The notes beneath the pieces were generated by a model that had not been told where the DNA came from, did not search any database, and saw nothing but the letters and a program-made list of their open reading frames with translations. Both the position numbers and the translations under genes were made by a program. From assembly GCA_023247915.1 (NCBI GenBank), contig JAHFFN010000010.1, positions 1 to 42,053 of the forward strand: a stretch of DNA of 42,053 nucleotides, given 5' to 3'. Shown in pieces: positions 1 to 42,053 of the stretch (position 1 is the first letter of the stretch; the number at the start of each line of letters is the position of its first letter). The stretch comes from Candidatus Omnitrophota bacterium. GTDB lineage: Bacteria > Omnitrophota > Gorgyraeia > 2-02-FULL-51-18.

Positions 1-267
1 GAAATCAGCTTCTTGCCAACCCGCTTCCACTCCCAAAGCCAGCCAGGGATTTACCCCGTAACTGTAAACGCCGCCGACATACAAGGCATCGTCAATTTGA
101 TCGCTTGAGAATCCGCCTGCTAATTGAAGGCCTAGATCACTCCGGCCAGTTCGGTCGGTCATGCTGTTCACAACGACGTTATCTTCAGCCACCGCTTGCA
201 CAGGTGCGGCGATAGCGGCAATCAGGCTGACAAGACTCACGACTGCAGTGACGTATCTTTTTTTCAT
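1..267 (-). CDS. Outer-membrane beta-barrel-like protein, 3' end outside window
   Basis: Reading the minus strand from ATG at 267 gives 89 residues that run off the window edge. The first ~25 residues (MKKRYVTAVVSLVSLIAAIAAPVQA) are a classical Sec signal peptide. The mature start then has alternating, Gly/Tyr-rich segments (LGLQLAGGFS, ALYVGGVYSYGVNPWLALGVEAGW), as in small OmpW/OmpA-like or opacity-type porins. A good ribosome site (AGGAGA) lies about 7 nt before the ATG. Its promoter is the minus-strand TTAA-box promoter at 305-358, so it probably belongs to the same regulon as the genes at 1119, 2659, 9250 and 12336. The barrel call is inferred from style, since most of the protein is missing. 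Confidence 0.6.
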   Translation of the reverse strand, partial: MKKRYVTAVVSLVSLIAAIAAPVQAVAEDNVVVNSMTDRTGRSDLGLQLAGGFSSDQIDDALYVGGVYSYGVNPWLALGVEAGWQEADF

Positions 268-304
268 AGTGTTCTCCTGTTGAATGGAATCATTATTCGC
301 GCGC

Positions 305-358
305 AGTATAAGCGAGAAAGGATTAAAACTAAATTAAAGAACAATTATTTTTTTTTAA
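305..358 (-). promoter_or_regulatory. TTAA-box promoter E (drives the minus-strand outer-membrane gene)
   Basis: On the minus strand TTAA occurs at 358-355, 337-334 and 326-323, with a one-mismatch box (ATAA) at 348-345. The boxes are followed by 12 bp and a perfect TATACT at 310-305. The box spacing (10, 11, 11 bp) and the 16-bp step from last box to -10 are identical to promoters A-D. The predicted transcript start is near 298, about 30 nt before the ATG at 267. No ordinary -35 hexamer is visible, so an activator on the phased boxes is inferred. Confidence 0.6.
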
Positions 359-443
359 TTTTATTTTCACGCCAATTTAACGTCAATTTTTATAAGCTTT
401 TCTTAAGTTTCTAGTAAAAACGAGATAATTAAAGGAGTGACGT

Positions 444-464
444 ATGCGTAGATTAAAAATATGA
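444..464 (+). other. Six-codon leader ORF coupled to the rhodanese start
   Basis: A strong ribosome site AAAGGAG (431-437) sits 6 nt before an ATG at 444, not before the rhodanese ATG at 461. The 444 frame reads MRRLKI and stops at TGA 462-464, overlapping the rhodanese start as ATGA. This arrangement would feed ribosomes to the rhodanese by termination-reinitiation. A single-base indel that split the true N-terminus is an alternative. Confidence 0.4.
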
Positions 465-811
465 AAACAAATGCGGCTGTTTCAACGATTAACAAAGAAG
501 AACTAGTAACAAAGATTAAAGCAGATCCTTCCGTTCAGATTGTGAATGTCTTGTCGCCGGAACATTGGTCAGAAGGGCTTATTAAAAATTCAAAAAAAAT
601 TCCTCTTCAGGAATTAAACAGACGGTTGAATGAATTAGATAAGTCAAAAGAAGTGGTGACCTATTGCGCCGGTTATCAGTGTCATGCTTCGCGTCAGGCG
701 GCGGAACAATTACAAGAAAAAGGATTTAAAGTTCACGCCTACGAAGGCGGCATTCAGGAATGGAAGGAAGCCCGGTTGCCTCTGGAAAAAAAGCGGGTAT
801 CTATCTACTAG
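461..811 (+). CDS. Single-domain rhodanese-like sulfurtransferase
   Basis: 116 residues covering one rhodanese domain, probably cytoplasmic (no signal peptide). Rhodaneses carry sulfane sulfur on an active-site cysteine. Here the loop reads CAGYQCHAS with the candidate catalytic Cys at 69 after VVTY, and a second Cys at 74 that could resolve a disulfide. The start of the domain (VQIVNVLSPEHWSEGLIKNSKKIPL) and the closing GGIQEWKEARLPL are typical of the family. The gene stands before a DUF3309 gene, 27 nt downstream, in a run of stress-type small genes. The ATG at 461 has no ribosome site of its own; see the leader ORF at 444-464. The sulfur acceptor is unknown. Confidence 0.85.
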   Translation: MKTNAAVSTINKEELVTKIKADPSVQIVNVLSPEHWSEGLIKNSKKIPLQELNRRLNELDKSKEVVTYCAGYQCHASRQAAEQLQEKGFKVHAYEGGIQEWKEARLPLEKKRVSIY

Positions 812-838
812 TTTTTCAATAAAAACGGGAGGTGTCCT

Positions 839-997
839 ATGTCGATCTCAACATTGCTTTTAATTCTTTTGATTTTAGTTTTGATCGGCGCGTTTCCGGC
901 ATGGCCCTATAGCCAGTCGTGGGGATATTACCCCAGTGGCGGAGTAGGTCTCTTGCTCATTATCCTGATTATTTTGATTCTAACGGGTCGTCTCTAA
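839..997 (+). CDS. DUF3309-family small membrane protein
   Basis: 52 residues with two hydrophobic helices (about 4-19 and 36-49) separated by a conserved-looking loop, PAWPYSQSWGYYPSGGVG. This pattern (…GAxPAWPxSxxWGYxPSGG…GLLLIILIILxLTGRL) is that of the DUF3309 family, whose function is unknown. A good ribosome site (GGGAGG, 827-832) precedes the ATG at 839. It follows the rhodanese gene by 27 nt and is probably co-transcribed with it. Members of this family often sit with stress-related small proteins. The family call rests on motif memory. Confidence 0.75.
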   Translation: MSISTLLLILLILVLIGAFPAWPYSQSWGYYPSGGVGLLLIILIILILTGRL

Positions 998-1012
998 ACA
1001 GCGAGAGTACCA

Positions 1013-1066
1013 TTAAATAAAATTAATTCATTTTTAATTTTTGTTTAACGATGAATTTCGTATACT
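1013..1066 (+). promoter_or_regulatory. TTAA-box promoter A (51-aa ORF, DUF1328, bacterioferritin-like operon)
   Basis: TTAA boxes start at 1013, 1023, 1034 and 1045 (steps of 10, 11 and 11), then 12 bp, then TATACT at 1061-1066. The expected start of transcription is near 1073. An AGAAGTAG motif at 1075-1082 follows, also seen after promoter C and nearly after B. The next gene starts at 1119. The -35 zone has no consensus hexamer, which fits activator-dependent promoters of the PhoB/OmpR class. Confidence 0.65.
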
Positions 1067-1118
1067 CCACATTGAGAAGTAGAAAATAACAAAAATGCTA
1101 ATCAAGGGAGGCTTCGTT

Positions 1119-1274
1119 ATGGAAAAAGAAAATACGCTGAACACGGGCATTTACTCTAAATCGATGGAAGAATTTTTTATTCAAAGAAGAATCCATTTGA
1201 TCGACGATCATGTCAGCCGTCATCACAGAGATCTGGGGATACAACGTTTATACGACGAGTACAGAGCCGGTTAA
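1119..1274 (+). CDS. Small hypothetical protein, 51 residues
   Basis: A short soluble, charged protein (MEKENTLNTGIYSKSMEEFF…HHRDLGIQRLYDEYRAG) with no signal peptide, no membrane helix and no family I recognise. Support for coding: a ribosome site AAGGGAGG about 8 nt before the ATG, first position after promoter A, and only a 15-nt gap to the DUF1328 gene. A His-rich patch (HVSRHHRD, residues 31-38) is the only notable motif. It is probably co-expressed with DUF1328 and the ferritin-like protein. Function unknown. Confidence 0.55.
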   Translation: MEKENTLNTGIYSKSMEEFFIQRRIHLIDDHVSRHHRDLGIQRLYDEYRAG

Positions 1275-1289
1275 AAAACGGAGGCCATC

Positions 1290-1460
1290 ATGCTGAAATT
1301 GTCACTTTGCTTTTTCATTATAGCGATTATCGCGGCGGCCTTGGGATTTGGCGGGATCGCCCAGAGCGCTTCAGCCATTGCCCAGGTGCTGTTTTTTATA
1401 TTTCTTGTTCTTTTCTTGGGAGCTTTGATTCTGGGGTTGACGGTTTTTAAAAGCGTCTAG
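1290..1460 (+). CDS. DUF1328-family small membrane protein
   Basis: 56 residues with two hydrophobic segments (about 3-20 and 30-53) joined by the short GGIAQSASAIAQ turn. The AALGFGGIA…A…ILFxIFLVLFL pattern is that of DUF1328 (YtjA-like) inner-membrane proteins, whose role is unknown but which often appear in stress-induced operons. A ribosome site (CGGAGG) precedes the ATG at 1290. It sits 15 nt after the 51-residue ORF and 15 nt before the ferritin-like gene, so one transcript from promoter A is likely. Confidence 0.75.
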   Translation: MLKLSLCFFIIAIIAAALGFGGIAQSASAIAQVLFFIFLVLFLGALILGLTVFKSV

Positions 1461-1475
1461 CCAAAAGAGGGGAAA

Positions 1476-2069
1476 ATGAATCATAGAAACCATAACGGTT
1501 CGGTAAAAGACACACCGTTTCTTTCGGATGTTCAGGAACTTCGCCGCCGCGCACGGCAACACATGGATCGGGGCGCGGTGACGCCGGGGTATAAAGGAGA
1601 TACGCAGACGATTATTAAGATCCTCAATGAGGCTCTGGCAACCGAAATCGTTTGTGTGCTTCGCTACAAGCGGCATTACTTTATGGCGGAAGGCATCCAT
1701 GCGGAGCCGGTGGCTCAGGAGTTTTTGCAGCATGCCAGCGAAGAGCAAGCCCACGCCGATTTGATCGCGTCGCGTATTACCCAGTTGAAAGGGGAGCCTG
1801 ACTTGAATCCTAAAGGATTAGCGAGCCGGAGTCATTCGGAGTATGTTGAAGGACGCTCCCTCGTGGACATGGTCAAGGAAGACCTCATCGCCGAACGCGT
1901 CGCTATAGAGTCTTACACCGAAATTATCAATTATCTTGGCGAAAAAGATCCGACCACACGGCGTTTGTTTGAGGAGATTTTGGCCAAGGAAGAAGAACAT
2001 GCGGATGATCTTTCAAAGTTATTGGCGACTCTGGAGTCTTCCAAGGAAAAGCGCATGCCACTTACGTAA
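1476..2069 (+). CDS. Bacterioferritin/ferritin-like di-iron protein
   Basis: 197 residues. After a charged N-terminal tail (~45 residues) comes a four-helix ferritin-like domain. It has the expected carboxylate/His pattern: NEALATEIVCVLRYKRHY (Glu in helix 1), HASEEQAHADLIASRI (ExxH in helix 2), VKEDLIAERVAIESYTEII (Glu in helix 3) and ILAKEEEHADDLSKLL (ExxH in helix 4). These are di-iron ligands as in bacterioferritin and related iron-storage or Dps-like proteins. The likely role is iron storage or peroxide protection in the cytoplasm. I see no obvious Met for heme ligation, so heme binding is uncertain. A ribosome site AGAGGGG precedes ATG 1476. It is the third gene from promoter A. Confidence 0.8.
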   Translation: MNHRNHNGSVKDTPFLSDVQELRRRARQHMDRGAVTPGYKGDTQTIIKILNEALATEIVCVLRYKRHYFMAEGIHAEPVAQEFLQHASEEQAHADLIASRITQLKGEPDLNPKGLASRSHSEYVEGRSLVDMVKEDLIAERVAIESYTEIINYLGEKDPTTRRLFEEILAKEEEHADDLSKLLATLESSKEKRMPLT

Positions 2070-2143
2070 TTGACAGTGTTTTATTTTAGAGTTAACGTGT
2101 CTTGAGCAAGATAACATTGTCATGGCGCAAATAAAGGGCTTGA

Positions 2144-2542
2144 GTGGATAGCAGAGCGACTTGTCTTAATTGTATGGACGGGCGGGTGCAGTTGCCTGTC
2201 CTGCAATGGATCAAAGAAAATTACGCGGTTGATTTTGTGGATGTGATTACCGAAGCGGGTATGGACAATGTTCTGTCCAACCAGGCGGACATCAGCGAAG
2301 TACTCCGCAGTATTTCTATTTCCGTGAATGTGAATAAATCCTGCAAGCTTTTTGTGGCAGGTCATTATGATTGCCGCGGCAATCCCGTCGACGAAGAAAT
2401 GCACCGTCAGCATATTACCGGTGCTGTCAAACGCCTGAAAAGCCATTGGCCTACCCACGAGATCGTGGGGCTGTGGATCAATAAAGATTGGAAAGTCACC
2501 ATTATTTCCAGTCAACCGGCTTCCCCTCCAAAAACCACCTAA
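2144..2542 (+). CDS. Carbonic-anhydrase-like protein (beta-CA type zinc motif)
   Basis: 132 residues with zinc-site motifs like those of beta-carbonic anhydrases: Cys10-Met-Asp12-Gly-Arg14 and His74-Tyr-Asp-Cys77. The context NCMDGRVQLPV…FVAGHYDCRGN resembles the short 'putative carbonic anhydrase' family (Pro_CA_2 type) rather than full beta-CA, which is usually nearer 200 residues. It may hydrate CO2 or bind zinc for another reaction. The start is GTG at 2144 with AAAGGG (2133-2138) upstream. An ATG at 2122 is in another frame and stops after nine codons. The 74-nt gap from the ferritin-like gene contains TTGACA at 2070, so separate transcription is possible. Confidence 0.65.
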   Translation: MDSRATCLNCMDGRVQLPVLQWIKENYAVDFVDVITEAGMDNVLSNQADISEVLRSISISVNVNKSCKLFVAGHYDCRGNPVDEEMHRQHITGAVKRLKSHWPTHEIVGLWINKDWKVTIISSQPASPPKTT

Positions 2543-2560
2543 ATTTAAAATTTCAAAAGA

Positions 2561-2614
2561 TTAAATTTTTTTAATCTTATTTTAACCCTATTTTAATGAA
2601 GTTTTTTTTAAGAT
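2561..2614 (+). promoter_or_regulatory. TTAA-box promoter D (multi-HAMP kinase operon)
   Basis: TTAA boxes start at 2561, 2571, 2582 and 2593, then 12 bp, then TAAGAT at 2609-2614 as the -10 element. The geometry is identical to promoters A, B, C and E. An extra TTAA lies at 2545. The predicted transcript starts near 2621, giving a ~38-nt leader with AAGGAG before the ATG at 2659. It would drive the five signalling genes to 9142. Confidence 0.6.
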
Positions 2615-2658
2615 AAGGCCTTTCATCATAAAGATACCCCGTCCTATAAGGAGAAGCG

Positions 2659-5600
2659 ATGAAGGAATCTTCGGCCTCGACATTAAAACTCGCCACCGTT
2701 CACGATCATCCTCTTTCATCCAACGGAACGCATTCGAGCCGGGATCGTCATTGGAATTCGTCCTCAAGAATTGTCGAAAAACGTAAAAAAAACTCATCCT
2801 CTAATTTTTCCAACGAAGAGCAACAACAACTAAAACGTCTTCTCCGCGCGGTGCAATCCGCGCGCAAAGGAGATTTCTCGGCTCGTGTTCTTGTAGGTAG
2901 TGGCCTTGTCGGAGAAATCGGAAAAATATTCAACGAGATTGTTGAGTTTGAAGAAAAGATGACCAAGGAATTTCAGCGCGTCGGTAAAACCGTCGGACAA
3001 GAAGGTAAGATGAGTGAGCGCGCTTTTGTTTCCAACGCGCGGGGTGGTTGGAAAACGAAAATTGATTCTGTGAATGCGCTTATCGGTGATCTTGTGCAGC
3101 CGACCAAGGAAGTCGCGCGCGTGATCACCTCGGTGGCCAAAGGCGACTTGTCCCAAAAAATGTCGCTCAAGATCGGCAATCGCACTGTCCGCGGTGAATT
3201 TTTCCGTATTGGTAAAACCGTGAACGCGATGGTGGATCAGCTCAACTCCTTCGCCGCCGAAGTGACTCGTGTGGCCAAAGAAGTGGGCACCGAAGGAAAA
3301 CTTGGCGGTCAAGCCGACGTGAAAGGTGTGTCGGGAACTTGGAAAGATTTAACCGACAATGTGAATCAGCTGGCCGGTAACTTGACTAACCAGGTACGCA
3401 ACATCGCCAAAGTGACCACCGCCGTGGCCAAAGGCGACTTGTCTCAAAAAATCACCGTCGACGCCAAAGGCGAAATCTTCGAACTTAAAAACACCATCAA
3501 CATCATGGTGGATCAGCTCAACTCCTTCGCCGCCGAAGTGACTCGTGTGGCCAAAGAAGTGGGTACTCAAGGTCGTTTAGGCGGACAAGCGGATGTGAAG
3601 GGCGTGTCGGGAACCTGGAAAGATTTAACCGACAATGTGAATCAGCTGGCCGGTAACTTGACTAACCAGGTGCGTAACATCGCTAAAGTGACCACCGCCG
3701 TGGCCAAAGGCGACTTGTCTCAAAAAATCACCGTCGACGCCAAAGGCGAAATCTTGGAACTGAAGAGCACCATCAACATCATGGTGGATCAGCTCAACTC
3801 CTTCGCGGCCGAAGTGACTCGTGTGGCCAAAGAAGTGGGTACCGAAGGAAAACTTGGCGGTCAAGCCGACGTGAAAGGTGTGTCGGGAACCTGGAAGGAT
3901 CTCACGGAAAACGTGAACAATCTCGCATCCAACCTTACCACTCAGGTACGCAACATCGCCAAAGTGACCACCGCCGTGGCCAAAGGCGACTTGTCTCAAA
4001 AAATCACCGTCGACGCCAAAGGCGAAATTCTTGAACTTAAAAACACTATCAACGTCATGGTGGATCAGCTCAACTCCTTCGCGGCCGAAGTGACTCGTGT
4101 GGCCAAAGAAGTGGGTACCGAAGGAAAACTTGGCGGTCAAGCTGACGTGAAAGGTGTGTCGGGAACCTGGAAAGATTTAACCGACAATGTGAACTTCATG
4201 GCGTCCAATCTCACCAAACAGGTGCGCGGTATCGTCAAGGTCGTGACGGCTGTGGCCAACGGTGATTTGAATCAAAAATTCGTTCTCGAAGCCAAAGGCG
4301 AAGTGGCCGCCTTGGCCGAAACCATCAATAGCATGACCGATACGTTAAGCGCCTTTGCCGATCAGGTGACCACCGTGGCGCGTGAAGTCGGTATCGAAGG
4401 AAAACTTGGCGGACAAGCCAAGGTGCCGGGCGCCGCCGGTACTTGGAAAGATTTGACCAATAACGTGAATCAGCTGGCCGGTAACTTAACCTCTCAGGTG
4501 CGTGCGATCGCCGAAGTGTCCACCGCGGTGACCAAGGGTGACTTGACTCGTTCCATCGCGGTCGAAGCCGAAGGAGAAGTCGCGGCGCTCAAAAACAACA
4601 TCAATCAGATGATTCGTACGCTCAAAGAAACGACAGCCATCAACAACGAGCAAGACTGGCTCAAAACCAATCTCGCCAAGTTCTCAGGCATGATGCAAGG
4701 TCAGCGCTCGCTGACCGCCGTCGCGCAATTGGTGATGTCGGAACTTTCTCCGTTGGTGGATGCGCGTCATGGAACATTTTATATTTTAGATCAGGAAAAT
4801 GGCGAACCTGTTTTGAATTTGCTAGCAAGCTATGCTTACACTAAGCAAACGGCACTGGCCAAACAATGCCGTATGAAGGAAGGGGTCATCGGCCAATGCG
4901 CATTTGATAAGAAAAAAATTCTTATCTCCAACACCCCCAATGATTATATCAAGATCAGTTCAAGCTTAGGGGAGTCCAGGCCGTCCAACATTCTGGTGTT
5001 GCCGGTATTGTTTGAAGGACAGCTCAAAGCCGTTATCGAATTGGCTTCATTCAAACCTTTCTCTCCGAACTATTTGAGTTTCTTGGATCAGCTCATGGAC
5101 TATATAGGCGTTATTTTAAACGTGATTTCGTCTGGTATGAGAACGGAAGAATTGCTTCAGGAAGTGAAACGCTCTAACCAGGAACTTGGAGCGCAAACCA
5201 AGGAGCTCGAAGAAAAAGCCAAACTTCTTGAAGTCAAAAACAAGGAAGTTGAATTGGCCAGCTTGTCGCTGGAAGAAAAAGCCGAACAGCTTTCTCTTAT
5301 TTCCAAGTACAAATCAGAATTTTTGGCGAATATGTCTCACGAACTCCGCACGCCGCTCAATAGTTTGTTGATTCTCTCCAAGATTCTCGCGGACAACAAA
5401 GATAAAAATCTGACGGCAGAGCAGGTGAAATTCGCGACGACGGTGTACGCCGCCGGCGGCGATCTTCTTATGTTGATTAATGAAATTCTGGATCTGTCCA
5501 AGGTGGAAGCCGGCAAGATGTCCATTGAGCCCAAGAATGTCAATCTCAGGGATGTCTACGATTATATCGAGCAGAACTTTAGACCTGTCGCTCAGCACAA

Positions 5601-6507
5601 AGGATTGGATTTGCAGATCAAGACCGACCCGAATGTGCCGGCAGGAATGTATGTGGACGTGAACCGTCTCCAGCAGATCTTAAAGAATCTTCTGTCCAAC
5701 GCGCTCAAGTTCACGGAAAAAGGAAAAGTGGTGATGCGCGTACGCGTTGTGGAAAGTAAAGAGACGAAGCATCTATCTTCCATTTTGCACAAAGCGGAGC
5801 GTGTGCTCGCGTTTTCAGTGACGGACACCGGCATTGGAATCCCGTCTGAAAAACAAAATCTCATTTTTGAGGCTTTTCAACAGGCGGATGGAACGACCAG
5901 TAGAAAATATGGCGGTACCGGTCTTGGTTTAACGATCAGTCGTGAAATTTCCAGGCTTTTGGGCGGGCATATCGAGGTCGAGAGCATCCCTGGAGCGGGC
6001 AGTACTTTCACTCTTTATATGCCGCAAAATTATACCGGCGCCGAAACGCCTCAGCGTGAAAAAGAGGTGACCGTGCCTCAACAGCCTCCTGTGCTTCCCG
6101 CGGATGCCGATTTCAAAGGCAAGAAAATCCTGCTGGTGGACGATGATAAGCGCAATATTTACGCGCTCACAAGCGCTTTGGAACTTCGCGACATGAAAGT
6201 CATCAGCGCTGAAAATGGCAAGGTTGCGATTGAGATGTTGAGTAAAAATCAGGATGTGGATCTGGTACTGATGGACACCATGATGCCCGAAATGGACGGC
6301 GTCGAGGCCACCAAGGCAATAAGAAAGATCCCGCATTTTTCAAAACTGCCGATTTTGTCTTTAACCGCGAAAGCCATGCAAGGCGACCGCGAAAAGAGTT
6401 TAGATGCCGGCGCTTCCGATTACATCACCAAGCCTGTGGATCCGGATATTCTTCTGGCGTACATGCATATCTGGCTGACAAAAGCATCCAAGCAGGGATC
6501 AAAGTAA
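2659..6507 (+). CDS. Soluble multi-HAMP hybrid histidine kinase (HAMPn-GAF-HisKA-HATPase-REC)
   Basis: 1282 residues, no signal peptide and no membrane segment. Residues ~60-640 are a chain of HAMP-type units with a 92-residue period (cores [21 protein letters not shown]; linkers [28 protein letters not shown]). A GAF domain follows (~680-830), then a coiled coil (~835-885) and HisKA with phospho-acceptor His894 ([10 protein letters not shown]). The ATPase has N (NLLSNALKF), G1 (DTGIGI) and G2 (GGTGLGL) boxes. The C-terminal REC has Asp1206 ([11 protein letters not shown]). This matches the group III (Nik1/Os-1-like) architecture known from fungi, where HAMP chains sense osmotic stress, and bacterial homologues. 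A strong ribosome site AAGGAG precedes ATG 2659. It leads a kinase/REC operon under promoter D. The signal is unknown; osmotic or desiccation stress is inferred. Confidence 0.92.
3229..4608 (+). repeat. Five 276-bp tandem repeats inside the multi-HAMP kinase gene
   Basis: Units begin at ATG codons 3229, 3505, 3781, 4057 and 4333, exactly 276 bp (92 codons) apart. The first four are nearly identical in DNA as well as protein over long stretches, including silent positions. The fifth is clearly diverged. This points to recent duplication or gene conversion and makes copy number prone to change by recombination or to collapse in short-read assembly. Confidence 0.9.
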
Positions 6508-6516
6508 GGAAGGGTG

Positions 6517-7716
6517 ATGGAAGAAGAAAAGACGAAAGAGCGTGTTGACATTCTTCTTGTGGATGATCGTGAGGACGGTCTTTTGGCCCTAGAGGCCGTC
6601 TTGGACTCTCCGGAATACAATCTTGTCAAAGTCAGTTCTGGAAAAGAAGCGCTGACAACGCTGATTCGTCATGATTTTGCCGTGATTTTACTCGACGTGC
6701 AAATGCCGGTCATGGACGGCTTTGAAACCGCGCATTTGATCCGGCGTTATTCCCCCTACCGCGAAGTTCCCATTATTTTTATTACAGCCATTAATAAAGA
6801 CGCGCATCACATCGCCCGGGGTTACGAGTCGGGCGCAATTGATTATCTTTTTAAGCCGATCGATCCGGACATTTTGCAATTTAAAGTGAAGATTTTTGTC
6901 GAGCTTTTTCAAGCGCGCCGCTCTTTAAAAAAAATGAACGAAGAGTTGGAAGAACGTGTCCGTGAGCGCACGGCCAAACTTGTTCAAATCAACAAAGAAC
7001 TTGAGCAATTTGCCTATGTCGCTTCCCATGATTTACAGGAACCCCTTAGAAAAATTATTATTTTTGGCGAACATCTTATGGAGGATTTGGGTGAGAATTT
7101 AAATGAGACGGACAAAGATTATCTTTCTCGAATGTGCAAGGCCAGTATCCGCATGAAAACGGTGATCGAAGAACTGCTTGTTTTTTCAAAAATCAGCTCG
7201 AAGGAAATGACATTTGAAAAAATAGATCTCAAAGAAGTTCTGCTTGAAATATTGTCGGATCTGGAAATTAAAATCAAACAGGAAAACGCCAAAATAGAAA
7301 TCAGAGACTTGCCAGCGATAACGGCTAATAAATCTCAGATCCGGCACCTGTTTCAAAATCTCATCTTGAACGCCATCAAGTTTTCCAAAAAAGAAGAGAA
7401 GCCCTCTATTGTTATTTCTAGCGAATCGAATGGTGATTTTGTGGATATCTCTGTGCGGGACAACGGCATTGGTTTCGAGGAAAAGTATGTCGACCGTATT
7501 TTCAAACTATTTCAACGTCTCCACGGCAAGCATGAGTATGAAGGCAGTGGTATCGGCTTGTCTATTTGCCAAAAGATCGTTGATCAGCATGGAGGCAGGA
7601 TCACCGCTCATAGCAAGCCTGACGAAGGGTCGGTATTTATTGTGACACTGCCTCTTTATCAAAAACTCGGTCTGGATGTCGGCGCCGAGGAATTATCGTC
7701 CACCTCAAACTCGTAA
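6517..7716 (+). CDS. REC-HisKA-HATPase histidine kinase
   Basis: About 399 residues. An N-terminal REC domain (acidic pair in LLVDDRED, acceptor Asp60 in LLDVQMPVMDG, Lys in LFKPIDPD) is followed by a coiled coil (SLKKMNEELEERVRERTAKL). HisKA has His171 (ASHDLQEPLRK, a phytochrome-like/HWE-free type), and the ATPase has N (NLILNAIKF), G1 (DNGIGF) and G2 (EGSGIGLSI) boxes. It is soluble. It probably takes phosphate signals through its REC from the upstream hybrid kinase and acts as the second relay step. I chose ATG 6517 over GTG 6514 because AAGGA (6506-6510) is spaced 6 nt from the ATG. It starts 9 nt after the preceding stop. Confidence 0.9.
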   Translation: MEEEKTKERVDILLVDDREDGLLALEAVLDSPEYNLVKVSSGKEALTTLIRHDFAVILLDVQMPVMDGFETAHLIRRYSPYREVPIIFITAINKDAHHIARGYESGAIDYLFKPIDPDILQFKVKIFVELFQARRSLKKMNEELEERVRERTAKLVQINKELEQFAYVASHDLQEPLRKIIIFGEHLMEDLGENLNETDKDYLSRMCKASIRMKTVIEELLVFSKISSKEMTFEKIDLKEVLLEILSDLEIKIKQENAKIEIRDLPAITANKSQIRHLFQNLILNAIKFSKKEEKPSIVISSESNGDFVDISVRDNGIGFEEKYVDRIFKLFQRLHGKHEYEGSGIGLSICQKIVDQHGGRITAHSKPDEGSVFIVTLPLYQKLGLDVGAEELSSTSNS

Positions 7717-7734
7717 GGATTCATCGACTATTTT

Positions 7735-8121
7735 ATGCCTAAAATTCTTTTGGTGGATGATGACGCCGTTCTTCGGAAGGTTTATGTGCGTTTTTTACGC
7801 CAGGAAGGGTTTGAAGTGCTCGAGTCCTGGAATGGCGAGCACGCGTTGTTAAATTTTATCGAAGAACCAATCGACGTGATTTTACTCGATATTCAAATGC
7901 CTGTTGTTTCGGGGAATGTGCTGATCTCGGCGTTACAACATTTTCATCCAACCGCGAAAATCATTATTTTCAGTTGCTACTCGATCTCTGTTCAAAAAAG
8001 AATGATAGATGGCGCCAAAAATTATTTTGACAAATCAGAAGGATGCGTTCGACTGATCTCAAAAATTAAAGCTCTTTTAGAGTCACATCCGGACACGTGC
8101 AACGCGGAACATATTCCGTGA
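7735..8121 (+). CDS. Single-domain response regulator (REC only)
   Basis: 128 residues forming one CheY-like receiver: LLVDDDAVLR acidic pocket, acceptor Asp52 (LLDIQMPVVSG), a Ser/Cys in IIFSCYS near the usual Thr/Ser, and Lys in FDKSEG. No output domain. It probably shuttles phosphate or binds a partner in the same relay. It closely resembles the REC at 10017 in its ending (NYFDKSEG versus SYHDKAEG), suggesting paralogues. It follows the REC-kinase by 18 nt, and its stop overlaps the GTG of the next gene (GTGA at 8118-8121). Confidence 0.85.
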   Translation: MPKILLVDDDAVLRKVYVRFLRQEGFEVLESWNGEHALLNFIEEPIDVILLDIQMPVVSGNVLISALQHFHPTAKIIIFSCYSISVQKRMIDGAKNYFDKSEGCVRLISKIKALLESHPDTCNAEHIP

Positions 8122-8735
8122 ACAATAACCACCCGCCCGCTAAAAAAAGCAAGGATTGCTCCGAGGCGATTTTGGAAATGATTCACGAACCTTTTCTTAT
8201 TTTGGATGCCGATTTTAGGATTCGAGCCGCCAGCCGGTATTTTTACGAAACGTTTAAAATTCGTCCCCAGGACGTTCTTGGTGTTCTTATTTTTGATTTG
8301 CAAGGAGGGCTGTGGAATTATCCAAAACTTCACGAGCTTTTGGATGGAGAGCTCTCAGACTGTCCTCTGGAGTCGGATTTTCCTGGGGTAGGCCACAAAG
8401 AGCTTCTTTTTAGTGCGCATTCTCAGATGGATGATGACGGAAGTAAATCAATTTTACTGGCCATTCAAGACATTACCCAGATGCGCCGAGCGGAGAAAGA
8501 ACTGCGTCAGTTTATCTATACCGTCTCCCATGATTTACGTCAGCCGGTGAGCAAGATGATCACTATCAGTGAATTTCTTGTGGAAAAAATCAAATCCATC
8601 GGGGAAGAGGAGAAAGATTATTTGCTAAGAATGTATGAAGCAGGGAAACGAATGAAAGAGTTTATCGATAATCTGACGCGTGACAGCGCTTCCAACGTGG
8701 AGTCGATCGAATGGCCATCCAAAATAAAAAAATAA
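8118..8735 (+). CDS. PAS-HisKA protein lacking a kinase ATPase domain
   Basis: About 205 residues. A PAS-like domain (~12-115, ILEMIHEPFLILDADFRIRAASRYFYETF…ILLAIQDIT) is followed by a HisKA dimerisation helix pair with His138 (TVSHDLRQPVSK). The protein then ends (NLTRDSASNVESIEW) with no N, G1 or G2 boxes, and none are encoded downstream. It cannot bind ATP by itself. It may act as a phosphotransfer His protein, a heterodimer partner for the 6517 kinase (whose HisKA is similar), or be a decayed kinase. The GTG at 8118 is preferred because it overlaps the upstream stop (GTGA). An in-frame GTG at 8097 would add 7 residues. Its 3' end overlaps the next gene by 25 nt. Confidence 0.75.
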   Translation: MNNNHPPAKKSKDCSEAILEMIHEPFLILDADFRIRAASRYFYETFKIRPQDVLGVLIFDLQGGLWNYPKLHELLDGELSDCPLESDFPGVGHKELLFSAHSQMDDDGSKSILLAIQDITQMRRAEKELRQFIYTVSHDLRQPVSKMITISEFLVEKIKSIGEEEKDYLLRMYEAGKRMKEFIDNLTRDSASNVESIEWPSKIKK

Positions 8736-9142
8736 TTTTATTTATCGACGATGATGAGGATGATTTTCTGATTTTGAGGGGCATCTTTAAAGAATTTTCC
8801 TCGGATATTGAATTGCAATGGGTTAGAGACGGCGAGGAAGCGATCAATTATTTGACGCAACAAGGTAATTTTAAAGACGCGGAGAAGCCGCTTTTAATCC
8901 TGCTTGATTTAAATATGCCAAAGTTAAACGGAGAGGAAGTGCTGAGACAAATCCGGAATCACGAATCGCTGCGATATATTCCTGTCGTGGTGCTTTCTAA
9001 TTCCATGAATAAAAAAGACGTGATGACCGCGTATGAATTGGGAGGTAATTCCTTCATCAGAAAACCCGCCGGCTATAAAGAGCTCCGCGAAATGGCGCAG
9101 ACGCTTTCGAAATATTGGTTTGAGCACTCCACGTTAATTTAA
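8711..9142 (+). CDS. Rcp1-type response regulator (REC only)
   Basis: 143 residues, a receiver of the Rcp1 class that partners phytochrome-like kinases: FIDDDEDDF, inserted loop NYLTQQGNFKDAEKP, acceptor Asp66 (LLDLNMPKLNGEEVL), IRNHESLRYIPVVVLSNS, and Lys in FIRKPAGYKEL. No DNA-binding domain. The start ATG 8711 lies inside the end of the PAS-HisKA gene, so translation is coupled. Rcp1 regulators usually pair with kinases having the ASHDLQEPL type HisKA, exactly the motif seen at 6517 and 8118. This supports a common relay. Confidence 0.88.
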   Translation: MAIQNKKIILFIDDDEDDFLILRGIFKEFSSDIELQWVRDGEEAINYLTQQGNFKDAEKPLLILLDLNMPKLNGEEVLRQIRNHESLRYIPVVVLSNSMNKKDVMTAYELGGNSFIRKPAGYKELREMAQTLSKYWFEHSTLI

Positions 9143-9150
9143 TCCGCACA

Positions 9151-9204
9151 TTAAAAAAAATTAATTCTAATTTAATCTTTCGTTAACGGCTTTTTCCTTA
9201 TACT
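9151..9204 (+). promoter_or_regulatory. TTAA-box promoter C (otsB-REC operon)
   Basis: TTAA boxes start at 9151, 9161, 9172 and 9183, then 12 bp, then TATACT at 9199-9204. AGAAGTAG follows at 9211-9218, about where transcription should start. The spacing is identical to promoters A, B, D and E. Extra TTAA at 9134 and 9139 fall out of phase. Confidence 0.65.
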
Positions 9205-9249
9205 TGAGCCAGAAGTAGGCACAGGAATGCTCAAGAAAAAGGAATGTTG

Positions 9250-10020
9250 ATGAGATATCTGTGGAAAGACCAAAAAAAAGTCAACGAACTCCTTTCTTCC
9301 AAAAGAAAAAAGATCATTTTTTTAGATTTTGATGGAACGTTGATTTCTGTCGTCAAAACACCGGAGGAAGTAACGTTGGATCCGGAAATAAAAAAAATAA
9401 TCGAAGACTTGTCTAAAAACGGCCAAAATCGTGTGGTGATTATCAGCGGCCGGGCTTTAAAAGAACTGCATGCTCATTTTAAATTGAAAAATGTTATTTT
9501 GGCTGGCAATCACGGGCTTGAGATCAAGGGGAATGGCGTGGCGTTGCCTATTAAGGCCAAGAAAGCGAGAAAGTTAAAGCATTTTATTTCCGTCATGTCT
9601 CGTAAATTTGAAATGGCTTTCACAACTTATCCGGGTGTTTGGGTGGAAGACAAAAAATTTACCCTGAGTATCCATTTTAAAAATCTTCCGAAGGGGGAGG
9701 GAGCGGTTTTTAGGGAACTCGTTCATTTTTTCCGGGAAAAGTACAAACACTACCCGATTGTATGGATCGAAGGTAAAAAAGTAGTGGAAGTTCGTCCGGG
9801 CATTTATTGGGGAAAAGGTGAAACGGTGTCGCATCTTCTCCAAAAAAACCATCGCGCCATCCCGATCGCGATTGGAGATGACAAGACGGATGAAGACATG
9901 TTCAAAGCGCTAAAAAAAAGAGGTGGGCTTAATATTCATGTGGGGCGCTTGAAATCATCCGCCGCGGATTATTATCTAAAATCCCCTGGGGATGTAAAAA
10001 CGTTTTTAAAAAAACTATGA
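9250..10020 (+). CDS. otsB: Trehalose-6-phosphate phosphatase
   Basis: About 256 residues of the HAD superfamily. Visible motifs: DFDGTL (nucleophile Asp and acid/base Asp, near residue 27), VVIISGR (motif II Ser), Lys in KKVVEVRPG…GKGETV, and GDDKTDEDMF (motif IV, the signature of OtsB-type trehalose phosphatases). It converts trehalose-6-phosphate to trehalose, an osmo- and desiccation protectant. No otsA synthase is present in this window. I prefer ATG 9250, because AAGGA at 9238-9242 is 7 nt away. The earlier ATG 9244 is only one base from that site. It is driven by promoter C and its stop overlaps the next REC gene by ATGA. Confidence 0.88.
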   Translation: MRYLWKDQKKVNELLSSKRKKIIFLDFDGTLISVVKTPEEVTLDPEIKKIIEDLSKNGQNRVVIISGRALKELHAHFKLKNVILAGNHGLEIKGNGVALPIKAKKARKLKHFISVMSRKFEMAFTTYPGVWVEDKKFTLSIHFKNLPKGEGAVFRELVHFFREKYKHYPIVWIEGKKVVEVRPGIYWGKGETVSHLLQKNHRAIPIAIGDDKTDEDMFKALKKRGGLNIHVGRLKSSAADYYLKSPGDVKTFLKKL

Positions 10021-10394
10021 AAGCGCTGGTGGTGGACGATGAAGAAAAAGTCAGAAATATGTACAAACACTTGCTTCGCCTCGAATCCTTTGATGTTTTT
10101 CAAGCGGAGAACGGAGAAGAAGCAAGTCTGATGCTTCTTCAGCATTCGGACATTGATTTGATTTTATTGGATATTCGCATGCCTGTGATCGGCGGGGATG
10201 CTTTTTTTGATCTAATCAAATTGCACAGTCCCCGCGCCAAAGTGATTGTGACAAGCGTCTATCCCTTGGACGATCAGCGCCGCGTGATTGACAACGCGGA
10301 CAGTTATCACGACAAAGCGGAAGGAACGGAAATGCTCCTTTCGAGAATACGAAGAGTGCTTCCCCGGGAGAATAAATTCAAGTCTTCCGGTTGA
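10017..10394 (+). CDS. Single-domain response regulator (REC only)
   Basis: 125 residues: VVDDEEKVR acidic pocket, acceptor Asp52 (LLDIRMPVIGG), Thr/Ser in VIVTSVYP, and Lys in HDKAEG. No output domain. It is a likely paralogue of the REC at 7735. Its ATG overlaps the otsB stop (ATGA at 10017-10020), so it is translated with the trehalose phosphatase. This places a phosphorelay element directly in the promoter C operon, perhaps as feedback to the kinases encoded upstream. The partner kinase is not shown by sequence. Confidence 0.85.
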   Translation: MKALVVDDEEKVRNMYKHLLRLESFDVFQAENGEEASLMLLQHSDIDLILLDIRMPVIGGDAFFDLIKLHSPRAKVIVTSVYPLDDQRRVIDNADSYHDKAEGTEMLLSRIRRVLPRENKFKSSG

Positions 10395-10418
10395 CATTGC
10401 TTAATACTGGAGTAGAAT
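10391..10418 (+). promoter_or_regulatory. Sigma70-type promoter of the OmpR-family regulator gene
   Basis: TTGACA at 10391-10396, a 16-bp spacer, and TAGAAT at 10413-10418. This is one of the best consensus promoters in the window. The expected transcript start (about 10424-10425) falls on the A of the ATG at 10425, so the mRNA may be leaderless. GGAG at 10409-10412 is 12 nt upstream of the ATG and lies between the hexamers. Confidence 0.6.
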
Positions 10419-10424
10419 CAAACG

Positions 10425-11093
10425 ATGCGAATTTTACTTGTAGAAGATGAGAAAAAAATAGCCAGTTTTATTGAGCGCGGGCTCAAAGAACAGCATTATG
10501 TGGTGGATGTGGCTCATGATGGCGGCGCCGGCAGTGTTCTAGCGAGCGTCAACGATTATGATTTGATTATTTTGGACGTGATGCTTCCCGAGAAAGACGG
10601 TTTTTCGTTGTGCCTGGAAATCCGCAAGAAAAAAAGCGACGTGCCGATCCTAATTTTGACCGCCAAAGACAAAGTGTCTGATAAGGTGCGTGGTCTTGGC
10701 GGTGGGGCTGATGATTATTTGACCAAGCCGTTTGAATTTGAAGAGCTTTTGGCGCGTGTGGCGGCTTTGCTTCGCCGGAAAAATTCTCAAAAGAGCTCCG
10801 ATTTAAAAGTGGCGGATCTCGAATTGGATCAACTGAAGCACCGGGTCAAGCGCGCTGGAAAAGACATTCCTCTGACAAGCAAGGAATACGCGCTCCTGGA
10901 GTATCTGATGATTCATTCGGATCAGGTGGTGACCCGCACCATGATTTCGGAGCATGTGTGGAATGAGGATTTTGACAGTTTTTCTAATGTCGTGGATGTT
11001 TATATCAATCATTTGCGTGGCAAAATTGACAAAGGATTCAAAAAGCAGCTGATCCATTCGATTCGAGGCACCGGCTACACCTTAAAAGAATAG
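10425..11093 (+). CDS. OmpR/PhoB-family response regulator with winged-helix output
   Basis: 222 residues. REC domain (~1-118) with LLVEDEKK, acceptor Asp51 ([10 protein letters not shown]), LTAKD and [12 protein letters not shown]. The C-terminal winged helix (~128-222) has the family landmarks [38 protein letters not shown] and IRGTGYTL. The overall style is that of CusR/CopR-like regulators. Members bind direct repeats with ~11-bp spacing, which makes this protein the in-window candidate for the TTAA-box promoters; this is inference only. It has its own sigma70-type promoter and lies 3 nt before its partner kinase gene. Confidence 0.93.
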
Positions 11094-11096
11094 CGA

Positions 11097-11849
11097 GTGG
11101 TCATGACCATGATCGTGTTGATTGCTATCCTTTTAGTAATCGCGCTTGTTTTGATGGCGGGCTCCCTCCATCAAATGAAGCTCCGTCTTCAGAAATCCTC
11201 CCAGGATATTGCCGAGTTTAGTTCCCACATGTCGCACGAATTAAAAACCCCTTTGGCGATTTTGCGAGGAGAATCGGAGTTGGCTCTGCGTTTGGAGCAG
11301 ACTCCGGAAGAATACCGAAAAGTTCTTGAGGGCAACCTACAAGAAATTTCTCGTATGGCTAAAATCATCGAAGATCTTCTTCTATTAACCCGGCTGGATC
11401 ATCAGCCGCAGATTTTAAAATTTGAAAAATTTGATCTAGTAGATTTTTTAAAGGAAATAGAAGAGGCTGCCCGTTTATTGGCAGGCGAGAAAAAAATCAC
11501 GGTGGAATCGGATTTTCCTAAAGAGACCTGCTTATTTCTTGGGGACAAAGCGCATCTGAGAAGATTATTTTTTGATTTGGTTAAGAACGCCATCAAGTTT
11601 ACACCGGCTTACGGAAAAATTCGGATGCATATGCGCCGTGACGGCGGGAATATTTTGATTTCAGTGTCGGACACGGGCGCGGGCGCGGAGGCTGTTGCTG
11701 GCAATGGACTGAGCTTCAAAATCGCTCAATCCATTACGAAGTCGCACTCTGGAAGCATCTCAGCGGAGAATCGCTTGGGGAAGGGAACTACTTTTACAGT
11801 CAAACTTCCCACCGCTTCGTGTTGTGGGCTCAAGGTTAAAAAAACATAA
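11097..11849 (+). CDS. Minimal membrane-anchored histidine kinase with shortened ATPase domain
   Basis: 250 residues. One N-terminal membrane helix (~4-23), no periplasmic sensor and no HAMP. HisKA with His47 (SHMSHELKTPLAIL), then a compact HATPase: N box LVKNAIKFTPAYG, G1 DTGAGAEA (normally DTGxGI), then directly GNGLSFKIAQSI where GxGLGLAI is expected. The F box and lid are shortened, so the lid is reduced though the ATP-binding Asp and Gly remain. It pairs with the OmpR regulator 3 nt upstream. Signal input is probably through a membrane partner, and DoxX immediately downstream is a candidate. Start is GTG 11097 or ATG 11103; neither has a clear ribosome site. Confidence 0.85.
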   Translation: MVMTMIVLIAILLVIALVLMAGSLHQMKLRLQKSSQDIAEFSSHMSHELKTPLAILRGESELALRLEQTPEEYRKVLEGNLQEISRMAKIIEDLLLLTRLDHQPQILKFEKFDLVDFLKEIEEAARLLAGEKKITVESDFPKETCLFLGDKAHLRRLFFDLVKNAIKFTPAYGKIRMHMRRDGGNILISVSDTGAGAEAVAGNGLSFKIAQSITKSHSGSISAENRLGKGTTFTVKLPTASCCGLKVKKT

Positions 11850-11864
11850 AAAGGAGGTCCTTGT

Positions 11865-12248
11865 ATGAAACAGCTTGCCAAATACAGCGGGGAAGCTTAT
11901 GCCCTCTTACGCATTATGACCGGACTCATGTTTTCATTTCATGGCGCTCAAAAAATCCTCGGGATTTTGAGTGATTTCCAGCCGGCGATAGGATCTCAAA
12001 TGTGGTTTGGCGGAATCATCGAGCTTGTCGGCGGTCTTTTGGTGATGGTCGGTCTGCAAACACGTTGGGCGGCTTTTCTGGCCAGCGGCACGATGGCGGT
12101 GGCGTATTTTCAATTTCATTGGAAACTCCAACTTGGCTCTCATTTCTTTCCCGCGATTAACGAGGGAGAATTGGCCGTCATTTATTGCTTTGTCTTTCTC
12201 TCTATCGCCTGCCATGGCGGCGGCAAGTGGAGTCTGGACAAGTCTTAA
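11865..12248 (+). CDS. DoxX-family membrane protein
   Basis: 127 residues with four hydrophobic segments. Family landmarks are RIMTGLMFSFHGAQKILG near the N-terminus, GGIIELVGGLLVMVGLQTRWAAFLASGTMAVAYF in the middle, and NEGELAVIYCFVFLSIACHGGGKWSLD at the end, all typical of DoxX/DoxD-like inner-membrane proteins. Roles proposed for the family include quinone-linked redox and thiol-stress handling, and a DoxX subunit accompanies some bufferin operons. A very strong ribosome site (AAGGAGG) precedes ATG 11865. It follows the kinase by 15 nt and is probably the third gene of that operon. Confidence 0.85.
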   Translation: MKQLAKYSGEAYALLRIMTGLMFSFHGAQKILGILSDFQPAIGSQMWFGGIIELVGGLLVMVGLQTRWAAFLASGTMAVAYFQFHWKLQLGSHFFPAINEGELAVIYCFVFLSIACHGGGKWSLDKS

Positions 12249-12255
12249 TCCCACA

Positions 12256-12309
12256 TTAAATTTTTTTAATTTTGTTTTAATCTTTCTTTAATGACTTCTT
12301 GTGTACTTT
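12256..12309 (+). promoter_or_regulatory. TTAA-box promoter B (PA2779/PA2778-like pair)
   Basis: TTAA boxes start at 12256, 12266, 12277 and 12288, with one more at 12245 (11 bp further up). After 12 bp comes TACTTT at 12304-12309, the weakest -10 of the set. An overlapping TGTACT at 12302 is an alternative. AGAAGTAA at 12312-12319 matches the element after promoters A and C. The leader to ATG 12336 is about 20 nt and carries AAAGGAG. Confidence 0.62.
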
Positions 12310-12335
12310 AAAGAAGTAAATTAAAGGAGACAGTC

Positions 12336-12740
12336 ATGAGAAAATTCCTGTTGAATCGCAGGCTTGTTCTGGCAATGGCGTTATGGGCTGTGTTTCTAGG
12401 GGTATGCCCTACGAACGGTTTCGCGTTTCCGACTCAGTCCCTCGCATCCTTGGCACCCTCTGCTGCGCGAGAATATCAAATCAATAAAATCATGGATGTT
12501 TTGTCCCGTCCGGAAGCTCGCCTGCATCTTCAGCTCATGAAGCTCAATGAGCAGGATGTTCGTAGTTCTCTGACGAAGCTTGATGATTCTCAGCTGACGC
12601 AAGTGGCTCAAAGAGCCGATGCGGTCAAAGCCGCCGGGGATGGTGCGCTTGGAGTCATCATCGCGCTTTTAATTATCACGCTCTTGGTTGTTTTGATTCT
12701 CCGAGTGTCGGATAAAAAAGTAGTCGTCTCAAAGGCGTAA
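12336..12740 (+). CDS. PA2779-family small membrane protein
   Basis: 134 residues with a signal-anchor/signal peptide at ~9-31 (LVLAMALWAVFLGVCPTNGFAF). A middle segment has paired motifs REYQINKIMDVLSRPEARLHLQLMKLNEQDVRSSLTKLDDSQLTQVAQRAD. A C-terminal hydrophobic helix follows (~105-124, GVIIALLIITLLVVLILRV). This arrangement matches the PA2779 family, found next to PA2778-type peptidases, as here. The function of the pair is not established. It is driven by promoter B with ribosome site AAAGGAG. The next gene begins within 10 nt. Confidence 0.75.
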   Translation: MRKFLLNRRLVLAMALWAVFLGVCPTNGFAFPTQSLASLAPSAAREYQINKIMDVLSRPEARLHLQLMKLNEQDVRSSLTKLDDSQLTQVAQRADAVKAAGDGALGVIIALLIITLLVVLILRVSDKKVVVSKA

Positions 12741-12745
12741 GTAAA

Positions 12746-13822
12746 CTGAACGGCTATTTAAAGATAAGCGCTCTTGTTTTTTTGATTCTTTTTTCCTCGG
12801 GATGTGCGTCGATGAGTTATCGTCGTCCGCCGCCCGCGGAAAAAGGCATCGGGAGCATCCATCTGATCGAGGGCGTCCCCCCGGTCGCTCAAAAAGCGTA
12901 TCAATGCGGTCCCGCCGCCATGGAATCGGTGTTTCATTATTGGGGGAATCCCACCGATGCCGCTGAAATCACAACCGCTCTTTATAAGCCTGGTTCTCAT
13001 GGCGTGTTAGATTTCACCCTTGCGGAGTTTGCCAGATCTCGCGGATTTTGGACTCAAATTCTTGCGGTGCCGGAAGGGGAGAATTCACTGGGGGAATTAA
13101 AAACATGGGTTCTTAGAAAAATTCCTCCGATTGTCATGATTAAAACCGGCATTCTGTGGGTGCCGACGTATCATTTTGTGGTTCTAAAAGGTTTTAGCGA
13201 TCAAGAACGGGTATTTTATGCCAACACTGGCGAACCTGAAACCTACGTGATTGATTATGGCGCACTGGCATCACGTTGGAAGCCCTCGGGAAATTGGTGT
13301 TTGATTCTCTGTCCTCCAGAACGCGTGGATTGGGAGCTGCCGGAGAGCGCCGCGGAAGATCTGGCGCTGTATGCGGAGCGTTTTGGAAAACAAGATCTCG
13401 CTGAAAAATGGTATTTGCGTATTTTAGAAAAAAATCCGGCCAATCAAACCGCGCGATTTAATTTGGGAAACATTTATTTAAAATCAAATCGTGTGCAGGA
13501 AGCCAAAATAATTTATGAGGCGCTTTTAAAAGAAAAACCGGGTTGGGGGCCGGCGGGAAACAATCTTGCGTGGATTTATCTGGAAGAAGGCCGAGCCTCG
13601 GAGGCGATTGAGGTGCTCCAAACAGCTTTTAAAAACGGTGCCGAACGACATTTTGATATTTTAGACACCTTGGGAACGGCGTATTGCCGGACACCTGACA
13701 CTCAACGTGGCCGTGATTATTTGAATGAGGCACTCGGGCAAACGCCGGTGGCGGATAAAGTTTCGCTGGATTTGATTCACCGTCATCTGTCCGAATGCGG
13801 AGTTTTGGCGCACAAGAGTTAA
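12746..13822 (+). CDS. PA2778-family C39-like cysteine peptidase lipoprotein with TPRs
   Basis: About 358 residues. A lipobox (FSSGC, then AS) follows a hydrophobic stretch ISALVFLILF. The peptidase region has QCGPAAMESVFHYWG (catalytic Cys, C39-like), YHFVVLKGF (His) and YANTGEPETY (Asn/Asp region). Two or three TPR units follow (ARFNLGNIYLKSNRVQEAKIIYEALLKEKP, AGNNLAWIYLEEGRASEAIEVLQ). It probably acts in the periplasm on a peptide or protein with the PA2779-like neighbour. Start: no ATG or GTG precedes the lipobox in frame. CTG 12746, about 10 nt after AAAGG, gives a proper lipoprotein signal. The first standard start, TTG 12782, would leave a signal peptide of only seven residues. Confidence 0.75.
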   Translation: MNGYLKISALVFLILFSSGCASMSYRRPPPAEKGIGSIHLIEGVPPVAQKAYQCGPAAMESVFHYWGNPTDAAEITTALYKPGSHGVLDFTLAEFARSRGFWTQILAVPEGENSLGELKTWVLRKIPPIVMIKTGILWVPTYHFVVLKGFSDQERVFYANTGEPETYVIDYGALASRWKPSGNWCLILCPPERVDWELPESAAEDLALYAERFGKQDLAEKWYLRILEKNPANQTARFNLGNIYLKSNRVQEAKIIYEALLKEKPGWGPAGNNLAWIYLEEGRASEAIEVLQTAFKNGAERHFDILDTLGTAYCRTPDTQRGRDYLNEALGQTPVADKVSLDLIHRHLSECGVLAHKS

Positions 13823-13852
13823 TTTTTTAATTTTAAAAAAAGGAGAGCTCCG

Positions 13853-14119
13853 ATGAAAAAGCTATGGATTGCCGCTTTGGCGGTTTTTATGTGTGTGGGC
13901 TGTCGCAATGCTACGTCTCCTGAATTGCGCATTCAAAAGGGGAATGCTCTGGACTCCGTCAAACAAAGCGAGGGTGGTGAGGAAGTGGTGAAAGATTTGG
14001 GAAACGGTGCCACGATCGTGACTGGGGTTCCCGCGACGACTCAAGGCCAAAACGAGCCCGAAGCCGAGACTTCGAAAGAGGATAAGCCGGGGGCTGTGGC
14101 CGTTAAGATGGCGTATTAA
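13853..14119 (+). CDS. Small hypothetical lipoprotein
   Basis: 88 residues. An N-terminal lipoprotein signal (MKKLWIAALAVFMCVGC, lipobox CVGC at ~17) precedes a Ser/Glu/Lys-rich low-complexity body with VKDLGNGATIVTGVPATTQGQ in the middle. No family recognised. A strong ribosome site AAAGGAGAG precedes the ATG, and it lies 30 nt after the PA2778-like gene, so it may be the third gene from promoter B. Its last 17 nt overlap the end of the convergent pseudouridine synthase gene. Confidence 0.6.
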   Translation: MKKLWIAALAVFMCVGCRNATSPELRIQKGNALDSVKQSEGGEEVVKDLGNGATIVTGVPATTQGQNEPEAETSKEDKPGAVAVKMAY

Positions 14120-14645
14120 GCGTCCGCCATTTTCCTAAAGGCAAATCGCCCAACTGCCAATTTCCGATGGAAGTGCGGATTAAACGCAGCGTGGGAAAAC
14201 CTACTGCCGCCGTCATGCGCCGCACTTGACGGTTTTTCCCTTCCGTCAATTTTAATTCCACCCAGCTTGTCGGTACCGAAAGGCGAAAGCGAATCGGGGG
14301 TTTTCGTGGCGGATAATCCGGTTCGCCTAAGAGTTTCGCGTGGCAGGGTAATGTTTTGCGGCCTTGAATTAGCACGCCTTTTTTGAGTTTTTCCACGGCT
14401 TCGGCGGTGGCGATGCCTTCCACTTGGGCATGATAAGTACGTTCGTGTCCGTGCTGTGGATTTAGCAAAAGATCATTCCATTTCTTCTCATCGCTTAAAA
14501 GAAGAAGCCCCTCGCTGTCCCAGTCTAGGCGGCCGATGGGGTAAACGTTTTTGGGGAATCCAAACTCAGCCAGCGTGTGATGTTCTGGTTCTTCTTTTGT
14601 AAATTGGGATAAAACGCCGTAAGGTTTGTGGAAAGCCAGGAGCAT
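14103..14645 (-). CDS. rluE: RluE/RsuA-family rRNA pseudouridine synthase
   Basis: 180 residues on the minus strand, starting MLLAFHKPYGVLSQF, with the catalytic GRLDWDSEGLLLLS motif (Asp41) and C-terminal KLTEGKNRQVRRMTAAVGFPTLRLIR. These are hallmarks of the RsuA/RluB/E/F branch. There is no N-terminal S4 domain and the length (~180) matches RluE, which modifies U2457 of 23S rRNA in E. coli. The same site here is inferred. It is the only complete minus-strand gene in the window. It is divergent from the channel-like gene at 14704 and overlaps the 3' end of the small lipoprotein gene by 17 nt. Confidence 0.88.
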   Translation of the reverse strand: MLLAFHKPYGVLSQFTKEEPEHHTLAEFGFPKNVYPIGRLDWDSEGLLLLSDEKKWNDLLLNPQHGHERTYHAQVEGIATAEAVEKLKKGVLIQGRKTLPCHAKLLGEPDYPPRKPPIRFRLSVPTSWVELKLTEGKNRQVRRMTAAVGFPTLRLIRTSIGNWQLGDLPLGKWRTLNTPS

Positions 14646-14664
14646 GAGAGTGGTTTACCTCTTG

Positions 14665-14673
14665 TGTTATAAT
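14665..14673 (+). promoter_or_regulatory. Extended -10 promoter for the small channel-like gene
   Basis: A perfect TATAAT at 14668-14673 is preceded by TG plus one base (extended -10). No convincing -35 is visible 17 bp upstream. The start of transcription would be near 14680, with ribosome site AAGGGG at 14690-14695 before ATG 14704. It lies in the divergent gap next to the pseudouridine synthase start. Confidence 0.5.
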
Positions 14674-14703
14674 ACTTTAGCACAACCCTAAGGGGCTTTG
14701 AAC

Positions 14704-15048
14704 ATGTTCGAGCGAAAACATCAAAAATTAGTACCCGTTTCTGTTTTTGCCAAGCGAATGGTTTTTCACGCGAGCCTTGTTCTTTTATTGCTCTTGGCGG
14801 TGTTGTTTATCGGCATATCCGGCTATCATTGGCTGGCCAATCTTAGCTGGGTGGACTCTCTTCTCAACGCGTCAATGATTTTGGGCGGCATGGGCCCGGT
14901 GGACACACTTACCGCCACCAATGCAAAAATTTTTGCGTCTGTTTACGCGCTATTCAGCGGACTTGTCGTGATTGCCGCCATGGGAATTATTCTCGTGCCT
15001 ATCATGCACCGGGTGCTCCATGCTTTCCATATCCAAGACAATTCTTGA
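14704..15048 (+). CDS. Small two-helix membrane protein, ion-channel-like
   Basis: 114 residues with two membrane helices (~18-40 and ~80-102). Between them is a re-entrant-looking segment WVDSLLNASMILGGMGPVDTLTATNAKIF, placed like the pore loop of two-helix K+ channels. The usual TVGYG filter is absent and ILGGMGP sits in its position. The C-terminus is short and His-containing (HRVLHAFHIQ). I recall uncharacterised proteins with the same NASMILxGMGPVDxLxTxxAKxFAxxYALFSG core, with no known function. ATG 14704 is preferred over TTG 14698 because AAGGGG is 8 nt away. It is preceded by its own extended -10 promoter. Confidence 0.6.
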   Translation: MFERKHQKLVPVSVFAKRMVFHASLVLLLLLAVLFIGISGYHWLANLSWVDSLLNASMILGGMGPVDTLTATNAKIFASVYALFSGLVVIAAMGIILVPIMHRVLHAFHIQDNS

Positions 15049-15081
15049 ACGGCGCCAGGAAATTTTTTAGTGGGAATTCGA

Positions 15082-15110
15082 TTGCTCAAGATTGATGCTT
15101 CATGTAGATT
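15082..15110 (+). promoter_or_regulatory. Putative promoter of the thiolase gene
   Basis: TTGCTC at 15082-15087, a 17-bp spacer, and TAGATT at 15105-15110, in the 77-nt gap before the thiolase ATG at 15126. Each hexamer has two mismatches from the sigma70 consensus. No fatty-acid regulator site is recognisable. Confidence 0.35.
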
Positions 15111-15125
15111 AGAAATAACAATTTT

Positions 15126-16406
15126 ATGAAAAAAATAGCGGTTGTTAACGGCGTACGAACTCCCTTCATCAAGGCTTGGTCGCTTTTTGACCGGATGCCA
15201 GCGCAGAAACTGGGCACGCTTTGCGTGACCGAGCTTTTACAACGCACGGAAATTGACCCCAATTTGATCGATGAAGTGATTATCGGTTGTGTGGGTCAAC
15301 CGATTGACGCGGCCAATGTTGCGCGCGTGATCAGTCTTCAAGCGGGAATTCCTAAAAATAAACGCGCGTATACGGTCAATCGCAATTGCGCTTCCGGTTT
15401 TGAAGCGGTGACCAGCGCGTTTGAAAAGATTAGCCTTGGTTTTGACGACATTGTGATTGCCGGAGGCGCGGAGTCCATGTCGAACGCGCCGCTAGTTTTT
15501 TCCAAAGAAGCGGCGGGGATGTTTATGAAACTCCAGCGCGCGAAAACATTGATGGAAAAACTTGCCGTTATTTCCGGATTTCGTCCGAAACATTTTGCGC
15601 CGGTCGCGGCACTGTCTTTAGCGCTCACCGATCCTACCTGCGGGCTCAATATGGGGCAGACCGCGGAAGTGGTCGCTAAAAAATTTGCCATTTCCCGCGA
15701 ACGTCAGGATGCTTTCGCGCTGGAAAGTCACAAGCGTGTGGTCGCTTCCCGTCAAAAGCTCAGAGAAGAGATGATGAGCGTTTTTATTCCTCCCAAGTTT
15801 GATATTTCCGCCACTGATGACAACGGCGTTCGTGAAAATCTCACGATGGAACAGTTGGCTAAACTGAAACCTGTGTTCGACAAACGCAGCGGCACAGTCA
15901 CAGCGGGCAATTCTTCCCAGATTACCGATGGCGCTTGCGCCCTGCTACTCATGGAAGAGTCCAAAGCACAGAGTTTGGGATATGAGATTCTCGGAACCAT
16001 CGCGGCATACGATTATGTGGGTCTTGAGCCGAGCGAGATGGGGATGGGACCTGCTTTTGTCATTGAAAGAATTTTAAGAAAAGCGGGATTGGCATTAAAA
16101 GATATCGATCTTTTTGAAATCAATGAAGCTTTTGCGGCGCAAGTGTTGGCTAGCTGTGATGCCCTAGCTTCTAAAAAATTTGCTGAAGAAAATTTTCCCG
16201 GTGGCCAAGCGATCGGTCAAATCAATCCGGACATTCTCAATGTGAATGGCGGCGGGATCGCTTTAGGGCATCCGGTGGGTGTCACCGGCGCGAGACTGGT
16301 TTTAACCTGTCTTAAAGAAATGAAACGTCGCGGTCTCAAACGCGGGCTGGTATCTCTTTGTATCGGCGGCGGACAGGGCGGCGGGATTTTGCTGGAAAGA
16401 AACTGA
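15126..16406 (+). CDS. Acetyl-CoA acyltransferase (3-ketoacyl-CoA thiolase)
   Basis: 426 residues, a full-length thiolase. Landmarks: nucleophile Cys88 in TVNRNCASGFEAV, GGAESMSNAP, NEAFAAQVLA, NVNGGGIALGHPVGVTGARL (catalytic His) and SLCIGGGQGGGILLE (second Cys). It cleaves 3-ketoacyl-CoA with CoA in beta-oxidation, or the reverse for acetoacetyl-CoA. The adjacent hydratase/dehydrogenase favours beta-oxidation, in a FadI/FadA-like role. The insert FRPKHFAPVAALSLALTDPTCGLNMGQTAE is typical of FadI-type enzymes. Its stop overlaps the next start (TGATG at 16404-16408), so the two subunits are translated together. No acyl-CoA dehydrogenase or ligase lies in the window. Confidence 0.92.
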   Translation: MKKIAVVNGVRTPFIKAWSLFDRMPAQKLGTLCVTELLQRTEIDPNLIDEVIIGCVGQPIDAANVARVISLQAGIPKNKRAYTVNRNCASGFEAVTSAFEKISLGFDDIVIAGGAESMSNAPLVFSKEAAGMFMKLQRAKTLMEKLAVISGFRPKHFAPVAALSLALTDPTCGLNMGQTAEVVAKKFAISRERQDAFALESHKRVVASRQKLREEMMSVFIPPKFDISATDDNGVRENLTMEQLAKLKPVFDKRSGTVTAGNSSQITDGACALLLMEESKAQSLGYEILGTIAAYDYVGLEPSEMGMGPAFVIERILRKAGLALKDIDLFEINEAFAAQVLASCDALASKKFAEENFPGGQAIGQINPDILNVNGGGIALGHPVGVTGARLVLTCLKEMKRRGLKRGLVSLCIGGGQGGGILLERN

Positions 16407-18520
16407 TGCCTAACGCTTGGAAGCTTTTGGTTGAAAACGGGATCGGTAATTTAGTTTTTGATTGTCCGGATACCGAAGTCAATATTCTCACCTCGGAACG
16501 TTTGAAAGCCCTCGATACCATTCTGGATGAAATTGCCTCCAATCAAGCTCTTAAAGCGCTTCTAGTGACTAGCGCCAAAAACCGTATTTTTATCGCCGGT
16601 GCTGATATTAAAGAAATTGAAGGCATTCAAGTCAAAAAAGATGCGTTCGAAAAAGCCGAGCAGGGGAAAAAGATTTTTCAAAAACTGGAAGATTTGAAAA
16701 TTCCCACGATTTGTGTGATCAATGGCGCTTGTTTGGGGGGCGGCTACGAGTTGGCACTGGCTTGCCGTTACCGGCTGGCCTGTTTTTCAAACAATGTGAA
16801 AATTGGTTTGCCTGAAGTAAATCTGGGGATTTTGCCGGGCTTTGGGGGCAGCATTCGCTTGCCACGCCGCATCGGTCTTTTGAAAGCCTTGCCTATGATT
16901 TTGGCGGGACGTATCGTGTCCGCCGAGGATGCGTTGAAAAACAAAATGGTGGATCACCTGTATCCTGAGAAAACACTTTTGGAAGATGCCAAGCGTTTTG
17001 CCCAGATGGTGGTCAAGCGCGGAGGTTTTTCGCGCCGCGCTAAGAAAGACGCGATGACTTGGTTTTTGGAAGATACGTTTATCGGTCGAGCCATCGTTTT
17101 TTCCAAAGCCAAGAAAGACGTGCTCAAAAAAACCAAAGGCGTTTATCCGGCGCCGCTAGAAATCATCAAACTGATCTCAAAAACGGTCGGACGAAAAGGC
17201 GCTGCGGTTTATCGCTTGGAGAGTGAGCATTTTTCTAATTTAGGAACGACCGAGGTCTCTAAAAATCTCATTAAAGTTTTTTTCTTGAGCGAAAAATACA
17301 AAAAATTTCGTTGGACAGACAGCGCTGTTGCGGCCGATGGCATTCAAAAATGCGGGGTGGTAGGTGCGGGGGTGATGGGCGGCGGCATCGCGCAGCTAGT
17401 GAGTTATCGCGATATCCCGGTGCGTGTGAAGGATTTGAATGAAAAAGCGCTGGCCGGTGCTTTAAAAGAAGCGATGGGCATTTACAAAAGCGCGCTTAAG
17501 AAAAGAAAAATTAAAAAACACGAACTTGAAAATAAGATGGGGCTTATCTCCACCAGCCTCGATAATTCGGGACTTAAAAATTCCGGGATGGTGATTGAGG
17601 CGGTGGTGGAAGATCTGGGCATTAAACAAAAAGTATTTCATGAGCTGGGGGATTTGACCAGCCCCGAGGTCATTTTGGCGTCTAACACCTCTTCGCTTTC
17701 AGTGACCAAGATGGCGGAGAGCTGCCGTTATCCTGAGCGCGTGGTGGGTCTGCATTTTTTTAATCCTGTCAATCGCATGCCGCTGGTCGAAGTGATTCGC
17801 GCGGCCAAAACTTCGGCGGAGACTCTCGAAAAAACGATTCTTTTCTCACGGCGTCTTGGAAAAACCGTCATCGTGGTGGAGGATAAGCCTGGATTTTTAG
17901 TGAACCGTTTACTGCTCCCGTATTTGAATGAGGCGGCTTATCTTTTGGAAGACGGTATTTCGCCGTTTGAGATCGACACTCTTGCTGAAAAGTTTGGCAT
18001 GCCGATGGGACCAATTGAATTGGCGGATCAAGTAGGCATTGATGTCGGTTATAAAGTCGCGCACATCTTGCAGGAGGCGTTTGGCGACCGCATGAAGGTC
18101 GCGTCCATCCTGGAGGTAGTTAAAAAACAGGGACTTCTCGGAAAAAAATCAGGAAAAGGATTTTATGTTTATAAAGGCCGGCAAAAATTCGCGAACCCGG
18201 AAGTAAAATTAAATTTTAGCACCAAAAAAGTGGCCGCCGAAGACGCCCGGAAACGCATGATTTACATCATGATTAATGAGGCCGCGCGCTGCTTGGAAGA
18301 AAAAGTCATTGATAGCGCCGCGACCGTGGATATCGGAATGATTATGGGCACAGGGTTTCCGCCATTTCGTGGAGGACTCTTGCGTTACGCCGACTCGGTG
18401 GGCTTGGCCAATATTGTGAAGGATCTTGAGCGTTTTCAAAATCAGGTGGACGCCAAACGTTTTGAACCCAGTGCTTATCTTCGTGAGCTCGCCAAAAAGG
18501 GCGGGACTTTTTATTCTTAA
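16406..18520 (+). CDS. Enoyl-CoA hydratase / 3-hydroxyacyl-CoA dehydrogenase (FadB/FadJ-like)
   Basis: 704 residues. The N-terminal crotonase domain (~1-190) has FIAGADIKEI, GACLGGGYELALACR and LPEVNLGILPGFGGSIRL, keeping both catalytic Glu of the hydratase. The NAD-binding dehydrogenase (~325-500) has CGVVGAGVMGGGIAQ, ASNTSSLSVTKMA and VVGLHFFNPVNRMPLVEVI with the His of the dyad. Two C-terminal helical domains follow (PGFLVNRLLLPYLNEA, GTGFPPFRGGLLRYAD). It performs the two middle steps of beta-oxidation and should form a complex with the thiolase. ATG 16406 overlaps the thiolase stop. Reading through from farther upstream would only translate the end of the thiolase in another frame. Confidence 0.93.
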   Translation: MPNAWKLLVENGIGNLVFDCPDTEVNILTSERLKALDTILDEIASNQALKALLVTSAKNRIFIAGADIKEIEGIQVKKDAFEKAEQGKKIFQKLEDLKIPTICVINGACLGGGYELALACRYRLACFSNNVKIGLPEVNLGILPGFGGSIRLPRRIGLLKALPMILAGRIVSAEDALKNKMVDHLYPEKTLLEDAKRFAQMVVKRGGFSRRAKKDAMTWFLEDTFIGRAIVFSKAKKDVLKKTKGVYPAPLEIIKLISKTVGRKGAAVYRLESEHFSNLGTTEVSKNLIKVFFLSEKYKKFRWTDSAVAADGIQKCGVVGAGVMGGGIAQLVSYRDIPVRVKDLNEKALAGALKEAMGIYKSALKKRKIKKHELENKMGLISTSLDNSGLKNSGMVIEAVVEDLGIKQKVFHELGDLTSPEVILASNTSSLSVTKMAESCRYPERVVGLHFFNPVNRMPLVEVIRAAKTSAETLEKTILFSRRLGKTVIVVEDKPGFLVNRLLLPYLNEAAYLLEDGISPFEIDTLAEKFGMPMGPIELADQVGIDVGYKVAHILQEAFGDRMKVASILEVVKKQGLLGKKSGKGFYVYKGRQKFANPEVKLNFSTKKVAAEDARKRMIYIMINEAARCLEEKVIDSAATVDIGMIMGTGFPPFRGGLLRYADSVGLANIVKDLERFQNQVDAKRFEPSAYLRELAKKGGTFYS

Positions 18521-18560
18521 ATTCAAAGAAACCGTCACGACTAAAAAAGGAGTTCTCTGT

Positions 18561-19142
18561 ATGAGATCACATAACACATCGAGAAAAGTTCTCGTGGGAT
18601 TTTTAATTTCCTTTTTATTTTTAGGTTTAGCCGGGCAGAAAGTTTGGGCAGCCACGGCCGAAGAAATCGACATGAATGCCGATAAGGCGCTCGAACATTT
18701 TTATGACGAAGTCAAAGGCGGAAAAGAGCTAGTCAATAAAGCCAAGGGTGTTTTGATTTTCCCAAGTGTCATCAAAGCGGGTATTGGCATTGGCGGCGAG
18801 TATGGGGAAGGCTCGCTAAGAACCAATGGATTGATTTTTAAAGGAAAGACGGTCGATTATTACAGCACCGCCGCCGCTTCCTTGGGCTTTCAGTTGGGCG
18901 CGCAGAAAAAATCCATCATTGTTATTTTTATGCAGGACGAGGCGCTCAAAAATTTCCAGGCTAGTTCCGGTTGGAAGGCCGGGGTGGATGCCTCTATTGC
19001 CGTGGTCAAGGTTGGCGCTGGCGGCGCGATGGACAGCTCTAATCTCAAAGAACCCATTCTTGCTTTTATTTTCGGGCAAAAAGGGTTGATGTATAACCTG
19101 ACATTGGAAGGCGCGAAGTTTACAAAATTAAATAAAAGCTAA
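18561..19142 (+). CDS. Exported SYLF (Ysc84-like) domain protein
   Basis: 193 residues: a signal peptide to ~30 (VLVGFLISFLFLGLAGQKVWA), then a complete SYLF domain. Landmarks are AKGVLIFPSVIKAGIGIGGEYGEGSL, YYSTAAASLGFQLGAQKKSIIVIFM, WKAGVDASIAVVKVGAGG and FGQKGLMYNLTLEGAKFTKL. SYLF domains bind phosphoinositides in eukaryotes; in bacteria the exported versions are uncharacterised and are thought to act at the envelope. A ribosome site AAAAGGAG precedes ATG 18561, 40 nt after the hydratase/dehydrogenase stop. It is followed at once by mgtE and may share its transcript. Confidence 0.85.
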   Translation: MRSHNTSRKVLVGFLISFLFLGLAGQKVWAATAEEIDMNADKALEHFYDEVKGGKELVNKAKGVLIFPSVIKAGIGIGGEYGEGSLRTNGLIFKGKTVDYYSTAAASLGFQLGAQKKSIIVIFMQDEALKNFQASSGWKAGVDASIAVVKVGAGGAMDSSNLKEPILAFIFGQKGLMYNLTLEGAKFTKLNKS

Positions 19143-19148
19143 TTACCC

Positions 19149-20387
19149 ATGAAGCGGCTGAGTGACATCGAAAAATGGAAGCAACTCGTCCGGTTTGATG
19201 TCACTCAAGCCGCTTCTGATTTTGCAGCTCAGCCGGCCGGAGATGCCGCCGACGCCGCCGAAATATTGGGTGTGGCCTACATGGTCGATGTGGTGTGCCA
19301 GCTTGGCACCGATGTCGCTGCTGATCTTCTAAGAAATCTTCCCGAGGATTTCCGCAAGAAAGTCATCACTGAGCTTCCGGAAGAAAAATCAAAGCCCCTC
19401 CTAGAAATTCTCTCCTACAAATCCGGCACCGCCGGTGCTTTGATGGCCAAAGAATATCTTTCGGTTCCGCTGGATTCCAAGATTGAGGATGTCCGGAAAT
19501 ATCTCCAAGCATTGCCGCCGCACAAAAAGGGAAAGGTTTCCTATATTTATGTGGTGGATCAAAATCGCCGACTGGAGGGAGTCATCCAGGTGCGCGATTT
19601 GGTTTTTCATACAGATTCCAGGCCTATTCGTGAAATTTTAAAAAGTCCGGTGGTTCAAGTGGAGACGGGTATGTCCCAGCTGGATGTGGCGAAGCTTTTG
19701 CAACGCCATCGTTATTTGGGACTTCCAGTGGTTGACGCCGCACAGAAACTTGTCGGGGTCGTCAATGCGGACACCGCGCTTCAAATTTTTGAGCACGAGG
19801 CCGAAGAGGATATCGCCAAAATCGTCGGTACTAGCGCCGAAGAAATCAAAGCCGGCTCGGTGTTTAAAATCGTAAGCCTCAGGCTTCCGTGGCTTTCGGT
19901 GAATATTGTCAGCGGCCTGATTTGCGCCTTGATCTCCGGGTTTTTTGAAAATGATTTAGCGACGGTCGCTGCGCTCTTTCTTTTTGTGCCGATGGTATTA
20001 GGAATTTCCGAAAGCATCGGTGTTCAAGGCGCTACGATGGTTGTTCGGAATTTGGCGACAGGAAATATTTCACTAGGCTCTCTGACGCGGCTATTTTTTC
20101 GCGAAGCCGCCGCTGGGATTTTTATCGGCGTTGTCTGCGGGATGGTGGTGGGCATCGCCGGCTCTTTTTGGAAAGCCAATCACCTGATAGGAATCGCCCT
20201 GGCAAGTTCTATGACTTTGTCTATCGGGTTGTCCGCGCTCATTGGTTTGGCATTGCCACTTATTTTTAAACGCTTTAAAATTGATCCGGCAATTGCGTCC
20301 GGGCCGCTGGTATTGGCCATTTGCGATATTCAGGCGCTTATGGTTTATTTTAATTTATCCAGCATGATTTTAAAAACCGCCCAATAA
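19149..20387 (+). CDS. mgtE: MgtE-family magnesium transporter
   Basis: 412 residues. An N-terminal MgtE domain (~5-105, VDVVCQLGTDVAADLLRNLPEDFRKKVI…LSYKSGTAGALMAKEYLSV) is followed by two CBS domains (~108-225), the connecting helix, and five membrane segments (~238-410). The last of these carries DPAIASGPLVLAICDIQALMVYF, which matches the pore helix with the Mg-binding Asp. It is slightly shorter than typical MgtE (~450). It imports Mg2+ at the inner membrane with gating by the cytosolic domains. It begins 6 nt after the SYLF gene. No magnesium riboswitch is possible in so short a gap. Confidence 0.9.
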   Translation: MKRLSDIEKWKQLVRFDVTQAASDFAAQPAGDAADAAEILGVAYMVDVVCQLGTDVAADLLRNLPEDFRKKVITELPEEKSKPLLEILSYKSGTAGALMAKEYLSVPLDSKIEDVRKYLQALPPHKKGKVSYIYVVDQNRRLEGVIQVRDLVFHTDSRPIREILKSPVVQVETGMSQLDVAKLLQRHRYLGLPVVDAAQKLVGVVNADTALQIFEHEAEEDIAKIVGTSAEEIKAGSVFKIVSLRLPWLSVNIVSGLICALISGFFENDLATVAALFLFVPMVLGISESIGVQGATMVVRNLATGNISLGSLTRLFFREAAAGIFIGVVCGMVVGIAGSFWKANHLIGIALASSMTLSIGLSALIGLALPLIFKRFKIDPAIASGPLVLAICDIQALMVYFNLSSMILKTAQ

Positions 20388-20392
20388 ATATT

Positions 20393-20656
20393 TTGAAAAA
20401 ACGCACGCGAAGTCGGTGGTTTGTTTATATTTTAGAATGTAAGAACGGTTCGTTGTATACAGGCATCACCACGGATGTAAAAAGACGCTTTCAAGAGCAT
20501 CTTCAAAAATCCGCGCGTTACACCAGTTACAACCCGCCGGTTCGGCTGGCGTATCAGGAAAACGCCAAGAACCGTTCCGCCGCGTTAAAACGTGAAATCC
20601 GGATCAAGCGTCTGACAAGAGCCGCCAAACTAAAATTGATTTCTTCAAAACCATGA
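20393..20656 (+). CDS. GIY-YIG nuclease-like protein (UPF0213/YhbQ type)
   Basis: 87 residues with WFVYILECKNGSLYTGITTDVKRRFQEH (the GIY-YIG core, here VYI and YTG), the conserved Arg in KRRFQEH, and SAALKREIRIKRLTRAAKLKLI at the end. This is the short single-domain UPF0213 family, with unknown targets and possible DNA-repair roles. The start is TTG 20393 (no ATG in frame), 5 nt after the mgtE stop. Its end overlaps the start of the oxidase gene by ATGA. The weak start suggests low expression. Confidence 0.85.
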   Translation: MKKRTRSRWFVYILECKNGSLYTGITTDVKRRFQEHLQKSARYTSYNPPVRLAYQENAKNRSAALKREIRIKRLTRAAKLKLISSKP

Positions 20657-21306
20657 CAAAAACGCATTTGGAATTAAAATCTGAACAGGAAAAAACGCTA
20701 AGTTCTCCCCGGAGGCGCTACGGACTTTTGGCGAAGCTTCTGTTTCTTTTTATGGATGTGTTTTACGGACAAAAAAGAACTCTCTCCAAATTTAAAGTTT
20801 TGGAAGTGATTGCCCGCGTTCCTTATCAAGCTTGGGAGCATGTGGCTTATATCGCGATGACGCACACGTATGGCAAACCTCACTTTGCCCGCCGGGTTTT
20901 TGATTTTGTGAAAGAATCAAGGAGTCAGCAGGATAACGAGCAGTGGCATTTACTGATCTTGGAAGAAATAGTCCAGGAAAAACAAGCCAAAGAGAATTTT
21001 TTCCTCTACCGTTTTTTACCGCAGGTGGTCGCGTTTGCGTATTATCATGTGAGTTGGCTGCTTTATGTGATGAAGCCGGCATGGAGTTACGCGCTCAATG
21101 CTGATTTTGAGGATCACGCGGAGCACGAATACATGGAATTTGTCCGGGACAATCCTTCTTTTGAAAAGGAAAGATTTGAAAGTGATTTCAAAAAAGATTA
21201 CGGGGAATTTGATACCCTGGCGGATCTTTTCAGAAATATCGGTCTTGACGAAAGAATACATAAAGAAGAAAGTTTAAACCGGATACAACACGCGAGATTT
21301 TCTTAA
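20653..21306 (+). CDS. Alternative oxidase / PTOX-family di-iron quinol oxidase
   Basis: 217 residues with all six di-iron ligands in place: Glu51 (VLEVIARVPYQ, the LETxARVPYF-type motif of plastid terminal oxidase), Glu96 and His99 (NEQWHLLILEE), Glu153 (ADFEDHAEHEY), and Glu200 and His203 (DERIHKEES). The middle hydrophobic stretch FLPQVVAFAYYHVSWLLYVM is the membrane-facing helix. These enzymes oxidise quinol and reduce O2 to water without pumping protons, relieving over-reduction. The protein is shorter than plant AOX and resembles PTOX more. Its ATG overlaps the GIY-YIG stop, and Sco and MsrA genes follow, so an oxygen/redox-stress operon is inferred. Confidence 0.85.
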   Translation: MTKTHLELKSEQEKTLSSPRRRYGLLAKLLFLFMDVFYGQKRTLSKFKVLEVIARVPYQAWEHVAYIAMTHTYGKPHFARRVFDFVKESRSQQDNEQWHLLILEEIVQEKQAKENFFLYRFLPQVVAFAYYHVSWLLYVMKPAWSYALNADFEDHAEHEYMEFVRDNPSFEKERFESDFKKDYGEFDTLADLFRNIGLDERIHKEESLNRIQHARFS

Positions 21307-21316
21307 GAGCCTAGCC

Positions 21317-21910
21317 ATGTCAAAAAAATCACCGATTTCCACGAATCTTTTAATGCTGCTGATCGCCGGACTCTTTGGCGGACTACTTATTCTTATCAGC
21401 TACAAATTGTATGACATGGGTTATTTGGGGCGGGGGACGGCACTGCCCGTGGAGGGTCAAGCGCCGACATTCAGCCTGACGGAGCGAAGCGGCAAAACGC
21501 TGAACTCTTCTGATTTGAAGGGCAAGGTTTGGGTGGCGGATTTTATTTTTACGCGTTGCGCCGGCCAGTGCCCCATGATGAGTTTAAAGATGAAAGAGCT
21601 TTCCAAAGCCTTTCCCGGAGCTGTTTTTGTGTCGTTTACCAGTGATCCAGAATATGACACGGCGGAAGTGTTATCGACCTACGCTTCTTGGTATGAAGCG
21701 GATACGAACCGGTGGTTTTTTGTGACGGGGAAAAAAGAAGCGTTGAATCAGGTGGCGGTCGGCCTCAAACTCAGCCAAATGGATTCTCCCGACATGCATA
21801 GCAATTATTTTGTTTTGATGGATGTCAAAAGCAGAGTGCGGGGTTATTATGACGCCAATGACGCTGAGGCCATGGAAAAACTAAAGACAAGTCTCCGGAA
21901 GCTTTTATAA
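21317..21910 (+). CDS. Sco1/SenC-family copper/thiol-disulfide protein
   Basis: 197 residues, anchored by one N-terminal helix (~10-29) with a thioredoxin-fold domain outside the cytoplasm. The Sco copper motif Cys81-x3-Cys85 ([10 protein letters not shown]) and the distal ligand His161 ([12 protein letters not shown]) are present. Sco proteins deliver copper or electrons to the CuA site of cytochrome oxidase. No oxidase subunit genes are in this window, so a more general thiol/copper role next to the alternative oxidase and MsrA is possible. It follows the oxidase by 10 nt and ends overlapping msrA (TAATG at 21908). Confidence 0.88.
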
Positions 21911-22521
21911 TGAAGGTTCGACGGATTTTCATTTTTTTAATAGCGGCCACTTTGTTTACAATGCCCGCATGGAGCGAAATCATGAATCAAAAATTGGAAA
22001 AAGCGGCGTTCGGCGCTGGTTGTTTTTGGGGAGTAGAAAAAGTTTTCGGAGAACTCGACGGCGTGGTCTCAACGGCCGTGGGTTACACGGGCGGTACGGT
22101 GCCCAATCCCAGTTATGAGCAGGTTTGTAGCGGGCGCACGGGTCACGCGGAGGCGATTGAAGTGGTGTATGACCCCTCCAAAATAAGCTATGAAGATTTG
22201 CTTGAGTTTTTTTGGACGCATCATGACCCGACCACGCTCAATCGACAGGGGAATGATGTCGGGACTCAATACCGTTCCGTTATTTTTTACTACACACCCG
22301 AGCAAAAAACCGCTGCTGAAAAGTCAAAGGCGCTTTTAGACAAGTCCGGCGTGTTGAAATTTCCCATCAAAACAGAGATTGCCGCCGCCAAAGAATTTTA
22401 CCGCGCGGAAGAATACCACCAGAAGTATTTACAAAAAAATCCGGGCGGTTATTGTCACATTCAGCTTCAATCCGCCAAGATCAGCCATATTTTGCGTGCG
22501 GAACGAGGGCTTAAGAGTTAA
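21910..22521 (+). CDS. msrA: Exported peptide-methionine (S)-S-oxide reductase
   Basis: 203 residues: a signal peptide at ~1-22 ([18 protein letters not shown]), then an MsrA domain with catalytic Cys38 ([12 protein letters not shown]), [28 protein letters not shown], the [22 protein letters not shown] core, and [18 protein letters not shown] with a resolving Cys. It reduces Met sulfoxide in proteins. The signal peptide places it in the periplasm, where it would need an extracytoplasmic thiol donor, and the Sco-like neighbour could serve. Its ATG overlaps the Sco gene stop. It is the last gene of this operon, before the iron-type promoter at 22530. Confidence 0.93.
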
Positions 22522-22529
22522 TTAATTTC

Positions 22530-22633
22530 TTGACGGACTTCCTCTATTGAGATATCCTCTCAATTGAGATTAATTCTCAATCCAAACTCTGGATTGAGAA
22601 CTTTTTTGGAGAATACTTGAGAATGAGTCTCAA
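22530..22633 (+). promoter_or_regulatory. Promoter with three Fur-like palindromes upstream of the TonB receptor
   Basis: TTGACG (22530-22535), 17 bp, TATCCT (22553-22558) forms a promoter. It overlaps the first of three 17-bp palindromes of the form TTGAGA-N5-TCTCAA: 22547-22563, 22564-22580 (directly abutting) and 22617-22633. A lone TTGAGA half-site is at 22594. The inverted TGAGA/TCTCA arms resemble Fur boxes of the GAGAATnATTCTC kind, though the central five bases differ in each copy. With a TonB-dependent receptor next, iron repression by a Fur-family regulator is the likely meaning. Confidence 0.7.
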
Positions 22634-22667
22634 TGAAGGAAATAAAAATAAATAGAGGAAGTGACTT

Positions 22668-24770
22668 ATGGTATTGCGTTTAGTTGCAAATAAAAAACAG
22701 TTAAGCCTGGTTTATGCTTTAATTTTGACCGCTTCTTCGGTGCCAGCCTATGCCGCCGATAATTCCGTAACCACACTCAAAGAAGTGGTGGTGACAGCTT
22801 CTACTAAAAACGCCTCCACGGCGACCAAGACCAGCACGCCGATCCGGGATATTCCCGCGTCGATTGCCGTGATTCCCCAATCCGTGATCCGAGAACAGGG
22901 TTCTTCCGCGAATATGGACTCGTCGATTAAAAATGTCAGCGGTGTCACACAAAGCAGCAGCTCCAATTATGGTTTTTTTAATAATTATCTGATTCGCGGG
23001 CTCAATATGAATTTTTTGAGAGACGGCGCTCCCGACGGTTCGACGGTGAACGGCTATGCGCGCTCGCTGGTGGATGTGGAACAGGTGGAAGTGTTGAAAG
23101 GACCCGGCTCGGCGTTGTACGGCAGTGGTTCTCCGGGTGGCTCTGTCAATCTGGTCAGCAAAGTTCCTCAAAGTTCTCCACGTTATGAGTTTAGCCAAAG
23201 CGCCGGAAGTTTCGACACCTATCAAACCACAGCCGATTTGACGGGTCCTATTGGCGGCGACAATTTGCTTTATCGTTTTAACGGAAATTATTTTACGACC
23301 GATGGATTTAGGGGTCTCAATAAGGAAATGACCGAAGTGTTGCCTACGATTCTTTGGAAAGTTGACCAAGATCATGATCTGACGATCGATTTTGATTACC
23401 GCGATATCGAGCTTGTCAGCGATACCAACGGCATTCCGTTTCGTGGCACCAGCCTTACGCAGTCCAACGCGCTTTTGAATGTTTCCCGCGACAAGAAATA
23501 CTACACGCCGTTTTCAAACACGGATCAACAGGTACTGCGCTTCGCTTTGACGGACGAATACAGAGCTAGCGACCATCTTCTTTTAAGAAATAATTTTGTT
23601 GTTTTGGATCGCGATCTTTATCTGCTAAGGAATGGCGGCGGGACTATTACCGCGAATAGTTCCACGATGACGGGAAGAAGTCTTCGGGAGCAGACGGATC
23701 AGGTGACGGATTATCTGTATCAAATCGAACCCGTTTTTGATTTTGAAACAGGAAGTTTCGCACACAAGCTCTTGACCGGTTTTGAGCTTCAGTATCACGA
23801 CATGAGCGCGGTGCGATCGATAGCCGCTTTGCCAAATATCACCAATGTATTTGATCCCGTGATTCCTGAAACCAGTAAAAGCGCGCTCAACTTCGTGCCT
23901 AATTTTGACCGGGACATCCAAGCGCTTTATCTGTCTTTGTACGCGCAGGATCAAGTGGAGTTGACCGAGCAGTTGAAGATTCGTTTGGGTGGCCGTGTGG
24001 ATCGTTTTGACACGGATGTGCAGAGCCATCTCAATAACGTCGAAGAAGACAGACAGGACGATGCCTTGAGTGGTCAGGCCGGATTGGTTTATCAACCGAT
24101 CCACGAAACTTCTTTTTATATCGGGGTTTCGAGCAGTAAACAGGCGATTCTCACGACGGAGTCCACCGCGCCTTTAAATCAACCGGAAAGCGCGGTTCAA
24201 TATGAAATCGGCAACAAGACTAGTTTTTTTGAAGACAAATGGAATGTTAATTTGGCGCTCTTTGATGTAACGCGTCAGGATTTTCTGGTGACGATCGGAA
24301 CCGAATCAGTTCCTGTCGGTGAACAAAAAACCCAAGGCATCGATGTCGATATCGACGGAGAGTTGGCTCAAGGCTGGAAGTTCTACGCCAATTATTCTTA
24401 TCAGGACGCGGAGCTTGTGAATGTGCCCGGTGTCGCGCCGGCTGTGAATGGAAATCGACCGACGGGTATCCCGGCGCATTCCGCTGGTTTTTGGACGACG
24501 TATGAATTGCAAAACGGACCGCTCAAAGGTTTTGGTTTTGGCGGCGGCCTGACTTATAAAGGGAATATTTTTATCAATCAAAACAATACATCCAGCGTGC
24601 CTCGTTACACGGTGGGGGATCTCGTATTTTTTTATCGCACCGATCGTTGGGAGGCGCAGTTGAATGTCACGAATGTAACGGACGTCACTTATTATAGAAA
24701 CGGCGTTAATTCGGGGGCGCTTCCCGGGGATCCTTTTTCAATGTTGGCAACCCTAAGGTTTAAATTTTAA
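22668..24770 (+). CDS. TonB-dependent siderophore-type outer-membrane receptor
   Basis: 700 residues. A signal peptide to ~29 (…VPAYA) is followed by the TonB box region KEVVVTA and the plug domain (DIPASIAVIPQSVIREQG, YLIRGLN, VEQVEVLKGPGSALYGSGSPGGSVNLVSK). A 22-strand type barrel ends in the aromatic RFKF. The plug motifs match the siderophore-receptor subgroup (FhuA/FpvA-like), so the ligand is likely a ferric chelate, though another metal chelate is possible given the copper-type genes downstream. It is controlled by the Fur-like palindromes at 22547-22633. PepSY, ExbB, ExbD and TonB genes follow in one run, giving a self-contained uptake unit. Confidence 0.93.
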   Translation: MVLRLVANKKQLSLVYALILTASSVPAYAADNSVTTLKEVVVTASTKNASTATKTSTPIRDIPASIAVIPQSVIREQGSSANMDSSIKNVSGVTQSSSSNYGFFNNYLIRGLNMNFLRDGAPDGSTVNGYARSLVDVEQVEVLKGPGSALYGSGSPGGSVNLVSKVPQSSPRYEFSQSAGSFDTYQTTADLTGPIGGDNLLYRFNGNYFTTDGFRGLNKEMTEVLPTILWKVDQDHDLTIDFDYRDIELVSDTNGIPFRGTSLTQSNALLNVSRDKKYYTPFSNTDQQVLRFALTDEYRASDHLLLRNNFVVLDRDLYLLRNGGGTITANSSTMTGRSLREQTDQVTDYLYQIEPVFDFETGSFAHKLLTGFELQYHDMSAVRSIAALPNITNVFDPVIPETSKSALNFVPNFDRDIQALYLSLYAQDQVELTEQLKIRLGGRVDRFDTDVQSHLNNVEEDRQDDALSGQAGLVYQPIHETSFYIGVSSSKQAILTTESTAPLNQPESAVQYEIGNKTSFFEDKWNVNLALFDVTRQDFLVTIGTESVPVGEQKTQGIDVDIDGELAQGWKFYANYSYQDAELVNVPGVAPAVNGNRPTGIPAHSAGFWTTYELQNGPLKGFGFGGGLTYKGNIFINQNNTSSVPRYTVGDLVFFYRTDRWEAQLNVTNVTDVTYYRNGVNSGALPGDPFSMLATLRFKF

Positions 24771-24774
24771 TCGA

Positions 24775-25269
24775 ATGAGAAAAATACACCGAATGATCGG
24801 GATTTGTTTCGCGCCTTTTTTGGCGGCGACCGCTGTGACGGGGCTTTTATGGGCTTACGCGCCTTATCTTTATTTAAAAACGCCTCCGCCCTCTAAAAAT
24901 GCGGCGATGATTGATGATAAAAGAAATTATATCCCGATTGTTGATGTGATTCGCGCGGTGTCTGTGGGAGAAGGGGAGCGCATTAAAAGCATCACTCTTC
25001 GACCCGAGCCCGAATCTGGAAGATTAGTCTATTTCGTGAACAAAGGCTCAAAAAAAGGACTCAAAGAAATTTGGGTGGATGCCGAGACCGGAGCGGTTTC
25101 GGAGCCCAAGGCAAGCGCCGGACGTGAATTCCACAACTGGGTCATGAAAATACACCGGCTTGAATTTTTTGGAACGAAAAAGGAGTTGGTGGCGATTCCC
25201 GGCACGGGACTACTTCTTTTATTATTGACGGGGCTTTTTTTGTGGAAGCGGCGCGGGCCAACCGCTTAA
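24775..25269 (+). CDS. PepSY-associated membrane protein
   Basis: 164 residues: N-terminal helix MRKIHRMIGICFAPFLAATAVTGLLWAYAPYLYL, a periplasmic PepSY-like stretch (~50-120, IPIVDVIRAVSVGEGERIKSITLRPEPESGRLVYFV…EIWVDAETGAV), and a C-terminal helix with HNWVMKIHRLEFF…GTGLLLLLLTGLFLW. The His residues before each helix (KIHR, twice) are typical of PepSY_TM iron-regulated proteins and may bind heme or take part in ferric-siderophore reduction. It starts 4 nt after the receptor gene, so it is co-regulated with it. Confidence 0.8.
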   Translation: MRKIHRMIGICFAPFLAATAVTGLLWAYAPYLYLKTPPPSKNAAMIDDKRNYIPIVDVIRAVSVGEGERIKSITLRPEPESGRLVYFVNKGSKKGLKEIWVDAETGAVSEPKASAGREFHNWVMKIHRLEFFGTKKELVAIPGTGLLLLLLTGLFLWKRRGPTA

Positions 25270-25295
25270 TTTTCATCAACGTTTAGGAGGAGGAT

Positions 25296-25925
25296 ATGTT
25301 GGAATTATTTCATAAGGGCGGGCCGATCATGTGGCCGCTGTTATTGGCTTCGATTATTTCTTTGGGAGTGGCGATTGAGCGCGTGATTTTTATTTTCAGG
25401 GAGCAGCGAGGCCGGGACGCGGCCGCTGTCGACGCTATTTTGCTGTACGCGGAAAAAGGCGAAATCGACGCGGCGATCAAGGCCGGAGAAAGTAGCCGCG
25501 ACTATTTGGCCAAGACATTGGTGTATGGGCTTAAACACGAAAAAAAATCCACATCGAACGCTCTTTTGTCAGCCGCCAACCGGGAACTCAAGCGCTTTAC
25601 CCAAGGCCTGCCGGTGCTGGACACGATCATTACCCTGGCGCCGCTGTTAGGTCTTTTGGGAACGGTCACCGGCATGATTCGTTCGTTTGGTCTTTTGGGC
25701 GGAGCCGAACTCGACACCCCCGCTGTGATTACCGGCGGCATCGCGGAGGCGTTGATCGCCACGGCCTTTGGTTTAGGCATCGCGATTGTGTCATTGATTC
25801 CTTTTAACTATCTGACCTCCAGAGCCGAAGAAGCGCGTCATGAGATCGAAGACGCTGCTAATCATTTGGAACTCCACCTGATCAAATCGAAAGCGGACTA
25901 TGAGAATCTCGCTACCAAGCGCTAA
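25296..25925 (+). CDS. exbB: ExbB/TolQ/MotA-family proton channel
   Basis: 209 residues with three membrane helices: ~12-30 (PIMWPLLLASIISLGVAIERVIF), ~110-130 (LDTIITLAPLLGLLGTVTGMIRSF) and ~145-168 (ITGGIAEALIATAFGLGIAIVSLIPFNYL). The GLLGTVTGMI and EALIATAFGLGIAI motifs are those of ExbB, which with ExbD harvests proton motive force to drive TonB. A strong ribosome site (AGGAGGAG) precedes ATG 25296. Its end overlaps exbD by 26 nt. Confidence 0.92.
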   Translation: MLELFHKGGPIMWPLLLASIISLGVAIERVIFIFREQRGRDAAAVDAILLYAEKGEIDAAIKAGESSRDYLAKTLVYGLKHEKKSTSNALLSAANRELKRFTQGLPVLDTIITLAPLLGLLGTVTGMIRSFGLLGGAELDTPAVITGGIAEALIATAFGLGIAIVSLIPFNYLTSRAEEARHEIEDAANHLELHLIKSKADYENLATKR

Positions 25926-26310
25926 GCGCAAAGCCAGAATCGAGATCATTCCACTCATCGATATTGTCTTTTTTCTTTTGGCGACATTCGTGATGGTTTC
26001 GATGTCGATGGTTAAAAATCAGGGGGTTTTGGTGAAACTTCCGGTGGCTTCGACTTCCGCCGCCGAAGACCGCCGCTCCGCCGTGACGCTCTCTATTACG
26101 GAAGGCGGGGATGTTTTTTTGAATAAAGAAAAAATTCTCATAGAAGATTTGCGCGAGAAGCTTCAAAGCTTAAAAGAAGGAAACCCAGAGATCAAAGTTT
26201 TTATCAACGGTGATGAACGTGCTTTATTGGGGCCAACGGTGAGAGTGTTGGATGAAGTCCGAATGGTTGGAATTAAAAAAGTGGCGATTCAGACAAAAGG
26301 CAAGAAATGA
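25900..26310 (+). CDS. exbD: ExbD/TolR-family energy-coupling protein
   Basis: 136 residues: a short cytoplasmic tail, then one membrane helix with the essential Asp21 (IIPLIDIVFFLLATFVMVSM), and a periplasmic domain ending LGPTVRVLDEVRMVGIKKVAIQT. The Asp is the proton-carrying residue of this family. The start ATG 25900 lies inside exbB, and its stop overlaps the tonB ATG (ATGA at 26307), indicating coupled translation of the whole ExbB-ExbD-TonB set. Confidence 0.92.
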   Translation: MRISLPSAKRKARIEIIPLIDIVFFLLATFVMVSMSMVKNQGVLVKLPVASTSAAEDRRSAVTLSITEGGDVFLNKEKILIEDLREKLQSLKEGNPEIKVFINGDERALLGPTVRVLDEVRMVGIKKVAIQTKGKK

Positions 26311-26999
26311 GCCCGCAAGTAGCGCTTTTCAAAAAAGACCGGTCGATTGGTTTTACCACCTCGATCGTGCTTCATGGGGCGCTACTGCTTATCGGCGGTT
26401 TTATTTTTGTGAAGCCCATTGATTATGGAGTGGAATCTGGTAGCGGAGGCGTGGAGATCAGCCTGACCGCGGCTCCCGCCGAGATTGTGACTGACGAGGA
26501 AGTGATGCTGGAGGAAGCTCCACCCGCGCCGGAAGCGATAGTCAAAGACCCAGAGGAGATGGCGCTTTCGGAAAATAAGCCGGAGGCGTTGAAAGCGGTA
26601 AAAGAGAAGGAAGAGAAAAAAGTAAACGCGGCTGTCAGTCCCGCCGAAAAAGGCGATGGAAGCTCCGCGATTCCTGGAAGAGATCAAACAACCTTTTATT
26701 CTTTGGGCGGAGCTCTCACCGAAGCCAAGCCCAACTATTTAAGAAATCCCGCCCCCGCTTATCCTCGGGTCGCTCGCGAAAAAGGGTGGCAAGGGGTGGT
26801 GCTTCTCAAGGTTTCCGTGGATAAATCCGGACACGCGGCGAGTGTCGAAAAAGAGAAAAGCTCAGGGTATGATATCCTCGATCAGTCGGCGTTAAAGACG
26901 GTTCGCGATTGGCGTTTTCGTCCGGCTCAAGTTGGCGCCTTGCCGGTGGAGTCAGTGGTACTTGTGCCGGTGCGTTTTACATTGGAATCTAAAAAGTAG
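26307..26999 (+). CDS. tonB: TonB energy transducer
   Basis: 230 residues: an N-terminal membrane helix (~17-37, TTSIVLHGALLLIGGFIFV with the conserved Ser/His), and an acidic, Pro/Glu/Lys-rich spacer (~55-120). The C-terminal TonB domain (~145-228) has PAPAYPRVAREKGWQGVVLLKVSVDKSG and LDQSALKTVRDWRFRPA. It spans the periplasm and pulls on the TonB box of the receptor at 22668. The spacer contains few X-Pro repeats compared with E. coli TonB. It overlaps exbD by 4 nt. Confidence 0.9.
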   Translation: MSPQVALFKKDRSIGFTTSIVLHGALLLIGGFIFVKPIDYGVESGSGGVEISLTAAPAEIVTDEEVMLEEAPPAPEAIVKDPEEMALSENKPEALKAVKEKEEKKVNAAVSPAEKGDGSSAIPGRDQTTFYSLGGALTEAKPNYLRNPAPAYPRVAREKGWQGVVLLKVSVDKSGHAASVEKEKSSGYDILDQSALKTVRDWRFRPAQVGALPVESVVLVPVRFTLESKK

Positions 27000-27002
27000 C
27001 CT

Positions 27003-27377
27003 ATGCCTCGAATCACCGCTTTATTTTTAACGTTTTGTCTTTTTCTGTGGGTACTTCCGCTAGGTGCTTTCATTAAGCCTTCCCAGGAGAAAATGGCTTG
27101 TGATGGCCAGCGGGCGTTTCACATGTGCTCGATGGTGGAAGGGAATTTCCTCGAAAAACAAGACTCGCCCCAAAAGGTTGCTCTGGCAAGTGCTTCGTCT
27201 GTTGAAAAACAAGCCAAATCATCCGCGACCGGCGGTGACGACCTGATTTTATTGCCGAAAGATATTCATTTTTTTTCAGGCGCGTCCCACTTTTTTGAAG
27301 TCTATTTTTTCCGTCCGACTCAACCCTTCACCGCTTCGATTGATCGCCCTCCAATAAACTTCCCCTTCAGCGCTTAA
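27003..27377 (+). CDS. Hypothetical exported protein with Cys/Met/His motif
   Basis: 124 residues: a signal peptide at ~1-22 (ITALFLTFCLFLWVLPLGAF), then KMACDGQRAFHMCSMVEG (two Cys, His, Met at ~32-44), a Ser/Ala/Lys linker, and an aromatic end (FFEVYFFRPTQPFTASIDRPPINFPFSA). The Cys-x7-His-Met-Cys-x-Met cluster could bind copper or iron. I do not recognise a family; the short exported layout with a proline-rich tail loosely resembles DUF2946-type proteins. It begins 3 nt after tonB, so it belongs to the iron-regulated operon. Function unknown. Confidence 0.6.
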   Translation: MPRITALFLTFCLFLWVLPLGAFIKPSQEKMACDGQRAFHMCSMVEGNFLEKQDSPQKVALASASSVEKQAKSSATGGDDLILLPKDIHFFSGASHFFEVYFFRPTQPFTASIDRPPINFPFSA

Positions 27378-27416
27378 TTTATTTCCTAAAAAATTATTCA
27401 ACAGGGGAGTGTTCTT

Positions 27417-28358
27417 ATGCTCAAGAGAATTTTTTTATTTTTACTTATTTTATCCATTTTGATTTTGCCCGTTCCGGCTTTTGCCTGCGACTCGTGTCAA
27501 TGCGCTTTGTCGCGAATGTCCGACGAAACGATTGAAGCGGGGAAGAAATGGTTTTTTGATTTTACGACTGAAGAGCGGAATTGGAATGAAAAAACAGCCG
27601 AAGAGGCACATGCGATCCATCACACGGGGCATGATGTTCATAACAAAACGCATGAAGAATTTTTTCATTTTAGCGTTGGTTTCAAGCCTTTCAAAGATCT
27701 GACGATTTTGGCGGATTTGCCGCAAGTTAAACGTGCCTCGACCGATGTGGAACATCATTCAACACTTGGAAAAAAAGAATTTTCTGAGGGTCTAGGGGAT
27801 CTCAGCCTTTCCGCGGCCTACAAACTTTTTAAAGATGCGGATGGTTTCATCGGGCCTTTGGCTTCCGTGAAATTTCCGACGGGCGCGACTCAGGAGAGAA
27901 ATTCCCGCAGAGAACTTTTTGAAGTGGAGCTGCAGCCGGGTAGCGGTTCCTACGATGCTTCGCTCGGTGCCACTTTTGGGCGGCGTTGGGGAGCGTGGAG
28001 CTTTTCCGGAAACCTGCTCTATACTTGGAAAACCCAAGGCAGCCGGGATTTTCAATTTGGGAATCTTTTTTCAAGCTACACCACCTTGGCTTATGCGTTG
28101 AATCCGGAGTCGCATTCTTGGAGAACGAAACTGGGCGTTGATTTTAGTTTTCAGTCGGAAGATGAAGAGACAAGCGCAGGCATTACAGTGTTGGACAGTG
28201 GCGGCCAGACACTGCTCTTAGGACCTTCCATTTCCACGCAAATCAATGACAACGCTGTTTTAGCTTTTAATTTTCTTTTACCGGTCTATGAAGATCTGGG
28301 TGGAGTCCACCAGAAGCTGGATTTTGTCTGGAACGCGACCGCTAAGATTATTTGGTAG
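27417..28358 (+). CDS. Outer-membrane barrel with Cys/His-rich N-terminus (MetA-pathway-like)
   Basis: 313 residues: a signal peptide to ~23 (ILPVPAFA), then CDSCQCALS at the mature start and a His-rich stretch HAIHHTGHDVHNKTHEEFFH (~64-83). The remainder looks like a beta-barrel (FSVGFKPFKDLTILADLPQV, GLGDLSLSAAYKLF, TFGRRWGAWSFSGNLLYTW, ILDSGGQTLLLGPSIS, ending in TAKIIW). The barrel part resembles the 'phenol MetA degradation' / transporter family of uncharacterised outer-membrane proteins. The Cys and His clusters suggest metal binding at the periplasmic face. It lies 39 nt after the hypothetical gene with a good ribosome site (GGGGAG). Confidence 0.7.
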   Translation: MLKRIFLFLLILSILILPVPAFACDSCQCALSRMSDETIEAGKKWFFDFTTEERNWNEKTAEEAHAIHHTGHDVHNKTHEEFFHFSVGFKPFKDLTILADLPQVKRASTDVEHHSTLGKKEFSEGLGDLSLSAAYKLFKDADGFIGPLASVKFPTGATQERNSRRELFEVELQPGSGSYDASLGATFGRRWGAWSFSGNLLYTWKTQGSRDFQFGNLFSSYTTLAYALNPESHSWRTKLGVDFSFQSEDEETSAGITVLDSGGQTLLLGPSISTQINDNAVLAFNFLLPVYEDLGGVHQKLDFVWNATAKIIW

Positions 28359-28379
28359 AGGCGCGGTATCTGGTAAAAT
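28352..28379 (+). promoter_or_regulatory. Putative promoter of the YceI-bufferin genes
   Basis: TTGGTA at 28352-28357, a 16-bp spacer, and TAAAAT at 28374-28379, with TG at 28371-28372 (extended -10). It overlaps the stop codon of the barrel gene and precedes the YceI start by about 50 nt. No palindromic operator is seen. Confidence 0.4.
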
Positions 28380-28427
28380 AGAGACACAAGCGATTGTCCT
28401 ATTAAAACAAAATAATGGAGGTTTAAA

Positions 28428-29015
28428 ATGTTTCGTAAATTTTTATTCACACTCATGGCGGCGTTGTTTATCGCCACAGTTCCAGCACAAGCGGCTACTT
28501 ACAAGGTAGATCCCGATCACACGACAGTTTCTTTTAAAATTCGTCACTTGTTTTCAAATGTCACTGGCCAGTTCACCAAGTTTGACGGTACTTTTGAATA
28601 CGATCCTGAAAAACCAGCCACTTGGAGTTCTTCCGGCGCTATCCAGGTTTCAAGCATCAATACCAATGTGGAACAACGCGATAAGCATTTAAAATCCCCG
28701 GATTTTTTTGATGTGGATAAATTTCCTACCATCGATTTTAAAACCACCAAGGTATTGGAATCCACCAAAGAGCACGCCAAGATAGAAGGTTTAATGAAGC
28801 TTCACGGCGTTGAAAAACCCGTGGTGTTGAATGTAGACATTCACGGAGAAGGAAAAGACCCTTGGGGCAATATCCGAGCCGGTTTTACCGCGACCACCCG
28901 AATCAATCGCAAAGATTTTGGTTTGGGTTGGAATGAAACCTTGGAAACAGGGAAGCTTTTGGTGGGCGAAGAAGTGGATATCACCATTGAACTGGAAGGC
29001 ATTAAACAAGTTTAA
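28428..29015 (+). CDS. YceI-family periplasmic lipid-binding protein
   Basis: 195 residues: a signal peptide to ~22 (PAQA), then one YceI lipocalin-like barrel: YKVDPDHTTVSFKIRHLFSNVTGQFTKFDGTF, ISSINTNVEQRDKHLKSPDFFDVDKFPTIDFKT, GLMKLHGVEKPVVLNVD and NRKDFGLGW. The family binds isoprenoid chains such as polyprenyl quinone and is often induced by stress. The NVEQRDKHLKSPDFFDVDKFPTI block is the family signature. It has a good ribosome site (TGGAGG). It is followed at 30 nt by the bufferin-type gene, which suggests common control. Confidence 0.92.
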   Translation: MFRKFLFTLMAALFIATVPAQAATYKVDPDHTTVSFKIRHLFSNVTGQFTKFDGTFEYDPEKPATWSSSGAIQVSSINTNVEQRDKHLKSPDFFDVDKFPTIDFKTTKVLESTKEHAKIEGLMKLHGVEKPVVLNVDIHGEGKDPWGNIRAGFTATTRINRKDFGLGWNETLETGKLLVGEEVDITIELEGIKQV

Positions 29016-29044
29016 TTAACCGTAACAATAAGGAGAAGAAGCAA

Positions 29045-29314
29045 ATGGAAAATAAAATATCCAAAAAATCAAAATTAATCGCAGCGTCTATGGCCGGGCT
29101 TATGGCTGTCGGAACGATGGCGATTCTTTCAACCAGCGCCAAGGCCGAGAGCGAAACAGCGCCTTGCTACGGCGTGAACGCTTGTAAGGGAACTGGCGAT
29201 TGCGGCGGCAAAGGTTATTCTTGCGCAGGCAAAAATGCTTGCAAGGGCGCCGGATTCATCAAGCTTCCCAAAGATGCTTGCACCCGTATTCAGGGCGGAC
29301 GTTTAACCGCCTAA
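29045..29314 (+). CDS. Bufferin-type Cys-rich peptide precursor
   Basis: 89 residues: a signal peptide (~8-34, LIAASMAGLMAVGTMAILSTSAKA) and a small Gly/Lys-rich mature part with six Cys at 41, 47, 53, 60, 66 and 79, in the repeating pattern CYGVNACKGTGDC…GYSCAGKNACKGAG. This matches the bufferin precursors (BufA-type), ribosomally made peptides modified by a DUF692 enzyme with a DUF2063 partner, which bind copper in the periplasm of Caulobacter. Here the DUF692-DUF2063 protein is encoded immediately downstream. The ribosome site is AAGGAGAAG. The metal here is inferred by homology; iron or other metals cannot be excluded. Confidence 0.85.
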   Translation: MENKISKKSKLIAASMAGLMAVGTMAILSTSAKAESETAPCYGVNACKGTGDCGGKGYSCAGKNACKGAGFIKLPKDACTRIQGGRLTA

Positions 29315-29320
29315 ATCTCC

Positions 29321-29348
29321 GTAGGGGCGCACGGCCGTGCGCCCCTAC
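29321..29348. repeat. Perfect 28-bp palindrome between the bufferin and its maturase gene
   Basis: Fourteen-base arms (GTAGGGGCGCACGG and its exact complement) meet with no spacer, just 6 nt after the bufferin stop and 7 nt before the DUF692-DUF2063 ATG. It is very GC-rich in an AT-rich gap and lacks a following T-run, so it is not a standard terminator. Palindromes of the GTAGGGGCG…CGCCCCTAC kind recur as dispersed REP-like elements in many bacteria. As RNA it would form a very stable hairpin that could protect the bufferin message and reduce maturase translation. Confidence 0.85.
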
Positions 29349-29355
29349 ACTATTT

Positions 29356-31014
29356 ATGAATTCTCCCATGGGATGCGGCGTCGGACTACGGGCGCCGCAT
29401 TATTCTTATATTCTCTCTCACCGACCGCCGATGGATTTTTTTGAGGCGATTTCCGAAAATTACATGGATACGGGCGGCCGCCCGATCCAAATTTTGGAAA
29501 AAGTCCGGCAACAGTATCCGATCGCTTTGCACGGAGTTGCGCTTTCCATTGGCTCCGCGGATTTTTTGGACAAAAATTATCTTAAAAAATTAAAAACGCT
29601 TATCGGCCGCATTGATCCTTTTATTGTCTCGGATCATTTATGCTGGAGCGGCGTCGCCGGGCAAAGTTTGCATGATCTATTGCCTTTGCCTTTTACCGAA
29701 GAGGCGGTGGATTATATCGCGAGTCGGGTGTCCCAGGTGCAAGAACTGCTAGGGACGACGATTCTCCTAGAAAACACTTCGACTTATGTGACCTGCAAAC
29801 ACTCCGCGATGCCGGAATGGGAATTTGTCACCGCCGTCGCGCGTCGTTCGGGATCGGGCATTCTTTTGGATTTGAATAATATTTTTGTCAACGCCGCCAA
29901 TCATAAATTTAATCCTTATGATTATTTAAAAAATATTCCTAGCGAACTCGTCAAACAATTTCATCTGGCGGGGCACACCAACAAGGGAAAGTTTCTTTTC
30001 GATACGCATAGTTCACCGGTGATTGACGCCGTCTGGAAATTGTACGAAAAAGCGCTGGAACTTTACGGGCCGGTTTCAACGCTTGTGGAATGGGATGAGG
30101 CGATTCCGGAGTATCCGGTGTTGGCCGCGGAGGCTGAGAAGGCTAGAGCGATTTATAGCCGCCATTCTGAGTCTCGAGAAGATAAAGAATCCAAAGTTAA
30201 AATTTTTAATCGTCCCGCTCCTCAGCAGGACGCGTTTATTTTGCGCGAATTTCAAACCAAAATGAAATCCTGGATTTCGCCATGCTCCGAAGGCGCGGAT
30301 CCCAATCTTGGAGAACTTTTAAATCCTCAAGGAGGAGAGCCGGGCTTGGCGCGAATGACGGTTTACGCGGAGGGGTATCTGGCGCGCATCCACGAATCTC
30401 TTTCGGAAGTCTATGAAGCGGTGAAGCATTTCTTGGGGGATGACGCGTTTATTGAACTTTCGGAAAGATACGCGGCGGCGCACCCTTCCGAGGATTATAA
30501 TTTAAATCATGTGGGGCGGCGCTTGCCGGAATTCATTCGCGGGACTTCTTGGACGGAACAACTGGGGTTTTTACCGGACTTGGCGATGCTGGAATGGAAT
30601 ATCGCCCGGGCTTTTCATGCATTTGAGGAGCCTGCGCTTCAACCATCGGCGTTGGCGGGCTTGTCTGGGGATCAGGCGGAGGGACTCAAAATACGTTTTC
30701 AACCTTCCGTAAGCGTGGTGTCTTCGGAGTGGCCACTCTTGGATATTTGGAAAGCGCGAAAAACAGCGCTTCAGGAAATCAACATCGATTTAAAAAATCA
30801 CCCTCAATCCGTCCTTGTTTTCCGTCAGGATCTGGAGGTACGCTGTGAATCCCTCGAAAAAACACAGAGTGATTTTATTCAAACCCTTTTAAGGGGAATG
30901 ACGCTGGGCGAGGCCTGCGAGAGGCTGGTCAATGCCGGCCATGATTCGGAACCCTTAGGGGAGTGGTTTGCGGCTTGGTCGACCCGCGGAATGCTCGCCA
31001 AAATCTCTTCATAG
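29356..31014 (+). CDS. DUF692-DUF2063 fusion: bufferin maturation enzyme plus partner
   Basis: 552 residues. The N-terminal DUF692 TIM barrel (~4-275) keeps the iron-ligand motifs known from MbnB/BufB: HGVALSIGS, SDHLCWSG, ENTSTYV, LLDLNNIFVNAANH, FHLAGH, DTHSSPV and VEWDEAIPEY. The C-terminal DUF2063 (BufC-like, ~295-550) has QDAFILREFQTKMKSWI, MTVYAEGYLARIHESLSEVYEAVKHFLG, YAAAHPSEDYNLNHVGRRLPEFI and LAMLEWNIARAFHAFE. These two proteins are usually separate; here they are one chain. It should modify Cys of the bufferin at 29045. ATG 29356 is the likely start, with ATG 29368 (MGCGVGLR) the alternative; neither has a ribosome site, and the palindrome lies just before. Confidence 0.85.
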   Translation: MNSPMGCGVGLRAPHYSYILSHRPPMDFFEAISENYMDTGGRPIQILEKVRQQYPIALHGVALSIGSADFLDKNYLKKLKTLIGRIDPFIVSDHLCWSGVAGQSLHDLLPLPFTEEAVDYIASRVSQVQELLGTTILLENTSTYVTCKHSAMPEWEFVTAVARRSGSGILLDLNNIFVNAANHKFNPYDYLKNIPSELVKQFHLAGHTNKGKFLFDTHSSPVIDAVWKLYEKALELYGPVSTLVEWDEAIPEYPVLAAEAEKARAIYSRHSESREDKESKVKIFNRPAPQQDAFILREFQTKMKSWISPCSEGADPNLGELLNPQGGEPGLARMTVYAEGYLARIHESLSEVYEAVKHFLGDDAFIELSERYAAAHPSEDYNLNHVGRRLPEFIRGTSWTEQLGFLPDLAMLEWNIARAFHAFEEPALQPSALAGLSGDQAEGLKIRFQPSVSVVSSEWPLLDIWKARKTALQEINIDLKNHPQSVLVFRQDLEVRCESLEKTQSDFIQTLLRGMTLGEACERLVNAGHDSEPLGEWFAAWSTRGMLAKISS

Positions 31015-31061
31015 AATCTTCACAATTGCTTTATCATCTCTTCATAATCCCTCGGTAAGAT
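31007..31061 (+). promoter_or_regulatory. Pho-box-like promoter of the pst operon
   Basis: Four direct repeats of CTTCATA type start at 31007, 31018, 31029 and 31040, exactly 11 bp apart (CTTCATA, CTTCACA, CTTTATC, CTTCATA) with 4-bp spacers. This is the layout of PhoB boxes (7-bp repeat plus 4 bp). TAAGAT at 31056-31061 is the probable -10, and there is no -35 hexamer. The first repeat overlaps the stop codon of the preceding gene. Phosphate-starvation control of the operon from 31104 is inferred. Confidence 0.7.
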
Positions 31062-31103
31062 AGTCCTGTCTTAGGGCAATCCCTCATCAAAGGAGCAATC
31101 AAC

Positions 31104-31970
31104 ATGCGAAACAAATTTTTGGTTTTTGGAGTGACAATTTTCATGGCCGGTATGGTTTTCTGCGGCACAACCCAAGCGAAATCGGCCGGATCCATTCAAA
31201 TCAAAGGCTCAGATACGATGGTCAATCTGACCCAGGCCTGGTCGGAAGAATTTATGAAAAAGCATCCCGAATCCTTTGTGGCCGTCACCGGCGGCGGTTC
31301 CGGGACCGGTTTTTCCGCTCTGATCGGCGGTACCTGCGACATCGCCGCCAGCTCTCGCAGCATCACGGAAAAAGAAATGGAGTTGGCCGCCAAGAAAGGG
31401 ATCGCTCCGAAAGAATTTAAAGTGGCATTGGACGGTTTGGCGGTGGTGGTCAATCCTAAAAATCCCGTCTCTCAACTCACCTTGGATCAACTGGCGGGTA
31501 TTTTTTCCGGAAAAATCACCAATTGGAAAGAAGTAGACGGCCAGGACGTTAAAATCGTCGTTCTCTCGCGGGAAGTCAATTCAGGCACGCATGTGTACTT
31601 CAAAGAGCATGTGTTGCGCAAAGGGGACTCCAAGTCCAAAGAAGAATTTTCTCCCGAAGCGCTCATGCTGTCCTCAAGCCAAGCCATCGCTGATGAAGTG
31701 AAACAAAATATCGCCACGATCGGTTATTACGGCATGGGTTATATCGGTAAAGATCATAAGGCGATCTCTGTGGCCAAAGACGGATCCACCGATTTTGTTT
31801 ATCCGAAATTGGAAGACGTTGTTTCGGAACATTATCCTATTTCCAGGCCGCTCTTTTTGTATACGCCTGGAGAGCCTGCCGGCGAAGTGAAGGATTTTAT
31901 TGATTTTGCTTTGTCCACTGAAGGTCAATCCGTTGTTTCTCAAGTGGATTTTGTTCCGATCAAAAAATAG
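31104..31970 (+). CDS. pstS: Phosphate ABC transporter substrate-binding protein
   Basis: 288 residues: a signal peptide at ~1-26 (VFGVTIFMAGMVFCGTTQAKS), then a periplasmic phosphate-binding domain with IKGSDTMVNLTQAW, TGGGSGTGFSALIGGTCDIAASSRS and the phosphate-contacting SREVNSGTHVYFKEHVL (usual R-x-x-S-G-T). It delivers phosphate to PstCA. It is the first gene after the Pho-box-like promoter, with ribosome site AAAGGAGC. It is of the short PstS type (~290 residues) common outside enterics. pstC follows after 4 nt. Confidence 0.93.
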   Translation: MRNKFLVFGVTIFMAGMVFCGTTQAKSAGSIQIKGSDTMVNLTQAWSEEFMKKHPESFVAVTGGGSGTGFSALIGGTCDIAASSRSITEKEMELAAKKGIAPKEFKVALDGLAVVVNPKNPVSQLTLDQLAGIFSGKITNWKEVDGQDVKIVVLSREVNSGTHVYFKEHVLRKGDSKSKEEFSPEALMLSSSQAIADEVKQNIATIGYYGMGYIGKDHKAISVAKDGSTDFVYPKLEDVVSEHYPISRPLFLYTPGEPAGEVKDFIDFALSTEGQSVVSQVDFVPIKK

Positions 31971-31974
31971 TTTT

Positions 31975-32847
31975 ATGAATTTTAGAAGAATAAAAGAATT
32001 CTTTGTCGAGAGCGCGATAAAAATAAGCGGCATTGCGTCTATTTTTATCGTCGCTCTTATTTTTTTCTTTCTTTTAAAAGAAGGTGTTCTTTTATTTAAG
32101 ACCGAAAAAATAACTCATTTTATTTTTGGGAAAAACTGGTACCCGATTTCCGATCCGCCGGATTTCGGGATTTTGCCATTGATTTTAGGGACTCTGTTGG
32201 TCACTTTGGGAGCGGCACTCATCGCCGTGCCTTTTGGAGTGGCGGCCGCGATTTACATCTCCGAAGTCGCCCCCGGAAAACTCAAAGAAGTTTTAAAATC
32301 CGGCATTGAGCTTTTAGCCGCGATTCCGAGCGTGGTGCTTGGTTTTATCGGTATGATCACGATTGTGCCGTGGATGAAAATTATTTTTAAAATTCCTACC
32401 GGCTTGACCGCGTTTTCGGGTTCTATTGTTTTGGCTTTTATGGCGATGCCGACCATTGTGTCGATCGCCGAAGACGCGCTGCATTCGGTTCCGAAAGCTT
32501 ATAAAGAAGGCGCTTATGCGCTGGGCGCCACCAAGTGGCAAACGATTTATCGCGTGGTATTGCCGGCGGCTTCGTCGGGTGTCGTGGCTGCGGTGATGCT
32601 CGGGATCGGCCGCGTGGTTGGAGAAACCATGGCGGTGATGATGCTTACCGGCAACTCTCCTTCAATGCCGCGGGGAATGTTGTATCCGGTGCGCACCTTG
32701 ACCGCGACCATCGCCGCGGAAATGGGGGAGGCGGTGCAAGGTGGCGATCATTATTACGCGCTATTTGCGATTGGTATTATTTTATTTTTAATCACGTTCG
32801 CCATCAACATCACCGCCGATCTTGTGATTCACAGAAAGCGCCAGTAA
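31975..32847 (+). CDS. pstC: Phosphate ABC transporter permease PstC
   Basis: 290 residues with six membrane helices. The family features are FGILPLILGTLLVTLGAALIAVPFGVAAAIYISEVAP, the EAA-like coupling loop VPKAYKEGAYALGATKWQTIYRVVLPAASSGVVAAVMLGIGRVVGETMAV, and MGEAVQGGDHYYALFAIGIILFLITFAIN at the end. It forms the channel with PstA. ATG 31975 is the likely start, 4 nt after the pstS stop; upstream codons in the same frame fall inside pstS. pstA begins at the next base after its stop. Confidence 0.93.
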   Translation: MNFRRIKEFFVESAIKISGIASIFIVALIFFFLLKEGVLLFKTEKITHFIFGKNWYPISDPPDFGILPLILGTLLVTLGAALIAVPFGVAAAIYISEVAPGKLKEVLKSGIELLAAIPSVVLGFIGMITIVPWMKIIFKIPTGLTAFSGSIVLAFMAMPTIVSIAEDALHSVPKAYKEGAYALGATKWQTIYRVVLPAASSGVVAAVMLGIGRVVGETMAVMMLTGNSPSMPRGMLYPVRTLTATIAAEMGEAVQGGDHYYALFAIGIILFLITFAINITADLVIHRKRQ

Positions 32848-33696
32848 ATGATTTCTCCCAGGCTCACTCAGAAAATCGCGTTTAGCTTGCTTCTTCTGGC
32901 GACGCTCATGGTTATTTTGCCGGTTGCCGTCGTTCTTTTTATTATTGTGAAAAACGGCCTGCCGGGAATCTCCTGGGAATTTTTGACGCAGATGCCCAAG
33001 TCAGGAATGCGTGCCGGAGGAATTTTGCCGGCGATTATCGGAACTTTTTATTTGGTATTGGGAGCCGTTGTTTTCGCGTTGCCTTTGGGAGTGTTGGCCG
33101 CTATTTATTTGAGTGAATATTCCAAAGATAGTTGGATGAGTCGCTTGGTGCGTTTGGCGATTATTAATTTGGCGGGGGTGCCTTCGGTTGTTTTCGGTCT
33201 CTTTGGCCTGGCGCTTTTTGTCGGATTTTTTAAATTCGGCGCATCCATTTTGGCGGGTTCTCTGACGCTGGGCATCATGATTTTGCCGGTCATCATCACG
33301 TCTTCGCGTGAGGCGCTGGATTCGGTTCCCAAATCATTCCGCGAGGTGAGCCTGTCACTTGGCTCCACCAAACTCCAAACCATCAAATACGCGGTGCTCC
33401 CACACGCGCTGCCGGGTATTTTGACCGGAACAATTCTAGGAATTGGCCGCGCAGCCGGTGAAACCGCGCCGATTCTTTTTACCGTCGCCGCGTTTTACCT
33501 TCCGCGGCTTCCGCATAGCGCGTTTGATCAGGTGATGGCCTTACCTTATCACCTGTATGTTCTTTCGACACAGGTTCCGAATGTGGATCAAAAGATTCGT
33601 TATGGCACGGCGCTGGTGTTGTTGACGATTGTGTTGCTTATGAATCTGATCGCGATCATGATCCGTTCTTATTTTCGGGGAAAGAAAAAATGGTAA
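32848..33696 (+). CDS. pstA: Phosphate ABC transporter permease PstA
   Basis: 282 residues with six membrane helices. Landmarks: GMRAGGILPAIIGTFYLVLGAVVFALPLGVLAAIYLSEYS, NLAGVPSVVFGLFGLALFV, the coupling loop SVPKSFREVSLSLGSTKLQTIKYAVLPHALPGILTGTILGIGRAAGETAPILFT, and a C-terminal helix. It pairs with PstC as the transmembrane pore for phosphate. It starts directly after the pstC stop and overlaps the first pstB by 7 nt. Confidence 0.93.
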   Translation: MISPRLTQKIAFSLLLLATLMVILPVAVVLFIIVKNGLPGISWEFLTQMPKSGMRAGGILPAIIGTFYLVLGAVVFALPLGVLAAIYLSEYSKDSWMSRLVRLAIINLAGVPSVVFGLFGLALFVGFFKFGASILAGSLTLGIMILPVIITSSREALDSVPKSFREVSLSLGSTKLQTIKYAVLPHALPGILTGTILGIGRAAGETAPILFTVAAFYLPRLPHSAFDQVMALPYHLYVLSTQVPNVDQKIRYGTALVLLTIVLLMNLIAIMIRSYFRGKKKW

Positions 33697-34451
33697 CCCC
33701 ACCGATAAAAATCAGCGTTCAAAATCTAAATGCTTTTTTTAGCACAGCTCCTTCTTTGATGAATGTGGATATCGACATCGAGGCCAATCAAATTCTAAGC
33801 GTGATTGGCCCCGCTAATTCCGGAAAGACCACTTTTTTACGTTGCTTGAACCGCCTCAATGATTTCACGCCCACTTTTAAAATGACCGGCCGCATCGCGT
33901 TGGACAACAAAGACATTTACAAAGAATATGACCCGGTGCTTTTGAGGCGGAAAGTCGGGATTATTTTCGCGCTGCCCATGCCGCTGCCGTTGACGGTTTT
34001 TGAAAATGTGGTCTATGGACTGCGCCGGCAATACATCAAAGATAAAAAAATTTTATCCGAAGCCGCCGAAAAAGCTTTGAAAGACGCCTATCTCTGGGAA
34101 GAAGTGAAGGATCGCTTGGATGAGCAGGCGATGAAACTCTCCGGCGGACAACAACAGCGTTTGTGTATCGCCCGGACGCTGGCGGTCAATCCGGATGTGG
34201 TTCTTTTTGACGAGCCCTGTTCGGCGCTGGATCCGATTTCAACGGCCAAAATTGAAGAAGCGATGTTGAAATTAAAAAACCACTACACGATTGTGCTGGT
34301 GACCAATAACACCAAGCAAGCCGCGCGCGTCGGGGACAAAACCGCTTTCTTTTTGATGGGCAGGCTCGTGGAGATGGCCGAGACAGGGAGACTTTTTACC
34401 GCGCCCCAAGACAAACGCACGGATGATTATATTTCAGGAAGATTCGGTTAA
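33690..34451 (+). CDS. pstB: PstB-like ATPase 1 with degenerate Q- and H-loops
   Basis: 253 residues, a PstB-family ABC ATPase. Walker A GPANSGKTT, canonical signature LSGGQ at 150-154, Walker B VVLFDEP and D-loop SALD are intact. However, the Q-loop glutamine is replaced by Ala94 (IIFALPMPLP where PstB normally has VFQRPNPFP), and the H-switch histidine is replaced by Asn206 (VTNNTKQAARV where VTHNMQQAARV is usual). Its own catalytic site should therefore hydrolyse ATP poorly, while its signature motif can still serve a partner. It overlaps pstA by 7 nt and is followed by a second, complementary PstB gene 4 nt downstream. Confidence 0.9.
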   Translation: MVTPPIKISVQNLNAFFSTAPSLMNVDIDIEANQILSVIGPANSGKTTFLRCLNRLNDFTPTFKMTGRIALDNKDIYKEYDPVLLRRKVGIIFALPMPLPLTVFENVVYGLRRQYIKDKKILSEAAEKALKDAYLWEEVKDRLDEQAMKLSGGQQQRLCIARTLAVNPDVVLFDEPCSALDPISTAKIEEAMLKLKNHYTIVLVTNNTKQAARVGDKTAFFLMGRLVEMAETGRLFTAPQDKRTDDYISGRFG

Positions 34452-34455
34452 AGCC

Positions 34456-35220
34456 ATGGACAACAAAATCATTCATACCGAGAACGTGGATCTTTACTAT
34501 GGAAATTTCCACGCGCTTAAAAATATCAATTTTTCCATCGCGGAGAAAAAAATCACGGCCATGATTGGCCCTTCCGGTTGTGGCAAGTCGACCTTGCTTC
34601 GGGTGTTCAACCGGATGAATGATTTGGTTGAGGGCGCGCGCGTGACGGGGGAAGTGAAGATTGCCGGGCAAAATATTTTGGCCGGAAATACGGATCTTTT
34701 GAATCTCCGGAAAAAGGTCGGGATGGTTTTTCAGCGGCCTAATCCATTTCCTTTGTCTATTTTTGAAAATATTGTTTTTGGCCTCAAAATCCATCAAATG
34801 TACCAAAAAAACAAAAACAAGCTCATGGAAATCGCGGAGCAGAGTCTCAAAGCGGTGCTTTTATGGGATGAGCTGAAGAATAAATTAAATCATCTGGCGA
34901 CTAATTTGTCGCTTGAGCAGCAGCAAAAGATCTGCATCGCGAGACTTTTGGTGGTGAAGCCCGAAATCCTTTTAATGGACGAACCATGCTCGGCGCTGGA
35001 TCCGATTTCGACCGCGCGCATCGAAGAGTTGATGCAGGAACTCAAAAAAGATTACACAATCGTCATTGTGACACACAACATGCAGCAAGCCGCGCGTGTT
35101 TCCGACGAAACCGGCTACATGCTCCTGGGTGAGCTTGTGGAATTTGGGGACACACAGCGCATTTTTACGGCTCCCACGGATCGACGCACGGAAGATTACA
35201 TTACGGGCCGATTAGGGTAA
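34456..35220 (+). CDS. pstB: PstB-like ATPase 2 with degenerate signature motif
   Basis: 254 residues, PstB family. Walker A GPSGCGKST, Q-loop Gln93 (MVFQRPNPFPLSIFENI), Walker B ILLMDEP, D-loop SALDP and switch His207 (VTHNMQQAARVSD) are all canonical. The ABC signature is not: residues 151-155 read LSLEQ instead of LSGGQ. This is the mirror image of the defects in the preceding PstB. Together they would form a heterodimer with one canonical and one degenerate ATP site. ATG 34456 is chosen because it lies 4 nt after the previous stop; in-frame codons farther up are inside the first pstB. Confidence 0.9.
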   Translation: MDNKIIHTENVDLYYGNFHALKNINFSIAEKKITAMIGPSGCGKSTLLRVFNRMNDLVEGARVTGEVKIAGQNILAGNTDLLNLRKKVGMVFQRPNPFPLSIFENIVFGLKIHQMYQKNKNKLMEIAEQSLKAVLLWDELKNKLNHLATNLSLEQQQKICIARLLVVKPEILLMDEPCSALDPISTARIEELMQELKKDYTIVIVTHNMQQAARVSDETGYMLLGELVEFGDTQRIFTAPTDRRTEDYITGRLG

Positions 35221-35246
35221 ACTAAGGGTTTAGGGGGAGGTATCGG

Positions 35247-35906
35247 ATGGAAAGACATTTTGACGAAGAATTGAAATCGCTCAAACAAAAACTTTTGCAG
35301 ATGGCGGACTTGACTCAAGAGATGATCGGGTTTTCAGTCCAGTCGTTGGTTAAGCGTGATGAGACGCTTGCCCACAAAACCCTTGAGATTGAGAAAAAGG
35401 TCAATCACATGGAAATCGAGATCGAGGAAGAGGTCTTGAGGCTTTTGGCGCTTCGTCAACCGGCTGCCAAAGATTTGCGTCTTCTCACCGCGATATTAAA
35501 AATTAACAGCGACTTGGAGCGCGTCGCCGATCAAGCCTGCAATATTTCCGAGACCGCCGTGTATCTTTTAAAAGAACCGCCGCTCAAACCTCTCATTGAT
35601 ATCCCAAACATGGCCAATCTCGCCCAGCGCATGATCAAAAACAGTCTCGACGCATTTGTGAATCACGACCCGGCGCTGGCCAAACAAGTTTGCGAAGATG
35701 ATGATGAAGTGGATCGCATCAACGAACAAATTTTCAGGGAACTTTTGACATTTATGATGGAAAACCCCAAAAACATCACGCGTGCGGTCGATTTGATCCT
35801 GATCAGCCGCAATTTGGAACGGGTCGCGGATCACGCCACCAATATCGGCGAAGAAGTTATTTTTATCGAAGAAGGTAAGAACATCAAGCATCATTTCAAC
35901 GATTGA
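35247..35906 (+). CDS. phoU: Phosphate signalling/transport regulator PhoU
   Basis: 219 residues of two three-helix repeats. The metal-binding E-x3-D motifs occur twice: LERVADQACNISE (~92-104) and LERVADHATNIGEEVIFI (~190-207). The end EGKNIKHH is family-typical. PhoU links the Pst transporter to its sensor kinase and restrains phosphate signalling. A strong ribosome site (GGGGGAGG) precedes ATG 35247, 26 nt after the second pstB. No membrane PhoR-type kinase is present nearby; the REC and kinase genes after it are soluble types. Confidence 0.95.
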   Translation: MERHFDEELKSLKQKLLQMADLTQEMIGFSVQSLVKRDETLAHKTLEIEKKVNHMEIEIEEEVLRLLALRQPAAKDLRLLTAILKINSDLERVADQACNISETAVYLLKEPPLKPLIDIPNMANLAQRMIKNSLDAFVNHDPALAKQVCEDDDEVDRINEQIFRELLTFMMENPKNITRAVDLILISRNLERVADHATNIGEEVIFIEEGKNIKHHFND

Positions 35907-35934
35907 TTTTGAAACCAAAGGCACTCTATCAGCC

Positions 35935-36303
35935 ATGAAGGTTTTAATTGTCGATGATGAGCCGGAGCATTTAAGCACGGTCGAGGCGCTTCTCAAACAG
36001 CGCGGGTACATCGTGGTGTTGGCCGCCGACGGACGCGAAGGATTTGAAAAAGCGGTCGAGACGCGTCCCGACCTGATCATCATGGATATCATGATGCCCG
36101 TCATGGACGGTACCGAAGCGGCCGCGCATATCCGCAGTCACCCCGTTATCAAAAACACGCCGATTATTTTTGTCACCGCCGCAATTTCCGCCGAAGAAAA
36201 AACCAGTTTAGGCGAGAGCCAAAATCTTATTTTCCCCAAACCCGTCAAATTTTCCGAATTGTTGGACGCGATTCGACGATTTGAAAATGGGAAAAAATTT
36301 TAA
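35935..36303 (+). CDS. Single-domain response regulator (REC only)
   Basis: 122 residues: IVDDEPEHL acidic pocket, acceptor Asp in IMDIMMPVMDG (~54), Thr in FVTAAISAEEK, and Lys in IFPKPVKFSEL. No output domain. It lies 28 nt after phoU and its stop overlaps the kinase ATG (TAATG at 36301-36305), so it is probably the cognate receiver of the next protein. A link with phosphate status is inferred only from gene order. Confidence 0.88.
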   Translation: MKVLIVDDEPEHLSTVEALLKQRGYIVVLAADGREGFEKAVETRPDLIIMDIMMPVMDGTEAAAHIRSHPVIKNTPIIFVTAAISAEEKTSLGESQNLIFPKPVKFSELLDAIRRFENGKKF

Positions 36304-38261
36304 TGCCCGAAAGTTTGCGCATTCTGTTGCTGGAAGAATCTCCAGAGGATGCGGAAAAGATTCTTGAGAAGCTCCGTGAGTCGGGCATCGTGTTTGTCTG
36401 GAAACGGGTGGAGACCAAAGACGAGTTTTTGAAAGCGCTCGACACGTTTTCTCCGGATCTGATTCTTTCGGACTATGTCGGCAGTCAATTTGACGGCCTG
36501 TGGGCGCTCGACACGGTTCGTAAAAGGCGCACGCACACTCCTTTTATTTTTGTTTCTTGGGAAATTCACGAAGAATCCGTTATCGAGACGCTCAAGCAGG
36601 GCGCGACGGATTATATTTTCATCGAACAGCTTTCCCGCCTGACTCTCTCGGTTTATCGCGCGCTTCACGAAGCGGCCGAACAAAAAAAATTAGAAGAAGC
36701 TCAAAACGAGCTCAAAAAAAGCGAGATCCATTTCCGGTCGCTGATTGAAAACGCCCCCGACATCATCATGATTTTGGATGAGGAAGGGGTCGTGACGTAT
36801 GGGAGCCCTTCGTTAAGCCGCGTGCTGGGGTATGAGCCGGAACTGCTTTTGGGAAAAAATTCCATGGATTTTATCCATGAAAACGACGCGCCAGCCACTT
36901 CCGTGGCGCTCACTTCCATGATACAGACGCCGCGGGTGCCGGTGTCGACGGAATTTCGTTTTCTGCACAAAAACGGCCTGTGGCTCATGATTGAAGCGGT
37001 TGGTAAAAGCGTTCCTGACGAAAAAAACAAAGCCAAGATCATTTTAAATTTGCGTGACATCACGGATCGTCATAACACCGAAGAAGCGCTAAAAGAAAAC
37101 ACCCTGCGTCTTCTCAAAATCCAAGCCGAGCTCCAACGCACTCAGCAAAAAATTATTGAGCAGGAACGTTTGAGCGCGCTGGGGCAGATGGCCAGCGGGA
37201 TCGCGCATGATTTTTCCAACGCGCTGATGCCGGTTTTGGGATTTTGCGAATTGCTTCTGAAATACCCGGAAAATCTGAACGACAAAGAAAAAGTGGTTGA
37301 GTATTTGAAAATGATCAATACCGCCGCCACGGATGCTAAAAATATTGTTGGCCGCTTGCGTGAATTTTATAGAAAACGCAAAGAGGGCGAAGTGTTTACC
37401 TTGTTAAATTTAAAAGATTTAATCGAAAAAGCGATTTTACTCACTCAGCCCAAATGGAAGGACCAGGCGCTTTCGGGCGGCAAAACAATCGCGATTGAGA
37501 CGGAGTTGAATGAAATTGAGGTTTGGGGCAACGCGTCGTCGCTTCGCGAAGTACTGACCAATCTTATTTTTAACGCCGTAGACGCGATGCCGGAGGGTGG
37601 GACGCTTCGTTTCCGTGGCCAAGTGCAGGATGGGTTTGAGGTTCTCGAAATCAGTGACACCGGTGTGGGCATGACGGAAGAAACTCAAAAGCGCTGTTTT
37701 GAACCTTTCTTTTCGACCAAAGGCAAAGGTGGAACTGGTTTGGGACTTTCCATGGTTTATGGGATTGTCCGCCGCCATGAGGGCAGTATTGAAATTAAAA
37801 GTTCCCACGGTCATGGCACTACTTTTGTGATCAAGTTGCCGCTAGAGAGCGCTTCCAAACAAGCGCCGGCGCCTCCTAAAAAAGAAGTCACGCCGCTTAA
37901 AAATAAACTCAAAATTCTCGTGGTGGACGATGAGCCGCTGGTGCATCAGGTATTGCAGGGTTATTTGATCGGAGACGGGCATTCCCCGGATTCGGCTATG
38001 AGCGCACCGGAGGCCTTGAAAAAGTTCGACCAAAACAGGTATGATCTTATTATTACCGACTGGGCGATGCCCGAGATGAATGGCGGGGAATTCACCGTGC
38101 TCATCAAGAAGAAATCACCAAAGATGCCGGTGATTATGTTGACGGGTTTTGGAGAGCTCATGAAATCCAGAGGTGAAAAGCCGGAAGGTGTGAGCGCGCT
38201 TTTAAGCAAGCCTTTGGCCATGGATGAGCTTCGTCAGGCGATGGCGGAGATATTTTCTTAA
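36303..38261 (+). CDS. Soluble REC-PAS-HisKA-HATPase-REC hybrid kinase
   Basis: 652 residues, no membrane helix. N-terminal REC-like domain with Glu-Glu in place of the usual Asp pair (LLLEESPED), Asp57 retained (LILSDYVG), and the conserved Lys position changed (DYIFIEQL), so probably degenerate. PAS (~145-260, FRSLIENAPDIIMILDEEGVVTYGSPSLSRVLGYEPELLLG). HisKA of NtrB-like type with His302 (GQMASGIAHDFSNALMPVLGFCELL). The ATPase has NLIFNAVDAMPEGG, DTGVGM and GGTGLGLSMVYGI. The C-terminal REC has Asp586 (IITDWAMPEMNG). It would sense a cytosolic cue through PAS and pass phosphate to the REC at 35935 or its own REC. Confidence 0.92.
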   Translation: MPESLRILLLEESPEDAEKILEKLRESGIVFVWKRVETKDEFLKALDTFSPDLILSDYVGSQFDGLWALDTVRKRRTHTPFIFVSWEIHEESVIETLKQGATDYIFIEQLSRLTLSVYRALHEAAEQKKLEEAQNELKKSEIHFRSLIENAPDIIMILDEEGVVTYGSPSLSRVLGYEPELLLGKNSMDFIHENDAPATSVALTSMIQTPRVPVSTEFRFLHKNGLWLMIEAVGKSVPDEKNKAKIILNLRDITDRHNTEEALKENTLRLLKIQAELQRTQQKIIEQERLSALGQMASGIAHDFSNALMPVLGFCELLLKYPENLNDKEKVVEYLKMINTAATDAKNIVGRLREFYRKRKEGEVFTLLNLKDLIEKAILLTQPKWKDQALSGGKTIAIETELNEIEVWGNASSLREVLTNLIFNAVDAMPEGGTLRFRGQVQDGFEVLEISDTGVGMTEETQKRCFEPFFSTKGKGGTGLGLSMVYGIVRRHEGSIEIKSSHGHGTTFVIKLPLESASKQAPAPPKKEVTPLKNKLKILVVDDEPLVHQVLQGYLIGDGHSPDSAMSAPEALKKFDQNRYDLIITDWAMPEMNGGEFTVLIKKKSPKMPVIMLTGFGELMKSRGEKPEGVSALLSKPLAMDELRQAMAEIFS

Positions 38262-38262
38262 G

Positions 38263-38997
38263 ATGGATCAACCGGTCATAGAATTTTGTGATGTGGTTAT
38301 CACGTATGAACAAAAACGCGTTTTAGACGGTTTGTCTTTTCATGTCAATTCCGGCGAAATTTTTGGCTTCTTAGGTCCCAACGGCGCCGGAAAAAGCACC
38401 GCGATCAAAACCTTGCTTGGATTTTTACGCCCCCAGTCGGGGACGGTGCGTTTGAATGGCTTGAATCCTACCGATTTGAAGGCGCGGCGCTCCGTGGGCT
38501 ATCTTCCCGAAGAAACGACCTATCACCGGTATTTGACACCCGTGGAAACTCTGGAATTTTACGGCACGTTATCCGGTCTTTCCAAAAATGAACTCCGCAC
38601 CCGTATTCCAAAGATATTGGAAACAGTGGGTCTGCCGCATGTTCAAAACAAACTTCTCAAAACTTTTTCGAAGGGCATGGTTCAAAAAGTAAGTCTGGCT
38701 CAAGCGCTGCTTCATGAGCCGCAAACATTGATTTTGGATGAACCGATGTCCGGCTTGGATCCGGTGGCGCGCCTGGAGCTTCGCGCGATTTTGCATCGCC
38801 TAAAAACAGAGGGGCGGACGATTTTATTTTCATCTCACGAGCTTTCAGAAGCGGAGCTTTTGTGCGACTCGGTGGCGATTATCAAAGAAGGCCGCTTGGT
38901 TCGCTCCGGAAAACTTGCCGAGATTCTTGGAACCGCCGGCGATCAGCCTTTAGAGCGATTTTTTATTCAAACCATTCAAGGGGCTTCGAAGCGATGA
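38263..38997 (+). CDS. ABC transporter ATP-binding protein (ABC-2 type)
   Basis: 244 residues: Walker A GPNGAGKST, Q-loop position GYLPEETTYHRYLTPVETLEFYG (Glu variant usual in ABC-2 ATPases), signature FSKGMVQKVSLAQAL, Walker B TLILDEPMSGLDP and switch ILFSSHELSEAELLCD. It energises the permease encoded next. ATG 38263 is 1 nt after the kinase stop and fits homologous N-termini (MDQPVIEFCDVVITYEQKRVLDGLSF). The substrate cannot be told. Its stop overlaps the permease start (ATGA at 38994-38997). Confidence 0.9.
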   Translation: MDQPVIEFCDVVITYEQKRVLDGLSFHVNSGEIFGFLGPNGAGKSTAIKTLLGFLRPQSGTVRLNGLNPTDLKARRSVGYLPEETTYHRYLTPVETLEFYGTLSGLSKNELRTRIPKILETVGLPHVQNKLLKTFSKGMVQKVSLAQALLHEPQTLILDEPMSGLDPVARLELRAILHRLKTEGRTILFSSHELSEAELLCDSVAIIKEGRLVRSGKLAEILGTAGDQPLERFFIQTIQGASKR

Positions 38998-39764
38998 GAG
39001 CGGTGTGGGCGATTGCCAGGCTCGTGATCAAAGAAATTTTTAGAAAAAAAGATTTTTATGTCGCGCTCATTTTAAGCATGGCCATTTTATTTTATGCCGC
39101 TCAACTTAAGTTTTACAACGTGGGAAATATAACGCGGTATTTGCTTGAGATGGGATTGGCGCTCAGCTTTATCCTCAATGTGGTTTTAGCCACGGCGTTG
39201 TCGGCGCGGCAATTTCCCGCGGAGCTCCAGCAGAGAACCTGTCATGTTATTTTAGCCAAGCCCATCACGCGTTTTCAATTTATTGCGGGCAAGTACCTGG
39301 GCTCATTTCTGGCGAGCGCGGCTTGTTTTTTGATTTTTTACGCGGGATTTTTGTCCATCGTATTTTTTAAATCGGCGGAAGTTTCACCGGCCGCGGCGTT
39401 TCAAACGGGCTACCTTTTTTTATTGAATCTGGCGGTGCTCACCGCGATGGCCAGCGGATTTTCGTATTATTTGACTACGTCCGCGAATGTTTCCATCACG
39501 CTGGTTCTTTATTTTTTGATTGGAGCCTATGGTACGACGCTCAAAGAGGCGGGGCAGTCCCTTTTCTGGCTTAGTCGCATTCTCTCCGAAGCTTTTTATT
39601 ATCTTTTGCCGCATTTTGAGTTTTTTGACATTCGCGTGCGCCTGATTCATGGGTGGGGGGCGCTATCCTGGCATTTGGTCGGATTTTTAACGTTATACGC
39701 CTTTTTTTACACGCTTCTTTTTCTGGCGGTCGGCTGGTTAGGATTTAGGAAGCGTATTCTATGA
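38994..39764 (+). CDS. ABC-2 type transporter permease
   Basis: 256 residues with about six membrane helices (first IARLVIKEIFRKKDFYVALILSMAILFYAA; later LSFILNVVLATALSARQF, YLGSFLASAACFLIFYAGFL, YLFLLNLAVLTAMASGFSYYL, ITLVLYFLIGAYGTTL, LVGFLTLYAFFYTLLFLAVGWLGF). The ELQQRTCHVILAKPITRFQFIAGKYLG loop is typical of ABC-2 and NosY-like permeases ('RTxxxLLAKPVSRxxFxxGK'). It overlaps the ATPase by ATGA and the next TPR gene by 4 nt. The substrate is unknown. Confidence 0.85.
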   Translation: MRAVWAIARLVIKEIFRKKDFYVALILSMAILFYAAQLKFYNVGNITRYLLEMGLALSFILNVVLATALSARQFPAELQQRTCHVILAKPITRFQFIAGKYLGSFLASAACFLIFYAGFLSIVFFKSAEVSPAAAFQTGYLFLLNLAVLTAMASGFSYYLTTSANVSITLVLYFLIGAYGTTLKEAGQSLFWLSRILSEAFYYLLPHFEFFDIRVRLIHGWGALSWHLVGFLTLYAFFYTLLFLAVGWLGFRKRIL

Positions 39765-40597
39765 CGGATCGTTTTCGCTCCGTCGCCATTTTTTTTCTTT
39801 TACCCGTCCTTTTTTATCTGTCATACGCCTTGGATCATGACCCTGGTTTTTCAAAACGCCGCTCGGGTGATTTGCTTTATCAGTTGATCGGTGGCGCGCA
39901 GGAAGTCGTTGGCGATACTTTCTTTTTGAAAGCGGACTCCTATTTTCATGGCGGCGCCGAGCATACTTTCTCAGCGGAAGAAGAGCATTTTCACAAAGAA
40001 GGGGAAGAGGATCACGACGAAGATTCTCACCAAGAGGCGAAAACCGTCCTCGCTTCCGACTGGATCGCTGCGGTCAATCACCAAGTACACATTACCAAGC
40101 ATCGTCATCTGACCGAAAGCGAAATCAAAGAGATGCTCCCTTTTTTAAATCTTTCCGTTCAGTTGGATCCCTACAATGTGGAGGCGATTTTGGCCACGGC
40201 CTATTGGCTGGAAAGGCATCTGCATAAAACGGAAGAGGCGCTGGGGGTCTTAAAGCAGGGTTTAAAGAATAATCCGACTTCGTGGGAAATTAATTACCAT
40301 ATCGGTTCGATTTATTTTAAAACCAAAGGTTCTGTCGCGGAAAGCACGCCGTATTTCGAGGAAGCGTTGCGGCAAATCAAAGATCCTGAAGCTCCGGAAG
40401 CGGCCGAGCCGACTTATTTTTTAGCGGAAGCGTATGCCGCCCAAAATCGTCAGGCCGAAGCGCTCCTGGTCTATCAAAAAGCCTTGACTCTTTTTAAAGA
40501 TAAAAACAGCGCTGTTATCCAGCAAACGATTCGCGATAAAATCAAACAAATCTCCCAGGAATCCCAGGGGGATTTAGCCTCGCCAGACCCCCAGTAA
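39761..40597 (+). CDS. TPR protein with His/acid-rich segment, partner of the ABC-2 transporter
   Basis: 278 residues: one N-terminal membrane or signal segment (~8-24, VAIFFLLPVLFYLSYAL), and a His/Asp/Glu-rich stretch at ~63-92 (FHGGAEHTFSAEEEHFHKEGEEDHDEDSH), which may bind divalent metal. Three or so TPR units follow (LNLSVQLDPYNVEAILATAYWL, VLKQGLKNNPTSWEINYHIGSIYF, YFLAEAYAAQNRQAEALLVYQKAL). It overlaps the permease gene by 4 nt, so it is probably a dedicated periplasmic partner. I cannot name the family. Confidence 0.7.
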   Translation: MTDRFRSVAIFFLLPVLFYLSYALDHDPGFSKRRSGDLLYQLIGGAQEVVGDTFFLKADSYFHGGAEHTFSAEEEHFHKEGEEDHDEDSHQEAKTVLASDWIAAVNHQVHITKHRHLTESEIKEMLPFLNLSVQLDPYNVEAILATAYWLERHLHKTEEALGVLKQGLKNNPTSWEINYHIGSIYFKTKGSVAESTPYFEEALRQIKDPEAPEAAEPTYFLAEAYAAQNRQAEALLVYQKALTLFKDKNSAVIQQTIRDKIKQISQESQGDLASPDPQ

Positions 40598-40606
40598 ATT
40601 CCCCCT
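40566..40606 (+). other. Inverted repeat spanning the end of the TPR gene
   Basis: AGGGGGATTTA at 40566-40576 pairs with TAAATTCCCCCT at 40595-40606 (one bulged base), with an 18-nt loop. The right arm contains the stop codon. Only a weak T-rich run follows (TTTTATT), so it may be a poor terminator or a transcript-end hairpin. Confidence 0.35.
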
Positions 40607-40659
40607 TCCAATTTTATTGATTTATACGTAAATAACTAATAATATACATAGTTACAGCG

Positions 40660-42053
40660 ATGCCTAACTACCCTAATAGAGCGCTAAAAACGTTTCTTTT
40701 TTTATTGCTATGGATCAGCGCTACCCCTGTCTTTTTTTCTTGTGAAAAAGCCTTGGCCGAAGGGGTGTCGGATGCGGATCAACAGCAGTGGGGTCGCGCG
40801 ACCTTTGAAAAAGGAAAGAAGTTTTATGATCAAGGGGATTATGACAGCGCCGAAGCCGAGTGGAATAAGCTCCAGGCCTATTTAGAAAAAAACCCGTCGC
40901 TCAAAAAAGTTGTCGACTTTTTACGTGAGCAAATTCGATCCAAACGCGGGGATACGTCCATGCCCTCAGCTGCGTTTTCAAATCCCGCGTCCAACCCTGC
41001 TTTCAACGCGAGTTCAAACACGGCCTCTAGCGCCGCGGTTTCCGGTTCCATGGACAACAACTTGCAAGCGCAGATCGAAGCTGCGGTGAATCAACGCATC
41101 TCCGCGATGCAAAACGGTGGTGGTGCGAATGTTTCTTCTATGGATCCTGCTCAAATCGCCGCCCTCAAGCGAGCGAAAATGCTTTATCAGAGCGGCGACA
41201 CCCAAGGGATGCTGAAAGAGTGGGACACGCTGGCTCCCGCGCTGGGCGCGTCCGCTCAGGAAAATGCGATGGTAGATTCCTTCAAGACCCAAGCCGCCCC
41301 CACGGTTTCTTTGCCCAAAGAAAACACAGCCTTTTTAAGCAATGTGAATGCCAAGCTCAAAGAAGATCTTTCCGGTTTTCAGGCTCAACAAGAAGAGATT
41401 GTTGGCCCTCAGGCCAAGCAACGCGAGTCCGCCGAAGCCACTTTTGAAAAAGCCAAGCTCTTGTATTATCAGGGCAAATACGAAGAGGCGATCAATCTCT
41501 GGTCAAAATTAACGCCTTATCTGGATCCTGATTCCGAAGAGCGGATTCTGATCGAATCTTTGCGGAGAAATTATTTAAAACTCCAAACGGCTAAAACGCA
41601 GTCCGCCTCGCTGGATACTTCCGCTCAAGGCACTTTCCGCTGGACACCTCCTCAAGATCTGCAAAAACTGTTGATGGACGCCAACCAAAAACTTGTCACG
41701 CAGATCAAGAGCGTGCCGACCCAAAAACAAGAAGATCTTTCAAGCGTTCAGCGCCGTGATTGGCTCAACGTCACTTTCAAAAAAGGGAAGGCGCTGTACG
41801 AGCAAGACAAGATTCAGGAAGCGTTGGATGTGTGGATCACCCTGACTCCGTATCTTCAAAATGAGGGCGAAATAAAGGCGTTTATCGCGGAAGTTCAGCA
41901 AAATTATAAAATGTCGCTGGAGGCCAAGCGTGCCGCCGCCACGTCCTTTTCCAAAAAAACCGCCCAACTCAAATCTCCCGAAGAACTCACGGTTCTTTTA
42001 AGCCAAGCCAATACGCGCTTGAAAGAAGACGCGGATCAGGCAGAAAAAGACAA
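40660..42053 (+). CDS. Repeat-containing exported protein or lipoprotein, 3' end outside window
   Basis: Open from ATG 40660 to the window end (464 codons). The N-terminus LKTFLFLLLWISATPVFFSCEKALAEG is a signal peptide with a possible lipobox at FFSC. A repeating TPR-like motif follows (F-x-K-G/A-K-x-L/F-Y-x-Q-G-x-Y-x-x-A-x-x-x-W-x-x-L): ATFEKGKKFYDQGDYDSAEAEWNKL (~48-72), a weaker ALKRAKMLYQSGDTQGMLKEWDTL, ATFEKAKLLYYQGKYEEAINLWSKLTPYL and VTFKKGKALYEQDKIQEALDVWITLTPYL. They are linked by helical segments such as LSNVNAKLKEDLSGFQAQQEEI. Probably a periplasmic or outer-membrane scaffold. No ribosome site is clear upstream. TAATAT near 40639 may be the -10 of its promoter. Confidence 0.65.
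   Translation, partial: MPNYPNRALKTFLFLLLWISATPVFFSCEKALAEGVSDADQQQWGRATFEKGKKFYDQGDYDSAEAEWNKLQAYLEKNPSLKKVVDFLREQIRSKRGDTSMPSAAFSNPASNPAFNASSNTASSAAVSGSMDNNLQAQIEAAVNQRISAMQNGGGANVSSMDPAQIAALKRAKMLYQSGDTQGMLKEWDTLAPALGASAQENAMVDSFKTQAAPTVSLPKENTAFLSNVNAKLKEDLSGFQAQQEEIVGPQAKQRESAEATFEKAKLLYYQGKYEEAINLWSKLTPYLDPDSEERILIESLRRNYLKLQTAKTQSASLDTSAQGTFRWTPPQDLQKLLMDANQKLVTQIKSVPTQKQEDLSSVQRRDWLNVTFKKGKALYEQDKIQEALDVWITLTPYLQNEGEIKAFIAEVQQNYKMSLEAKRAAATSFSKKTAQLKSPEELTVLLSQANTRLKEDADQAEKD

Follow-up and report, generated by a model that had tools for sequence, protein, structure and literature searches.

The window, a stretch of 42,053 nucleotides from a draft genome of the phylum Omnitrophota, very probably encodes a copper-buffering bufferin (captophorin) system of the BufA2 type, in which the two maturation proteins BufB and BufC are naturally fused to a single chain. 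The bufferin system as such is known; apparently new are the joined maturase, its association with a yceI gene and the repeat-derived linkers of fused relatives. Domains, gene order, conservation and fold prediction form the basis of this analysis, and the chemistry, metal, export and function proposed for bufA2-bufBC follow those of characterised relatives. The coordinates of all features are given in Table 1.

Table 1. Features of the bufferin locus, with positions in the window.
Feature	Coordinates	Strand	Basis
yceI, YceI-family periplasmic protein, directly 5′ of bufA2	28428..29015	+	PF04264, 167.9 bits
bufA2, bufferin precursor, 89 aa	29045..29314	+	NF050166, 65.4 bits vs cut-off 60
bufA2 product: Sec-type signal, residues ~1-34; six-Cys core CYGVNACKGTGDCGGKGYSCAGKNACKG...C			
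Perfect 28-bp palindrome GTAGGGGCGCACGGCCGTGCGCCCCTAC, strong RNA hairpin, between bufA2 and bufBC	29321..29348	.	fold z -3.65
bufBC, single-chain maturase, 552 aa	29356..31014	+	ORF, domain matches and model
BufB/MNIO domain, residues 7-266	29374..30153	+	NF050167, 361.7 bits vs cut-off 310
Motif CATTCTGAG...AAGAATC in the window linker	30163-30191		motif occurs twice in genome
Inter-domain linker, residues ~271-290	30166..30225	+	low model confidence
BufC/PME-type-1 half: DUF2063 helical domain, ~291-421; RRE-like domain, ~445-551	30226..31011	+	PF09836, partial HvfC, model

The open reading frame of bufBC starts with an ATG at position 29356, runs through 552 codons without any internal stop and is separated from bufA2 by a gap of 41 bases; the gene order bufA-B-C is retained. 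Its N-terminal half matches PF05114 (MbnB_TglH_ChrH, the former DUF692) over residues 7-266 with 349.8 bits (cut-off 25), and its C-terminal half matches PF09836 (DUF2063) over residues 324-394 with 57 bits (cut-off 27.2). The preliminary description, made from the sequence alone, had proposed that BufB and BufC are united in one 552-residue chain; the uninterrupted reading frame and the two matches above cut-off bear this out, and the domain search that it had called for identified the C-terminal half as DUF2063. The model of MbnB from methanobactin biosynthesis (TIGR04159) scored only 54 bits against a cut-off of 325. An alignment to the structure 3BWW showed that the conserved His/Asp/Glu/Asn motif positions are retained and, together with conservation, points to H59, H94, E139, D172, N174, H203, H207, D216, H218 and E245 as putative iron ligands, in line with the earlier claim that all DUF692 ligand motifs are kept. 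When numbered via 3BWW, the sites of inactivating mutations in HvfB (N175, D242 and H244) would correspond to N174, D216 and H218 of bufBC. No other MNIO was found in the whole 1.65 Mb draft genome.

The HvfC model aligns with the BufC half only partially (residues 332-525) and with 27.3 bits, far under its cut-off of 142. A phmmer search of this half against the PDB gave no match, and a profile search had 3DEE as its top, weak match (E=0.13). In the AlphaFold2 model the helical DUF2063 part is followed by an order of strands and helices that is compatible with an RRE; given the E-value of the 3DEE match, this predicted domain is a likely RRE. The model as a whole (pLDDT 91.5, pTM 0.89, from an alignment of 38 sequences) predicts, with good confidence, a single folded unit for bufBC whose linker is flexible, confidence being clearly low around residues 271-290 alone (pLDDT 67 for 271-280 and 52 for 281-290). 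This overlaps with the junction at residues 275-295 that had been proposed before. Foldseek returned TglHI, the Histophilus somni DUF692 protein 3BWW and MbnBC as the best solved structures, with target-normalised TM-scores of 0.87 to 3BWW and 0.77 to TglH. The expectation that the fusion fixes a 1:1 ratio and helps to define the interface of enzyme and partner holds for its first part, since synthesis at 1:1 is certain; the interface, however, is not revealed by the fusion itself, and the high pTM is a prediction.

With the product of bufA2 scoring above the BufA2 cut-off, its designation as a bufferin-type peptide is upheld. All six relatives tested also passed this cut-off, the lowest of them with 60.1 bits against 60. 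The peptide has a K-rich start, a hydrophobic stretch and an AKA end, on which the Sec signal was assigned by eye, and contains cysteines at positions 41, 47, 53, 60, 66 and 79. In an alignment of 20 relatives five cysteines are invariant and the sixth is nearly so. DUF2282 (Buf1) was not matched by the 89-aa peptide in a Pfam search at E 0.1, and the six cysteines stand against four in Buf1. The preliminary description had set the six-Cys peptide apart from four-Cys members, but the four-Cys comparison is that with Buf1/DUF2282; as 90% of Buf2 precursors have six conserved cysteines (Antoine et al., PMC12452194), six are the rule within Buf2. The AlphaFold model of the peptide is of low confidence (pLDDT 63). 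A Shine-Dalgarno-like AGGAG lies upstream of the gene, and the copy adjoining bufBC is the only BufA2 found in the draft genome. Elsewhere, locus L047 (7374-8003) has two BufA2 genes in tandem, followed by one fused maturase, and a BufA-like protein of Lysobacterales (L036, 4808-5929) carries two six-Cys units per chain and resembles the 12-Cys Buf2 type.

A survey of 384 genomes of the host phylum, together with wider samples of three groups, revealed the fused chain in 18 genomes from four families of the host phylum, three of the genes being cut by contig ends. Among the genomes having the gene, it is fused in 8/8 of the own family (f1), in 7/8 of f53, in 2/2 of f57 and in one genome of f2, where it is broken over two contigs. 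Wherever the 5′ side of a fused gene in the host phylum was sequenced, a BufA2 gene lies upstream. The two-gene form occurs within the same phylum in f31 (nine genomes), f17 (two), f35 (one) and in a single genome of f53 (G101). At three split loci (L038, L044 and L052 of genomes G288, G157 and G332) bufB and bufC share a reading frame with just one stop codon between them, and are thus one substitution short of a fusion. Genome G046 carries, in addition to a fused bufBC, a diverged second MNIO gene (L053, 1945-2844).

As the draft genome consists of 81 contigs, an assembly or sequencing artefact that joined two genes had to be considered. The same architecture is, however, present in 17 other assemblies, whose chains share 46-57% identity with bufBC where complete. 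An assembly error, which the preliminary description had named as the case that would overturn its claim, is therefore rejected, and the chance that an artefact accounts for the fusion is negligible. Outside the host phylum no fusion was found, as all inspected loci of Verrucomicrobiaceae, Streptomyces, Myxococcales, Lysobacterales and another bacterium are split, and so are all inspected plasmid loci. Spans of tblastn matches had suggested a joined chain at loci L032-L036 (Verrucomicrobia, Streptomyces, Myxococcales and Lysobacterales), which ORF analysis resolved into two genes each; likewise, the single-piece tblastn matches on plasmids of Shinella and Rhizobium turned out to be separate or broken ORFs. 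A limited literature set contained no report of a natural BufB-BufC chain.

The linkers of the fused chains are variable, and in several fused relatives the linker peptide reads like the translation of a dispersed palindromic repeat of mobile-looking character. Examples are CHPEAKPKDL...GGRSAQND in G024 and RHCEESLRDD...SLAARND in G046. The linker region of G024 has 57 matches in its own genome, self included, and 23 in G046, the linker of G248 has nine in its own genome, again including itself, and that of G213 has local copies at 80-97% identity. The repeat types differ between genomes. Fold z-scores of the fused linkers have a median of -1.9 (lowest -9.4, -6.0, -5.2, -4.5, -4.3 and -3.5), against medians of -0.1 for windows taken within these genes and 0.1 for the bufB/bufC junctions of 22 unfused pairs. 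The linkers are lower than either set (p=6e-5 and p=6e-4, respectively), p-values that overstate the significance as related genomes are treated as independent. At least nine fused linkers, including that of the window (z -1.62), exhibit no significant hairpin. For the window linker, a recent repeat copy was considered and found unsupported, the best other match having E=0.2. Its CATTCTGAG...AAGAATC motif, whose second genomic occurrence reads CATTCTGAGCGTAGCGAAGAATC, may be a decayed repeat copy, which is a weak indication because the window linker itself had contributed to the choice of the motif.

Two explanations for the origin of the fusion can be weighed on these data, both of them being compatible with a bufferin maturase as the function. 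The chain may go back to one ancestral fusion by loss of a stop codon, followed by repeat insertion into a tolerant linker and by re-splitting or transfer in some lineages. In trees of the BufB half, the BufC half and their concatenation, whose inner branches are weak, the fused rows cluster strongly (3 changes versus 11 in shuffles), a single fused clade is neither demonstrated nor rejected (p-AU 0.37), and the three in-frame split loci with their single stop codons fit such a course as well. Yet the split G101 is nested within the fused family f53, and a history with one change is found in no bootstrap tree, which leaves this course at about an even chance. Alternatively, dispersed palindromic elements could have inserted at the bufB/bufC junction and provided a stop-free linker that bridged the genes, perhaps several times. 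The genomic copies of the linkers in G024, G248 and G213, the hairpin scores far under those of gene bodies and also under those of unfused junctions, and the genome-specific repeat types speak for this idea, whereas the linkers without significant hairpin, the poorly resolved trees, the lack of independence among the linkers and the failure to reject a single fusion speak against it. As one ancestral fusion is allowed, the repeats may have entered a pre-existing linker, and insertion as the joining event is a serious but somewhat less favoured candidate. More tentative still is the combined proposal that the linker between MNIO and partner was created or reshaped more than once by dispersed palindromic repeats, which would act as a gene-fusing device, in an operon of a distinct yceI-bufA2-bufBC type with YceI replacing DoxX.

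Among 31 related loci from the host phylum, fused and split ones alike, 25 have the order yceI-bufA2-bufB, and several exceptions lie at contig ends. No yceI was seen next to bufA2 in loci outside the host phylum, and an association of yceI with bufferins was not found in the bufferin literature searched. DoxX is regarded as a core bufferin gene (PMC12452194). As a conserved cluster member it had to be dropped here, as none was found beside the fused loci; the nearest in the window, at 11865 as had been described before (PF07681, 51.7 bits), is 18 kb away and lies beside a two-component system. The notion of a missing subunit does not hold, however, because the absence of DoxX is common to nearly all relatives in the host phylum, which have yceI there instead. 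In three relatives a MauE/DoxX-like gene is located about 2 kb upstream, just 5′ of yceI.

Exactly two copies of the palindrome GTAGGGGCGCACGGCCGTGCGCCCCTAC are present in the genome, the other, identical one being at G000:C78:41346-41373. Hairpins in the gap between bufA2 and bufBC also occur in many relatives, with T runs after some of them. It is a reasonable inference that the palindrome serves as a partial brake on transcription or translation, yielding more precursor than enzyme.

Several further gene groups were observed in the window. Just upstream, at 22668-26999, genes for a TonB-dependent siderophore-type receptor, a PepSY protein, ExbB, ExbD and TonB lie in a row; in relatives this row is not conserved beside the bufferin genes. 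Positions 20653-22521 encode an alternative-oxidase-like protein, an SCO1/SenC-type copper chaperone and a peptide methionine sulfoxide reductase, suggesting a copper and oxidative-stress neighbourhood. A response regulator near the CopR/SilR heavy-metal family (271.1 bits, cut-off 279.2), a histidine kinase and DoxX form a row at 10425-12248, and at 2659-9142 hybrid histidine kinases and response regulators follow one another, one of these proteins having six HAMP domains.

By homology to characterised systems (PMC12452194, PMC13097082, PMC13419390), the precursor would be synthesised with its Sec signal and held by the RRE-like part of the chain, probably via the signal or leader region. The MNIO barrel with its Fe(II)/Fe(III) pair would then use O2 to convert core cysteines to 5-thiooxazoles, and the modified peptide would leave by Sec and bind excess copper or a similar metal in the periplasm. 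Copper is the most likely metal by this analogy, and the neighbouring genes point to iron or oxidative stress as well. The fusion would hold enzyme and partner together at 1:1, a point of importance given that the related HvfBC needs the partner for its active Fe(II)/Fe(III) state (PMC13419390). That bufBC matures another substrate, or that its BufC part is a DNA-binding regulator as in the old DUF2063 annotation, is very improbable: the Pfam title of PF09836 still reads 'putative DNA-binding domain', but the sole MNIO and the sole BufA2 found in the genome adjoin each other, and those DUF2063 proteins that have been characterised act as partners of MNIO enzymes (PMC12452194).

Among known systems, the Buf2 (Buf_6/12Cys) clusters share with the window a six-Cys precursor with Sec signal, followed by an MNIO and a DUF2063 partner with an RRE, a likely one in the window, but there BufB and BufC are treated as separate proteins and DoxX is core, whereas the window has one chain and yceI beside the precursor gene (PMC12452194). 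An HvfB-HvfC fusion engineered in 2026 is highly active and outperforms the co-expressed pair (PMC13419390). Like in bufBC, the C-terminus of the MNIO is joined to the N-terminus of the partner; this construct is, however, man-made, without linker and from an oxazolin system, while bufBC is natural, has a linker of about 20 residues and belongs to a Buf2 system. With the laboratory fusion beating the separate proteins, nature thus appears to have built the same construct, and the natural chain may give the same coupling. MovX, cited in PMC13419390, also combines an MNIO and a substrate-binding element in one chain, with a C-terminal RRE-type (winged helix) domain alone instead of a DUF2063 plus RRE-like partner. 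TglHI and MbnBC (PDB 8HI7, 7TCR), the closest folds, are likewise complexes of MNIO and partner, but consist of two chains and perform other chemistry. Palindromic elements of Rickettsia (PMC10969869) resemble the linkers of fused relatives in being translated in frame inside proteins; these are insertions within single genes, whereas in several bufBC relatives the repeat is the linker between fused partners.

The study of MNIO enzymes is hampered by partners that can bind weakly, and HvfB and HvfC were fused artificially in order to obtain the mixed-valent iron state that is active (PMC13419390). Natural single-chain maturases from four families of one phylum represent evolution-tested 1:1 constructs for structure determination and spectroscopy, and their variable linkers bound the possible joining points of the two halves. 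The repeat-derived linkers, in turn, document how neighbours in an operon can turn into one protein.
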